Source of the DNA: Selaginella tamariscina
Lineage: Eukaryota; Streptophyta; Lycopodiopsida; Selaginellales; Selaginellaceae
Assembly: GCA_003024785.1 (NCBI GenBank)
Contig: PUQB01000113.1
Coordinates: forward strand, 107,211-171,210
Direction: 5' to 3'
Length of the DNA stretch: 64,000 nt
The position numbers and the translations under genes are program-made. Of this stretch, positions 1 to 64,000 are shown one piece after another (positions within the stretch are counted from its first letter, which is position 1; each line of letters opens with the position of its first letter). Under the pieces are notes generated by a model. The model was not told the origin of the DNA and ran no database searches. It saw nothing but the letters and a program-made list of their open reading frames with translations.

Positions 1-285
1 TAGAGTACCCTATTCTCTAAAACTCTCCAAATAATTCACAATTTTAAGAGTTATCTCACCTATATGTTTCGGAACTTGAGTGTACCTCTTACATTGAGTC
101 TCTTCTTGACCCATCTTGAGAGGTGTCTATTGCCCTTTCTTTTCACCACAATCTACAAATCATCCCTCCTCCTTTGCAAAAACTTACCTCCATTGGCCTT
201 TTTACTTTCAACCCTACCATCATCTTCAGCTTCTCTATGGTCTCCTCCATTGACATTTCCTCCACATTTGCCTTAACATGGTTAA

Positions 286-799
286 TCAATAATTAAACCC
301 AAGTATGAGCAACCATGACATATGATTGCCATGTTCCTTCTCTTGCATCACAAATACATGCTTCAAGAATTTATCAAACATATACCTTGCCACATTAATT
401 GGCTCTTTCTTCACCAAGCCATCATATATCGTCATAACAAAGGAAGATTCTATTGTGAAAGAAGTCTTAAAATCGAGAATAAAATTCACTACTCACTCTA
501 CATCACCATGTAGATCTTTTACCTTTAACCATGTTTTACTATTGCAGGTTTTCCCAGTTAGAGGTACCATGCACCACTTTCTTCTTTATCTGTATCTCCT
601 CCTCTCCTGAAGGTAAAGAAAACACCTCCAACATTACCTTCCTCATAATAAGCATCCTTTTATGATCTACATGGGCAATAATGACTTGCTCCGGTGTCTC
701 CACCTTCTCTACCATTATTATAAAATTGTAGCACTCTTGCTCATTCACCTCTGTATCTTGAAGAATATGAGCATATTCGACAATACCCATCTTTGCCAA
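286..799 (-). pseudogene. Unassigned decayed coding remnant
   Basis: Two short minus-strand open stretches (about 539-799 and 286-489) lie downstream of a Ty3 integrase remnant on the same strand. They are Glu/Lys/Val-rich and have no motif I recognise. Their position suggests the 3' part of the same old retroelement, or sequence captured by it. No complete reading frame survives. This is inferred from position only. Confidence 0.25.
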
Positions 800-1049
800 G
801 ATGGCCTCCAGCTTAAGAGTATAATCCCATTCCCCTTGTATGAATTGGATCTCACCTTCCTATTTATTGCTTTTAAATTTGAGAAATTTCTACATGGCCT
901 TGGGTATGCAACCCTCTTTTAAACAATCTTCTTAGTTACTTTCTTCTCACAAATTACCTTAGAACTAGAGATCGAGTCTTAGAGTTCTATGCACAAAAAA
1001 TAATATTCTCCTCATTTGTATAAAATATTGTTAATTTCAACTTCTACTT

Positions 1050-1700
1050 GCTCATAATATCTCTTTAACATGTTAACATTAATCCATCCTTCCAACTCTT
1101 CTCCATGCAACATATTCAACTTCACCATTCCTCCTTTCTTAACCTCCACCACCTTAAATGGTCATGACCATTTACTCTCCAACTTATGGCCGGCTTCCTT
1201 CACTTTTCCTTGTTACCATAGAACTAAGTCTCCTAGTTTCACCTCTTTTTCATGCCTCTTCCTATCACACCACACTTTTCTTCTTTTTGAATAACTTGTA
1301 TCGTCCATAAAGCATGTAGTCTCACTACATCTAACTTTTTTAACTCATTAAGACGTCATTTTATTGATTCATCTTCTCCCAAATTGTATTGTAAAGCAAT
1401 CCTCAAGGATGGTACCACATACTCCACTAGAGTAATTCCATAAGCGAGTTTAAAAGGTGTCATTCCCATAGTGACCTTATAATCTGTCCTATATGCCATA
1501 ATACCTTGAGTCTTTGGTCCCAATCTTTTTGACTTACTACCTTCTTAAGAATATTCTTAAGCACTTCATTTGTGGCCTTTGCTTGACCATTTTCTTGAGG
1601 ATATAGAGTGTGGACCTCTTATAACAAACTCATCCATGAGTGCATGAATTATTTCATTTACAAAATACGTCCCCTGGTCACTCACTATTTCCTTGGGTAT
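1050..1700 (-). pseudogene. Ty3/gypsy integrase 3' half, decayed
   Basis: Read on the minus strand, this stretch gives the end of a retroviral-type integrase. Around 1,700-1,640 a core block reads EIVSDQGTYFVNEI, where the Asp of SDQG is the second catalytic Asp. Around 1,600-1,560 a block containing NGQAKATNEVL holds what would be the region of the catalytic Glu. Between about 1,290 and 1,060 the C-terminal part reads LGDLVLW, then KLESKW and VKLNMLHGEELEGW, typical of the tail of plant Ty3 integrases. Several frameshifts and stops break it. A plus-strand LTR starting at 1,701 cuts it off, so the upstream part of this pol lies elsewhere or is lost. Confidence 0.6.
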
Positions 1701-2106
1701 TGTCACAACCCAATACAGAATACAGGATATGACCTATAGGATACAAGATATAGGATATGGGATATAGATATGCTTATAGATATACCTATATGATATACCA
1801 ACAATACCAATAGGATATGCCTACAAGATATGCTTACAAGATATACCTACAGGAAAAGGGACATTATTTTTAGCTCATGCCTAGATTAGCTTTTAGAGTA
1901 TTATTTTTAGCTTATGCCTAGATTAACTCTTGGAGTTGTGAATATAAAAGCTTCGACTTAATTGTTGTACAATCAGTTACTATCAACATCAGTCATTTTA
2001 CAATCATTCTTGTTCTGTTCCTTGTTCTTGTCTTGTTTCTTGCTCTTGCCTTACTTTTAAAGTCAAACCTCCTTGTTCTTATCATGCTCTTGGGTCCTGA
2101 TTTGAC
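1701..2106 (+). repeat. 5' LTR of chromovirus copy 1
   Basis: The LTR begins TGTCACAACCC and ends TTTGACA, matching related ends at 6,599, 8,859, 13,198, 17,326 and 19,282. Its first 150 bp are a degenerate minisatellite of ACAGGATAT-type units. It is followed by GTTTGATAGTAACTGC, a junction shared with other copies of the family and possibly the primer site. The matching 3' LTR of this copy is missing. Confidence 0.75.
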
Positions 2107-2189
2107 AGTTTGATAGTAACTGCTTTCATAGCTCTCTGATTTCCAATTACTTTTTTTTCTAGGTTCTTCTCCCTTGTTTTCCTCCTTTT

Positions 2190-3135
2190 TTTTTTTTCAC
2201 AAATCATCAATTTCAACGCAAGCATCAAATGTTGCTTTATGAGCTGGCCACTTTGTGCTAAGTGGTCACAGATCTGCAAGGTTCCACCAACGCGGCGTAT
2301 GTAGCTGCTGAGGCATCCTCCAAGGCTGCTGCGCAGGCTCTCTTTCAAGCATTCATGGTTTCCTCTTCATCGAACTCTTCTTCAGAGCCAAAGATTAGCA
2401 TGCCGGAGAAGTTTGGTGACAATCGCACTAATTTTCAGGGTTTCCTAAATCAGATTAGGCTTTTAATCCGCATGCAACCACGCCGCTACTTGATTGATAC
2501 ACAAAAGGTTGGCCTTTTGGCATCCTTACTAGTTGGATCTCCATGGGTTTGAGTTGCTCGTTTGCTGGAGTGCGATGACCCATTGATGGAAGACTTTGAA
2601 GGATTTGTAGCTGCCTTTGAAGCCTACTTTGAAGATCCCGATAAGTACAGTTCCACATGCATAAAGTTAAGGAAGCTCGCATAAGGATCTCAACTAGTTT
2701 CCGTTTATGCATCCGAATTTCAGTAACTTTGCACGAACATTCCATGGGATGAGACTGCATTGATCGAACATTTCCGTTTGGGTTGAGGGATGAAGTGAAG
2801 GACCTTCTCCTTACTTATCGGATGCCCAAACCTTAGCAGAGATCATGCAACATGACAACCGTTTGTTTAAACATCATCAGGAAAATTCCCGTCAGTAGTT
2901 CTTATAAGCCAATTCTATAGCTGTAGCACATGTTCCTACGACATCTTCTGAAGTAGTTCCTATAGAGGTCAACAAATACAAGCATTGCCCACTTTCAGCT
3001 GCTGAGAAGCAACGTTGTGGTGAGAACTTATGCTTGTATTGTGGTGAAGTAGGACACAAGGTGGTAGAATCTCCTGTTAAAGCCAGGAAGTTCAAAACGT
3101 GTGAAGTTGAAGCTAAAGCTCAGTAAAAAAACTTC
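2190..3135 (+). pseudogene. Chromovirus gag, copy 1, decayed
   Basis: This is the capsid gene of the chromovirus family. The N-terminal part has the family block ASSKAAAQAL, then PKISMPEKF and NQIRLLIRMQP. The capsid-like middle reads LLECDDPLMEDFEGF. A zinc knuckle near 3,030-3,075 reads CLYCGEVGHKVVES, in which the last Cys of CCHC is replaced by Ser. In-frame stops (for example near 2,245, 2,551 and 2,683) and frameshifts show it is dead. Better preserved copies lie at 7,181-8,022 and 10,859-11,666. Confidence 0.75.
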
Positions 3136-3139
3136 AATG

Positions 3140-4060
3140 TCCATTTCGTTTAGGAGCCGCAAAGTTGGATGTAGGTGCATGCTCCATTGGTGCTGCTCAC
3201 GCCATTCCATCACTCAAGTTTTCTGTACACATTCACTTCAATGATCAAGAGCTCAAGAAGTCTACCCTGTTAAACTGGTGCAAATGCATGCTTCATGGAT
3301 GACACTTTTGCAACTCAGCATGGCATTTCAATGGTAAAGTTGAAGTGTGTAGTTCCTGTAGAGGTTGTAAATGGTCGTCTGATTGTTACCCATGCTATCA
3401 CACCTCTCTCTTGCACCCATGGCGCATTTAATTATTCGATTTTTTTTAACTTAATCAAGACTCGGATGACTCTCATTGTTTTGAGCATGCCATGGTTTTT
3501 TGTTGCAAATCCTCAGATTGATTGGAGGTCTAGGATGCTCACATTTTCCTCTCCAGCAGCCAGGATTAATCTTGTACCTTCCCGCGTGCAAGATATGACC
3601 TTAGTGTCTGAGGCAATATAAGCTATAGGATTGATTGTGCATATTCCTGTATCAGTATTGAAGGTCCATCCTCAACAGGATCAACCTCCTGTCAGTTCAT
3701 CAGCATATTCGCAGGCTCTCCTCACTCTTGTGCATTCACGGACTTCTGTACAGGATTCTTCCAATCTTGTACACTCATTAACATCAGCAAAGGTTTTCCC
3801 TAATCTTGCCTCTTTTCATTACTTTGTTTCTGTTCCATCCCCTAAGATCCTTCCTCTTTTTCATTCACAGCTCCCTCCTTCTTCTCTTTGCGTTCTTACC
3901 ATTATTATGCATGAACTTGCCACTGATCCTGCTCCTTTTCATCTTTTTGTTTTTCAAGTAACTCCTACGTCCTCTTTTACCTCTTATGTATCTGACTCTC
4001 CTGTTTTTTAATCTCCTTTTCCTTCTCGTACTTCTTCCCTGCCATCCAAGTATCACTCCT
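3140..4060 (+). pseudogene. Chromovirus protease and Pro-rich linker, copy 1, decayed
   Basis: A retropepsin-like domain spans about 3,180-3,620. The active-site region is broken by a frameshift near 3,270, followed by CFMDDTFATQHGI. The family C-terminal block IVLSMPWFFVANPQIDWRSR is clear. A Ser/Pro/Val-rich linker with HPQQDQPPVSSS follows (3,631-4,011), then the HDPF-like block that opens the reverse transcriptase. The family's active-site triad is unusual: other copies show NTGA instead of DTGA. Confidence 0.7.
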
Positions 4061-5448
4061 TTTAGAACGTTTTTGATAAGCACAAGGCTGTAGTTCTTCC
4101 TATTCATAAGTCCTATGACTGTCCTATCAATCTTGCGGAAAGGAAGACTCCACCATTTGGACCGATTTATGCATTGTCACCTATAGAATTGAAGGTTCTT
4201 TGCTAGTACATCGATGACAACTTAGCATTCGGCTTCATTCGTCACTCAAAGTCCCCTGCAGAAGCACCTATCTTCTTTGTTAAGAAGAAAGATGGGAGTT
4301 TGTGTTCGGTTGTAGATTACATGGGTTTGAATCAAGTCACCATCCGAAACTAGTACTCGTTGCTATTGATCTTGGAACTTCTCGATTGACTACGAGGAGT
4401 AAAAAAGTGTTCACGAAGATCGACTTATGAGGGTCTACAATCTTGTACGGATTCGTCCAGGCGATGAGTGGAAGACTACCTTTCATACAAGGTATGAACA
4501 CTTCGAGTACATGGTGAGGCTTTTCGGACTAACAAATGCCCTAGCCGTGTTTCAACACATGGTGAATGACATCTTTCACGACTTCTTGGATTAATTTGTG
4601 GTGATTTACCTCGATGACATCCTGATTTTCTCCAAGGACCAAGCGGCACATGACAAGCATGTACGACTAGTTCTACTGAAGCTTCGCGAGCATGGCTTGT
4701 ATGCAAAGTTGGAGAAGTGTTTTTTCAACAGGGATATTGTGGAATTCTTGGGCTACATCATCTCTCCTGCTGGTGTCTCAATGAACATGCACAAGGTGAA
4801 AAGACTATTGTGGAGTGGGAGAGGCCTAAGTCTGTACAAGACGTACAATGTTTCCTTGGCTTCGCAAATTTCTATAGGCAATTCATACAGGACTTCTCCA
4901 AGCACGTACTTCCATTCACAGAACTCACCAAGCGCATAGGGGATTTCTCTTGGTTCGACAAGGCGGAACATGCATTCACAACACTCAAGGACACCTTCAC
5001 AATAACTCCAATTTTAGTACATCCTAATCCTTCTCGTCCCTTCTTCGTTGAAGCAGATGCTTTGAACTTTGCAGTAGGTTCTATTCTATCACAAGTTGGA
5101 AAAGACAAGTTACTCCATCCTGTAGCTTTTCACTCTCGTAAGTTCCTTTCGGCGAAGATCAATTATGAGATTTATGACAAGGAACTCAAGGCCATTGTGG
5201 ACTCGTTTGAAGAGTGGCAGCACTTCTTAGAAGGTGCTGCACATTTTATACAAGTTCTTATAAATCACAAGAACCTAGAGTTTTTTCAAACGGCTCAATT
5301 TCTCAGTCAGCGACAGGCTAGGTGGGCAGAATTCTTATCATATTTTGATTTTGTCATCATCTACAGGCCTGGTTTTCAGAATGGCAAAGCGGATGCATTG
5401 TTTAGGCGCTCTTACCTTGCACCGACCTTGGGCAATCCTGCCATATGA
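4060..5448 (+). pseudogene. Chromovirus reverse transcriptase and RNase H, copy 1, decayed
   Basis: The reverse transcriptase includes [12 protein letters not shown] at about 4,268, the polymerase metal site [14 protein letters not shown] at 4,598-4,640 and HGLYAKLEKC near 4,690. It continues in a shifted frame as FLGFANFYRQFIQDFSK, then RNase H with FFVEADALNFAVGSILSQ (first catalytic Asp) and [18 protein letters not shown]. The end reads GFQNGKADALFRRS. Stops at about 4,204, 4,593 and elsewhere and several indels make it non-functional. It agrees closely with the pol at 14,400-15,740. Confidence 0.8.
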
Positions 5449-5759
5449 CTGTCAAAAGCAAGTGTTGTTGGGTCCTGATCGATTTCGGCTTGCGGCACTA
5501 CAGGTTCATCAAGCTTCAGCAAATTCAACACTTCTATAAGGCATCTGTTTGTAATTGGCTATAGATGACTTGATAAAGAATGTGTTCTCACACATTAGTC
5601 CTAACATCGCAAGCTCCTTTTCCTCTAGTTCTCGTACAGACTACAAGTTATTTGCCATACAAGACGGACTCATGTATCGGGAAGGTCTCTTGTACATTCT
5701 ATTGGTGTTTACAAGACTCGTGTAGTACATGATTGTCATGATACCTCGGCTACATGACT

Positions 5760-6483
5760 TTTTGGTGTGGCCAAGACAGTTGAGTTGGTGACTCGCAACT
5801 ATTGGTGGCTTGGGTTGCGAGGTTTTGTAAAAAAGTTTGTACAGAGTTGTGACACCTACAACAGGTCAAAGATGCCTCATCATGCGCCCTCTAGTCTTCT
5901 TCGTTCTTTTCATGTTCCCTTTGCTCCTTGGAGATCCATTTTTATGGATTTCCTCATAGATCTTCCTCTCCCTTGTGAATTTGATGCAGTTCTTGTGGTG
6001 GTTGACCGTTTCACCAAACATGCTCATTTCCTACCCTGTAACAACTATTAAGTTGATGATTCGCAAAGTGTTCCGACATCATGGTCTTCTGAAGAGCATT
6101 GTTTTTTATCAAAGCTCACAATTCATATTCAGATTTTGGCAAGAGCTTTTCCAAAGTTTACAAGTTAAAGCAGGTCTTTCTTTAGGATATCATCCACAAA
6201 CTGATAAACAATCAGAACGCATGATTCAGACCTTGGAGCAGTATCTTCGTTGCTTCATCAATTACCAATAGGACAACTGGTTAACCTTCTTCCTATGGCG
6301 GAGTTTGCTTACAACAACTCCATTCACGCATCTACAAGCCAGACACATTTCTTCACTCTTACAAGCTACCATCCACGTTTTGACTTTGCTGCTCATGCTT
6401 ATTCTTCTTCTGCAGTACAAGATCGTCTCCAGCATCTTCATCAGGTACATGATGATCTCCGAGTTCATCTTCAACAGGCAAAA
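5760..6483 (+). pseudogene. Chromovirus integrase, copy 1, truncated
   Basis: The integrase starts with the end of the zinc domain (CDTYNRSK, second Cys of CxxC changed to Tyr). The core follows: WRSIFMDFLIDLPLP with the first Asp, VVVDRFTKHAHFLPC, then RHHGLLKSIVFYQ where the second catalytic Asp (SDRG in relatives) has been lost. The block HPQTDKQSERMIQTLEQYL holds the Glu. It stops abruptly around 6,480 within the domain leading to GPY/F and the chromodomain. Beyond that point the sequence switches to an inverted protease fragment. Confidence 0.75.
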
Positions 6484-6598
6484 GTGTCATCCATAAAGCA
6501 TGCATTTGCACCAGTGTCTAACAGGGCAAACTACTTGAGCTTTTGATTATTGAGGAGAATATGTACAGGAAACTTGAGTGATGGAATGGTATGAGCAG
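6484..6598 (-). pseudogene. Inverted protease fragment of chromovirus copy 3
   Basis: This matches, on the minus strand, the protease region also seen at 10,540-10,655 (CFMDD region to HTIPSLKFPV). It is the left part of the minus-strand copy whose right part starts at 17,854. The plus-strand copy 6,599-17,853 splits them, leaving AGCAG on both sides (6,594-6,598 and 17,854-17,858). At about 6,484 it is joined directly to the truncated integrase of copy 1. Confidence 0.75.
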
Positions 6599-7083
6599 TG
6601 TCACGACCTGATACAGGATGCAGGATATAAGATACGGGTTACAGGATATGCCTATAGGATATACTTATAAGATATGCCTGTAGGATATACCTACAAGATA
6701 TTCCTACAGGATATACCTACAGGATATTCCTACATGATATGCCTATAGGATATATTACAGGATATGCTAAAGGATAAGGGTCACTATTTTTAACTCATGA
6801 CCAGATGACTAGATTAGCTTGGAGTTGTGAGCATAAAAGCTTCAACTTAATTGTACAATCAGTTACTATCAACACCAGTCTTTCTACAATCAATCTTGTC
6901 TTACTTTTTTCTTATCTTGTCTTGCTCCTTGCCTCCTGTTCTTATCTTATTCCTGGTTCCTGGTTCCTATCCTGCTCCAGTTCATGTCCTGCTCCCTGTC
7001 TTATTACTTGTCCTACTTTTGAGTTAAGCTTCCTTGTTCTCAGAATCCTGTTGACTTCCTTATTCCTGGATCGTGACTTAACA
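6599..7083 (+). repeat. 5' LTR of chromovirus copy 2
   Basis: It starts TGTCACGACCTGATACAGG and ends ACTTAACA. A minisatellite of GGATATACCTACA-like units fills 6,640-6,770. It is shorter than the 528-bp 3' LTR mainly because of repeat-number changes there. Confidence 0.8.
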
Positions 7084-7180
7084 TTTTGATAGTAACTTTT
7101 TCCATAGCTTTTCAATTTCCAGCTACTTTTTTTTTCTTGATTCTTCTCCTTCATTTTCCTCCTTTTTTCTTTTATAGATC

Positions 7181-8022
7181 ATGGCCAATTTTGAGCAATT
7201 TCAACGTGAGCACCAAATATTGCTTCATGAGCTGGCCACTTTGCATCAAGTTGTCACAGATCTGCAAGGTTTCACAAATGCGGCGCATGTAGCTGCTGAT
7301 GCATCCTCCAAGGCTACTGCACAAGCTCTTTCTCAAGCATCCGTGGTTTCCTCTCCATCAAACACTTCTTCGGAGTTAAAGATCAGCATGTCAGAAAAGT
7401 TCAATGGCAATCGTGCCGATTTCCAAGGGTTCCTGAATCAGATCAGGCTTTTGATCTACATGCAACCACACCACTACTCAACTGATGCACAAAAGGTTGG
7501 CCTTTTGGCATCCCTACTAGTTGGATCTCCACAGGCTTGGGTTGCCCCTTGCTAGAGCGTGATGACCCATTAATGGAAGACTTTTAAGGTTTTGTGGCTG
7601 CCTTTGAAGCTTGCCTTGGAGATCCCGATAAGTACCATTCCGCATGCACGAAGTTATGAAAGCTCATACAAGGATCTCGACCAACTTTCGTCTATGCATT
7701 TGAATTTCAGCAACTTTGCACGAACATTCCATGGGACGAGACTGCATTGATTGAACACTTCCGTTTTGGGTTGAGGGATGACGTGAAGGACCTTCTCCTT
7801 ACGTTATCGGATGCCCAAACATTAGCGGAGATCATGCAACATGCCGTTTGCTGCGATAACTGCTTATTCGAGTGTCATCAGGAAAAATCCCGTCAGCAAT
7901 TCCTGCAAACCAATCCTGTAGCTGTGGTACATACTTCTGCGACACCTTCTGGAGTAGTTCCTATGAAGGTTGAGAAATACAAGTATGGTTCACTTTCCGT
8001 TGCTGAGAAACAATGTCGTCGC
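7181..8022 (+). pseudogene. Chromovirus gag, copy 2, split by insertion
   Basis: The gag begins MANFEQFQREHQILL, the best candidate start for the family, and keeps the frame for 124 residues to about 7,552, where a frameshift and stop occur. It resumes at 7,747 with a capsid C-terminal block (FRFGLRDDVKDLLLTLSDAQ). The part up to 8,022 ends just before the zinc knuckle. The knuckle continues at 13,204 after the inserted minus-strand element. The order and motifs identify it as a structural capsid protein; it is not translatable as one piece. Confidence 0.75.
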
Positions 8023-8859
8023 TGTCAAGCCACGATCCAAGAACAAGGAAGATAGCAGGGTTTTGAGAACAAGGAGGCTTGACTTAGGAGCCGGACAAGG
8101 AGCAGGATAAGAATTGGAGCAGGATAGCGGGGCAAGGAGCAGGATAGTAACTGGAGCAGGATAGCAAGATAAGGAGTAGGATAGGAAATGGAGCAGGATA
8201 GTAGGACAAGGAGTAGGATAGGAAATGGAGCAGGATAGTAGGAGAAGGAGTAGGATAAGAAATGAAGCAGGATAGCAGGACAAGGAGTTGGATAGGAATT
8301 GAAGCAAGATAGTAAAACAAGGAGCAAGATAGGAACTAGGAACTTGGGAGTTGGACAAGGCATAGGACAGGAATCAGGAACTCAGGAGTCATCGGACAGG
8401 ATCCAAGAGCAAAACAAGAGGATTCAGGAGCGAGACAGAAGCAGGACAGGATCCAGGAGTAAGACAAGAACATAACAGGATCCAGAAGCAAAACAGGAGC
8501 AGGACAGGATCCAAGAGTGAGACAGGAGCAGGACAAGATCCAGGAACGAGACAAGGAAAGAATAAGAAGCAAGGAGCAAGATAAGAATAAGACAAGACAA
8601 GATTGATCATAGTAAGACTGGTGTTGATAGTAACTAATTGTACAACAATTAGGTCGGGGCTTTTATGCTCACAACTCCAAGAGCTAATCTAGGCATGAGT
8701 GCTAAAAGTGGCTGCATGCATGTAGAGGCTAAGATGAGTCCACATGTCCCTTATCCTCTAGGCATATCCTGTGGCATATCCTATAGGAATATCATGCAAG
8801 CATATCCTATAACCTGTATCATGTATCCGGAATCCTGTATCTTGTATCGAGTTGTGACA
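8023..8859 (-). repeat. 3' LTR of copy 4
   Basis: On the minus strand it begins TGTCACAACTCGATACAAGA and ends ATCGTGGCTTGACA. The plus-strand view of 8,085-8,560 is a minisatellite of AGGAGCAGGATAG-like units. Because the repeat lacks stops it yields long artificial open frames rich in Leu, Ser and Pro, which are not genes. Confidence 0.8.
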
Positions 8860-8871
8860 GCACCTCCTCCC

Positions 8872-9440
8872 TAAAGACGAGTTTCACGAGTCTTGGGACT
8901 TGAAAGAAGCATGGAGTAGGTTGGATGCATGCTCCCAAGTGCGATCAGTAGGCAAATAACCTTTCCAATCCACCAAGTATTGAAGTTGGCGATGATGAAG
9001 ATGAGAATCAAGGATGGCTACAACTTCGTACTCAGGTTCATTATCAATGACCACAGGAGGGGGAGGAGAAGAAGCACGACCAGGAAGAGAAGAAGGATGA
9101 TACGGCTCCAACAAGGAGGTGTGAAACACAAGATGAAGTTTCACTGTAGATGGTAACTCGAGTCAGAAAGCTACAGGATTGACTTTCACCACAATTCTGT
9201 AAGGGCCCAATCGTTGAAAATCCAACTTAGAAGAAGGCCTGTTGGTGCAAATATGTCAATGAAGAAGTCACACAAGATCACCAATCTTGTATGCAGGTGT
9301 CGGCTGACGATGAGCATCAGCATAATGCTTATACCGTTCCTATGCCTGCTGAAGATGAACCTGGAGATCCTCTTGTACCTGATGAAGATGCTGGAGACGA
9401 TCCTGTACTACAGGAGTGGAAAAAGGAAAAGTAGGAGGAG
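8872..9440 (-). pseudogene. Integrase tail and chromodomain, copy 4
   Basis: Minus strand. It begins near 9,440 with the coil before GPY/F (VQDRLQHLHQVQEDLQVHLQ), then FQRLGPYRIVVKVNP with the GPY/F motif, then a stop at about 9,164. An open block to 8,884 reads LHLVFHTSLLEPYHPSS and ends in a chromodomain: YEVVAILDS, YLVDWKGY and TWEHASNLL. The aromatic cage residues (Tyr, Trp, Tyr) are present. In chromoviruses this domain reads histone marks and guides integration. The purine-rich GGGAGGAGGTGC next to 8,860 is the probable polypurine tract. Confidence 0.75.
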
Positions 9441-9444
9441 CTAC

Positions 9445-10180
9445 CTATAGTGTTGATGAACTAATAAGAGGTGGATCCTGTTGAGGAGGAACCTTTGGAA
9501 ACTGTGAACTGAGGAGAGCCTGAGAATGTGCTGACAAACTAACAGGAGGTGGATCTTGTCGAGGAGGAGTCTTCAACACTGATACAGGATTGGAAGAACC
9601 TTGTATAGGAAACTGCGAATTGAGGAGAGCCTGAGAATGTGCTGACAAACTGACAGGAGGTGGATCTTGTTGAGGAGGAACCTTCGGAAACCGTGAATTG
9701 AGGAGAGCCTGAGAATGTGTTGACAAACTGACATGAGGTGGATCCTGTCGAGGAGGAGTTTTCAACACTAATACAGGATTGGAAGAACCCTGTATAGGAA
9801 ACCGCAAACTGAAGAGAGCCTGAGAATGTGCTGATGAACTGACAGGAGGTGGATCCTGTTGAGGAGGAACCTTCGGAAACTGTGAACTGAGGAGAGCCTG
9901 AGAATGTGCTGAAAAACTGACAAGAGGTAGATCCTATCGAGGAGGAGTCTTCAACACTGATACAGGATTGGAAGAACCCTGTACAAGAAATCGCGAACTA
10001 AGGAGAGCCTGAGAATATGTTGACAAACTGACATGAGGTGGATCCTATTGAGGAGGAGTCTTCAACACTGATACAGGATTAGAAGAACCCTGTACAGGTA
10101 TCCGCGAACTTACAGGAGTGGAGAGAGCCTGCGGATGTGCTAAGGAATTGACATGAGGTGTTTCCTGTCAAGGAGGAATC
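9445..10180 (-). repeat. Tandem proline-rich linker repeat in copy 4
   Basis: The linker between protease and RT has expanded into tandem units whose translation alternates KTPPRQDPPPVSLSAHSQAL and KVPPQQDPPPVSLSAHSQAL. At least six units are visible between 9,460 and 10,180, with a DNA period of about 90 bp. Copy 2 has only two or three such units at 13,850-14,050. The expansion lies exactly where pol has been deleted. Confidence 0.7.
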
Positions 10181-10804
10181 TTCAACTCTAATAACATGCA
10201 TGGTCAATCCTGAAGCTTGTACTGCCTCAAATACTAAGGACGTATCCTGTACGCAGGAAGGTACAAGATTGATCTTGGCTGCCAAAAAGGAAAACGTGAG
10301 CGTCCTAGACCTCCAGTCGATATGAGGATTTGCAACCACGAACCATGGCATGCCCAAAACAATGGGAGTCGATTGAGTCTTGATCAAGTTGAAGGAAATC
10401 AAACAGTTAAATGCGCCATGACTACAAGAGAGAGGTGTGGTAACATGAGTAACTATGCCTGAAGCAATTAGACGACCATTGGCCACCTCTACAGGAATTG
10501 CACGCTTCAACTTCACCACCGGAATGCCATGCTGAGTTGCAAAAGTATCATCCATAAAACATGCATTTGCACCAGTGTTTAACAGGGCAAACTCCTTGAG
10601 TTCTCGATCGTTGAAACAAATGTGTACAGGAAACTTGAGTGATGGAATGGTATGAGTAACACCAATGGAGCCTGCACCGTTGTCCAACTTCGCGGCTCCT
10701 AAACAAAGTGGACATTGAACTTTAGCTTCAACATCACGCGTCTTGAACTTCCTAGCTTTAGCAAGACATTCTGCCACATTGTGTCCTGTTTTACCACAAT
10801 ACAA
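10079..10804 (-). pseudogene. Zinc knuckle and protease of copy 4, near-intact frame
   Basis: An open frame of 241 residues on the minus strand. Residues 2-12 are a zinc knuckle missing its first Cys position (YCGKTGHNVAEC). A second cysteine pair (CPLCLG) follows near residue 35. The retropepsin-like domain runs from about 55 to 200: FALLNTGANACFMDDTFATQ at the active site and IVLGMPWFVVANPHIDWRSR at the C-terminus. The usual catalytic DTG/DSG is NTG here and NTS in copy 2, so this lineage may encode an inactive protease or use a non-standard one. The tail runs into the proline-rich linker. Confidence 0.75.
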
Positions 10805-10858
10805 GCATAAGTTCTCACCGTGACGACGTTGCTTCTCTGCAGCTGAAAGTGGACCACG

Positions 10859-11666
10859 CTAGTATTTCTCAACCTCCATAGGGACTACTCCAGAAGGTGT
10901 CATAGGAACATGTGCTACAGCTGCAAGATTGACTTGCAGGAACTGTTGATGGGATTTTTTTTGATGACGCTCGAACAAACGGTTGTCACAGCGAACGGCT
11001 TGGTGCATGATATCCGCTAGGGTTTGGGCATCCGATAATGTAAGGAGAAGGTCCTTCATGTCATCCCTCAACCCAAAATGGAAATGTTTAATCAATACAG
11101 TCTCGTGCCATGGAACGTTCGTGCAAAGTTACTAAAATGCGGATGCATAGATGAAAACTGGTCGGGATCCTTGTGTGAGCTTTCGTAACTTCGTGCATGC
11201 AGAACGGTACTTATCAGGATCTCCAAAATAGGCTTCAAAGGCAGCCATGAATCCTTCAAAGTCGTCCATCAATGAGTCGTCATGCTCCAGTAAAGGAGCA
11301 ACCCAAGCCCGTGGAGATCCAACCAGTAAGGATGCCAAAAGGCCAATCTTTTGTGCATCAGTTGAGTAGCGGCGTGGTTGCATGCGAATCAAGAATCGGA
11401 TTTGATTCAGGAAACCTTGAAAATCGGCACGATTGCCACTAAACTTTTCTGGCATGCTGATCTTCGGCTTTGAAGAAAAGTTCGATGAAGAGGAAACCAC
11501 GGATGCTTGAGAAAGAGCTTGTGTAGTAGCCTTGGAGGATGCATCAGTAGTTGCATGCACTGCATTAGTGGAACCTTGCAGATCTGTGACTACTTGGCGC
11601 AAAGTGGCTAGCTGATGAAGCAACATTTGATGCTCACGTTGAAAGTGCTCAAAAATCGGCCATGAT
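10859..11666 (-). pseudogene. gag of copy 4, broken by one stop
   Basis: Read from 11,666 down. The N-terminal block HFQREHQMLLHQLATLRQVV is predicted helical and may be coiled. Next come a Ser/Ala-rich linker, PKISMPEKFSGNRADFQGFL and the capsid core LLASLLVGSPRAWVAPLLEH. A TAG after YASAF (near 11,131) interrupts it; the frame continues from 11,095 with FHFGLRDDMKDLLLTLSDAQ. It ends at 10,859 just before the zinc knuckle. Together with 10,079-10,804 it forms a gag-protease reading unit with few lesions. Confidence 0.75.
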
Positions 11667-11699
11667 CTATGAAAGGAAAAATAAAAAGAGGAGAACAAA

Positions 11700-13198
11700 G
11701 GAGGAAAACCAACAAAACAAGGAAGATAGCAGGATTTTGAGAATAAGGAGGCTTGACTTAGGAGCCAGACAAGGAGTAGGATAAGAATTGGAGCAGGATA
11801 GTGGGGCAAGGAGCAGGATAGCAAGACAAGGAGTAGGATAGGAAATGGAGTAGGATAGTAGGACAAGGAGTAGGATAGGAAATGGAGCAGGATAGTAGGA
11901 CAATGAGCAGGATAGGAAATGGAGTAGGGTAGCAAGACAAGGAGTTGAATAAGAACTGGAGCAGAATAGTAAGACAAAGAGCAGGATAGGAACTAGGAAC
12001 TCGGGAGTTGGACAAGGCACAGGACAGGAACCAGGAACTCAAGAGTCATGAGTCGGACAAGATCCAAGAGCAAGACAGGAGCAAGACAGAATCCAAGAGC
12101 GAGACAAGAGCAGGACAGGATCCAGGAGCAAGATAGAAACATGACAAGATCCGGAAGCAAGACAAGAATAGGACAGGATCTAGGAGCAAGACAGGAACAG
12201 GACAGGATCCAGGAACGAGACAAGGAAAGAACAAGAAGCAAGGAGCAAGACAAGAATAAGATAAAACAAGATTGATCGTAGTAAGACTAGTGTTGATTGT
12301 AACTGATTGTACAACAATTAGGTCGGAGCTTTTATGCTCACAACTTCAAGAGTTAATCTAGGCGTGAGTACTAAAAGTGGTTGCTAGTCGTTGGGGACTT
12401 CGTAGGCTAGATGTGGTGCTTCTCAGGAAGCTACAGTGGTCGCCAGGACGCTGCTGAGGGCATCCAACCCCGGGGGTTCGGTCGGCACACCAGGCCTTAC
12501 CTCAGGAGTAATGGAAGGTGTGGATGGCCTCTACTCGGACGCAGCAAGGGTCCGTGTACAGGTAAGGGGGAGTTCTACAAAGATGGCTGGGCAGAGAGTA
12601 TTGCAGGGCCTAGGAGTCCAGCAAGAGGGGAATGCCCGCTTGTGGTGTGAATAGAAGGAAAATGGATATATATTGTCTATCTGAGTACAAATTATCTTCG
12701 ACAGGGGAGCAAGATATAAGACACAGACTTGACTCCTAAAAGACCCCGACCCACTACCAGCCTTCCGGCTTATATAGTGGGTACCTACCGCTAGTCCCTA
12801 GCTATAGGTGGCGTTCTCCCACTGGTCTGCCGCCTGGTGACAAAGTCCTACCTGTCACATTTATGCGCCTCCCCATGCGTGCTATCCTTCGTACCTAGGT
12901 AGTTGGTCTAGACGATCGGATCTTTGTCCGATTACGCCACCGCCTGACATCAGTCGCCATCAGCCCGTACCTGAAATAACTCCCCTTATTCGGCATTTCG
13001 TCCAGTTGCTCGTCCGCGCCGATGGGCATCCTGCCGGCTGGCCGTGATAACGGGCCACCGTCGACCAGTTGCATGCATCTAAAAGTGGCTGCATGCATGT
13101 AGAGGCTAAGATGAGTCCACATGTCCCTTATCCTCTAGGCATATCCTGTAACCCGTATCTTGTATCCGAAATCCTGTATCCTGTATCGGGTCGTGACA
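11700..13198 (-). repeat. 5' LTR of copy 4, interrupted by an insert
   Basis: It matches the 8,023-8,859 LTR over 11,700-12,380 and 13,089-13,198, and ends on the plus strand in CGGGTCGTGACA. The first 25 bp of the U5 end (TGTCAAGCCACGATCC on the plus strand) are absent here. A 698-bp unrelated segment lies at 12,381-13,078. Confidence 0.75.
12381..13078. mobile_element. 698-bp GC-rich insertion of unknown class
   Basis: It sits inside an LTR and is flanked by a perfect 10-bp direct repeat CTAAAAGTGG (12,371-12,380 and 13,079-13,088), so it is a transposition insertion. It is clearly more GC-rich than its surroundings. On the minus strand it has a TATA-like CTATATAAGCC near 12,770. I see no convincing terminal inverted repeat and no coding motif. 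A 10-bp duplication fits Mutator-like elements (8-11 bp) best. A solo LTR is less likely because those leave 4-6 bp. Confidence 0.6.
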
Positions 13199-13203
13199 GC
13201 CGC

Positions 13204-13835
13204 AGTGAGAATCTATGTTTGTATTGTGGTGAAGCAGGACACAAGGCGGCGAAATGTCCTATTAAAGCCAGGAAGTTCAAGACGCGTGAAGTTGAAGCTA
13301 AAGTTCAATCGGAAAACTTCAATGTTCACTTTGTCTAGGAGCCAAGAAATTGGACATAGGTGCAGGCTCCATTGGTGCTGCTCATACCATTCCATCACTT
13401 AAGTTTCCTATACACATTCATCTTAATAATCGAGAGCTCAAGGAGTTTGCCCTGTTAAACACTAGTCCAAATGCATGCTTCATGGATGACACTTTTGCAA
13501 CTCAACATGGCATTCCGGTGGTGAAGTTGAAGCGTGTAGTTTCTGTAGAGGTGGCCGATGGTCGTCTGATTGCTTATGGTGCAGTTACCCATGCTACCAA
13601 ACCTCTCTCTTGCAATCATGGCGCATTCAACTGTTCAATTTCCTTCAACTTAATCAAAACTTGGTCAACTCCCATCATTTTGGGCATGCCATGGTTCGTT
13701 GTTGCAAATCCTCAGATCGATTAGAGGTCTAGGACACTCACGTTTACCTCTTTTGCAGCCAGGATCAATCTTGTACCTTCTTGTGTGTAGGATACATCCT
13801 TAGTGTCTGAGGCAGTACAAACTACAGGATTGACC
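13204..13835 (+). pseudogene. Zinc knuckle and protease, copy 2
   Basis: gag resumes here after the nested insertion with a complete knuckle, CLYCGEAGHKAAKC. The protease-like domain from 13,350 reads FALLNTSPNACFMDDTFATQ, with Asn in place of the catalytic Asp, and IILGMPWFVVANPQID before a TAG at 13,725 (WRS becomes stop-RS). Reading frames change between knuckle and protease at about 13,337. Close to copies 1 and 4 in sequence. Confidence 0.75.
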
Positions 13836-13839
13836 GTGC

Positions 13840-15740
13840 CTGTTCCTGTATCAGTGTTGAAGACTCCTCCTCGACAGGATTCACCTCATGTTAGTTCCTC
13901 AATACATCCGTAGGCTCTTTCCACTCCTGTAAGTTTGCGAATTTCTGTATAGGGTTCTTCCAATCTTGTATAAGTGTCGAAGGTTCCTCCTCAACAGGAT
14001 CCACCTCCTATTGGTTCGTCAGCACACTCACAGGCTCTCCTCACTCCTGTGCATCCACGGACTTTTATATAAGATTCTTCCAATCCTATACACTTGTCAA
14101 CATCCACACATGTTTCTCCCAATTCTGCCTCTTTTCATTACTCTTCTTCTGTTCCACCCCCCAAGATCCTTCCTCTTTTTTAATCACAGCTCCCTTCTTC
14201 TCCTCTCTGAGTTCTTACCATTACCATGCATGAACTTGCCACTGATCCTGTTCCTTTTCATCTTTTTGCCTTTCAAGTAACTCCTATGTCCTCTTCTACC
14301 TTTCCTGTATCTGACTTCCCTGTTTTTCAATCTCCTTCTCCTGTTCCTTCTTCTTCTCCTCCTTCTTCCCTGCCATCCAAGTATCACTCATTTCAGGACG
14401 TTTTTGACAAGCACAAGGCTGCAGTTCTTCCTGTTCACAGGTCCTATGACTGTCCTATCGATCTTGTGGAAGGAAAGACTCCACCGTTCGGACCGATTTA
14501 TGCACTGTCACCTACAAAATTGGAGGTTCTTCGTTAGTACATCGAGGAAAACTTGACATCCGGCTTCATTCGTCACTCAAAGCCTCCTGCAGGAGCACCT
14601 ATCTTTTTTATCAAGAAGAAAGATGGGAGTTTTACGTTTGGTTGTGGACTACAGGGTTTGAATCAAGTCACCATTCGGAATCGGTACCCGTTGCCATTGA
14701 TCCCGGAACTTCTCGATCGGCTGCAAGGAGCAAAGGTGTTCACGAAGATCGACTTACGAGGGGCCTACAATCTTGTACGGATTCGTCCAGGCGATGAGTG
14801 GAAGACTGCCTTTCGTACAAGGTATGGACACTTCGAGTACACGGTGATGCCTTTCCTTACCAATGCCCCAGCCGTGTTCCAACACATGGTGAACGACATC
14901 TTTCGTGACTTCTTGGACCAGTTTGTGTAATCTACCTCGATGACATTTTGATTTTCTCCAAGGACCAGGGCTCATGACAAGCATGTACGACTAGTTCTAT
15001 AGAGGCTTCGCAAGCATGGCCTGTATGCGAAGTTGGAGAAGTGTTTCTTCGACATGGATATTGTGGAGTTCTTGGGCTACATCGTCTCTCTGTTGGCATT
15101 TCCATGGACATGCACAAGGTGAAGACTATGTGGAGTGGGAGAGGCCCAAGTCTGTACAAGACGTACAATGTTTCCTTGGCTTTGCAAACTTCTACAGGGT
15201 TTCATACAGGACTTCTCCAAGCGTGTACTTCCACTCACGGAACTCACCAAGCGCACATGAGTTTCTCTTGGTCGACAAGGCGGAACATGCATTCACAACA
15301 CTCAAGGACGCCTTCACGACAGCTCGATTTTAGCACATCCTGATCCTTCTCGTCCTTCTTTGTTGAAGCAGATGCCTCGGATTTTGCAGTAGGATCTGTT
15401 TATCACAAGTTGGAGAAGACAAGTTGCTTCATCCTGTAGCTTTTCACTTCGTAAGTTCCTTTGGGAGATCAATTACGAGATTCATGACAAGGAACTCAAG
15501 GCCATTGTGGATTCGTTCGAGGAGTGGCGGCATTTCTGGAAGGTGCTACGCATCCTGTACAAGTTCTTACGGATCACAAGAACCTGGAGTATTTTCAAAC
15601 GGCTCGAGTTCTCAGTCGGCGACAGGCTAGGTGGGTGGAGTTCCTATATGTTTTGATTTCGTCATCATCTACAGGCTTGGTTTTCGAAATGGCAAGGCGG
15701 ATATATTGTCTAGGCGCTCTTACCTTGCACTGACCCGAGC
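13840..15740 (+). pseudogene. Linker, RT and RNase H, copy 2
   Basis: A Pro/Ser-rich linker (13,840-14,390) leads into RT. RT blocks are [12 protein letters not shown] (14,600), [29 protein letters not shown] and [20 protein letters not shown]. The YLDDILIF metal site follows a one-base shift at about 14,930. RNase H continues in fragments to [14 protein letters not shown] near 15,715. Many single-base deletions (for example around 14,965, 15,125, 15,335, 15,400 and 15,465) break the frame, a pattern unlike the substitution-type decay of copy 1. These could be real decay or errors in the assembly. Confidence 0.75.
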
Positions 15741-15839
15741 GATCCTGCATATGACTGTCAAAAGCAAGTGTTGTTGGGTCCTGATCGACTTCGGCTTGCA
15801 GCACTACAAGTTCATTAGGCTCTAGCAAATTCCACACTC

Positions 15840-16930
15840 CTACAGACATCCGTTTGCAATTGGCTACAGATGACTTGGCAAGGAATGTGTTTTCACACAT
15901 TAGTCCTGACATCGCAAGTTCCTCTTCCTCCAGTTCCCGTACAATACAAGTTGTTTGCCATACAGGACGGACTCCTATACCGAGAAGGTCTCATGTACAT
16001 TCTGTTAGTGTTTACAGACTCATGTGGTACAGGATTGTCATGATACCCCAGCTACAGGACATTTTGGTGTGGCCAAGACAGTTGAGTTGGTGACTCATAA
16101 CTATTGGTGGCCTGGGTTGTGAGTTTTGTGACAAGTTTGTACAGAGTTGTGACACCTGTAATAGGTCGAAGATGCCTCGTCACGTGCCCTCTGGTCTTCT
16201 TCGTCCTCTTCCTGTTCCTTCTGCCCTTGGAGATCATTTCTATAGATTTCCTCACAGATTTCCTCCTTCTCATGGATTTGATGCAGTTCTTGTGGTGGTT
16301 GACCGTTTCACCAAACAGGCTCATTTCCTACCATGTCACAAGACTGCTACAGGCCAGACAACCGCTGAGTTGGTGATCCGCGAAGTATTCCGACACCATG
16401 GTCTTCCTGAGAGCATTGTTTCTGATCGAGGCCCACAATTCATGTCCAAGTTTTGGTGAGAACTTCTCCGAAGTCTACAGGTTAAAGTGGACCTTTCTTC
16501 AGGATACCATCCACAAACTGATGGGCAGTTAGAATGCACGATTCAGACCTTGGAGCAATATCTTTGCTGCTTCATTAGTTACCAACAGGACAACTGGTTG
16601 GACCTTCTTCCAATGGGGGAGTTTGCCTACAACAACTCTGTTCACGCATCTATAGGCCAGACACCTTTCTTTGCTCTTACAAGCTACCATCCACATTTTG
16701 ACTTTGCTCCTCCTGCTTCTCCTTCTTCTGCTCTTGCAGTGCAGGATCGTCTTCAGCATCCTCGTCAGGTACATGAGGATTTCCGGGTTCATCTTTAGTA
16801 AACACAGGAACAATACAAGCGTCACGCTGATGCTCATCGTTAACCGGCACATGCATACAAGATTAGTGATTCGTATGGCTTCTTCGTCGGCATATTCGCA
16901 CCAACATGCCTTCTTTTAAGTTGGATTTTC
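15840..16930 (+). pseudogene. Integrase, copy 2
   Basis: The zinc domain ends with CDTCNRSKMP (about 16,150). The core shows FDAVLVVVDRFTKQAHFLPC and, at 16,390-16,440, RHHGLPESIVSDRGPQFMSK with the second catalytic Asp. SGYHPQTDGQLECTIQTLEQ follows, with the Glu of the usual QSE motif replaced in QLE. QDNWLDLLPMGEFAYNNSVH and the pre-GPY/F coil complete it. A TGA replaces the Trp/Gln region after SKFW at 16,457 and a TAG occurs near 16,798, so it is inactive. Confidence 0.75.
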
Positions 16931-17315
16931 AACGATTGGGCCCTTACAGGATTGCGGTTTGAGGTCAATCCTGTAGCTTTTCAACTCGAGTTACTATTTA
17001 CGGTGAAACTTCATCCTGTGTTTTACACCTCTTTGTTGGAGCCGTATCATCCTTCTTCTCTTTCTGGTCGTGCTTCTTCTCCTCCCCCTCTTGTGGTCAT
17101 TGATGGTGAACCTAAGTACAAAGTTGTAGCCATCCTTGATTCTCGTCTTCATCGCCACCAACTTTAATACTTGATGGATTGGAAAGGTTATTTACCTACC
17201 GATCTCACTTGGGAACCTGCATCCAACTTACTCCATGCTTCTTCTAAAGTTGCTGCTTTCCATCGACGTTATCCTGCTAAACTAAGTCCCAAGACTCGTG
17301 GAACTTGTCCTTAAG
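16920..17315 (+). pseudogene. Integrase GPY/F tail and chromodomain, copy 2
   Basis: LDFQRLGPYRIAV at about 16,922-16,960 is the GPY/F motif. Then LHPVFYTSLLEPYHPSSL, a Ser/Pro-rich spacer and a chromodomain: YKVVAILDSRLH, a TAA at 17,166, then YLMDWKGYLPTDLTWEPASN. The end reads AFHRRYPAKLSPKTRGTCP and stops at 17,312. This assigns the family to the chromoviruses within Ty3/gypsy. Confidence 0.8.
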
Positions 17316-17325
17316 AAAGAGGTGC

Positions 17326-17853
17326 TGTCACGACCTGATACAGGATGCAGGATATAGGATACGGGTTACAGGATATACCTATAGATATACTTACAAGATA
17401 TGCCTGCAGGATATTCCTATAGGATTACCTACAGGATATTCCTACAGGATATTCCTACAGGATATGCCTATAGGATATACCTACAGGATATGCCTGTAGG
17501 ATATTCCTACAGGATATACCTACAGGATATTCCTATAGGATATGCTTATAGGATATACTATAGGATATGCTAAAGGATAAGGGTCACTATTTTTAGCTCA
17601 TGACCAGATTAGCTTGGAGTTGTGAGCATAAAAGCTCCGACCTAATTGTTGTACAATCAGTTATTATCAACATCAGTCTTTTTACGATCACTCTTGTTTT
17701 GTCTTGCTCCTTGCCTCCTACTCTTGTCTTGTTCCTGGTTCTTAGTTCTTGTCCTGCTCTAGTTCCTGTCCTACTCCTTGTCCTGCGTCTAAGTCAAGCT
17801 TCCTTGTTCTCGAAATCTTGCTCACTTCCTTGTTCCTAGATCGTGGCTTGACA
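17326..17853 (+). repeat. 3' LTR of chromovirus copy 2
   Basis: It begins TGTCACGACCTGATACAGG and ends ATCGTGGCTTGACA, followed at once by the target duplication AGCAG. About 230 bp of it are GGATAT-type minisatellite repeats. The AGCTTGGAGTTGTGAGCATAAAAG region (near 17,610) is shared by all copies and probably contains the promoter. Confidence 0.85.
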
Positions 17854-18902
17854 AGCAGCACCAATGGAGCCTGCACCTACATCCAACTTCGCGACTCGTA
17901 AACAAAGTGGACATTGAAGTTTTCCAACTGAACTTTAACTTCAACTTCACGTGTCTTGAACTTCCTGGCTTTAAATAGACATTTTGCCACCTTGTGTCCT
18001 ACTTCACCACAATACAAGCATAAGTTCTCACCACAATGACGTTGCTTCTCTGCAGTTGAAAGTGGGTGACGCTTGTATTTGTCAACTTCCATAGGAACTA
18101 CTCCAGAAGATGTCGTAAGAACATGTGCTACAATTATAGGATTGGCTTGCAAGAACTGCTGACGGATTTTTTCCTAACGATGTTCGAACAAACAGTTGTT
18201 ACAGCGAACGGCCTGTTGCATGATTTCCACTAAGGTTTGGGCATCTGGTGAAGTAAGGAGAAGGTCCTTCACGTCATCCCTCAACCCAAAATGGACGTGT
18301 TCAATCAATGTAGTCTTGTCCCATGGAATGTTCATGCAAAGTTGCTGAAATTTGGATGCATATACAGAAGCTAGTTAGAATCCTTGGGTGAGGTTCCGTA
18401 ACATTGTGCATGCAGAACAGTACTCATCAAGATTTCCAAAGCAGGCTTCTAAGGCAGTCACGAATTCTTCAAAGTTTTCCATCAATGGGTCATCACGCTC
18501 CAGCAAAGGGGCAACCCAAACCTGTGGAGATCCAACTAGTAAGAATGCCAAAAGGCCAACCTTTTGTGCATCAGTTGAGTAGCAGTGTGGTTGCATGCGG
18601 ATTAAAAGCCTGATCTGATTTAGGAAACCTTGGAAATTGACGCGATTGCCATTGAACTTTTCTGGCATGTTAATATTTGGTTCTGAAGAAGAGTTCGATG
18701 GAGAGGAAACCACGGATGCTTGAGAGAGATCATGCGCAGTAGCCTTGGAGGAAGCATCAGCAACTGCATGCACCGCGTTGGTGGAACCTTGCATATTTGT
18801 GACCACTTGGCACAAAGTGGCCAGCTCATGAAACAACATTTGATGCTCGCGTTGAAATTGCTCAAAATCTACTATGATCCATGAAAGAAAGGAGGAAAAC
18901 AA
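17854..18902 (-). pseudogene. gag and start of protease, chromovirus copy 3
   Basis: Minus strand. gag starts near 18,902-18,870 (FEQFQREHQMLFHELATLCQ). It holds frame for 175 residues to LRNLTQGF at 18,375, where a stop follows. It resumes with PMEVDKYKRHPLSTAEKQRH and the zinc knuckle CLYCGEVGHKVAKC (about 18,020). The protease begins at 17,900 and is interrupted at 17,858 by copy 2; the rest lies at 6,484-6,598. This is the oldest host of the nest, judged by insertion order. Confidence 0.75.
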
Positions 18903-18969
18903 GGGAGAAAAACTAAGGAAAAAAAATTAACTAAAAATTGGGGAGCTATAAAAGCAGTTACTATCAAAC

Positions 18970-19282
18970 TGTCAAGCCACGATCCAAGAGCAAGGAAGCT
19001 TGACTCAAGAGTAAAATAACAACTAAGAACAAGATGAGAACAGGAGGCAAAGGAGCAAGACAAGAACAAGATAAGAATGATCGTAGAATGACTGGTGTTA
19101 ATAGTAATTGATTGTACAATAATTAGGTCGGAGCTTTTGTGCTCACAACTCCAAGAGCTAATCTAGGCATGAGCTAAAAATATATTCTAAGGGCTAATCT
19201 AGTCATGAGCTAAAAATAATGTCCCATATCCTGTGGGCATATCCTATCTTCCGTATCCTGTATCCTATATCGAGTCATGACA
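18970..19282 (-). repeat. 5' LTR of chromovirus copy 3
   Basis: On the minus strand it runs from TGTCATGACTCGATATAGG to ATCGTGGCTTGACA and is followed by GTTTGATAGTAACTGC, as in copy 1. At 313 bp it is the shortest LTR of the family because most of the ACAGGATAT minisatellite is absent. Confidence 0.75.
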
Positions 19283-21455
19283 TTGACTAGTAGAAACGTG
19301 ATAGTGTACATCTAACATTTTGATAAATGAGAAATGGTTAGATTTGTGTGCACTAAGTATGGTTCTTCATTTGCAAGTATTAGAGGTGAAATTGAACATG
19401 ATAATCTACTCGCTCTTTAGGGAAAGGATTGGAGTTTCTTGGGTCCAATGCAACTCTCTTATACTTGAGAACAAGAGCACCACCCATGTGATGAGGATGA
19501 GGTTTTTGTAAAACTAGTAGAGGTAGCATGAGAGGTAGAAACACTTTCAGAAAATGTACAAGTCCCTTGCAATGCTGGTGGTTTTCTTGGGTTGAATGCA
19601 AAAATTGCACCAAGAAGTAGGTTTATGAATGGCAAAAGTTTTTTAGAACAAATGAAGAAAAGATGAAGCACAAGGCTAACTTTTTTTGACAAGGATGGAA
19701 AAGCAAAGTTTCATGTATATTATCGTGAATGCAACTTACAATATGGCAAGACAAATTTGTGATGTTGCATTGTACATTTGCTCAACATGAGGAAAACTAT
19801 TCAAAAAGAATTAATTGTGTAAACTCTCAAGTTAGCTCTTTAGTTAAAGAAGACTCTTTATAGGTTAATCCCAAAGTTGAGGTTGTTCAACAAAATAGAA
19901 CAAGGCAACGAGTTGAAGAACTATTGAGGAATGAGGTTATAACGTTTCAAGCTAACTTTGGTGTGAAGTTCCCTTTATATAAACTAAGCATTAAGAATCA
20001 TAGAACATTTTGCATTTGTTGTGAAGTTTGTGGAAAAAGTATCTTGATTTTCCCAATGGGCGAAAGTGTAAGCACTCTCATCAACAATATTGTAGCACAA
20101 ATCAACTCCACAAAGCATAGGATCATAGTAGAGCATGAAGGTGTTGATTATGGTCCAAGGAGAAAAAAAACTGAAGTGTTAAACAACCTTGCTAAGTAGC
20201 CAAGCATGCTGAAATTTTTGACAAAAGGTATGCAACATTTGTAGCAATTTGATTTTATATTATTATGTCTTCTACTTACTTGTTTTGTTATGTGAGCCAT
20301 TTTCAACATTATCCTTTTCAATTCTAGCACCACCTTGATTATTGTTTGAACCTAACATAGTGAAGAAATAAATGATTTTATTTAGTAACTCTTTTTTAAT
20401 GTTATAAAGTTTCAATTTATATAAAAAATAATAAATCATTCTAGGAAATAAATTTGTTTGTTTTGGTTATTGGCAACACTTTTACAAATATAGGAGAGTG
20501 TCATATGATTGACAATCTTCCTTGATGATTCTAAACAAAATAAAAACTAGTTTGTGGAGCCTCACTTTACTAGCAAGGTTGAGATAGATGGTCGACAAGT
20601 AACCATTTTGCTATAAACAATGCTTACACATTAGCAAGGTTATGGAAGGCTTTGAGAATAATTAGTGCAACACGTGTTCATCTATCCTTTGTCAATGAGA
20701 TTTTTTTATGAGAGTAAGAAGGGAACAAAAATCCATTGTTAATTGTAGAGACCGGGCTAGGACACAAATCATGATTGAGTTTATAACACATTTTGAGCAG
20801 TTGTAAGTTGCAAACTTTGCATGAACTTTGAATCCTTTTAGCTTCAACTTGCATGCAAGACTTTATTTTTAAGCTGCAAGAATATTCTTCCTCGAGTTAG
20901 CTACAAGAGGAAATCTTCACAAGTTTTGCAAAGATATCATGGATGCACACTAGCTTGGGAAGTTTGAAGGTTGTGAGGCAAATTGGGACTTCTTGCAAGA
21001 CATTATACAGAACATGAACATGAAGAAGTAGGGAATGACAAGAAAACTACATTACAATTATTTCAAGTTGTGAAGCTATAGGGTGGCATCAAAATGCACA
21101 ACTTTCTAAGCATGAACATTTAGGGCCTAGCATTACAACTACAAGACGAGGTAATCACACATCATTCAAGTGTTTAAGGGAGGACATTTTTAAAGCTTTG
21201 TCTAAGACTTATGAGCAAAAGATGAAGTTGCTTGAACTACATCTAGGTTTTATTCCATGCCAACTAGTTGAAGACAAAATAGTGATCAAGCAAGCTGTGC
21301 GTTGGGTTGCTAGGGATGACAATCTAGTTGGATTTTGTGGGAAAAATCCACTAACCATAGGTGCTTTCAAGACTTTGGATCAAGGGTTTAAGGATATGAA
21401 AGGGTGCACAACAAATCATAACATGTGGTTTTTGACTGAAAAGACCATATAAAAA
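19283..21455. other. Decayed sequence with two unassigned open fragments
   Basis: There are no intact genes. A 91-residue plus-strand fragment (19,924-20,196) contains CICCEVCGKSI and reads like part of a longer DNA-binding or transposase-type protein. An 84-residue fragment (21,198-21,449) contains QAVRWVARDDNLVGFCGK, which resembles a block I vaguely associate with transposase-like proteins, but I cannot assign it. Their shared orientation and spacing suggest one broken element or gene. Confidence 0.3.
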
Positions 21456-22528
21456 ACCAGAGGTTGAATTTCAAACTAATCACATGAAAAAATTAGGTTG
21501 GTTTTTGTCAAAATATCAAAGTGACATGCATATGAAGGTGACATTGTTTTTTTCAATCATATGAAGGTGACATGGCTTTTCATTGGGTTTGAAATAATAG
21601 TTTATTAAGTGGTTTATAATATGGTTTATTATATGATTTGGTTAACTAATATGGTTAGTCCAAAGTTTAGTCACTTGATTTTTTACATGGTTTTTTGTAT
21701 AATCATGGTTTTGTGAGGCCGAAATATGAAATTTGAAATCTTGACATTCCAATGTGTATGTTACTTACTCTATGTAATACTTTCCATTATGCAAATAAGC
21801 CAACCTGTATATAAACAAGTAAATAATTTACATATACATACATACACATACCCCAATCTCTTTCACCATATACATATAGTTATGTACACGTATATATACA
21901 TGTGAAGAGAGAGAGAGAGGGGAGAGAGAGACTTGAACAAGAAATGCACCATCGATGAAAAATTAAAATCAAATAACTAAATATATATATTATTATCATA
22001 TACACACATGAAAAATAATAATCTAAAATTTAAGTTGAACATGTAAGTATATTTCCAACACTCAAATGAATGAAGCAAATTCCTATCAAAATACATGTTC
22101 CTTAATTATATATACACTTTTATTATATGGTGGAGATGTTGGGCGGTCCTTCTACGGCTTAGTTTTTTTTTTGTGTTCTTTTAGACCCGGATTACGGAAA
22201 AAGTTTTATAAAGCAATCTTGTATGAGATTGATTTACAGGAATAATAAAGTATACATATGTGTATATTACAGATCCTTTCTAGCAAGTGAATATAAATAC
22301 AAAAAATAAGTTGAAGGAATAGGAAGAGAAAATAAATAGTGAGCCTAAGGAACAGGATGCAAAAAATCAAATGCTACAACTTCAGGTAGCAACTTCCAAC
22401 CAAGAACTTAAGGAAGAGAGAAAAAACTTCCAGAAGTATAAAGAAGTAAATCTAGAGTACCATAAAGATTAACATTAGGAGTAAGATAGTTGCAGTGAGA
22501 ACACTATAAGATTCAAGGTGGGGAATAG
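21456..22528. other. AT-rich intergenic stretch
   Basis: No coding motif is visible. It contains a short GA microsatellite (about 21,904-21,930) and TA-rich tracts. Nothing else is supported. Confidence 0.5.
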
Positions 22529-23004
22529 TGTTAAGGCCAAAAATATAGCATATAAGAATATTGCATACATAAAACTTTCTATAAAGGAAATGAGTAATAT
22601 GAAATTTCTGTCTACATGAAAAATCTTACGATGATAAGAAGAATTCTACAGTGGTAAAAAAGATCTTATGAAGGTAGGAAGTGGACAGTTGTGACAACTG
22701 GTATGAGAACATGATTCATTTAGGGATAGAGAAGGGCTATGAGAGCTATAGAGAGCTATGGAGGGATATAGAGGAGTTATGGAAAGCTATATAAGAAAGC
22801 AATGCATGAGAGAGAGAATCTTTAAATCTCCACATTTGCTATTTCTTTATAATCATTTTAGTAATGCAAGTGTATAATTATGATATATTATTTAATGAAC
22901 ATATTCTTGTCTTATGAACAAGATATCTTATGTATAATTATGATATATTGTTTAATGAACATATTCTTATCTTATGAGCAAGATATCTTATAAATGTTCT
23001 AACA
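22529..23004 (+). repeat. LTR in plus orientation, gag-protease element family
   Basis: It starts TGTTAAGGCC and ends TTCTAACA, so the ends TGTTA/TAACA are inverted repeats of each other. It matches the reverse complement of 48,229-48,632 (split LTR) with moderate divergence. A 68-bp unit is tandemly duplicated at about 22,870-22,990. The sequence after it (TGGCAATGGCC, to about 23,180) matches the reverse complement of 32,960-33,128, so the primer-site and leader region is present too. Confidence 0.75.
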
Positions 23005-23190
23005 TGGCAATGGCCAAAACAAAATCTTATTCTTGACTTTAGAGATGAGATAAGTGATATATATAGAGTTATTCCAAAGATGAAATTCTTAAACTTTAAT
23101 TGAGAAACATTTCCTATATTATGGGAATAGTGATTTTTATATATAAGAAAGTTTTCCATGTTAACATCTCTCTTTAATAAATATATATAA
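23005..23190 (+). other. Leader region after the plus-oriented LTR
   Basis: It begins TGGCAATGGCCAAAAC, the candidate primer-binding site, and pairs as an inverted copy with 32,960-33,128. Homology ends near 23,185. Beyond it the sequence is minus-strand protease of what looks like the same family, so an inversion or a second truncated insertion must lie here. Confidence 0.6.
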
Positions 23191-23384
23191 TTTGTGTATA
23201 ATCTTCTTCTTCTTACTGAACAATTTTCTTTCCTTTTAGTACTACACAAAGATTTATGTCTGTCGAAACCTTCAAACCAAGATATGCTTTCAAATTTTCT
23301 AACTCTTCCTAATCATTTAACCCATTTAACTAGTCATATCCTTATAAAACAAGAGGTCAATTTTCTTTTTTTAACATACCTCTT

Positions 23385-23780
23385 AATATGATTATAGATC
23401 GTTGGTTTGCCTTCTCCTTCCCTCCTAGCATCATCTTTTATGATTCCCAATCCTGTATAACTTTAGCAAATGTCAACCAAGGTCTGCCTAATAACATGGT
23501 ATATACAATATCTTTTTCTTCTATTTGGGACACCTTATACTTAAAACCTTTTATGGATATGGTCACTCCTCTCACTATACCTACAAGCTTAACACTTCTC
23601 TGATCTGCCATTTTTAAATTAAAGGAGCAGGCTCAATAAGGCCTAAACCCATTTTTTTATAAGCATATTCTTCAATAAAGTTAACTCTTGAACCTCCATT
23701 TATAAGAACTCCTTTTATTTTATTTATATCATGACGCTGGGTACATACCCATCATAATTACCTTCTTTTCATAATGCTTC
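23385..23780 (-). pseudogene. Retropepsin-like protease remnant, minus strand
   Basis: On the minus strand from about 23,720 the translation reads GVLINGGSRVNFIEEYAYKK, the active-site block with Asn for the catalytic Asp. A stop follows, then VKLVGIVRGVTISIKGFKYK and MLLGRPWLTFAKVIQDWES, the conserved C-terminal block of Ty3-type proteases. There is no RT downstream, so this element was either truncated or non-autonomous. Confidence 0.6.
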
Positions 23781-24289
23781 TCTACTCAGTGAATTTCATG
23801 CCATATATAAACAAGCAAAGATTTTGGAATAATGATCAACATTTGCAAAGTTTGATTTTTAATATATGGGGCAATATGTATTAATTGTTTCAACATAATT
23901 ATGATTTCTTGACTCAATGCACTCTAAGCCATTGATTCTACCATGTCATTTAAAATATGCTAAAATATCTAAAATATGCCACATCACCAAAATACTTTAT
24001 TTTACATAGATATTATATTTCATAGGAATATTCTTTTCTTCATGAATATTCCTTCTTAAAATAGAATTGATTATTTTAATTTATTCTTGATTTCTTAACC
24101 AATTTCGTTCTTGGAGATGAATTATCATCTCTTTCATTGTTTGCATACTATTTGCAAAATTTCTTTCTTCTGCTATCACAAATTCATATTTATAATACTT
24201 GCTTTCTTTTGAATAGGTTACTGCTCTCATGGCAAATTGATTTTTTATCTCCATTTTTAATTGAGCACTAGGTTGCCGTTTGGGAGCAT

Positions 24290-24934
24290 TATCTGAAGTA
24301 GAAGGTTAACTCTTAGGACAATTTAGAGAAATATGTCCGTTCTCCTCACATGTATAACAAGTAAAATTAATGGAATTCCTTCTTTATACTTCTCTTTGTT
24401 TATAATTATTTTGATCTTCGTAAATTTCTTTTCTTGGATATGATCTTTTATATCATATTGGCTTGTATGGTGGAGCATAAATAATTTCATACAGTCTATT
24501 ATTTTCTCTTGTGTAAGGAGCATCCTTTCTATTATTGAAAGGATTTCTGTTTCTTTCTTTCTCCCAATTCCTAGTATGTGCCCCGTAATAGAACTTTCTA
24601 TTACGAGATGGGAATGTTGTAAGAGGAGGTTGTCCCATAGGAAGCAGCATGTCATATTGGCCTTCCTTTCTTCCTCCATTTCTTCTTTCTCTTTACACAC
24701 GTATCACATTTTAATTAATAAAATATTTATAGTCTTTTGCTAAATGTCCTTCTTTATCACAAATTTGACATTTTGGTAACTGTAATTTGCATTTATCCAC
24801 ATTATACCCACAATTTTTACACTTTGCACACCATACCTTGGCATCCAATTCCTTATACACATGACTCCCTTTTAAAAACTTAACCAACTTCAATAACATT
24901 TTTTCATCAGCCTGATAGTCTTTAAGCTTAATTT
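24290..24934 (-). pseudogene. gag C-terminus with zinc knuckles, minus strand
   Basis: From 24,934 downward the translation reads DKIKLKDYQADEKMLLKLVK, then cysteine clusters CAKCKNCGYNVDKC and CQICDKEGHLAKDYKYF (knuckle with the last Cys changed to Tyr). After a long basic, Asn-rich stretch a second knuckle, CYTCEENGHISLNC, lies at about 24,305-24,350. It is the continuation of the gag core at 32,015-32,560, separated by the nested chromovirus 24,935-32,014. Confidence 0.65.
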
Positions 24935-25801
24935 TGTCACTATGACTCGACCCACTTGGGTTTCTAGTGATGGTCCGGCCAAGTGTCGTTAGGTATTTGC
25001 AAGAAACTCTAGGCAAAGCTAGCACTTCCATTTAAAAAACTCTTCCTTGTTTTGACGTTCCAGGTTAGGGTTCTTCGCAAAGTATAGCTTGTCAAAATAA
25101 GGGTTAGGGACACCCCTAGGGTTGACCTAACCCTAGGGTTGCCCTAACACCAAGCCCCTAGGGGTTAGGTTTAGGGTTAGGTTAGGACAACCATTTTCTT
25201 AAGGGCTGGCATTTCCGTGCCAGCCCACTTACTTACTTAGGTAAACAGGGGGGGGTCTGTCACATAAATAAGGTAGAGTATACGTATTGAGGCTTCCTGG
25301 GTTCAAAAGAGAGCTCGTTAACCTTCCTACCGGTGCAAGCTAAGCTTGTGTCGTCAAGGCGCAACCCTTTGTTGTGCCGCCCAACTTCCACACGACAGGG
25401 GTACAACCCACCTAGGGTTAGACTATCCTTATCGTTGGCAGGATCTTGCCTTTGAGATGGGAGTACGTACTTCCAAGGAGTTAGTTAGATTCCTTGGTCC
25501 GAAAACCTGCTCGCAAGCTCAAAGCATTGCCCGAGTTCACGTTCCGCAAACTAGTGGTTGAGGCCTTGCTCCGGCTGCCTCAACCACACCAAGCTAGGAA
25601 CGATACCTGTAGCTCGGCTAGTCCGTGTGTTCTGATTCACAAGGTGAGTCTCATTCGTGGACTTGGTCAGCTAGGGTTAAGTTCCTAAGGGTTGGGTTCC
25701 TAATACGAGTTACTTTACCAGATTCGTGGGTTTTCCAGAGAGGGGATTCCAGGTTGGCACCTGGCAAGCCGCCTTTGTGGCACCAGGTAAAAACTCTGAC
25801 A
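24935..25801 (+). repeat. 5' LTR of nested chromovirus
   Basis: It runs from TGTCACTATGACTCGACCC to AAACTCTGACA. Internal landmarks shared with the 3' LTR are GTGATGGTCCGGCCAAGTGT, a CCTAGGGGTTAGG-rich block (25,110-25,190), the G-run at 25,248 and GTGGCACCAGGTAAAAACTC at the end. Confidence 0.85.
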
Positions 25802-25802
25802 A

Positions 25803-25818
25803 TTGGTATCGGAGCAAG
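25803..25818 (+). promoter_or_regulatory. Primer-binding site, initiator tRNA-Met type
   Basis: TTGGTATCGGAGCAAG directly follows the 5' LTR. It differs by one base in the core from the common plant retroelement primer site TGGTATCAGAGC, which pairs with the 3' end of initiator tRNA-Met and primes minus-strand DNA synthesis. Confidence 0.8.
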
Positions 25819-26123
25819 TTCTCTGCGGTCAGTAGGACTGCCTTAAGTCATAAGGTGTTTCAATGTTTAATAACTCTAAATTCTTGATATACTCTATCGC
25901 TTTCGGTTGACATGTCTGTATTTCTGCACAGAGTTTGATCCTTGTGAGTTGTCAAACTTCGGAAACACTTGCTCAGTGAGTCGGCGTGAGATTCTAGGTA
26001 TGTCCAAAGTCTTATGCTAGTTCAAGCTGATGTGTGTGGGTGTACAACCTGTGCAGGGTGTTTCCAACTTCACATTGGGAATATTCCAAGCATATTTCCA
26101 GTGTTGAAACTAGGGTTCAATAC

Positions 26124-27425
26124 GATGAGCAAAAGAAAGCAACCAGAGCCTGAGGCAGAGAGCTGTCGCAGAGGCTCAAAATGAGGAGATGGATGAGGCT
26201 GATCCAGGTCGACCCCCTAGAGTTAGACAATGACCTGGTTGGTGAAATAATGATGGATGCCCTAAATGAACTTCGAGGGATGTTTGGGGTTGAATGACCA
26301 AATCATAATGTTGCCGTTCGGATTCCAACGAATACTAGTGCCAATGTTCCGCAACCAGACACACGAAAAAAAAAGAAGAAGCATGACTCAGAGTCAGGTT
26401 CTTGAATCAGATTCTTCGACGAAGTAGGTGGTGGAGGTCCCAGTAAATTCAAACCAAAGCCTTCGAATTTCATGGGTTCAAAGGATTACAAGGTTTTGGA
26501 TGACTGGTTGTATGATATGGAAAGCTATTTCGAGGCTGCTTCCGTGAGAAAGACAGAAAAGGTTGCATGTGCTAAGCAGTTTCTTAAAGAAGAAGCTAAG
26601 ACTTGGTGGCGAATTGTTGAAGGTGAACGTGGATACCGAAACAGCTGGAAGCACATGAAAAAGGAGATCAAAAAGCAGTATATGCCGGATGATCTCGGTT
26701 TGCGATTGCGTGCTGACCTGGCACTTTGTCAACAGGGAGTTCGGGGAAGTCCAATGGACCACGTTTATCGATTCGAAAGTGTACGGCGATTGGTGCCAAA
26801 TATGAGCGATGATGAAGCTCGAAGTTGCTTCATGGCTAGCTTGAATGAGAAACGCGAAGGGAAATCTTAAGGTACAAGCCAACAAGCTATCGGGAATGTC
26901 AAGAGGCAGCTCAAAAGGTTGCTTATGGCATGTCGTTAGAAGACTTGTACAAAGGGGAGGAAGCAAAACCTAAATCAAGGAGGTTTCCTCCAAAGTCTGG
27001 GTTCAGAAGGTTTGATAGGCACCAGATCAGCCATCGTTGAGAATGCAAGTCCCTTTGTCGGCAGTTCCAAGTTTTCGGACACATCAAGACCCACGGATTT
27101 CGGAAACCATTGGCGTTACCACCTCCTCAGCAGGCCAAAGGATCGGCTCCAAAGTCTGCTCCCCGCGTTCCGCAGGCGGGGTTCGTGAAATGTTATAATT
27201 GTAACAAGCCTGGTCATTTTGCTAAAGAGTGTGGCACCCTCACAACAATCAGGACATTTCAAGGCGATGGTAGAAGAGGAAGTTGCTGAACCAGAAACGC
27301 TTGAAGATCCGGAAGATGAGTCAGAAGAGGTAATGTTGTGCCAGACACAACCTGCCTTATTCGCTATTCAAGACAAAACTGACCCTTTGCTATATTTGAC
27401 AGGAAGGATACGAGGGACCGAGTCC
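26124..27425 (+). pseudogene. gag of nested chromovirus
   Basis: A likely start is the ATG at 26,124 (MSKRKQPEPEAE). Early frames are shifted; the capsid core is open from 26,472 to 26,870 with DDWLYDMESYFEAA, EEAKTWWRIVEGER and QGVRGSPMDHVYRFESVRRL. Two or more frameshifts follow. The zinc knuckle CYNCNKPGHFAKEC lies at about 27,190-27,232. An acidic tail (27,265-27,430) leads to protease. Confidence 0.75.
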
Positions 27426-27427
27426 GA

Positions 27428-27985
27428 ATGATGATCGATACTGGAGCAACATACAACTTCATATCGACTAGTCTAGCTCGTCGATTGAATTTGGATGTAA
27501 TAAAGATGTGTGAAATAAAGATCAATTTTGGCAAAGGTTCTCAAAATACTAATAATATAGCAAGGGCAGTTCCTGTCCAAATCAAAGATTGGAAGGCTAA
27601 GCTAGACTTAGTTGTCTTGAATATGACGGGGTTTGACTTTGTTTTGGGTATGGAATGGTTCCATAAACATGTAATCGAAATGAGGGGTTCCGGAGATAAT
27701 CGAATCACGCTTGCAGCAGATAAAGAGGACATTAGAAAAACGCTCAAATGGAAAAACTGATAAGGATTGGAATCCTATGTTCCTTACCTTACTCAGTTGC
27801 GTAAGGCAGTTAGACATCGGGAACGTGTGTTTCTTGCAATGGTTTTGGATACTGGTGAAGTCAAAATAGGAGATGGTCAAGAATCTGTTCCTGAACCTAT
27901 TTTGGAAGTCTTGAACATGTTTAAGGATGTGTTACCAGAAGACTTGCCGCCCGAGTTACCTCCACGTCGAGCTTGGACCACAGAA
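27428..27985 (+). pseudogene. Protease of nested chromovirus
   Basis: The domain begins MMIDTGATYNFISTSLARRL with a normal DTGA catalytic motif, in contrast to the NTG of the other family. LDLVVLNMTGFDFVLGMEWF is the conserved C-terminal block. A stop at 27,758 and a shift lead to the spacer before RT (PEDLPPELPPRRAWTTE, ending in a TAG at 27,986). Confidence 0.75.
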
Positions 27986-28079
27986 TAGAGATTTTGCCAG
28001 GTTCGTCTCCACCGGCAAGAGCCCCATATCGGTTAATCCTCAAGAGTTAGTAGAATTGAAGAGACAGCTGACAAATTGA

Positions 28080-29210
28080 TTGGTCGAGGACACATTCGAC
28101 CTAGTCGATCATGTATGGTGCACCTATCTTGTTTGTAATGAAAAAGGATGGTACGATGCGAATGTGTGTGGACTATCGAGCGTGAACGCGATAACTATCA
28201 AAAATAAGTATCCTCTTCCACGAGTGGACGACTTATTTGATAGGCTATCAAAAGCAAAGTATTTTTCAAGAATAGACTTGAGATCTGGGTACCATCAGAT
28301 TCGGGTAGCAGAGAATGACATTGAGAAGACCGCTTTTCGAACGCGTTATGGATCATTTGAGTTTCTAGTCTTGCCATTCGGGTTGTGCAATGCTCCAGCA
28401 ACTTTTTGCACAATGATGGATGATGTGTTTAGAGACTATCTAGACGAGTTCGTAGTGGTGTATATTGATGACATTCTGATTTTCAGTTCGACAATTGAAG
28501 AACATGTGGAACACTTAGAAAAAGTGTTTCAGAGGTTGAGAGAGAACCAGTTGTATGCTAAAGAAAGCAAGTGCGCATTTGGTCAAACCAAGATAGATTT
28601 CTTGGGACACTTGATCTCAGGTGGGGAGGTTGCCATGGACCCAAAGAAAATTCAAGCTATTACTGAGTGGATGACTTTAAAAGACGTGCATGAAGTTAGA
28701 TCATTTCTTGGTCTGAAGGGTATTACCGAAGATTCATAAAGGGTTACTCGAAATAGCGGCCCCATTGACAGATCTTACGAAAAACATTCCATGGCATTGG
28801 ACTCCAGAGTGCCAACGTGCTTCGTCAAACTCAAAGAGGCTATCTCTTCTGAGCCAGTTTTGCAGTTGCCCATCTTTGAAGATCCCTTTGAAGTAGAATG
28901 TGACGCTTCCGACTTTGCAATTGGTGGTGTATTGCAACAAAAGGACATCCAGTGTCCTTTTTCTCGAAGAAGTTAGATGGCGCAAACTCGATGGCCTACT
29001 CACGAAAAGGAGATGTATGCTATTGTTGCTTCCTTGGAGTATTGGCGTCATTATCTTCCAAGTCATGGCACTGTGGTTTGGACAGATAGTGTAACTCTAA
29101 GGTATTTTGAAACGCAGCCGAAGCTATCGCCAAAGTATGCTAGATGGCAGCAGAAGTTGGCACGATTTCAGCCTGAAATCAGACATAAGGCGGAAAGGAC
29201 AATGTGGTAG
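28080..29210 (+). pseudogene. RT and RNase H of nested chromovirus
   Basis: RT is open from 28,080 to 28,736 (219 residues): [60 protein letters not shown] and the metal site [20 protein letters not shown]. After a frameshift at about 28,737, RNase H appears as VECDASDFAIGGVLQQKD, then RWPTHEKEMYAIVASLEYWR and the terminal WTDSVTLRYFETQPKLSPK. Only a few indels separate it from an intact frame, so it is younger than the 1,701-19,282 family copies. Confidence 0.8.
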
Positions 29211-30319
29211 CTGATGCACTCAGTAGGAAGGGTCATCTTCGTATTATGTCAGCACCCGTGTCAACTTTGGTGGATGAATTTGTGACGGCGTATCCTCAGG
29301 ACAAGTTTGCTAAGGAGGCTTTGAGCCTGGTGGCAAAGAGGAAACAAGTTCATCAATTACGAAGAGATGGTAATATTCCAGCAGGAATAGAAAGTCGAAT
29401 GGATGCACTCAAACAGGCATTTTGCGGTACGAGATGGAGTTCTTTATTATAAAGAAAAGAGACTCTATGTTCCAGAAGGGACATGGAGGGAGAGGCTTGT
29501 TAAGAGAGCATCACGACGTTCCTTTGGCAGGACATGGTGGAAGGCATAAGACGTTGGCTTTGTTGAAACAGGGATTCTATTGGCCGGGTATGATAGACGA
29601 TGTTGCCAAGTATGTCAAGACATGCCCCACATGTCAACAAGTAAGAGTCGATCGCAAAAACGAGCTGGGAAGTTGCAGTGTATACCGATTCCAGAGCGGC
29701 CATTTCAAAGTGTTACTTTGGACTTTATCATGGGATTGCCAAAATCTTGTGGTTTTAACGTCATGGTGGTAGTCGATCGGTTTTCAAAGGTTGCTCATTT
29801 CATTCCAACTGTAGAGACAGTGAATGCAATTCAAGCAGCAAAGTTGTTCTTCCACGAAGTCGTAAGAGTGCACGGGCTACCGGAAAATGATCTCAGATCG
29901 GGATCCTCGATTTATGGCAAGTTTTGGGGACGTTGTTTAAGCAATTTGGCACGATGCTGAAGTTCAGTACAGCTTACCATCTGCAAATGATGGTCAAACG
30001 AGAGGTGAACCGACAAGTCGAGGACTATCTCAGATGCTATGTTCAAGGTGATCAACTTGATTGGGCTGAACACTTGGATATGGCTGAGATATGTTACAAT
30101 AACTCGACACACACTGTGATCGGATGTAGCCCGATGGAAGTGTTAACTGGGAATAAGGGTGGTATTCCTCAGAGTATGGTGTTACCTAAAGACGATGTCA
30201 ATCGAGTTCCATCTATATTAGAGTTCACTGGACAGTTGTATCGACATGGAAGCTACTCATCAAGCAATGGTTGCAGCACAAAAGGTATCGTCAGCAATAC
30301 GATAAGCATCGGGATGTAG
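29204..30319 (+). pseudogene. Integrase core of nested chromovirus
   Basis: The zinc domain has HHDVPLAGHGGRHKT and CPTCQQVRVDRKN (HHCC). The core follows in other frames: VTLDFIMGLPKSCGFNVMVV with the first Asp, VDRFSKVAHFIP, HEVVRVHGLPENDLRSGSSI where the second Asp region (SDRD in relatives) is shifted, and YNNSTHTVIGCSPMEVLTGN after the Glu region. Frameshifts at about 29,455, 29,690, 29,775 and 29,925 break it. Confidence 0.75.
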
Positions 30320-30439
30320 AGTATCAAGTTGGGGATATGTATTGTTGAGTACTAGAAACCTGAAGGTTCCAACGACTCTTTCAGAAGTTTCTATCGCACT
30401 ACATAGGTCCATACAAGGTGGTGAAGCAAGTAGGAAAGT

Positions 30440-30768
30440 GGCTTATGAGTTAGATCTTCCTCCAGAGTTGGGAACAATACACAATGTGTTTCATGTCAAT
30501 TTGCTCGAGCCATTCCACAAGGATGAGAAACATCCGCAAAGATATGAAAACTTACATCTGCCCCTGAGCTGGTTCATGAAGGTACGGAGTACGAAGTCGA
30601 ATCCATATTGGGCAAAAGGAAGGTTTATGGACCGCAAAACGTAAGTTTGAGTATCTCGTCAAATGGAAAGGCTATCCGGTGTGCGAATCGACATGGGAAC
30701 CATTGGAGAATCTACAAAACGCGATGGAGTTGGTGAATGAGTTTGAGGCAAGGTCTCAAACTAATTAA
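30440..30768 (+). pseudogene. Integrase tail and chromodomain of nested chromovirus
   Basis: VAYELDLPPELGTIHNVFHV is the segment that precedes the chromodomain. The chromodomain is spread over two frames: YEVESILGKRKVYG (about 30,585-30,630), then FEYLVKWKGYPVCESTWEP (30,650-30,710) and a C-terminal helix ending ARSQTN with TAA at 30,766-30,768. The aromatic cage residues are present. Confidence 0.75.
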
Positions 30769-31060
30769 GAAATAAAGTTATTTCTTCTTAACCTAGGGGC
30801 TAACAAACAACATTAACTAGAGGCCTCCATATAAATTCTAGTTAACTTAAAGAAATTAACTAACTTATTGTCTGTGTCGGGTGACAGACTTTGCAGACAT
30901 GCAAAAGGTTTCCAAATGACTTCTTGTTGCAGGTGGTACCTCCAGCAGTTGACTCTGCATAGAGTGATTAGCGTTAGTTTTTAGTTAATTTTTCTTAATC
31001 GAGTCTAGTCTTGGAGTTAGACGTCAACGAGGACGTTGACATTTTCAAAGGCGGGGAGTC
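30769..31060 (+). other. 3' untranslated region and polypurine tract
   Basis: There is no coding sequence. The purine-rich AAAGGCGGGGAG at 31,047-31,058 directly before the 3' LTR is the likely primer for plus-strand synthesis. An equivalent region in reverse orientation occurs at 58,244-58,640. Confidence 0.65.
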
Positions 31061-32014
31061 TGTCATAGTTTTTACCATGACTCGACCCTTTACTTTGGGG
31101 TTTGACTGTTATTACTTACTGGATTATGTGACAAACCCTAGATGTAGAAGAAATAGGCCTACATAGTGCACTTGAGTATCTAGTGATGGTCCGGTCAAGT
31201 GTCGTTAGGTATTTGCAAGAAACTCTAGGTGAAGCTAGCACTTCCATTTAAAAAACTCTCCCCGTTTTGACGTTCCATGTTAGGGTTGTTCGCAAAGTAT
31301 AGCTTGTCAAAATAAGGCCTAGGGTTGACCTAACCCTAGGGTTGCCCTAACACCACGCCCCTAGGGGTTAGGTTTAGGGTTAGGTTAGGACAACTCATTT
31401 TCTTTGAGGGCTGGCATTTCCGTGCCAGCTCACTTACTTACTTAGGAAAATAGGGGGGGTCCGTCACATAAATAAGGTAGAGTATACGTAGTGAGGCTTC
31501 TTGTATTCAAAAGAGAGCTCATTAACCTTCTACCGGTGCAAGCTAAGCTTGTGTCGTCAAGGTGCAACCCTTTGTTGTGCCACCCTAACTTCCACATGAC
31601 AGGGGTACATCTCACCTTTGGGTTAAACTATCCTTATCGTTGGCAGGATCACGCCTTTGTGACGGGAGTACGTTACTTCCAAGGAGTTAGTCAGATTCCT
31701 TGGCCCAAAAACCTACTCACACACTCAAAAGCCATTGCTCGAGTTCACATTCCGCAGAACTAGTGGTTGAGGCCTTGCTCTAGCTGCCTCAACCACACCA
31801 AGCTAGGAACGATACCTGTAGCTCGGCTAGTCTGTGTGTTCTAATTCACAAGGTGAACCTTGTTCATGGACTTGGTCAGCTAGGGGCTTAAGTTCCTAAG
31901 GGTTGGATTCCTAATACGAGTTACTTTACTAGATTTCATAGGGTTTTCAGAGAGGGGATTCCAGTGTTAGCACCTAGCAAGCTACCTTTGTGGCACCAGG
32001 TAAAAACTCTGATA
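31061..32014 (+). repeat. 3' LTR of nested chromovirus
   Basis: It runs from TGTCATAGTTTTTACCATGA to AAACTCTGATA, where the terminal CA has become TA. It retains the segment (about 31,066-31,160) that is deleted in the 5' LTR. Confidence 0.85.
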
Positions 32015-32560
32015 AGGTTCTTCCTCATCTTCTGAACTATCCTCTTTTCTCTTTAAGGACTTTATCCTTCCTTTTGCTATATTTCTTCTCATAATCTTTT
32101 AGATGCTTTATAAAATCTTTCATGTTTACTTTCTGAATTATTATTGCATAATGCCTATATGGTTTCTACAATCCTAATATATAGTTTACATTTCTTTTCA
32201 TGCTTTTTAAAACAGTTTGTATATTCTTCTATAATTTCAGTTTTTCTTTGTAGAATATTTTTGAGCTTCTTTAAATGCTCTTTTGGCAATTCTTCATTTC
32301 TAAAGTATTCTTTAAAAGCTGATGTAGCTTTCTCATAACTTTTTGTCACATCTTTTTTAACTCATAATACCAATCAAATGCATTTCTTTTTAATGTGTGA
32401 GGAAATATAAACAACTTATCTACATTGCTTACTTTATACAACTTTATAACTTTCTTAAATTGTAAAAAGTGTCTTTTAGGATTTCCCTTCTTTTTTGTGG
32501 AAAATATTGGATACATTAATGTTCTCTATCACCTTCCCTCGCACTATGACAAGAATTTCC
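32015..32560 (-). pseudogene. gag core of minus-strand LTR element
   Basis: On the minus strand from about 32,520: VYPIF, then GNPKRHFLQFKKVIKLYKVS, FIFPHTLKRNAFDWYYELKK and, in the next frame, SYEKATSAFKEYFRNEELPK. This is the pattern of the Retrotrans_gag family. An acidic segment (EDSSEDEEEP) runs to 32,015 where the chromovirus is inserted. gag continues at 24,934. Frameshifts make it inactive. Confidence 0.65.
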
Positions 32561-32939
32561 AAAAGATACTCCTTTCGTTCTACTAGGAAACCCTCTTCTC
32601 CAAGGAGTTTTTTCCAACTCCTCTTCTGTTGTAGTATGATAATCCATATCATTATATATATCCTTCACACCTTTGATGGCACTTCCTCTTATTCAATCAA
32701 TGAGTCTTATAAGAGTTTCTTGTATATTGACAATATTTATTTGCTTTGCATGGGCAGCCTCTCTTTCGGCATGCCTATTATCTCTCTTTCTTATTAGAGA
32801 TGAATTAGGATTATGATGCCTCCATGGCTCCATCCATCATTATATATACATATTTTTTTCCCACTTAAGCTTTACTTCTTTTATAGCTATTTTATATATA
32901 TTATTTTTCACTTAGGAATTCCACAAATTCCTACACAAC

Positions 32940-33128
32940 AATGGCAAAATCCCTTTATAGTCGCCATGTGTTAACATGGAAAGCTTTTCTGTGTTCAGAA
33001 ATCACTACACATGGTATAGGAAGTGTTTCTTAATTAAAGTTTAAGGATTTTGTCCTTGGAATAACTCTATATATATCACTTACCTTGTTTATAAAGTCAA
33101 GGATAAGATTTTGCTTTGACCATTGCCA
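32940..33128 (-). other. Leader and primer-site region of the minus-strand LTR element
   Basis: On the minus strand TGGCAATGGTCAAAGC (33,113-33,128) follows the LTR end immediately, in the place of a primer-binding site. The next 150 bp match 23,005-23,185 in reverse. No coding sequence is seen between this and the gag core; 32,560-32,940 holds AT-rich sequence only. Confidence 0.6.
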
Positions 33129-33141
33129 TATTAAAGCATTT
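33129..33141 (-). repeat. 3' end of the host LTR, left of the 15-kb insertion
   Basis: These bases are the last part of the minus-strand LTR (ATAAATGCTTTAATA read on that strand, compare TATAAATGTTCTAACA at 22,989-23,004). The rest of this LTR lies at 48,229-48,632. ATTT (33,138-33,141) is duplicated at 48,229-48,232. Confidence 0.7.
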
Positions 33142-33168
33142 ATGCAAGTTGTAACTAAAATGGGCATG
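33142..33168 (+). repeat. Left terminal inverted repeat
   Basis: It starts ATGCAAGTTGTAACTAAAAT and ends TGGGCATG. It matches the reverse complement of 48,202-48,228 at 25 of 27 positions. Confidence 0.75.
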
Positions 33169-33788
33169 GCTATAGTCCCATTTCCTAATAATTAGCAATT
33201 TTAGCTATTTAATTAGCATTTTCTAATATTAAAGGAATATTCTTTAGAATATATGTTTGAAAAGAGAATATTCTTTAGAATATTCTATTTTGTATTCTAC
33301 CCTTTAATAAATTATAGCATTCATTGAACAAAAATTAATAACATTAAAAAAGTAGAATGTATTAAATTATATAATATATTGCCTAATATAACAATTAAGG
33401 AAGAGCATAAGAGGTACATTATATAAATATTGATGTTGTTATTAAAATATTAATATTTAAATATAACATTATTAATTAAAAATTTGTAGTAGTAATAATA
33501 TATATATAAAATCCTATAATAATATAGTCAATCTTCCATATCATTTTTTAAATTTATATAGTTAAGTATACAATTTGGTACTATTATTAAAGAGTTTATA
33601 ATAATTATGAATATTAAATATATGATATTTTATAATTTTGTAATTGCTTTAAGCTTCAGAAAACATACATTCCCTTGCAGTTTTGTTAATCGTGACTTTA
33701 TCAACGCTTCTTGACATCCACCCATATCGAATGGATTTAACATTTATAAAACATGCTGGGTCTTTTTGATTGGGAGACCATGTTTTCT
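33169..33788. other. AT-rich subterminal region, left
   Basis: No gene is seen. It contains several AGAATATTCT-type inverted motifs (33,235-33,290), also seen in the right subterminal region (about 48,030-48,060), and long A/T runs. These shared motifs may be subterminal sites. Confidence 0.4.
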
Positions 33789-36744
33789 CTAGGCATCCAT
33801 TATATCTTTCGCTCTCCTTCTCGTGTCGCCTTTTTGTGGTTTGAACCATGCAACCTTAACAATACTATTTTTTGTGATTACTTCAGGTGTGTCGATAATT
33901 TGACCCATCCAAATAGGCTGATTATATGACGCATCTGGAGTAATGAGAACCATCATTAGTTTTTGAAGATCCTTGCAGCAATCAAAGTATGCTTTAGGTT
34001 TTTGGTTCCTTTGTCCAACAAAGTGTGGGGTTTGCACTTCCACATCACTACTGGCTTCTATGTCGTCTGTGCTCAGTGATGTCATTTCAATCTCCTCTCG
34101 CCACCTTGTTTTAGGCCAGAAAGGGTGTTGCAATTCTGTACTTGTGACAGTAGGCCCTTCCAACTCTCGAACAACAGTCTCCCAATAGTTGACCACATGC
34201 TTATATAGTTCTGAGTAACCAGTTGCCTTATCAGAATTCTTTGGCATCGATTTTTGAACCCATGCCACATATTTTTTGATGCCATCAATAATAACCTCTT
34301 GTTCCTTGAGCTGGGCACTCAATGGAATAGGGTCTGGTTGTCCTTCTGGGAGAAGTGGCTTTCCATCCTCTCCACTTTTGAAGAGCATTAAGCCCTCTTT
34401 CGGTAACCACTCCTGCTCTGATGGCCGTAACTTGTACTGCATAATAGGTATACCATCTCGTATGGAGAAAAAGAATTGTAGCGGCACAAGGTGACCAACT
34501 AAAGAATCACTCCCTTCTTTTATATACTCCTTGAGAAATTTTTTGAAGTCTGGCACCTCAGTCACAAGCAAAGCACAACTTTTTTTGGAGATGCAATTTT
34601 CAAAAAGATTCATCATATGCGGTAAGGTAAGTGCACTTGTCCTTTTTGTAGAGTTGGAGACCTTGCTGAAGAACGCATCAATATCTTCATGAGTGTGACC
34701 AACCATAAGGAAACTGAGCGTGATTGTTTCAAACACACCTTTGGCAACAAGCATTGACAAGTATGCTAGCACATATCTAGAAAATAAAAGTAAGTATGAG
34801 CTTGAGAAACCCTTAAGTAAAATGATTTACCTATTTTTGTTCTCGCCTGCACAATTATCCATCTGTAAAAGCAAATGACGAGGAAGCTTATTTGATGTTG
34901 AGGACACATGTACACTATTTGAGCTAGATCCCTCCACTGAACCTGATCTCTCAACAGGGCCATCTGTTTTTTGTGCAGGTTGCTGACAATGCCTCTCATA
35001 TTCCCAAGTAGCCTCAAGTGCAGACGTGTTCATGAGAGCATTATGTAAAGGTTGAAGGTGTTGTTTCTTCACTTTGAGATCACTGATAGGATTTGTCTGA
35101 GAGTGGGCTTCAAGGTTTCTGAAACACATGGCTAACGACCCAATAGTGAAATTGGAGTCGCTAGACCAATGTGGAAGTGAAAAGTGTCCATATGACTCAC
35201 AACCGTGTCCATGTGTTAGCACACCTGTTAAAGAAATCGGAAGTTTCATGACATTTCCAAGGCACTTTGGTGTTGCAAAGAGCTTTGGAATGCTGGTCTT
35301 TAAATGATCCATCTTGTCATGGATCAAGCACAGATACTCTGATGGGCGTGACACAGAAAGCATGCGGTGTGCATAGTACTGAGACCGACAAGTTTGTTGT
35401 GCAATCATGTGGGCCTCCATCTTCTTTTGAATGGTAGTGATCTCCACCAAGGTTTTTGCACAAGCCTCTGCAGCCTTCAATGATGTACAAGTGTCACACT
35501 TAGAAAAGCTAGAGTGTTTTGCAATCTCCACATCCTTAAAATGAGTATTCCATATGTTGTTGAAGGTACCAGTGCAGATTGCTTGGAGCCCCATCAAACT
35601 GAGGCACTTGTTCACATGTTCACACAGTTTCAATTGAGTGTAGATTGAAGGTAAAACCTTGAGATTTTCCCTGACCCCTGCATTTGTGGTTCGGCATTTG
35701 TGAGGCATCCTGTCTGCATTTGCTTCCACAAAAGCCTTGAGTATCTTCTATGGCTGCCATGATGTGAGAGCGGGTTTTGACCAAGCGAGTGTTCCCATGA
35801 ACTGAGGTTCGCGCTCCATCTAGCCACTCATCCCTCCGACGGTAGAACGTGGTCTTTGGGATCCCGTATATACTGTACCAAGCTTTGAAGCAGATGGCCA
35901 CCTTATTAAATACCATGGATGTACTCTGATAACCTGTGTCCGAGGCCATTCCATCAATACACCCAGTTAGTGCAGCATATACAAACTCATGCCTTTGCTT
36001 TTGGGTGAGCATACGAAAGACATGTCTACATTGGGTAATTTCATTCCGGTCTGCCATCTGACAACACTTCTTCTTGCAACAGTCAATCGTGGAAATGCTC
36101 GTAACACTTTCGGAAGATGTAGGATCCATCTTTACCCTCTTGCTGAAACTTGCAGGGGAAGATCTACAACCCATGAATCGCCTTTTTCTTACAATAGGAC
36201 CAATGCAAGGAACCTCTTCAAATATGAGTTGTTCTTCCGGGTTGTTATTATTGAAATCCAACCCAGAATATGTTGAACCATCTTGCCGTCTTAATTCAGA
36301 TGTTCGCCACCTCACGAGGGATCCAGGATACAATGTGCCATTAGGTGAAACCTCTGTCACAACTACACCCACGAAGTCGGACCCTAGTTTCTCTTCTGAC
36401 ACTGCTTCCATTGGATTTATAGCTGTGATGATGCCTCTTCCGACTTCAATCTCACGAAGAAAGAGAATCACCTCATCCATCACAGCAGGCAAGCCATCAT
36501 CTGGTAAACTCGTGCTACTATTTGTTTGTGACTCTGCATATTTTGTGTCAGCCTTGACTTCATCCAAATTCCACAATACAGGAGAACCCTCCTCAAATTC
36601 CATTCCCAGAACCTCAACATGCTTGAAAATGGTGTTCACCCATACGTACACACAAGATCCTTGGGAAATATTGTGACATGATGCATTATTATCTCGAACT
36701 TCCACAGTTCCATGCCAACTATCTCGTTGTTCCGAAGAAGACAT
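33789..36744 (-). CDS. DUF7869-like transposase candidate, one frameshift
   Basis: The reading unit is about 965 residues. Start is the ATG at 36,744, the first in frame. Residues 1-200 are acidic and unassigned. Near 220-235 a zinc-type cluster CCKKKCC is followed by an HTH-like stretch (YGIPKTTFYRRRDEWLDG, about 300). A one-base frameshift near 35,745 moves the frame; it continues as FVEANADRMPHKC. The RNase H-like part shows LIHDKMDHLKTSIPK, then LLLQMDNCAGENKNR and, after a 54-nt GT-AG intron (34,777-34,830), MVGHTHEDIDAFFSKVS. These give Asp, Asp and Glu/Asp in the positions expected of a DDE nuclease. I recall this block order from proteins annotated DUF7869 in plants, fungi and animals. 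The role as transposase is inferred from fold pattern and its place in a TIR element. The single shift could be decay or an assembly error. Confidence 0.7.
34777..34830 (-). other. 54-nt intron in the transposase-like gene
   Basis: On the minus strand it has donor GTAAATCA and acceptor TTTATTTTCTAG. Removing it joins GENKNR to YVLAYLSML in frame, across the most conserved part of the protein. Confidence 0.8.
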
Positions 36745-36918
36745 ACTTTATCTCCAGTATTAAACATATTGTCCTGCACATAAATAATATTATTTATGAT
36801 ATCTGTTTATGCAATATTTTTAAGAAATCTGAATTACGGTTACTTAATAATATGCATATGCAATAATACATAATTATGTTTAGAGATAATATCTCATGTT
36901 TGATTAATACAACTGATG

Positions 36919-37870
36919 GGCGGGATTAATCCCGCCAACGAATCCCTCCGACGAGGAACGGTCGGCGGGATTAATCCCGCCGCCGACTCAACCCCTTCGG
37001 AGAGAGTCGGCGGGATTAATCCCGCCTTGGACTCCCTCCGACAAGGAAGAGCCGGCGGGATTAATCCCGCCGCCTCTTCCTCCTCGGGGGGAGTCCGGCG
37101 GGATTAATCCCGCCGACTCTCTCGCCGAGAGAGTCGGCGGGATTAATCCCGCCGCCGACTCAACCCCTTCGGAGAGAGTCGGCGGGATTAATCCCGCCGC
37201 CGACTCAACCCCTTCGGAGAGAGTCGGCGGGATTAATCCCGCCTTGGACTCCCTCGACAAGGAGCCGGCGGGATTAATCCCGCCGCCTCTTCCTCCTCGG
37301 GGGGAGTCCGGCGGGATTAATCCCGCCGACTCTCTCCGACGAGGAAGGGAGTCCGGCGGGATTAATCCCGCCGACTCATCCTCGCCGGAGAGAGTCGGCG
37401 GGATTAATCCCGCCGGACTCCCTTCCTCGTCGGAGGAAGAGGCGGCGGGATTAATCCCGCCGGCTCTTCCTTGTCGGAGGGAGTCCAAGGCGGGATTAAT
37501 CCCGCCCACAATTCTTACGACGGGGAATGGGTGGCGGGATTAAATCCGCACATAACTCTCTCCAAAACTATGATTTCAAAGAGATCTCGGGATAAATCCT
37601 GTCCCCAAATCTTTAAAACAGTGAAGTGGTGGCGAGATTAATCCCGCCACCCCTTCCCTGCCTCCTAAAATGGTTGGCGGGATTAATCCCGCCGACAACT
37701 CTTTCTAATAAATTCTGGTAACTCTTCATCAGTTGAGAAGGTTATCGACGGGATTAATCCCGCCACTCTTTTTCAGTGGCGGAGAAGCATTGCCCGGGAG
37801 ATGGTGGCGGGATTAATCCCGCCACTTCTTCAAAGAGGCGAAAAAGAAATGGCCGGATTAATCCCGCCGC
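36919..37870. repeat. Palindrome array 1
   Basis: About 20 copies of the 18-bp palindrome GGCGGGATTAATCCCGCC begin 175 bp upstream of the transposase-like start. Fourteen perfect copies run from 36,919 to 37,506 with start-to-start spacing of 39-47 bp, most often exactly 45 (36,919; 36,964; 37,009; 37,054; 37,097; 37,136; 37,181; 37,226; 37,267; 37,310; 37,355; 37,397; 37,444; 37,489). Degenerate copies follow to 37,870. Spacers such as GGACTCCCTCCGACAAGG occur in both orientations; 37,009-37,114 is close to an inverted copy of 37,397-37,506, so the array could fold into large hairpins. Confidence 0.95.
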
Positions 37871-38440
37871 CCCGGTTAACCTAGAATATTAAGTTAAAAG
37901 GATATTTAAACGTGATAAATCCCTAACGGAATATATTATAATCCTAATGCATTTCTAAACCCCTAAATTGTAATTTTAAGAGAGAATGTAAGAGAGTGAA
38001 TCTTAATAAGTATTTTTAAATTTGTTTATAATACTTACTTGTAAACAGCACTGAAGGCGCCGTGCTTTCCTATAAAGAATAGCACCCAATTTAATCTCGC
38101 TCCTGAGATGATCACTAAAGAAAAAAAAGAAGATCTAAAGAGTGAAAAATACAGAAATGAAGAAACCCTTGCCGGAGAAAGAACCAGATCTGAATTTGAG
38201 TGGGAAATTAAATGCATTTTCAAATTTATATGTCAGACCGACAATACATATGTCAGAAATTCAAATTTTTTAAAAAGAACAGAAAATAAAATTTAAGATG
38301 AGTTGACACAAATATCCGACACTCTGACATATATACTCTCCAGTTCCAATGAGTATTTTAAAATTGCATTTAATGTTATTCAAGTGATTCAAGCTGTTTA
38401 ATATTACGAAATTTTAGACTATATTCTACATTCTTAGTAT
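37871..38440. other. Non-coding stretch after array 1
   Basis: AT-rich sequence with no gene motif. A short open stretch at 38,108-38,296 is Glu/Lys-rich and unconvincing. Confidence 0.5.
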
Positions 38441-39190
38441 TCAAGTATATTTATATTATATATATATATATAATATATACTTATACAATAAATAAATTGA
38501 TATATTATTATGTATCATTTAAAATATATTCATAGTCTGTTTATTATTATTATTTTCTTAATTACTCGAGTATTTAGTTTTCATTTCCTAGTATCAATGG
38601 GATATTCTTTAATATTTTATTAATATTTGAAGAATATTCTAATATTAAACCTGATTATCATAATTAAATTAGTCTTGTTCTTAATTATTGCAGTAATTAT
38701 TCTACATTTGTATATATTAATGGGATTTTCTCAATTAATTTGTTATTATTTCAAGAATATTCATGTGTTAAACCTTATTATCAATATTAAATTAATACAC
38801 ACTATGAACATATTTTAAATTATACATAATAATACATCATTTTATCTAATATATAGTCATATATAGTTTTAATAATATATATATTAATATCATTTCCTTA
38901 ATTACTTGAGTAATTAATCTTCTTTATATTAATGGGATATTCTTTATTATTTTCTTATTATTCCAAGAATATTCCAATATTAAACATGATTATGATAATT
39001 AATTTAGTTAATTATTTGAGTACTTAATTTACATTTGTATATATTAATGGGATTTTCTCAATTAATTTCTTATTATTTCAAGAATATTTCAATGTTAAAC
39101 CTTTTTATCAATATTAAATTAATATATATTATTAAAACTATATATGGCTATATATTAGATAAAATCATATATTATTATGTATAATTTAAA
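38441..39190. repeat. AT-rich tandem and inverted repeats
   Basis: Units beginning ATTAATGGGAT and continuing TTTCAAGAATATTC then TTAAACCT-TATTATCA recur at about 38,597, 38,717, 38,930 and 39,045. They alternate between two forms, giving a dimer period near 330 bp. In addition 38,815-38,888 and 39,115-39,186 are inverted copies of each other (TAGATAAAAT-TATTATTATGTATAATT). Strong hairpin potential. Confidence 0.75.
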
Positions 39191-39467
39191 ATATGTTCCT
39201 AGTGTGTTTATTAATTTTATTTTCTTAATTATTCGATGTTTGTTTTGCACACATATATAAACACAATCATAAATTTACACACGCATTACAAGAACTTACA
39301 AAAACACATATGCACACACATGCACAACCCTAAACCAAACTGAAGAAATAGTTGCTTCTTTATTGAAAACATCATGTTCAACGCATGTATGATATATGTA
39401 CTCAATCTGTGTATATGTAACACATTGAATTTACATGTGTAATATTTATATTAAGCTTGTTGGGAGC

Positions 39468-39497
39468 AAACCCTAAACCCTAAACCCTAAACCCTAA
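39468..39497 (+). repeat. Interstitial telomere-type repeat 1
   Basis: Four units of CCCTAAA in a row, the plant telomere repeat read on its C-rich strand. Confidence 0.9.
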
Positions 39498-40339
39498 TAT
39501 GTAACACAATGAATTTACTCATGTAATATGTATGTATGTCTGTGTGTATACACGTGTGCATGTATATATGTGTACTCTGTATGTATATATGTGTACTTTC
39601 TGTCTTCTCTCATACATACACACCATGCATGATCCATGTTAATATGTACTGTCTCTCTTCTCTCAAACATACACACCATGCATGATCTATAATATGTACT
39701 CGGTCTCTCTAATATTATGTACTAATATGTATGTATGTCTGTGTGTATAATACACACCATGCATGATCCATATTAATATGTACTGTCTCTCTTCTCTCAT
39801 ATACTATGTATGTATATCTGTGTATAATATGTGTAAGTATATATGTGTACTAATATATGCAATGTGTACAAAAATAATTTTTCAACACTCTCTCTTCTCT
39901 CATACATACACACCATGCATGATCCATCCTAAATCCAAAACCCTAAACCCTAAACCCTAAACCCATGTAATATGTGTGTATGTCTGTGTGTATACACGTG
40001 TGTATGTATATATTATGTGTATTAATATATGCAATGTGTACACATGAAACTTTAACACTCTCATGGACACACACATGTTAAATCCCTGCATGATTTATAT
40101 TTTTGAGGTGTATGTGATACACCCACACACACGCACGCGCTAATAATATAATGAAAGAATATTCGTTTAGGGCGAATCTATATTTTATTCTTTTTAGGGT
40201 TTAAGTATATTCTCAGAAGGAATATTCTATTAGGGTTGATATATATATTTAATTCCTTTAGGGTTTAGGTATATTCTTAGGGTTTCAAGAGGCGGCGGCT
40301 GTGAAATCGGCGGCGGCGGCTGTGCACACAGGTGAGATC

Positions 40340-40370
<31 letters not shown>

Positions 40371-40592
40371 ATATGTATAGGAGTGTGCGTATAATTTTTT
40401 TTCTTAGTTTTATCTCTCGCACACACACGCACACTCCTGTGTATGTATATGTGTCTGTATGATTTATTTGTTTCGCTCACACACGCATACACACGATATA
40501 CATATACACATATATATATATATACCTATATACATATATACATACATATATTATGTGTACCAGTATCTGTAAATTTTTTTTATTGATCTTGC

Positions 40593-40666
<74 letters not shown>

Positions 40667-40731
40667 GTGTACCAGTATCTGTAAATTTTTTTTTATTGAT
40701 CTATCTCTCCCACACACACGCGCACTGCTTT

Positions 40732-40810
<79 letters not shown>

Positions 40811-41480
40811 CAATGCATATTAACAAATAGTATACAACACTAGTTTATATATATGCTTATATATTCATAATATACACACATATATATGTGTGTGTTTATC
40901 TGTATAATTTTATTTATTTATTAGTTTTATCTCTCGCACACACACGCACACTCCTGTGTATGTATATGTGTGTGTGTGTGTGTTTGTTTATCTGTATGAT
41001 TTTATTTGTTTCGCTCACACACGCATACACACAATATACATATACACATATATATATACCTATATACATATATACATACATACAACACTAGTTTATATAT
41101 ATGCTTATATATTCACAGACTCTCTCTCTTTCTCTATAGATTATATATCTATATACACACATATATATGTGTGTGTTTATCTGTATAATTTTATTTATTT
41201 ATTAGTTTTATCTTTTGCACACACACGCACACTCCTGTGTATATATATATGTGTGTGTGTGTGTTTGTTTATCTGTATGATTTTATTTGTTTCGCTCACA
41301 CGCATACACACGATATACATATACACACATATATATACCTATGTACACACATATATTAGGTGTACCAGTACTGTATAAGTTTATTTATTTATCTATCTCT
41401 TGCACACACACGTACACTCCTATACATACATACATACATACATATATACACACACACACACATATATATGTGTGTGTTTT
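39498..41480. repeat. Microsatellite-rich core with tandem duplicated blocks
   Basis: TG, CA and TA runs dominate, for example (CA)n(TA)n at 40,597-40,662 and 40,735-40,808. A block of about 285 bp containing TTTTATCTCTCGCACACACA is duplicated head-to-tail (40,872-41,155 and 41,156-41,430), and a partial copy lies at 40,330-40,560. Open frames here are by-products of the repeats and are not genes. Confidence 0.85.
39938..39964 (+). repeat. Interstitial telomere-type repeat 2
   Basis: About three and a half units of CCCTAAA in the same orientation as the run at 39,468. Both are flanked by copies of TGTGTGTATACACGTGTG and CACCATGCATGATCC sequences. Confidence 0.9.
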
Positions 41481-41502
41481 TATCTCGCTAAGCCCCTCGA
41501 GC

Positions 41503-43050
41503 GGCGGGATTAATCCCGCCGCTATATAGTTGGGGCCATGGCGGCGGGATTAATCCCGCCGCCGAGGCCCTTCAGGCATGGGTGAGCGGCGGGATTAATC
41601 CCGCCGCCGAGGCCCTTCACGCAGGCTATGGGCGGCGGGATTAATCCCGCCGCTCTACGACAAACCGAAGAGCGGCGGGATTAATCCCGCCGCCCATAGC
41701 CTGCGTGAGGGGCCTCGGCGGCGGGATTAATCCCGCCGCTCATCCATGCCCTGCGCGGAATGCGGCGGGATTTATCTCGCCGGCAATGGCCTGTGTGAAG
41801 GTTCTAATGGGCGGGATTAATCCCGCCGGATTCCGCGCAGGGCATTTACAGGGAATGGGCGGCAGGATTAATCCCGCCGCTCTTCGGTTTGTCGTAGAGC
41901 GGCGGGATTAATCCCGCCGCCCAGGGAATTCACGCAGGACATGAACGGCGGGATTAATCCGGCCCCACGCTCATGCCCTTCGCGGAGGGCGGCGGGATTA
42001 ATCCCGCCGTTCATGTCCTGCGTGAATTCCCTGGGCGGCGGGATTAATCCCGCCCCCACCCATCCCTGTTCAAAAATGCCGCAGCCAATATATATGTGTG
42101 AGCGCATGATTTACGAGAGGGCGGCGGGATTAGCCTCCGAACCTTCATTACCCGGTGGCGAGATTAATCTCCGAACCTTCATTACCCCATTGGTATGTTG
42201 AATCAATCCCGACTAACTCTGTCTGAGACGGAGAAGGTTTACAAAATACCAATGGAGGGAACCGAGAAGGGTGGTGGGATTAATTTCACCATCCCTTACA
42301 TGGTGGGCGGGATTAATCCCGCCGCGTACGCATGCCCTGCGCGGAATCGGGCGGGATTTATCCCGCCGCCATTGGCCTGCCTGAAGGGCCTAGGCGGCGG
42401 GATTAATCCCGCAAGATTTCGCACAGGGCATTGGCGTTCGGCGGGATTAATCCCGCCGACTAAGGCCCGAGTGAAGGGCCTGGGAGGCGGGATTAATCCC
42501 GCCGAACGCCAATGCCCTGTGCGAATCGGGCGGGATTTATCCCGCCGCCATTGGCCTGCCTGAAGTGCCTAGGCGGCGGATTAATCCCGCCCGATTCCGC
42601 GCAGGGAATTGGCGTCCGGCGGGATTAATCCCGCCGCATAGGGATCGAGTGAAGGCCCTGGGCGGCGGGATTAATCCCGCCGAGTCTTCAATGCCTGTTG
42701 GAGAAATGAATCTCGCCACCCTTCCCTTTTTCCTCCATTGGTGAGTTGGACCAATCCCAAACGTTTCTGTCTAAGACGTAGAAGGTTTACAACATACCAA
42801 TGGAGGGGACTGGGAAGGGTGGCGAGATTCATTTAACCATCCCTTACATGGTGGGCGAGATTAATCCCGCCTCCTTTCTGGAGTCACTGAAGGGGTGTGA
42901 GAAATAAATCCTGCCCAGTTCTCTCTGAGACCGAGAAGGGTGGCAAGATTAATTCCGCACTCCCGTTCAAGGCCTCCAGAAAGGTGGCGAGATTAATCCC
43001 GCCCACTCTTTCAGGAGGCATTGAAGGGGTGGCGAGATTAATCCCGCCGC
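41503..43050. repeat. Palindrome array 2
   Basis: About 30 copies of the GGCGGGATTAATCCCGCC palindrome, many perfect (41,503; 41,543; 41,588; 41,634; 41,674; 41,720 and others up to 42,662), at intervals of about 40-46 bp. Copies towards the ParB/MTase gene (42,690-43,050) are degenerate, commonly GGCGAGATTAATCCCGCC. Spacers again recur in both orientations: CTCTACGACAAACCGAAGAG (41,653-41,672) is inverted at 41,880-41,899. The spacer sequences differ from those of array 1, so only the palindrome itself is shared. Confidence 0.95.
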
Positions 43051-43390
43051 ACCTTCCATGTGAATATATATGTGTATTAGTATATATAAGTTGCATATCT
43101 CATTTTATTTACTTTTATCATCTTTCATATTATTTCGAGTAAAAGCTAGGAATCTATGTAAAACTGTCCAGAGCTCACATTTGTGGTGGTTCTAAAACGA
43201 AATGTTATCTTTCTTTTGCACTAACACAAATGTGAGCTTCGGACAGTTAATTACGTCTACTTCTCTCTGTGTATTATTTTTGTATATTCGGGTTTATACA
43301 AGTGTGTGTGCGTTTTTATATAATTTATATTTATAGTGTATTATTTTGCAGAAGGACGATTTGATCAAACAAGGAGATCGAGTCATTAGT

Positions 43391-46300
43391 ATGGAGTCGT
43401 CGTCAAATTCTGGGTAAGAATTAAAATAAAATCTGTTATACTCGGATACTTGAACTAATCATTTTTGTATTCAGATGTGGAATTGAGGTGACATTAAAGT
43501 CAAGAGCAGGAGAAGAGATGGGCAGGGGGATTCTGGAATCAACTTGGCCATATTTTAAGATAAATGGGAAGCGCATTGGAGCAACCATGGCTGCTGTCAA
43601 ATTAACCTCTGTCACATCTCATGGACAAGTAAAACAATGGAAAGTTGATTCGCTAGTCAAGCACCCGAAAGCAGGCTGCGAACCCAGATTGGACGATGCT
43701 CGACAGATATGCCTTGTTCCATCCAATGTCACGTTCTCGGATCCAGAGGTCGTCAGTTACAACATTAATCTCGGGTGGTTTTGTCGACTTGTGGATAATG
43801 ACGTTCACGTGTTCACTAATGATGTTGACCTTGGAGTTCTTCTTCAACTCAACGAAAGCCCATCTATGGAGGGGATCCATCTGGATGTCTACTTCGAAGA
43901 TCTTCAGACTCATCGAGTAGGTGTATTGTCAGGAGATATTGTTTCACAATACAGAAAATCAGCAAGTGGAGCAATCTTCCCTCTTGACATTGAAGAAGAA
44001 CACAGCGACATCATAAGGGAGATTGAGAAGGTGGCTCGGTCTCAGGTTCTCTACAGATCACGTTCAATTTGCTTAGGAAGCTTCGGGAGCTGGAGCAGTG
44101 TGCCGAGAACACTAGAACAGCTGCAGTCGGGGATCACACATGTTGATTCGGATCGCAAAAGAAAATCATCAATCGTTTTGTCAGCTGCACCTGTGGCATC
44201 TCATGCTGCAATAAGTCACAAGGAAATGATGTTGGATGATAAGATTTATCCTTGTAGGGTTAAATATTGCAGCGTCAACCCAAACTTCAATTACAGGCCA
44301 CTCAACCAGGAACGTGTAGCTGAGCTCATGGAGAAGATGAAGGACGACAATTCTTATACCGTTCCACATAATGCTGTTTTGTGTCCATACTATGAAAGAA
44401 GGAAGGGTGCTGACAAAGTCTGGATCACAACACCAGAACAACTCATGAAGATTCAGACGGAGAATAAAAGATCTATCAAGTACTACATCATTAGTGGCCA
44501 GCACACAATAACGGCAGCCCAACGACTTCTCGAAGAACACAACAAAGGAACGATGGCAACAAAACTTTCCGAGCATACCCGTGAGAAGCTGACAAAAAGA
44601 TCGGCGTTTTTAGCTAAGCCGAATCTCACAATCGAGCAGTACCATAAGTTATCGGCGGAATGGGACGCTGCCGACACCAACCACTACAACAGCAAAATAT
44701 GGGAGAAGTTTAAACACACGCGAGCCGTGTGGGAATCTCTTCAGCGACCACAAAGAGCTACCGCAGGGAATACACAATCTGCGGAATACCGGGTAAGCAA
44801 ATTGTTTGGGCGGGATTTATCTCGCCGGTATATTAATCTGTCTTTTTCCTCAGAGAGTTGAAGAAATTGCAGCAGTTGATTTTGCCCAGGTGGGCGGGAA
44901 GGAAACATCATTTCTGATGATGTTGATTTCTTGCCCCGAAGATAGGATCTTTGCCAAATGGTTGGGGATTATGGAATCCTTTTCAAAAGGAACACTGAAG
45001 AAGAAGCAGACAAGTGAAGGGGAGCCCTCAGAAAAGTCTGCAAAGAAACCCAGTAAGACGCCGAAGGCTAAGTCTGTTCAATCTACAAAGGATGTAGACA
45101 ACGATTTCAAGCTCACATGGTTGAAGCCTTTAAATGGAACAACGATGGAGGAGATGGAAGTCTTGGCTGATTTGGTGATCGATGGCAAACTACAAATCAA
45201 TAACAGCAGCCCAACCTCTCCTTTTCATCTCAAGGCAATGGAGTTGAAGACGGTCAGGCATTTCAAGGAGTGGTTGGGAATACACTGCCACAAACTGGGT
45301 TGGACCTCGACTTCAACATATGAAGAGGTTAGCAAATATTTGCATGTGACGAACGATGATATGCTTGTCGAATGGGTGAACCAATCGGAAGATCTAGGCA
45401 AGAATCTATTGCACGCCAACGCCAAAAAGGAGAACATTGGGATGACGCCTTCTCTTATGGCAGTCCTTCAGCAGCGGAGAACCGAATTGAACCTTATAAA
45501 GGAGGATGCTACGAATCACGACAAGCCCTACAGATGTTTGTTGTTAGATTCGGAGACTTTATGGGGTAACATCACTGCTTGTAGGAAACCGTTTCAATTG
45601 TTCGTGATGGATCGGCGGGTGTCAAAAAATCTTTCGACAGATAGGGCACTAGAGGATCTGGTGGAGAAACTTAGCCGTGCAAGCATATACATAGAAGGTA
45701 TTTATTATTGAATTCATGCTTGCGCTCTTCACTGATACCTACTTTTTCAGGTATTTATTTCTTGATTCTTGCTCATGTCACCGATACTTTTGCCTTCGCC
45801 TTCGCCAAGAAGAATAGACATCGTTGGACAGGATTTTATATGAACGATGCTAATCCCAAGTGCATTGATACTGTTGTTCACTTGGTTGTTAGGAATGCGC
45901 CAAACAATTTCAAGCTTCCAAATGACTGGCCAGGCATCTGTTTGCACTCCAACGGCCCTGAACCTCCATCCGATACACCGATAGGTATGAGTGACGTATT
46001 CGGCAATGTACGTTATCCAAACATTACAAGTCAAGCGGCACGGAGCATCGTCAACTTGATCAGGGGTCCTCACAGTGATGCGTGGGTTTTTGACTACTGC
46101 ACTAGGGGGTCCGTCTTGAAGGAGTGTTACCTTCGGCATACATGTGTGTTTGCCGTTGAGAAGGATAAGACCATGGTTGAGGACCTGAACAAGTGGATAG
46201 ATTGGGTCTCAACTGAGTACCCCAACGATTCCATAAAGGCGTATTTGAGAAAGTTCCCTCCAGATAAGTGCGATAGCTCTGAAGGTGAATCTGGTTCAAT

Positions 46301-46496
46301 CTCGGAGTCTGAGAACGAACATCAATCAGATATTAGACCGGAAGTTATCTCGAGGAGTACAGAACATTCGCACACTCCAGGACCCATGGAAACATCAATA
46401 GAAGATGCAGAAGATCTTGAACCATCTCACAAGCGGCTTAGACCTTCTTCGCCTCATTCAGAAGGTAATAGCGAAGAAGAATTGATAATGAATTGA
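43391..46496 (+). CDS. ParB-like/methyltransferase-like fusion protein, intact
   Basis: Four exons (43,391-43,413; 43,475-44,792; 44,854-45,697; 45,751-46,496) with GT-AG introns of 53-61 nt join without a stop into 976 residues, starting MESSSNSGCGIEV. Residues 1-240 are unassigned. At about 273-365 a ParB/sulfiredoxin-type domain is suggested by YRPLNQERVAELMEKM and YYIISGQHTITAAQRLLEE (compare the GQHR box of ParB). A basic Ser/Lys-rich linker (KKQTSEGEPS) follows near 500. At about 730-880 DAWVFDYCTRGSVL and VFAVEKD resemble motif I and II of N4/N6 DNA methyltransferases, though the DPPY-type catalytic motif is not clear. The C-terminus is acidic with a basic patch SHKRLRPSS that may act as a nuclear signal. 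ParB-plus-methylase fusions are known from phages and bacteria. It is divergent from the transposase-like gene across the palindrome arrays. DNA binding is a reasonable inference; catalysis is uncertain. Confidence 0.75.
44793..44853 (+). other. Intron 2 of the ParB/MTase gene, containing a palindrome copy
   Basis: Donor GTAAGCAA and acceptor TTTTTCCTCAG. At 44,809-44,826 the intron contains GGCGGGATTTATCTCGCC, which differs from the array palindrome at two positions and is identical to variants in array 2 (for example at about 41,763). It is the only copy I saw outside the two arrays. Confidence 0.85.
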
Positions 46497-46607
46497 TAAA
46501 GTGATGAATAGTTGTAAATGAGTGTAACATAAGGCATTTTTGTATATTTCTTTTATATTTGTACAGAAAATAAATTCTCAAGGATTAATGAAGCTTTTAG
46601 TTCAAAC

Positions 46608-47939
46608 ATGGGTCACACATTAACAAGGTAAATAATATACCTTGATAATTTTAAGGTCAGCTAATTATCATTTTGCAGATGTAATGAAATAATTGAGAAC
46701 ATGGATTTTCAGCATTGCCATGAGGTAAGAGAGGGGTTTGGCGACAATTTTTGTGCCACATGTCAGAATGACAGAGTTCATGCAGGAAATGGATAATAAT
46801 GCAGCTCAAAACATCGTTACCATGGGGGCCACTTCAGTTTTTGCATCATCATTTTTATTGGCTTCATTCCGAAATCAATTTCTTCAGCGCATGCAATATC
46901 TGAATCTTGTAAGGATGATGTACAATTAAATGATGAAGGGATAGGCAACGAAATAGTGGCAACGGATAAATGTGAAAGGGAGCAAACAAGTGATTTGCAA
47001 AGTATTCAAGAGGCAACGCTATCTCATGTTACTCATGGCCATATTGTGTTGTTGGATGTCAATGGTGTTCTGCTTCATCGACAAAGGCCCGAGGATAGAA
47101 AAACAGAAATCAAACAAGGAGATTTCATTCCTTGTCATGGTAAATTTCGATATGATATTATTTTTCGTCCAGGGTTGGATCGTCTCTTTCAAAAGCTTAA
47201 GGAGATGGGTGCGCTTGTGGGGATTTGGTCATGCATGCAGATTCATAACTTAACACCGCTGTTGAGTTTACTTAAGAAACATTGTAGTGTTGCAGAAGAG
47301 GTGATTCGTAAAGATTGGATTTTTGACCAGCGAATGTGTTATAAACCTCTCGAATTTCACAATATAGGAAATGAAAGCAAGCCATACTTCTTCAAGAATG
47401 AAAGAATAATTGGGACTCATGGGGAGATCAGTCGCTTAAGGATAACGAAGAATGCACATATCTTAGTAGTAGACGACTCTCCTCAGAAGGCTATGCTCAA
47501 CCAAAACATTGCTTGTATTCATCCAATCACTTTCGATCCATATTCTGATATCGATATCATGGATGAGCTAGTGAACTACTTGGATACGTGCCTCAGAAAG
47601 AAGAATCTCGAAAATTTTTGTGAGCAGTATCCACCGTATCATACATTTCCTGAAGCTTTTCTTTCTCGTGATATTGAATTTTATAAAATGAAGGATAGCA
47701 ACCGGGCGCTTTATAATATTATTCTTAAGGAACGTCAGTTTTTAGATGAGCCTTTATGCAGACCTTCTTATACATCTTATGTATTAACAAGGATGGCAAC
47801 TCCCAATTGCATTCGTGAGAGTGTTAAGTGGTGGCAACAACATCAAGATATTGACCAAAATGATTTGATTAATCCGGAGAGTGATGATTTAGACAAAATG
47901 AAAAGATTTCTTTGTATGATAGAAAGAAAGTATTTATAA
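46608..47939 (+). CDS. HAD/FCP1-like phosphatase family protein
   Basis: The 3' exon is certain from about 46,914 to the stop at 47,937-47,939. HAD motif I reads HIVLLDVNGVLLHR; the second Asp of DxDG is Asn, as in several plant FCP1-like proteins and possible pseudophosphatases. RYDIIFRPGLDRLFQKLKEM and VGIWSCM (motif II Ser) follow, then KPYFFKNERI and the acidic motif ILVVDDSPQKA. These match the NLI-interacting-factor/FCP1 family, which removes phosphate from proteins such as the RNA polymerase II tail. A plausible 5' part has exons 46,608-46,627 and 46,679-46,724 (MGHTLTRCNEIIENMDFQ), spliced to 46,914. The last acceptor is weak, so the start is uncertain. It may be captured cargo or part of the element's own set. 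Confidence 0.65.
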
Positions 47940-48201
47940 AAAAATTAACATGTTGATAAGAAAATGATTTCATTTGTAATTATGTTTGATAGTATTTCTT
48001 CATTATTGTAAACTATTTTTAGAATAATATGAATATTCTAAGATATTTTAGGAATATTCCTTACTAAGTAAGGTTATTGAAGGATTAATTAATTAATTAA
48101 TTAATATTTAAGGCTTAATTACATATTAATTAAATGATTAATTAATAATTAAAACTTAAGTATTAATTAGTAATTTATTTTATATTCCCATTTTCACGTA
48201 T
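47940..48201. other. AT-rich subterminal region, right
   Basis: No gene. It contains AATATTCTAAGATATTTTAGGAATATTCC-type inverted motifs (about 48,030-48,060; only the arms are clear) and TTAATTAA repeats at 48,080-48,150. Confidence 0.45.
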
Positions 48202-48228
48202 CATGCCCACTTTAGTTACAACGTGCAT
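48202..48228 (-). repeat. Right terminal inverted repeat
   Basis: On the minus strand it starts ATGCACGTTGTAACTAAAGT and ends TGGGCATG. It is the partner of 33,142-33,168. Confidence 0.75.
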
Positions 48229-48632
48229 ATTTATAAAATATCTTGTTCATAAAACAAGAATTTGTTCATTAAACAATATATTATAATTATGCATTTCCAT
48301 TAATGAAATAATTATAAAGAAATAGCAAGTGTAGAGATTTACTTCTCTCTTAAAATTGCTCTCTCTAATGCATTGCTTTCTTATATAGCTCTCCATAACT
48401 CCTTTATATCACTTCATAGCTCTTTATAGCTTTTATAGCCCTTCTTTATTCCTAAATGAATCTTGTCCTCCCTTGTCTCTTTGTACCAACCATCATAATC
48501 GTTCGTTTCTTGCCTCCATAAGATCTTTCTTATTATCATAAGATTTTTCTTATGCATAGGATATTCCTGCTACTCATTTCTTACATGTTATTCTTTCACT
48601 ATAAAAACATGTTATATTTTTGGCCTATAACA
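48229..48632 (-). repeat. 5' part of the host LTR, right of the 15-kb insertion
   Basis: On the minus strand it begins TGTTATAGGCCAAAAATATA and matches 22,529-22,990 of the plus-oriented LTR. It stops in ATAAAT exactly where the 15-kb element ends. With 33,129-33,141 it makes one complete LTR. Confidence 0.75.
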
Positions 48633-49446
48633 AGAGAACCTTTTTGAGCCCTTGGATATGCCATTGAAACTCAAAAGTCAGTGTTAAGCATATCTACACA
48701 AAACTCCTTTTTAACATGTTCAATAATAAAAAGAAAAACACTTAACAATAAACAATTAGTACATACTCTTCTCTTTTTCAATGTGTATATTACCATATTA
48801 TAAAATATATACACCAATATACATATATACATTCACATGTGTAACATATATGTGTACACTATATATTACAATATAACTTTTATACATAAAACATGAATAT
48901 GAATACATACATTTAAGCATTTTTTTTTCCTTTAAAATGTGTCCAACATTATGTTTATAAAATACTTGTTCTTGCAAATGATCAAAGTGTTAATTCATAT
49001 GTCATAAATATAGCATTCGACCATATCATACAAATCTAATATATATATATAAATTAATTATATATTATATAAACATGTTTAAAATGAAATTTCTACAAAG
49101 AAGTGTTCGTCTATTTACTTGTTTCCCTTCCTCTTAAAATCTAATTAAAGAAAAAGGAATAAAAAATAAAGAGAGAGACACTTGGAGTAGTGGCAGCTCA
49201 AACCCTAACCCATTAGATGGTGAAGGTCTAAAACCTGGACGATGTAGATTAATTAACTACTAGCCTAAAAAAATTTAATTACAAGGAAACTGTGTAAAAT
49301 ATATATAAACTTGACATGGTCTATTGAAAATGCCAATATAGGTGTAATGGAGTTATAATGTGTGTACAAGTATCACAATGTAAAAGGAAACACACACACA
49401 CATACACACATTATTATATATATATACTAATATATAACATGGTAAT

Positions 49447-49490
<44 letters not shown>

Positions 49491-50326
49491 GTTTTTGTGG
49501 CTTGTGGGACGTTGGAGCGAGGCTCATGCGCTCTAAATTTGTGGATGGGTGCCATAAGATCATGTCCACGCTTATGTCCATAAATGGTATGAGTTGTCAC
49601 TTCACCAACATTGCATGTAAGAAAGCTAACATTGACATGAACAAAAGGTGACTTAAAAATTGAAATTCATGCAATATATGCTTGAAAGTGTTTATTAAAC
49701 ACATAAATTAAATAGTTGTATATTTCAAACCTAGATGGTAGGTTCTCTTTTCTTTTCTCTCGACCCCAATTTAATCTATTGTGTTTGTCCAAACAAGCTC
49801 TTGTTGTCAATGATTTCCAACACATTCTTCGTGTTTTGAACATGTATATATAAACTATATATTCTAGATTTAGAGCTTCAATCATTAATGCCTTCCTCCA
49901 AGCTCCCACAAGCCCTAGAAATTAGGGTTTAGCTATGGTGGCTCCAATATAATTTTGTTAGGGAATATATGTTTAGTATATTCTTGTTTAACAATATGTG
50001 CAAAGAACCTTACTAACGGTGCAAAGAACTCACATTTTAATATAAACTTAAACCATAGATATTGTTAGAGTTTAAATCGAAGGGCCAACATATGGTTGTC
50101 ATCTAGTGTGAACACACTATGTAAGTAACACTAAGTTTTTTAAGACAACCATGAAAGTTTGATTCATATGCCCAAACAGGAGTCCCCTATAATTACTACC
50201 CCCCCAAACTTTAGAGGACAACTCGAGTAGACTGTATGATCCTGCCCCAAGAGACCTAGACATGCTCATTCCCTAACCTCATCAAAGAGACGTGTTCCAC
50301 ATATACCCTTGTGACAAAACTAAGGC
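48633..50326. other. AT-rich intergenic stretch
   Basis: No gene is supported. It has a TA microsatellite at 49,449-49,482, short CA runs and scattered AAACCCTA-like words. Short open frames near 49,358-49,651 and 49,667-49,909 lack any motif. Confidence 0.5.
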
Positions 50327-50332
50327 ATTGTC

Positions 50333-50475
50333 TATGGAAAGGAAAAGGTCAGCCCAAAGTTAAAAGTGCAGCATACTATACTCCAAAACTTCCGACGAGA
50401 AAAAACCATGGTTTTGTCATAACTTTACCACCATTTTCTGCAAAAGTGTGATTTAGGGTTTCAATTTCTAGGGAT
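50333..50475 (+). repeat. Left terminal inverted repeat of the integrase/HECT transposon
   Basis: Matches the reverse complement of 56,823-56,966. The most conserved stretches are the first 36 bp and the TTTTGTCATAACTTTACCAC region. Confidence 0.9.
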
Positions 50476-50714
50476 ACATGGGTTAAATAGGCATGGATGG
50501 GTATCATAGAATCTAGTATATTCATTCAAGAATATATGTGGAATCTAGCATAGTCATCCATGGCTATGTATGGAATCTAACATATTCATCCAAGCATATG
50601 ATGATCTCATCTATGCATGGCTGACCGTTGATTGCCTCAATGGCCTAGATTGAATCCAAAATTAGATAGGCATTTAATTGACTTAGGCGGTGCGAGCCCT
50701 AGGAGCCAAGCTTC

Positions 50715-53700
50715 ATGGCACCGGTAAGATTTTTTCATCCCTATTTTTGTTTTCTCACATTCCAATGCAGATGACTCGGCAAAAGAGGAAAGCAGTGGGT
50801 TTGGACATTGTTTCTCCATTGAAGACATCTCCAAGAAGAAGGAAAATTGCACCTCGAGCAGATGTTCCTTCAATTGATGCACTAAATGCTCATCTAGATG
50901 AGGTTGGTGTTTCACGGCGAGTTTTACAAGCTTCTATACATCAACATAAACCCATTGTAGTAGAAGATGATAGCTCAGAGGTATTTTCAAGCACTTGAAG
51001 TCCATTTAGTTTCTCTAAACTTGCAGTATATTGATGAGGACAATGCACGTTCAGCTTTCATTCCATTTAAGACTACAAATCGAGAGGTAATTTTTTTCAC
51101 ATTTTTGCTGAAGCTTGCTCTTCCATTACAGAAATGCAATGACTTCTCAACAAGAGAATGCTCTAGACAAGGACTTCTAGCTGAAGTGCTACCTAGAACG
51201 GTATGCTTTTTTACTTTATGTTTGCCATTTTTTTTTTTTGTAATTACTGAGATGTACTTTTAGGATGTCAAACGAGGTTTGAAACTTCTAGAGCATTCAA
51301 CACCTTCACCAAGTCAAATGCAAAAGATGACAACTGCAGCAAGGGTAATTTTTCTTGGTTTAAATGTAAATGGTCCAATAATTTTGTGTTTGTAGAATAC
51401 ATATGGATCATCTACGTTGCTAAGTGAAGCGGTTACCAAAATGGTGGATGACACTGCCAGAGTCAATAGCAAACGACGTACACATCTGAACAGTTCAACC
51501 TTGGCTGCTGTTAACTTGAAGATGATTTCTTGTTGGTTTAGCGTGAGTGTGGCATGTGCTGTTGTTGTGGACAAGAACCGTACCTATACTAAACACAAGA
51601 AGTTATTGCCAGTGAAGGTGAATGTTCTAGCAGATTTAAAATGGGGAGATGGTTACAAGTGTTTTGAAGAGTTCCCTTCTGGGACAGCTCAAAAAGCTGT
51701 TGCAGTCCAGCTACTTGCGAAGCTCAGATAGATGAACAAGAGAAGCGGAGGCCAAAAGGTTATTGGGTCAAGAGAGCCGGCATTAGTGTTCGTCCACGAT
51801 CAGTTGGAGAGGCAAGCTACTTCCCTGCTGTGTATAGTCCAGACACACCAGTTCACCGAACAGGCTACATTACAAAAGGACAGCCTTCAGTCGTGCTATT
51901 GTGGAAGGAAGAGCACCTACAACCTTGGCAGCAAAAGTTTTATTTTCAAACTGCTGAGCGTGAGCTTGTGCAGAAGGAAAGAAGACTTCAACATCCTCGT
52001 CCCAAAAAGATTGTTAAGGAACAGCTAGAGATAGAAGTTGAGAATCATGCAACTTATGAGGATCCCGATGAGCTTGTGGAAGAGCATGTACTTGAGGAGG
52101 ATGATCCAGCCACTATCCACGAAGAAGTTGAGCTAGTGGAAGATGCAACTGAAGATTTCAACATGGAAAACGAAGACATTGATGAATTCTCCAACTTAGA
52201 GACGTCGACGGCAAATGGAACACCTCTTAGCAAGTCAAAAGGTGCACTTATTTATATGTTTATTCTTACTATTTGCATGCATGCAGGTTCATGTTTTGGA
52301 TCTTCAGAAGTTCCACAATGTAGTTTGTCAACTGCACATGGACTTCCTGAAGAGGCTACTCCTTCATTTCCTCTTGGGGAAGAATTAGTCTCACCTCATG
52401 ATCATGCTAATGAATTAGTGCCGAGGGCAACTAGAGGTAATGTTCTTTTTTGTACAAGCAATTCCTCACTTCTATCAATGTGCAGGGATACTCTTTCCAC
52501 CTTTTGATAACTTTGGCACCTCCATTTGTGATATTGTGGAGGGCTTTTCTACAACTTCAAGCAGCATTTGTAATACTGGACAAAACCACATCACACTTGC
52601 TGTTGCTTATCATGAGAAGTACAACAACATGGAGTCTAGGTGGCTTGAGGCTCAGCAAAAGCTCAAAAAACAGGTGGAAAAGGAGAAGTTACAGTTGGAG
52701 AGTGAAACCCATGCAAAAGAAAAGAACCATGGAGAAACAAGTTGGAAATTACTAAAGGCTGCAGAAGAGATATTTGCGGATATGCAGGACTTTATATTTG
52801 ATGAAGTTATCATGAAGACATTCTCTCAACTATATAGGAAGGATGTTCCTGTGGCTCGGCAAGTGGTTTGTACTTTTTTTTTTCTTCAAGTTCATATTCT
52901 TCTAATATTGTATTTACTAGGTACTTGAAGATAGCGAGTACTTCTACTTTGATAGCTTTTTCATCCGGACATGTTTAAACAATTTCCAAGACCAACATTC
53001 CAGTATGGTTACAAGGGAAAAGGCATCATCGAACATGGCACCATTGACACAGGAGGTCCTAGTATATGTGTTTTTGCGGCAGGATGGGAGCAAGCTTCGT
53101 CACATGTAAGCTGTTTTTTTTTTTTTTGTTTTTCTAATAGTTGTACTTTTTTATTTTCCAGTTAAGAGAATACTTTGGCCATAGTAAAAACGGGCATGTT
53201 TGGCATCCTCTTGTCATGGAAGATGAGGAGCTAGAAGAGGAAGCACATCGACAGGTAACATAAAAAGAGTTCTGTGATATATGAGCTTACATTATTTTTA
53301 GTGCATGATCATGGGACAAATTATGTTCCACCTTGTGCGGCTAAAAGCTTGTGTGCCTCGGAAATGTACTTATGCTACCTTTCATTTGCTCGTGGACAAT
53401 ATGCCAGCAATTAATGATCCGAGGTTCAATCCAGGGGCCGTTTTGAACAAGACCTTGAAGCATCTGCACCTGACCTGTGGGATCCGTTGAACCATTTACG
53501 AACCTTCAAACTCATGAGGCTCAGCAAGCGGGAATTGAACATCTTCCAAATGTCAAAGCTTTGGAACCTTACACACTTTTGTGGATGCAAATCAAGGTTG
53601 GAGAGACGTTCTTGGATGAGGTGAACAAAGTCATGAGGCAAGTTGTATACAATCGGCTTTTCAAGGAGTGTAACGTTACTGCAACTGCATTGCGAGATGG

Positions 53701-54147
53701 CTTTTGATTCACCATTGAGAATTTTGCACAAAATGCTGGAAGCACGAGGAAAGTAGAGCTTCATTTTGTCCTTGACAACATAGAGTCGACTTCCTTGAAC
53801 GGACCTTCTCTGCCTCATTTGGAGTTGAAGCTGAGCCACTACTACGTGAGTGTGTCAACGTGAACCTCCCAAGAATGACTTACGAAATGTTCAAAACTGT
53901 TATTCAAAAGATGACACCAAAGGAGTTGTGGCAGTTCTACAGGTTTGTGACTGATAGGAGCTACTTCAAAAAGAACATCAGTTTAAGCATCAAGTTCGAA
54001 CCTGGAATTGTGAAGTCCGAAGAGTACCTTCCCGTTGGACGAACGTGTTCTAGGAGCCTATGTATTCACAACACATACTCAAGCTTTAAAGTTCTCCAAA
54101 ACAAGCTGCTTTTCTCTATTGCCTACAAGGACTATGGCTATGCCTGA
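50715..54147 (+). pseudogene. HECT-like ubiquitin-ligase gene, broken
   Basis: A multi-exon gene. Well-supported exons are 50,715-50,723 (MAP), 50,771-50,980, 51,027-51,086, 51,132-51,200, 51,264-51,344 and from 51,396, each with GT-AG borders in phase. The middle is acidic (51,830-52,240) and then coiled (ESRWLEAQQKLKKQVEKEKL, about 52,630-52,690). The C-terminal third shows HECT features: KGKGIIEHGTIDTGGPSICV near 53,010 and IMGQIMFHLVRLKACVPRKC near 53,310. At the end SEEYLPVGRTCSRSLCIHNT and FKVLQNKLLFSIAYKDYGYA match the last lobe of HECT, where the Cys in RTC would take ubiquitin. A frame change near 51,700, a shift at 53,475-53,490 and stops around 53,705-53,850 indicate decay. Confidence 0.65.
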
Positions 54148-55156
54148 ACTAAGTCTATGTTTTTTTTTTGCCATTTTATTAATGAATCACTTCCTTTATA
54201 TTTATTTCATGTTAATTGAAATGTAAGTCCTTAGATACTTCTAGCCAAGCTTTAGGGACTCACTTTATAGCCTAGTCTAACTTGGTGCTGTGAGTCTATA
54301 TTGTTATATGCAAGATCATACATAGCATTGTTCTCTAGTGAAGATGTGTCTTTAGCTTTGATAATATTAGCATTGGAGACAATTTTGAATTTTCACTACA
54401 AACTCATGCACACACGCATGCACGCACGCACGTGCACACACACACACACAAGAGTATATATACCTACACCAGACGATTTAGCACTCTCCACATATGTTAT
54501 TCCCACATAAAGCTGTCCATTTGCTGCATTTGTTGCACATAAACAATGAATCGCTGCTGAGAGATGCCATGCCCATTGCCATTGCTTCCATAGATGCCAT
54601 TTCTTATTTGTTTGTGCAAAGGATCCAGGAAACCTAAAACCTGCAATTTCAAACCACATTTCTAATGGTCGAGATTGGTCTAGCCAATGAAATCAAACGG
54701 CTTGGATTTCAAACCTCATCCTCGTATAAACATACTCCATGGCTACCTTGAAGCATCCTAAAGCTTTTACCACCCTATCTTGTTTCAACAGGAGTGCTCC
54801 TAAACCTCAAGTATCTAAGGTAATGAGTCTTCACATGAACGAGTCATGCATGGAATATTATTTGTAAAGCTTCAAAGGCTCACTTTATAGCCTAGTGACT
54901 TGGTGTTGTGAGTCAATACAAGATCATGCATGAGATACTGTTCGTAAAGCTTCCAGAAAAATATGTTGAATAGCTAGAGGCTGCAGCATGACATATATGT
55001 CAACAGTGGCTTCTAACTTCTATATCTAATGACTTGTGAGTCTATACAAGATCATGTATGGGATACTGTTTGTAAACAACATAGGAGCTGCTTAGAAATA
55101 AAAATAAAGCTAGAAATAAAATGAAAGCTTTCCATATAAAGAAATAAAGCATATAT
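54148..55156. repeat. Non-coding spacer with diverged tandem repeats
   Basis: Between the two convergent genes there are three to four diverged copies of a unit containing ACTCACTTTATAGCCTAGT, GTGAGTCTATA, then CAAGATCATGCAT and ACTGTTTGTAAA. They begin near 54,250, 54,870 and 55,030. A CA run lies at 54,433-54,450. No gene is seen. Confidence 0.6.
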
Positions 55157-56685
55157 TCATAAGAACGGCACTATCATGTTGACAACATTTTTCCAGTGAT
55201 CATCTCCACCTTCAAGTACTTGAGCGACATGATCTTGCAATGGTAAGTTCTGTTGGAATGCAGATGCACACTCCAAAGTTAGATCAAGATGTAACAAAAA
55301 CAACACGTCCTCCTTCAAACCTGTTTTGTTAGCTTTATATGCAGCATCTCGAACAATACGGAACTCTTGTTAGGATAGTGATTAGTTACATCAAATGACA
55401 CTAAAAATGAGCTTACGTTTGGCAAGAAAGCACCTGGTTCATTATCATTCTGTTCATCCTCAATGACCATAATCTCCTTAGACGTTAAAGGAGGAATGAC
55501 ACTGTAATGAGGAAGTGTTAAACATTTATAGAAAAAAAAAAATATGCTTACTTTGTTCTCCGCTCCTCGGGCTGGAATTCTTTCACAGGAACATGAGACT
55601 TACGATCATGTGTAGCCCGCACTATGTGATAGTTCCATGCACTGATATACTCGTCAACAGCACTTTGGATCTCAGGCATCCAAGAAAGGCATAATGACTC
55701 CTTGTGCCAAGGATTTGAAATATCCAACAGTCCAACGTCCTCCATGAGGTTGACTAGGTACTTGTAGTACCAGAAAACCTTCTCAAATAAACCCCGCCAA
55801 AACCATTCTATTCTCTATAGTGGAAAAAAAATAAAACAAGTTTCCAAAAATGTTTAAAACAAATGACTTACCTGGTTTTGAGTTGATTTACCTCTTAGGA
55901 AGCATTGTTGATGACCCGGAAATGTGAGTTGCATATCTAGCTCAACGAGAGAGTGCTCACATGCAAAATCAGAGCGGATTCTCTTCGGCCGTCCAAATTG
56001 TCGAATTGCTTCAGCATAGACATTGTATATAGTTGCAGCACGTTTGTTCCGAGACACCACACAACAAAGAAGGTAATGAGTACCACCATCAATAAATCCA
56101 TGGACTCGCATCCCGTAGCCCTCCAACTTATCATAAGCTACAAAAAAAAACATATCAATAACTTAACAAACTAAGACAACTTACAATCCATATGCCACAA
56201 TAGCATTGGCTCCATAATGTCATAAGTCCTTCGTACAATGACTCTTGTTTTCCTGCGTTCAGTTTTAGAAGGATCTATGGACTGTAATGCACACCCCACT
56301 CTTTTCCTGGAAAAACATCTATGAAAATCACCAAAAAATATATATATATAAAAATTCTTAACTCTGAAACGCGACAACCCTGAGATGCAAGATACCCCTT
56401 TACAACCTTCACACCCCAGTTGCTTCCAAATCGATCTAGTGGAATAGCTTCTTGGATTGTTGACCGAATTTGTTGCATGGTTAGTTGTGAGAATTGACCC
56501 TTCCAGCCCAACTTCCGGAGAGCAAAAGATAAATACTTAGGATTGTAGCCTAGCACCTGTGCCAAATCCTTCATTGAGCAGCCACGAGCCATCTGCATAT
56601 CAAGCCATTGAATCAAATCCTCTAACCTATTGAAGTGAGTTCTTTCAAGGATTGCCGACTCCAAGCGATACATTCCATTCATCAT
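55157..56685 (-). CDS. Integrase-like DDE transposase, intact six-exon gene
   Basis: Six exons on the minus strand (56,685-56,363; 56,306-56,185; 56,137-55,872; 55,814-55,552; 55,501-55,417; 55,363-55,157) join in frame to 421 residues. Introns have GT-AG ends; the last acceptor (ACAAGAG) is weak. Residues 1-110 look like HTH domains (GCSMKDLAQVLGYNPKYLSF). The rve-type core follows: LLWHMDS with Asp148, YGMRVHGFIDGGTHYLLC, PKRIRSDFACEH with Asp205, GKSTQNQRIEWFWR with Glu240, giving 34 residues between the last two. WNYHIVRATHDRKSHVPV and a C-terminal tail ending NMIVPFL complete it. These blocks match a family of integrase-core proteins common in animal, fungal and algal genomes. It lies inside a TIR element with target duplication, so the role is strand transfer of its own element. 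The uninterrupted frame suggests recent activity or selection. Confidence 0.85.
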
Positions 56686-56822
56686 ACCCTAGAATGAAAC
56701 CCTAGATCTAGAACAAAAGCATACAAATGTACATGCATGACCATAAACATGCACATGTATTGAGAATGCTACATGATGCTGCATTATGGCCATAAGGCAT
56801 GGTTTAACTCTAATTAACATCA

Positions 56823-56966
56823 ATCCCTAGTAACTGAAACCCTAAGTCACACTTTTGCAGAAAATGGTGGTAAAGTTATGACAAAACTATGATTATTTCT
56901 CATCAGAAGTTTTAAAGTATAATATTGTAACACTTTTAACTTTGGGCTGACCTTTTCCTTTCCATA
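56823..56966 (-). repeat. Right terminal inverted repeat of the integrase/HECT transposon
   Basis: Partner of 50,333-50,475. Between it and the integrase start (56,685) lie about 137 bp of AT-rich leader that probably contain the promoter. Confidence 0.9.
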
Positions 56967-56972
56967 ATTGTC

Positions 56973-57439
56973 ACTTATTCCTTGAGAAATCACACTTGTC
57001 CAAGAGTATAACCCCTTTTGGGCAACAAGGGGTATCATGAACCACAACTAACCTCTAAGGGTTTTAGTGGCCAAGTCATATCCTAAACATAGGGTAAGTA
57101 CTTAATGAAGATACGAGTGTGCTCTATAAGCAAACACGTGTGTTTTGCTAAGTAAACTCCCTAAGGCTAGGTTTGGATTACCCTAAGTACATGACCTTGT
57201 GAATGTCTCACGGAAGAGCTCTTCCTAATGAGCTTGTTTATTTAACCCCTATATACCAAGGAGAACACCCCCTAACCAAATGTGCCAATTGGATATTCAG
57301 TTACGAGACTTAACCTCCCTTGAGCGAATGCACAAGGCTTCATGCCTCAAGTGTGGTACCTTGTGCCATCTAGCCTAGTGTCATATCTTCATGTGACACT
57401 ATTTCTTAAGATGTGGGCTATCTCGCCATAGCCCCTCAA
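56973..57439. other. Intergenic or old retroelement flank
   Basis: No gene motif is visible. The sequence is continuous with 50,200-50,326 across the transposon, so it is the pre-insertion site. It probably belongs to old repeat sequence next to the LTR at 57,440. Confidence 0.4.
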
Positions 57440-58243
57440 ATTCAAGAATTACACTTGGTGCCACGAACATGGGTCACAGATGCCAACTCTAGAACCCCTT
57501 TGTGAACCCTTAGGAATTTAGTAAAGAGAACATGTCAATTAAGATCCCACGCCCACAATTAGACAAGAACATTAATTGTGCCATGCTTAATTGCAAGTGT
57601 TGCTTTTAACTTGAAGGAGAGAGACATGCCTCAACCTCTGACCCTTAAAAGATTAAGCTACCTCAAAAGTGAAATGTACCGTTACTATCTAGAAGTTGAG
57701 GCGGTAGAACAGAGGGTCGTGCCTTGATGACACAAGCTTAAGCTTGCACAAGTAAAAGAATAATGAGCTCAATTATAAATTCAAGAGCATATCCTACTTA
57801 ATATATGTGATGAAGCCGCCCCCCACCCCCCCTTATTTTCCTATTTTGTAAAGTGGACTAGAACGAAATATCATTCCCAATAGAAATATACTTGGTGAGT
57901 TTAACCTAACAACTCATCGACCCCTAAACAACCCAAGGGAGTTAAGGCAACCCTAGAGTTAGGTCATGTGTTTCTACTTATATCCGACATATTGAACTCA
58001 CTAAAACTAACTAGTCATCCATTGGGACACAAAAAAATTAGGGTAAGAGTTTCTAAATAGAAATGCTAACTTTGTTTAGATTTTCCTACAAGTACCTAAC
58101 GACATCCAACCTAATCATCACTAAATACCTAAGGGCACTAAGCGAGTCTATTTTTCTCAACACCTAAAGCTTGTCGACATAGTTCGATAAATAACAATAA
58201 TTAAAGTCCAAAGTAAAGAGTAGTCATAATAAAAACTATGACA
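57440..58243 (-). repeat. Old LTR related to the 24,935-32,014 chromovirus, minus orientation
   Basis: On the minus strand it begins TGTCATAGTTTTTATTATGA, nearly the same as the 3' LTR at 31,061. It shares GATGTCGTTAGGTACTTG-type, G-run and TGCAAGCTTAAGCTTGTGTC landmarks in the same order. The end near GTGGCACCAAGTG (57,460) is approximate. Divergence is much higher than between the two LTRs of the nested element. Confidence 0.65.
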
Positions 58244-58640
58244 AACTCCCTTTTTTAAAAAATGTAACATCCTCGTTGATGAATGACTCTAACTCCAAGA
58301 TTATATAATGCTAGAAAAATTAACTAAAACTAACATATCATTTTCTGTAGAGTGAACAAAAAGTTTATATGATTTTTGTTATCCCCTTGCATTATGCAAA
58401 GCCAAGTACTTCAAAACCCTTGATCATTAGTCATAAACTTAGCTATAAGAGGCACCACCTATGAGATGAAGTCACCTAAAGACTTTTGCATGTTTGCAAA
58501 ATTTGTCACCTTACGCAAAAAACATAATGATTAATTTCTTTACTTAACTAAAATTTATATTAAAGGCTTCTAATTAATGTTAATTACTAGCCCCTAGGTT
58601 AACATGAAATAAAGCCTTGCTTTATCCCTTAACTTTAAAT
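58244..58640 (-). other. 3' untranslated region of an old chromovirus
   Basis: On the minus strand this matches 30,790-31,060 of the nested chromovirus, including CCTAGGGGCTA at the far end and a purine tract before the LTR. The LTR at 57,440-58,243 is thus a 3' LTR. No pol is seen further right. Confidence 0.6.
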
Positions 58641-60413
58641 GCACTTTGGTGATCTTAATGAGCACACATGCTTGTGTTATGGATAGGGGGTGCTCAATCT
58701 TGGGCAGCTAAGGTTGGTCTCTTAGCCAATTGTGCATGCTAGCACACATTGCTAGGGGTGTTTCATCTTCAAGGTATATGAAAATGTTTGAGGGTTGAAC
58801 AACCTGGGCTCTTTGGCAAAAGCCTTCCTATACACATGTAAAGTAGGGTTGCTCAACCCTAGTCTTAGGAGTTTATTTAGGGGAATGATGCCATATACTC
58901 ATGTGGTCACTAAGTACTAACCCTAAGACAATGACATGATTTGGCCACCCAAATCCTTAGGAATTAGTTGTGGGTCAAGTTACCCCTTGTTGTTCGTACT
59001 CAGGTGAGGGTGATTCCTCAAGGTGTGTGATGATGCCTTAATTCTATCATGTGGTATGAAATACATGCCCCCCTTGGTGAGATTAAGGCATGAGCTTGTT
59101 TTAATCTCTTGAGGTAGACCTTAAGTCTACTAGGGTTATCCTTTAAGGTTTTAGGGTAGACATTAGGCTAGACCCTAAGTCTTTTGCTTATTAGGACCAT
59201 TTGAGTCCGACCTTTAGGGGTTGTTAAGGTTATTTTTGAAAGACTTAATATTGCTTACACAAGATAGTGATGTTGGATGACCATTTGGTATTCATGTTGT
59301 TGTCACATATTAGTCCTTCCAGTCGAAACTCTAATTAGTGACAAACCAATATGTATATCTAAAGTTTATTCTAAAATGATTACATGTACATAAATAAGGA
59401 CCTTTTAATAAAACCTCACCATTGCAAACCATAATATACATGGTACTCTTTATATTTTTCATTGCATTTCCGAGTTTCTTATATGGGAATTTTGTTATGC
59501 ATTCTAAAAATTTACAAATTAACAATGATTTAATTGTTTTTGTATTAAATAAGCTTCTTTTCCATAACAATACTTAATAACTTGAAAAACAAAAAATGTA
59601 ACACCAACCTTATTAATCACATAATAATAATTTATTATAACCTTGTACAAAGAAACCGTTTATACCATATTAATAACAATTAACACATTGCTTGTGAAAA
59701 TAACTTTGTTTGTAACCTATTCGAGTTTGTTACTTTAACATTATTAACATAAATTTATTTATCACTAAAGATTAAGCATTAATATATTCAATTGTAGAAA
59801 CTATCACAATATATAACTATTTTAAATATTACTTTTACTTTTTTTACATGATTTTAGAAACAAAGCATTATACATAAACAATACAATATAAGTTACAACA
59901 AGTAATTAACTTATATTATCTCCTTTTGCCATACATATTGACAGATTTTAAAACTGCAGCATTCACAGCATTTCACCATTCTTTTTCATTTATTATCATC
60001 AAATAGCTTTAAATAGACAATACTTATTATTACCAAGTATTCAAATCACATATGAATTTACTACTACTCATGTTGTACTAAACACCTTATTATGTAAAAT
60101 GATGTGATAATCTTTTGATAATACTTCTTTTTAATTATTCTAAATTGTAGGTTATTTAACCTTGCTTATATACACAAGTCTTCTTGTCTTAAGGCACATG
60201 TGCAACACATATCATTAACACTTTTATTGTTTAGAACCTACTTAGGGTCGTTTCACAGCACGCATAGTTAAAGATGCATTTGATTCGCACTAACTCTTTC
60301 TTAAGGGTTTTGGATTCGTACCAACCCTTAAATTAAGAGATTATGTTAAGGGTAATACTTTTTAATTTAAATTAAAGAATATAATAATAAAAGACAATGA
60401 ATTTTGAATATTA
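58641..60413. other. AT-rich intergenic stretch
   Basis: I see no gene or repeat structure that can be supported. It is rich in poly-A/T words and short direct repeats. Confidence 0.5.
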
Positions 60414-60423
60414 CCCTTAATAT

Positions 60424-61101
60424 CCCTATAAGAAAATTCCCCATAAATTCATAATTCCATATCTGTCCCTCAAATTTCATATATTCCCCATATACCCCTG
60501 GGGTTTGGGTGACTCACCAAGGGCATGCTAAGTCGTTTGGAGAACAAGGGAAACGAAAGGGAAACAAAAATCCTAGATGTACTTGCTTGCTACTTAGCTG
60601 GAGCTTGCTTCTTTATTGGTCAGGCCACTAATTCCACTACATGTGTGTGTGGTCTCGAGAGTTCTGATGGTAAATTCTTTCCCTCCGGGCACACTAGTGG
60701 CATGAAGCCTCCACACGTAGTGAGCCTCCTTGCATTTAATAGTGTACCTCTTGGAATCTGATTTCACAGTGCGAATTTGAAAACATAGCTTGCAGACATG
60801 TGTGCATGTGTGTGTGTGTGTTTTGAATACCCATGATGTGTGGTGCAACATAATGCTCTTTCATAGCGTACTTGAGTGATTCAATTGAATCAAAACAATC
60901 GCCAGCCTGAAATAGTGCCATAGTCGTAAACAATAGATTTAGCCCTGATCAAAATGTTTATTGTTTTCCAGATGACTCAGCATGCCCATGGTGAGTCACC
61001 TAAACCCCAGGGTATATAGGGAATATATGAAATTTGAGGGACAAATGGGGAATTATGAATTTAGCTAAGGGCATATGGGGAATTTTCCCTAAGAAATATT
61101 G
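60424..61101 (-). mobile_element. Short Mutator-like element (MULE)
   Basis: Inverted repeats of about 120-150 bp (starting near 60,430 and ending near 61,095) share blocks such as TTCATAATTCC, CCCTCAAATTTCATATATTC and GGGTGACTCACC. A perfect 10-bp direct repeat CCCTTAATAT (60,414-60,423 and 61,102-61,111) flanks it, in the 8-11 bp range of Mutator elements. The interior encodes only part of a transposase, so it is non-autonomous. Confidence 0.8.
60594..60933 (-). pseudogene. MuDR-type transposase DNA-binding domain fragment
   Basis: On the minus strand: FQAGDCFDSIESLKYAMKEH (about 60,905-60,855) and, after a TG/CA microsatellite that may be intronic (60,800-60,835), FQIRTVKSDSKRYTIKCKEA and GKEFTIRTLETTHTCSGISG. 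The Cys-x-Cys, Trp and HTC positions match the plant MuDR N-terminal domain that binds MULE ends. The catalytic MULE domain is absent. The fragment ends at the left inverted repeat. Confidence 0.7.
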
Positions 61102-61104
61102 CCC

Positions 61105-61829
61105 TTAATATAATATACTTTCAAAATATACACAAAATATGCAAGTAGTACATGGTGCAGGCTGAATATCCACCTTACTACCACTATTACTTTGAGTAGA
61201 AATGCCACCTAGGCTGACTGACGTGGACGGTGCCAACTCAACAATCATTTGCCACGCCTTACTCTCGCTGTCCTCTACTGCGTCCTTGGCTTCCTCTAGT
61301 TCAGAATCCAAAGCGTCTACTTGCTCTTTTAGTTTCACAAGTTGCTCATGTATATACATACATATTATTTCACTTCTCTCTCTCTATCTTTCTCTCTCAC
61401 ACACACACCACACACAAACACACACACATGCATGCACGCACCTCCGCAGACGTAGCTACAGTAGTCGACCGAGCCCCAAGCTCGCGAGCCTTCTTTTCCA
61501 AGTTCTTACTGGCCTCACTTCACCTTGCCTTTTCACCAATAATCTCTGGCAGAATGTTTGACACGTGCATTACCTGTAATACACACACTTTGTTAACGCA
61601 TATGCATACTTACCTACTCTCTCTTTCTCTCTCTCTCTCACACACACACCTGATCATGGCCACGTTGGGCATTCTCATGCAATATATGTATGGCACTCTT
61701 AATGGCCTCAATCCCACCAGTGGCAGCCTCTTTCTGGATCTTCTCTTTGATGGCATTGTCTCTCTTCGCCTTCACAAAGCTCAGCTCGTTTTGTACTCTT
61801 GCATTGAACAGTTCAATATTGCTGCCCAA
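61105..61829 (-). pseudogene. Coiled-coil protein gene fragment with premature stop
   Basis: On the minus strand three exon-like blocks follow each other. Block 1 (61,829-61,650): IELFNARVQNELSFVKAKRD and EAIKSAIHILHENAQ, ending at a GT donor. Block 2 (61,573-61,442): a TGA follows GEKAR; then SKNLEKKARELGARSTTVAT. Block 3 (about 61,360-61,105): EQLVKLKEQVDALDSELEEA and KAWQMIVELAPS. Heptad-like Leu/Val/Ala spacing suggests coiled coils. I do not recognise the family. The MULE lies immediately 3'. It could be a relic of a host gene or a captured fragment. Confidence 0.45.
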
Positions 61830-61841
61830 TATAACATATAA

Positions 61842-63000
61842 TCGGTTTATATACTATAACATCTTATTAACGTACACGCACGCCCCTAAATGAGGGCAGA
61901 ATGAGAATATACTTAAGAAAATTCATCTGATTGTTTTTTAAATTTTAATTACATGAAAATATAAAATATAAAAATATATTTTTTCATATATAAAATTTCT
62001 TTAACATAAACAATAACTATATGGATTTTTAACATGTAAAATTAAAATGTGTTTTTTACATTTTTAATAACGCGTGTTATTAACAATTAGTTTTTTGCGA
62101 CTTACCCTAATCATACTTAAGAATAGTAAAATGATTAATATCTTCATGCCCAAGCTTACTACACACACCACACACGCACACGCACACGCACACACACATA
62201 TAGAGAGAGACACACACACACACATCCGTAAGATATATCAATAACATTCATCATAATATATAGAATGCATCAGTACATATGTACAGTTGGAACCAGCATG
62301 TATATTAATTAATAAAAGTTATTATTTAATAATATAAGAAAATTACTTAAATACCTTGAAATTTCTTATATAATTTTCTGAAGTTTTAAAAATTACATTT
62401 TTTTAATAAAATTCCTGCATTACAAAATTGTGTAGAGGTACATGTAATACATACACAAATAAAATGATATTATATAAATTAACTATATGTTAGATGAAAA
62501 CCCTGCAATATTATTAAATATTTATAATAATACAAAGGTAACCTTTAGATAACATTTAAGATTTCGCCTTTATTGCACGTACAAGTTTATTCTGTGTTTT
62601 GTGCCCTTGACACGTCAAAGAATTAAATAAGTTATTAAAAATAAATCTATGTTGATAAAATGGCGCGAGTTCAAATTTAAATTGTAGGTTTGCAACTCTC
62701 TTCACATAATTAATAAAATATTTAAATTTAAATTGATACTTATTATAGGCTAGTTTGGAACTTTAAATTTGCTTGTATTAAGATGTGTAAAATCCCAATT
62801 CATATACACATGTGCATCGTACACGATAGACATACACATACGCCACACAGAATTGTATTAAGATGTGTAATGTTTTAATATTTGCACAAAGACCAAGATT
62901 GGCAGTAAATCTTGTAGATAATCAATTAGGTTTTCTTTTATAAAATAACATTTTTCTTAATTAAACGCTACACCCGCCTTGATTTTCCGTTAAAATCACG
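61842..63000. other. AT-rich intergenic stretch
   Basis: No gene seen. It contains CA/GA microsatellites (62,160-62,225) and A/T-rich sequence. Confidence 0.5.
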
Positions 63001-63733
63001 CGTAATGATAAATCCCAGACCGTCGGATCATTTTTGTTTTAAAGCCGTCCGATACCTGTCCAGATCGCACGGTCAGCGGAGAGGGCTAGATTTCGCGGCC
63101 ATAGCCATTTTTTGTTTTCTTAAGGCTCATAGGGAGCAGGAAGCGTCTTGCGTGTTCTTGAAAGGTCTGGATAGTTTTCCCTTCAAATCTTCCGTGTTGT
63201 TTTCTCTTCCTTACTAAAGTGCCGTTGCCGGTATAGCGTTTCCATGTGATTCTTCGCTCAATCTATCTCAGGAATGCAGAAATCGCGGGTTTGATCGATC
63301 CCTAACTTCAATCTTTCGTTTCTTCCTCCATTTCGCCGCTGCAGGTATAGCACTTCGGTCTCAATCAAGCTCCGCAAGGGAAATGAGGTCTTGATCGATC
63401 CTAGGTCTTCAGGGTATCGACTGCGCCAGGTCGACGAGGTGCGGATTGTCGGTAAAAATGGTTGATTTCGAGGCGCTGCGGTGATCCTTCATTCTCCGGA
63501 ATGCAGAAAATGCGGAAATGAGTAGGTTTGATCGATCTAGGTTTTCAGGTAATCGATTGTGTGGCAAGACACCGGCAGAGCGTCTCGGAAGCCGATCGAG
63601 CAATCCGGGTTCAGATTCTCGGGGGGGAAAATGTGGTTGTAGCGGTAATCGGATCGACCACGGGAAAAATCCAGCCGATCGAAGTAGGGCGATCAAATGC
63701 GGGACGGTTCTCAAGAAATTTCTGCCCAATGAA
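63000..63733 (+). promoter_or_regulatory. Candidate 5' UTR and promoter region
   Basis: CpG-rich relative to the flanks, with pyrimidine tracts and repeated words (GATCGATC, CGGAATGCAGAAA, TTGATCGATC). Units of about 180-230 bp around 63,290, 63,390 and 63,525 resemble each other loosely (TTTGATCGATCYTAGG). There is no strong TATA box. Confidence 0.35.
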
Positions 63734-63894
63734 ATGGTAAAGCGTACAGGTAAACAAAAAAAATCTGAAAATCATTAATTTGGGTAATTGTATGTGTTTG
63801 TTTATTGTAGCGAAGAATGGGCGCCAGGGCGCCCGTAAGGGTACACCTAGCAATGCTGCCGATCGCACATTGTTGTTAGGGCGAACCTGTCGAG
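63734..63894 (+). CDS. Possible first coding exons of a host gene running off the window
   Basis: From about 63,000 the base composition becomes GC-richer with CpG words, as in plant gene promoters and 5' UTRs. A short exon from the ATG at 63,734 (MVKRT) ends at a GT donor (63,750). An intron of 61 nt with a TTTATTGTAG acceptor leads to an exon at 63,811-63,894 reading KNGRQGARKGTPSNAADRTL, followed by a GTATGTG donor. The peptide is basic and unassigned. The true start may be upstream; an open frame from 63,518 also exists. Confidence 0.35.
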
Positions 63895-64000
63895 GTATGT
63901 GTGTGTGTGTGGGCCTGTGCTAGGAGGCTTAACAGAAAGGGTTGGTTTTCCGGAATCAGTTCCGTCCAAAACTCTCTATATTCGAATAGACCATAAAATC

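Follow-up and report, generated by a model that had tools for sequence, protein, structure and literature searches.

The best-known transposons with sequence-specific anti-silencing are the VANDAL elements of Arabidopsis with their VANC proteins; Spm and MuDR are related cases. VANDALs are Mutator-type elements with a target-site duplication (TSD) of about 9 bp and a MULE transposase. In Spm/En, numerous short sites are bound by TnpA, a second protein of the element. CACTA elements carry CACTA ends, a 3-bp TSD and subterminal sites, and Sola transposons have a 4-bp TSD. The sites of VANC, as set out in one account (PMC5735166), are arranged in tandem both within introns and ahead of the transposase gene, and they change with VANC. 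According to another, TnpA activates Spm in correlation with demethylation (PMC10398659). Fungal KDZ, Plavaka and other transposons encode TET/JBP dioxygenases, as described in a third (PMC12730594).

Here we describe a DNA transposon at positions 33142-48228 of a 64,000-nucleotide stretch of Selaginella tamariscina DNA, hereafter the window. The transposon has inverted ends of 27 bp, sits inside an LTR and is one copy of a high-copy family of the cut-and-paste type (Table 1). We propose, with a probability of roughly one half, that its second gene (ORF2) and its arrays of an 18-bp palindrome form a self-recognition system that would act in anti-silencing like VANDAL/VANC, with a protein that is not detectably related. 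Both elements are multi-gene DNA transposons with an extra element-specific protein and many non-coding copies of one short motif, in an intron and upstream of the transposase gene; in both, arrays turn over fast, and motif and protein lineage shift together. They differ in the protein, VANC having DUF1985/DUF287 (PMC5735166) and ORF2 no such Pfam match, and in the site, the VANC motifs being direct and short and the site described here an 18-bp dyad-symmetric palindrome. Unlike the Mutator type, the unit has a 4-bp TSD and no MULE match in Pfam. It shares with Spm/En the combination of many short sites and a second element protein, here ORF2 with a predicted site-binding role, but it differs from CACTA/EnSpm elements in its ATGCA ends, 4-bp TSD and internal sites, and its Transposase_23 match in Pfam lies below the cut-off (12.3 versus 21 bits). 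With Sola it agrees in TSD length, the one feature compared. The fungal TET/JBP transposons are similar in being DNA transposons with a gene thought to be anti-silencing, but theirs belongs to a known enzyme family and the part of the account available mentions no site arrays (PMC12730594), whereas ORF2 matched no known family in the searches made.

Table 1 Features of the transposon and its insertion site (positions in the window)
Feature	Position	Strand	Details
Left TSD	33138..33141		ATTT; junction alignment; 4-bp length from other end pairs
Left terminal inverted repeat	33142..33168	+	27 bp, ATGCAAGTTGTAACTAAAATGGGCATG
DUF7869 (transposase-like) gene	33789..36767	-	start ~36767, intron 34777-34830, stop 33789-33791
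Palindrome array A	36919..37868		20 sites, spacing mostly 39-47 bp, upstream of DUF7869 gene
AT-rich middle region	37900..41480		27% GC, simple repeats and telomere-like AAACCCTA repeats
Palindrome array B	41503..43048		25 sites, upstream of ORF2
ORF2	43391..46496	+	exons 43391-43413, 43475-44792, 44854-45697, 45751-46496
Lone palindrome	44809..44826		2 mismatches, ORF2 intron 2
NIF/HAD-type phosphatase-like ORF	46956..47939	+	Pfam PF03031, E 1.3e-11
Right terminal inverted repeat	48202..48228	-	27 bp, ATGCACGTTGTAACTAAAGTGGGCATG (read on the other strand)
Right TSD	48229..48232		ATTT

The borders, TSD and copy number of the element are clear from the alignments and the genome search. The two terminal inverted repeats (TIRs) are identical at 25 of 27 positions. 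Once joined, the two flanks can be aligned through the junction to a related LTR on the minus strand (23.2-22.5 kb). This confirms two claims of the preliminary description, the 27-bp inverted ends and the LTR split at both of them. Next to the junction the alignment is gapped because the related LTR has its own 60-bp duplication there. The junction repeat ATTTAT makes the TSD length ambiguous in the window copy; other copies fix it at 4 bp, an exact 4-bp TSD being present in 10 of 20 end pairs tested, compared to 0.26 expected from mispaired flanks. TIRs are found at both ends of the window copy and of copies a, d, e, h and j, those of e and j being damaged. The TSD is exact in the window copy, d and h, and also in a if one lost base is assumed; copies e and j lack an exact TSD. 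The window holds no additional copy of the 21-bp TIR core with up to 4 mismatches allowed.

A search of 300.7 Mb counted 27,128 palindromes and 2,926 copies of the 21-bp TIR core, all exact, and reversed-letter controls of both gave 0 matches. Ends, genes and arrays occur together at 5 of the 10 C1 loci read, so further copies of the kind anticipated do exist in the assembly. The preliminary description held that palindromes apart from the transposase and TIRs would speak against it. Such loci are present, at C1 loci b, c and, in part, i and in short stretches of C488, C463 and C660; since they carry pieces of element genes or reach a sequence edge, we interpret them as fragments of the element, a judgement that covers the loci read. 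Both flanked ends could be compared in three of ten young copies (ORF2 exon 2 at 100%, rounded), and none of the three, C530, C658 and C1239 (damaged end), has an exact TSD. C533, C641 and C1239 have a common left flank that resembles the DUF7869 gene; contigs C533 and C641 end within the element, so that wrong joins in the assembly or duplicated haplotypes may be involved. Single-base frameshifts are numerous in the copies, and some are perhaps sequencing errors.

The genes lie in divergent modules, as previously described. The DUF7869 protein is recognized by a Pfam match and is very probably the transposase. In the window copy its gene has two frameshifts, near 36715 and 35735; the first exon of copy j is open through both places. 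Eight of the best-ranked DUF7869 loci all come from the same element family. The protein has no match in a large protein collection and no relatives in viral contigs. A D...D...HxHxDxD pattern, a possible sign of the RNase H fold of DDE/D transposases, can be seen in it by eye. Purifying selection acts on the DUF7869 protein and ORF2, with pN/pS of 0.18-0.45 in the copies compared. The phosphatase ORF has values of 0.62-2.17 in 7 of 8 copies and an undefined value in the other, and is probably a captured, unconstrained passenger.

The ORF2 gene model, predicted from sequence alone, encodes 976 aa free of internal stops. Its pN/pS is 0.26-0.45 in all eight copies compared and lowest at residues 383-489 (0.08) and 546-670 (0.06), rising to about 1 in linker and tail; ORF2 is thus maintained by purifying selection. 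Among matches to part of exon 2, a set of best-scoring candidates only that favours intact copies, 133 of 143 are stop-free within the match. ORF2 has no recognizable DNA-binding domain and no detected relatives outside this genome, whether in viral contigs or in the large protein collection; that collection is blank for the DUF7869 protein too and so probably contains few plant proteins. Two AlphaFold models are of low confidence (mean pLDDT 33 and 50). The protein is probably nuclear, and we consider it likely that it is the one that binds the palindromes.

The palindrome GGCGGGATTAATCCCGCC occurs 31 times exactly, 46 times with up to 3 mismatches and 55 times with up to 6, compared to 0 expected by chance in the window (100 dinucleotide shuffles). 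With up to 3 mismatches allowed, every copy lies inside the unit and the rest of the window contains none, in agreement with the earlier count of about 50 confined to the unit. All 46 avoid coding exons in our gene models. Each of the 18 core positions carries 1.57-2.0 bits of information, and the flanking positions examined carry at most 0.65. The lone intron-2 site is at the same place in copies a, b, e, f, g, h and j, that is in all seven main-family copies having that region. Relative to copies e, j, a and h, the window copy is 97.0, 95.1, 91.8 and 91.2% identical in the palindromes, 92.8, 91.1, 77.7 and 74.5% in the array spacers and 98.7, 98.4, 92.9 and 92.9% elsewhere in the element, arrays excluded. 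The palindromes, slightly below the element in 4 of 4 copies, are therefore conserved relative to the spacers, not to the element. Long duplications, both direct and inverted, are present in the arrays, which differ in site number between copies. Because arrays grow by amplification, their sites cannot be treated as independent, and the uniform core may be maintained in part by gene conversion. CpG observed/expected is 1.15 and 1.03 in the arrays, where CpGs are retained, 0.67 and 0.58 in the spacers alone and 0.51 and 0.52 in the flanks. The spacers being close to the flanks, these values do not clearly point to lasting hypomethylation. Changes in the palindrome arms are mostly one-sided, with 34 symmetric double changes versus 21.8 expected and a largest value of 35 in 1,000 shuffles, a pattern more in keeping with a DNA site than with a conserved RNA hairpin; with compensation this weak, a hairpin is disfavoured as the constraint. 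A search for the array gave 0 matches in viral contigs and three two-site matches in prokaryote contigs, which are probably due to chance.

Divergent relatives suggest that site and protein change together. The C488 locus carries a broken, old ORF2 relative with 46% identity over residues 10-262. Its palindromes have TTTA/TAAA centres in 13 of 13 cases and TTAA in 0 of 13, versus TTAA in 336 of 416 sites; a C1 fossil agrees with it (TTAA in 0 of 7). The layout is kept, with an upstream array partly in 45-bp steps and an intron-2 site, also TTTA/TAAA-centred, between the exon-2 and exon-3 matches. Transposase, phosphatase and TIR are all absent from the 6.8 kb examined. Judged from this one broken locus and one fossil, the motif changes along with the ORF2 lineage. 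Together with borders, TSDs, copies and selection, the motif shift strongly supports the earlier view of a self-contained mobile element with its own clustered sites.

In the proposed self-recognition system, the ORF2 product would be specific to the element and probably nuclear, and it would bind the palindromes upstream of the DUF7869 gene, upstream of ORF2 and in the ORF2 intron. Once bound, it would mark the control regions of the element and keep them active, or derepress them against host silencing, much as VANC does in VANDAL elements or TnpA in Spm. The outcome may be anti-silencing or promoter activation, a tentative assignment by analogy. It is conceivable, if somewhat doubtful, that the element represents an undescribed superfamily-level plant DNA transposon with an independently evolved anti-silencing system of orphan protein and co-evolving palindromes. 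On that view, the family having carried its palindromes to more than 27,000 places, the reach of the protein might extend beyond the element to the whole host genome. If the proposal is correct, this would be a second anti-silencing system with an unrelated protein, implying repeated origin of such systems, and a transposon-host arms race open to direct testing: the site is a very clear palindrome, young copies are numerous and near-identical, and the motif shift can be traced. With 27,000 perfect sites in a single genome, such a protein would in addition offer a ready-made means of marking or editing chromatin.

The preliminary description took ORF2 for a ParB/methyltransferase fusion. On such a reading ORF2 would load at the palindromes as at parS and spread or clamp on the element, its function being partition, pairing or self-marking, and it might include a methyltransferase-like domain; we regard this as very improbable. 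The unit does share clustered palindromic sites and a faint ParB-N-like motif order with bacterial ParB/parS and ParB-methyltransferase fusions: by eye, ORF2 residues 259-382 show the order ...NQERVAELMEKM...YYIISGQHTITAA..., and against a bacterial ParB profile the score of this segment, itself chosen by eye, is reached by 3 of 200 shuffles. Homology of ORF2 to these proteins is nevertheless not detectable. ParB_N (PF02195) has 0 matches in the whole genome, the same search being positive in 10 of 14 control genomes, and ORF2 gave nothing reliable in Pfam (E up to 1 and 10), PHROGs, NCBIfam or PDB sequences. Against a bacterial ParB-methyltransferase profile of 26 fusion proteins (80 viral loci, 78 with a ParB-like frame, 26 of those with both motifs), whole ORF2 scores no better than 5 shuffles. 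The methyltransferase profile also included yhdJ and three phage enzymes, and 74 of 200 shuffles reach the score of the methyltransferase segment. ORF2 has no Pfam match to N6_N4_Mtase; DRRV and DYCTRG are seen by eye where the methyltransferase motifs DPPY and FxGxG are expected. In Foldseek with the second, poor ORF2 model, ParB is absent among the best 50 matches listed, and nothing meaningful appears there. As the profile, domain and structure searches made gave nothing reliable, we reject both labels as unsupported, and the partition role built on them loses its support.

Three other explanations keep the palindromes and change their reader or remove it. The sites could serve transposition itself, as enhancers or as binding sites of the transposase, and have no silencing role; their reader would then be the DUF7869 protein, or ORF2 acting as an accessory. 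Accessory DNA-binding proteins with many sites exist, TnpA of Spm being an example, and the arrays flank the middle region on both sides in the full copies (a, e, h and j); yet the sites lie ~3.8 kb and ~5.2 kb from the element ends, internal and not subterminal, and the constant intron site argues further against this explanation, which we consider unlikely. Quite unlikely, too, is that the arrays bind a host factor such as a cell-cycle regulator for timed expression, with another role for ORF2. The half site GGCGGGA resembles a plant E2F site, and the telomere-box-like repeats of the middle region would suit such a factor, but E2F-type TTTCCCGCC and GGCGGGAAA are absent from the window, and a motif centre that varies by ORF2 lineage within one host is unlike a fixed host factor. 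Least probable of all are selfish or neutral tandem repeats, spreading by slippage, inversion and gene conversion with the uniform core as a by-product. The long duplications, the variable site number and palindromes no better kept than the remaining element are consistent with such a process; against it, the spacers of the same units diverge while the 18 bp stay nearly fixed, and the lone intron-2 site is retained even in the old C488 relative.

The transposon unit ends in 27-bp inverted repeats, one at each border, that are identical at 25 of 27 positions. It splits an LTR, and a related LTR on the minus strand at 23.2-22.5 kb serves as the empty site: the unit's flanks, once joined, can be aligned to it through the junction with one gap at a 60-bp duplication private to this comparison LTR. 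Both the inverted ends and the split LTR of the preliminary description are thereby borne out. The 18-bp palindrome GGCGGGATTAATCCCGCC has 46 matches in the window at up to three mismatches, 31 of them exact, and all 46 lie within the unit, to which it had been said to be confined; none was found in 100 shuffles. No match overlaps a coding exon of the predicted gene models (0/46), and within runs neighboring sites are mostly 39-47 bp apart. Over the 46 copies the information content is 1.57-2.0 bits at the 18 core positions, compared to at most 0.65 at the flanking positions examined. The conserved unit is therefore the palindrome and not a repeat of about 45 bp. The palindrome is a perfect dyad and its variants are mostly one-sided, a pattern that recognition of double-stranded DNA by a dimeric protein fits better than an RNA hairpin does. 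The middle of the element has short interstitial arrays of telomere type, (AAACCCT)n, at 39468-39497 and 39928-39964 and three further AAACCCTA on the opposite strand near 40.2 kb; plant-type telomere-like repeats also occur in the 300.7-Mb assembly.

Features of the transposon unit and its palindrome sites in the window
Feature	Position	Strand	Details
Transposon unit	33142-48228		15,087 bp
DUF7869 gene (transposase-like)		minus	Pfam E 1.1e-12 and 2.4e-25 for two pieces
ORF2		plus	predicted gene model: four exons, GT-AG introns, 976 aa, without internal stop
NIF-type phosphatase-like ORF	46956-47939		downstream of ORF2; E 1.3e-11
Array A	36919-37868		20 palindrome sites
Array B	41503-43048		25 palindrome sites
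Lone palindrome	44809		in 61-bp intron 2 of ORF2 (predicted gene model)

The unit belongs to a large family. The 300.7-Mb assembly holds 27,128 exact palindromes and 2,926 exact 21-bp cores of the terminal inverted repeat (TIR; 1,482 and 1,444 by strand), with none of either in reversed-letter controls, which implies a family of roughly 1,500 copies if two ends make one element. We sampled ten loci on contig C1 (a-j; 18 stretches) that were picked for carrying palindromes. Five of them (a, d, e, h and j) combine both TIRs with the three genes and one or more arrays, in agreement with the proposed self-contained mobile element, copy d having only the C-terminal part of ORF2; the other five are partial, either deleted or cut by the edge of the retrieved stretch. 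Long aligned stretches of these five copies are mostly 85-98% identical to the window, and array regions are lower. Among the 47 of 8,415 candidates that were scored, at least eight copies including the window tie at the top score with 100% identity over ORF2 residues 9-450, suggesting that they spread or were duplicated recently.

Of 20 TIR pairs drawn from the first 100 TIR-core places in the assembly listing, 10 have identical 4-bp flanks, where mispairing of flanks would give 0.26. Other lengths are rare: none at 2 bp (2.21 expected) or 6 bp, one at 3 bp (0.68) and one at 5 bp (0.05), the last from an end with a shifted start. The target-site duplication (TSD) of the family is thus 4 bp. 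It is exact in the window, d and h, and in a if one end base was lost; no exact duplication was found in e and j, nor in any of three young copies with comparable flanks (on contigs C530, C658 and C1239). Three young copies, on C533, C641 and C1239, have a common left flank; they may be nested insertions into a single site, duplicates or products of an assembly join. By eye, this flank resembles part of the DUF7869 gene. Sola elements likewise have a 4-bp TSD.

The DUF7869 gene and ORF2 are divergently oriented, as first described. In the window copy the former is disrupted by two frameshifts; in copy j its first exon is open throughout, from MFNTGDKV to the intron, and its second exon is frameshifted. 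We estimated pN/pS by counting changes against the window copy in blastn alignments no shorter than 200 nt and no less than 85% identical, skipping frameshifted codons, a filter that left locus i without a row. Values are 0.26-0.45 for ORF2 and 0.18-0.44 for the DUF7869 gene, each in eight of eight copies. Within ORF2 the minima are 0.08 (residues 383-489) and 0.06 (residues 546-670), and the stretches labeled by eye as ParB-like and methyltransferase-like give 0.21 and 0.34. The N-terminal part is at 0.45 and 0.65, and the linker and tail are at 1.0-1.3. With the C1 fossil, an old ORF2 relative, as query, 133 of 143 matches are stop-free; these span part of exon 2 and are the best candidates only, two being the query itself. 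The low pN/pS and the stop-free matches argue that ORF2 is a working gene of the element. The phosphatase, found in eight of the ten C1 loci, gives 0.62-2.17 in seven of eight copies on small counts, the eighth having no synonymous change, and is probably a passenger gene captured from the host. Its NIF/HAD-type sequence reads, by eye, DVNG where the DxDx motif is usual. In copies a, b, f, g and h its synonymous divergence (0.005-0.024) is below that of ORF2 (0.094-0.108), as if modules had been swapped between subfamilies.

The earlier identification of ORF2 as a ParB/methyltransferase fusion was not supported. None of the family or structure searches run here names it, and a genome-wide search for ParB_N found no match, the same search being positive in 10 of 14 control genomes. 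A bacterial ParB profile pairs GHTRYKAA with GQHTITAA of ORF2, in a segment picked by eye for which 3 of 200 shuffles were equally good. The methyltransferase segment did no better than shuffles (74/200), and single-sequence structure models gave no usable fold. ParB-like and methyltransferase-like are therefore kept as by-eye descriptions only.

The sites themselves evolve in a distinctive manner. Relative to the window, copies e, j, a and h are 92.8, 91.1, 77.7 and 74.5% identical in array spacers, 97.0, 95.1, 91.8 and 91.2% in palindromes, where anchoring of the alignments by the palindromes may favor identity, and 98.7, 98.4, 92.9 and 92.9% in the remaining element. Palindromes are thus kept far better than spacers and slightly worse than the rest. 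The intron-2 palindrome is present in all seven main-family copies that have the region, and is decayed in the older copy i. A search with the fossil ORF2 relative also reached a locus on contig C488 (175 kb), where a broken ORF2 matches at 46% identity over residues 10-262, with further pieces at 33-57%. Its layout is like that of the main family, with an array upstream whose sites are partly spaced at 45 bp and a single site lying between the matches to exons 2 and 3; the 6.8 kb retrieved gave no match to DUF7869, the phosphatase or the TIR (best TIR, 7 mismatches in 21). At both this locus, at 172600-179400 of C488, and the C1 fossil, at 1817.7-1819.6 kb of C1, the ORF2 relatives are old and broken, the arrays decayed and the motif center different, and the C1 fossil has three sites about where the main family has its single intron-2 site. 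With mismatches scored outside the two center bases, the center is TTAA in 336 of 416 main-family sites. None of the 13 sites at C488 and none of the 7 in the C1 fossil has it; these 20 all read TTTA or TAAA instead. The contrast between lineages is clear, but its Fisher p of 1e-9 exaggerates it, since the sites of an array are not independent observations. The main-family intron-2 site has a TTTA center, perhaps the older state.

This arrangement resembles a known system. VANC21 of VANDAL21 is reported to bind a 9-base motif that forms arrays within introns and upstream of the transposase gene, and to strip methylation from its own VANDAL family (PMC5735166; PMC10398659). Our family shares with it an additional protein under selection, sites packed densely into control regions and one intron, arrays that turn over fast, and a motif that shifts with the protein lineage. 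By analogy with this layout, the most likely function is self-recognition: ORF2 would recognize the element's own palindromes through putative binding, and the element's promoters would stay active. No paper in the literature searched names DUF7869. Searches for ParB and transposons in plants, bryophytes or eukaryotes, with methyltransferase or DUF, and for anti-silencing, transposons and arrays, found no such element among the titles and abstract openings listed, Repbase and subscription papers being outside this scope. The mechanism would be of a known kind; the transposon family may be undescribed.

Outside the unit, Gypsy-type retrotransposon remnants, recognized by eye, occupy 1-20000 and 28080-28739 of the window. 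They hold several tandem arrays, among them a 13-bp TACAGGATATACC and a 37-bp GGAGCAGGATAG repeat, which lie in duplicated blocks, both direct and inverted.
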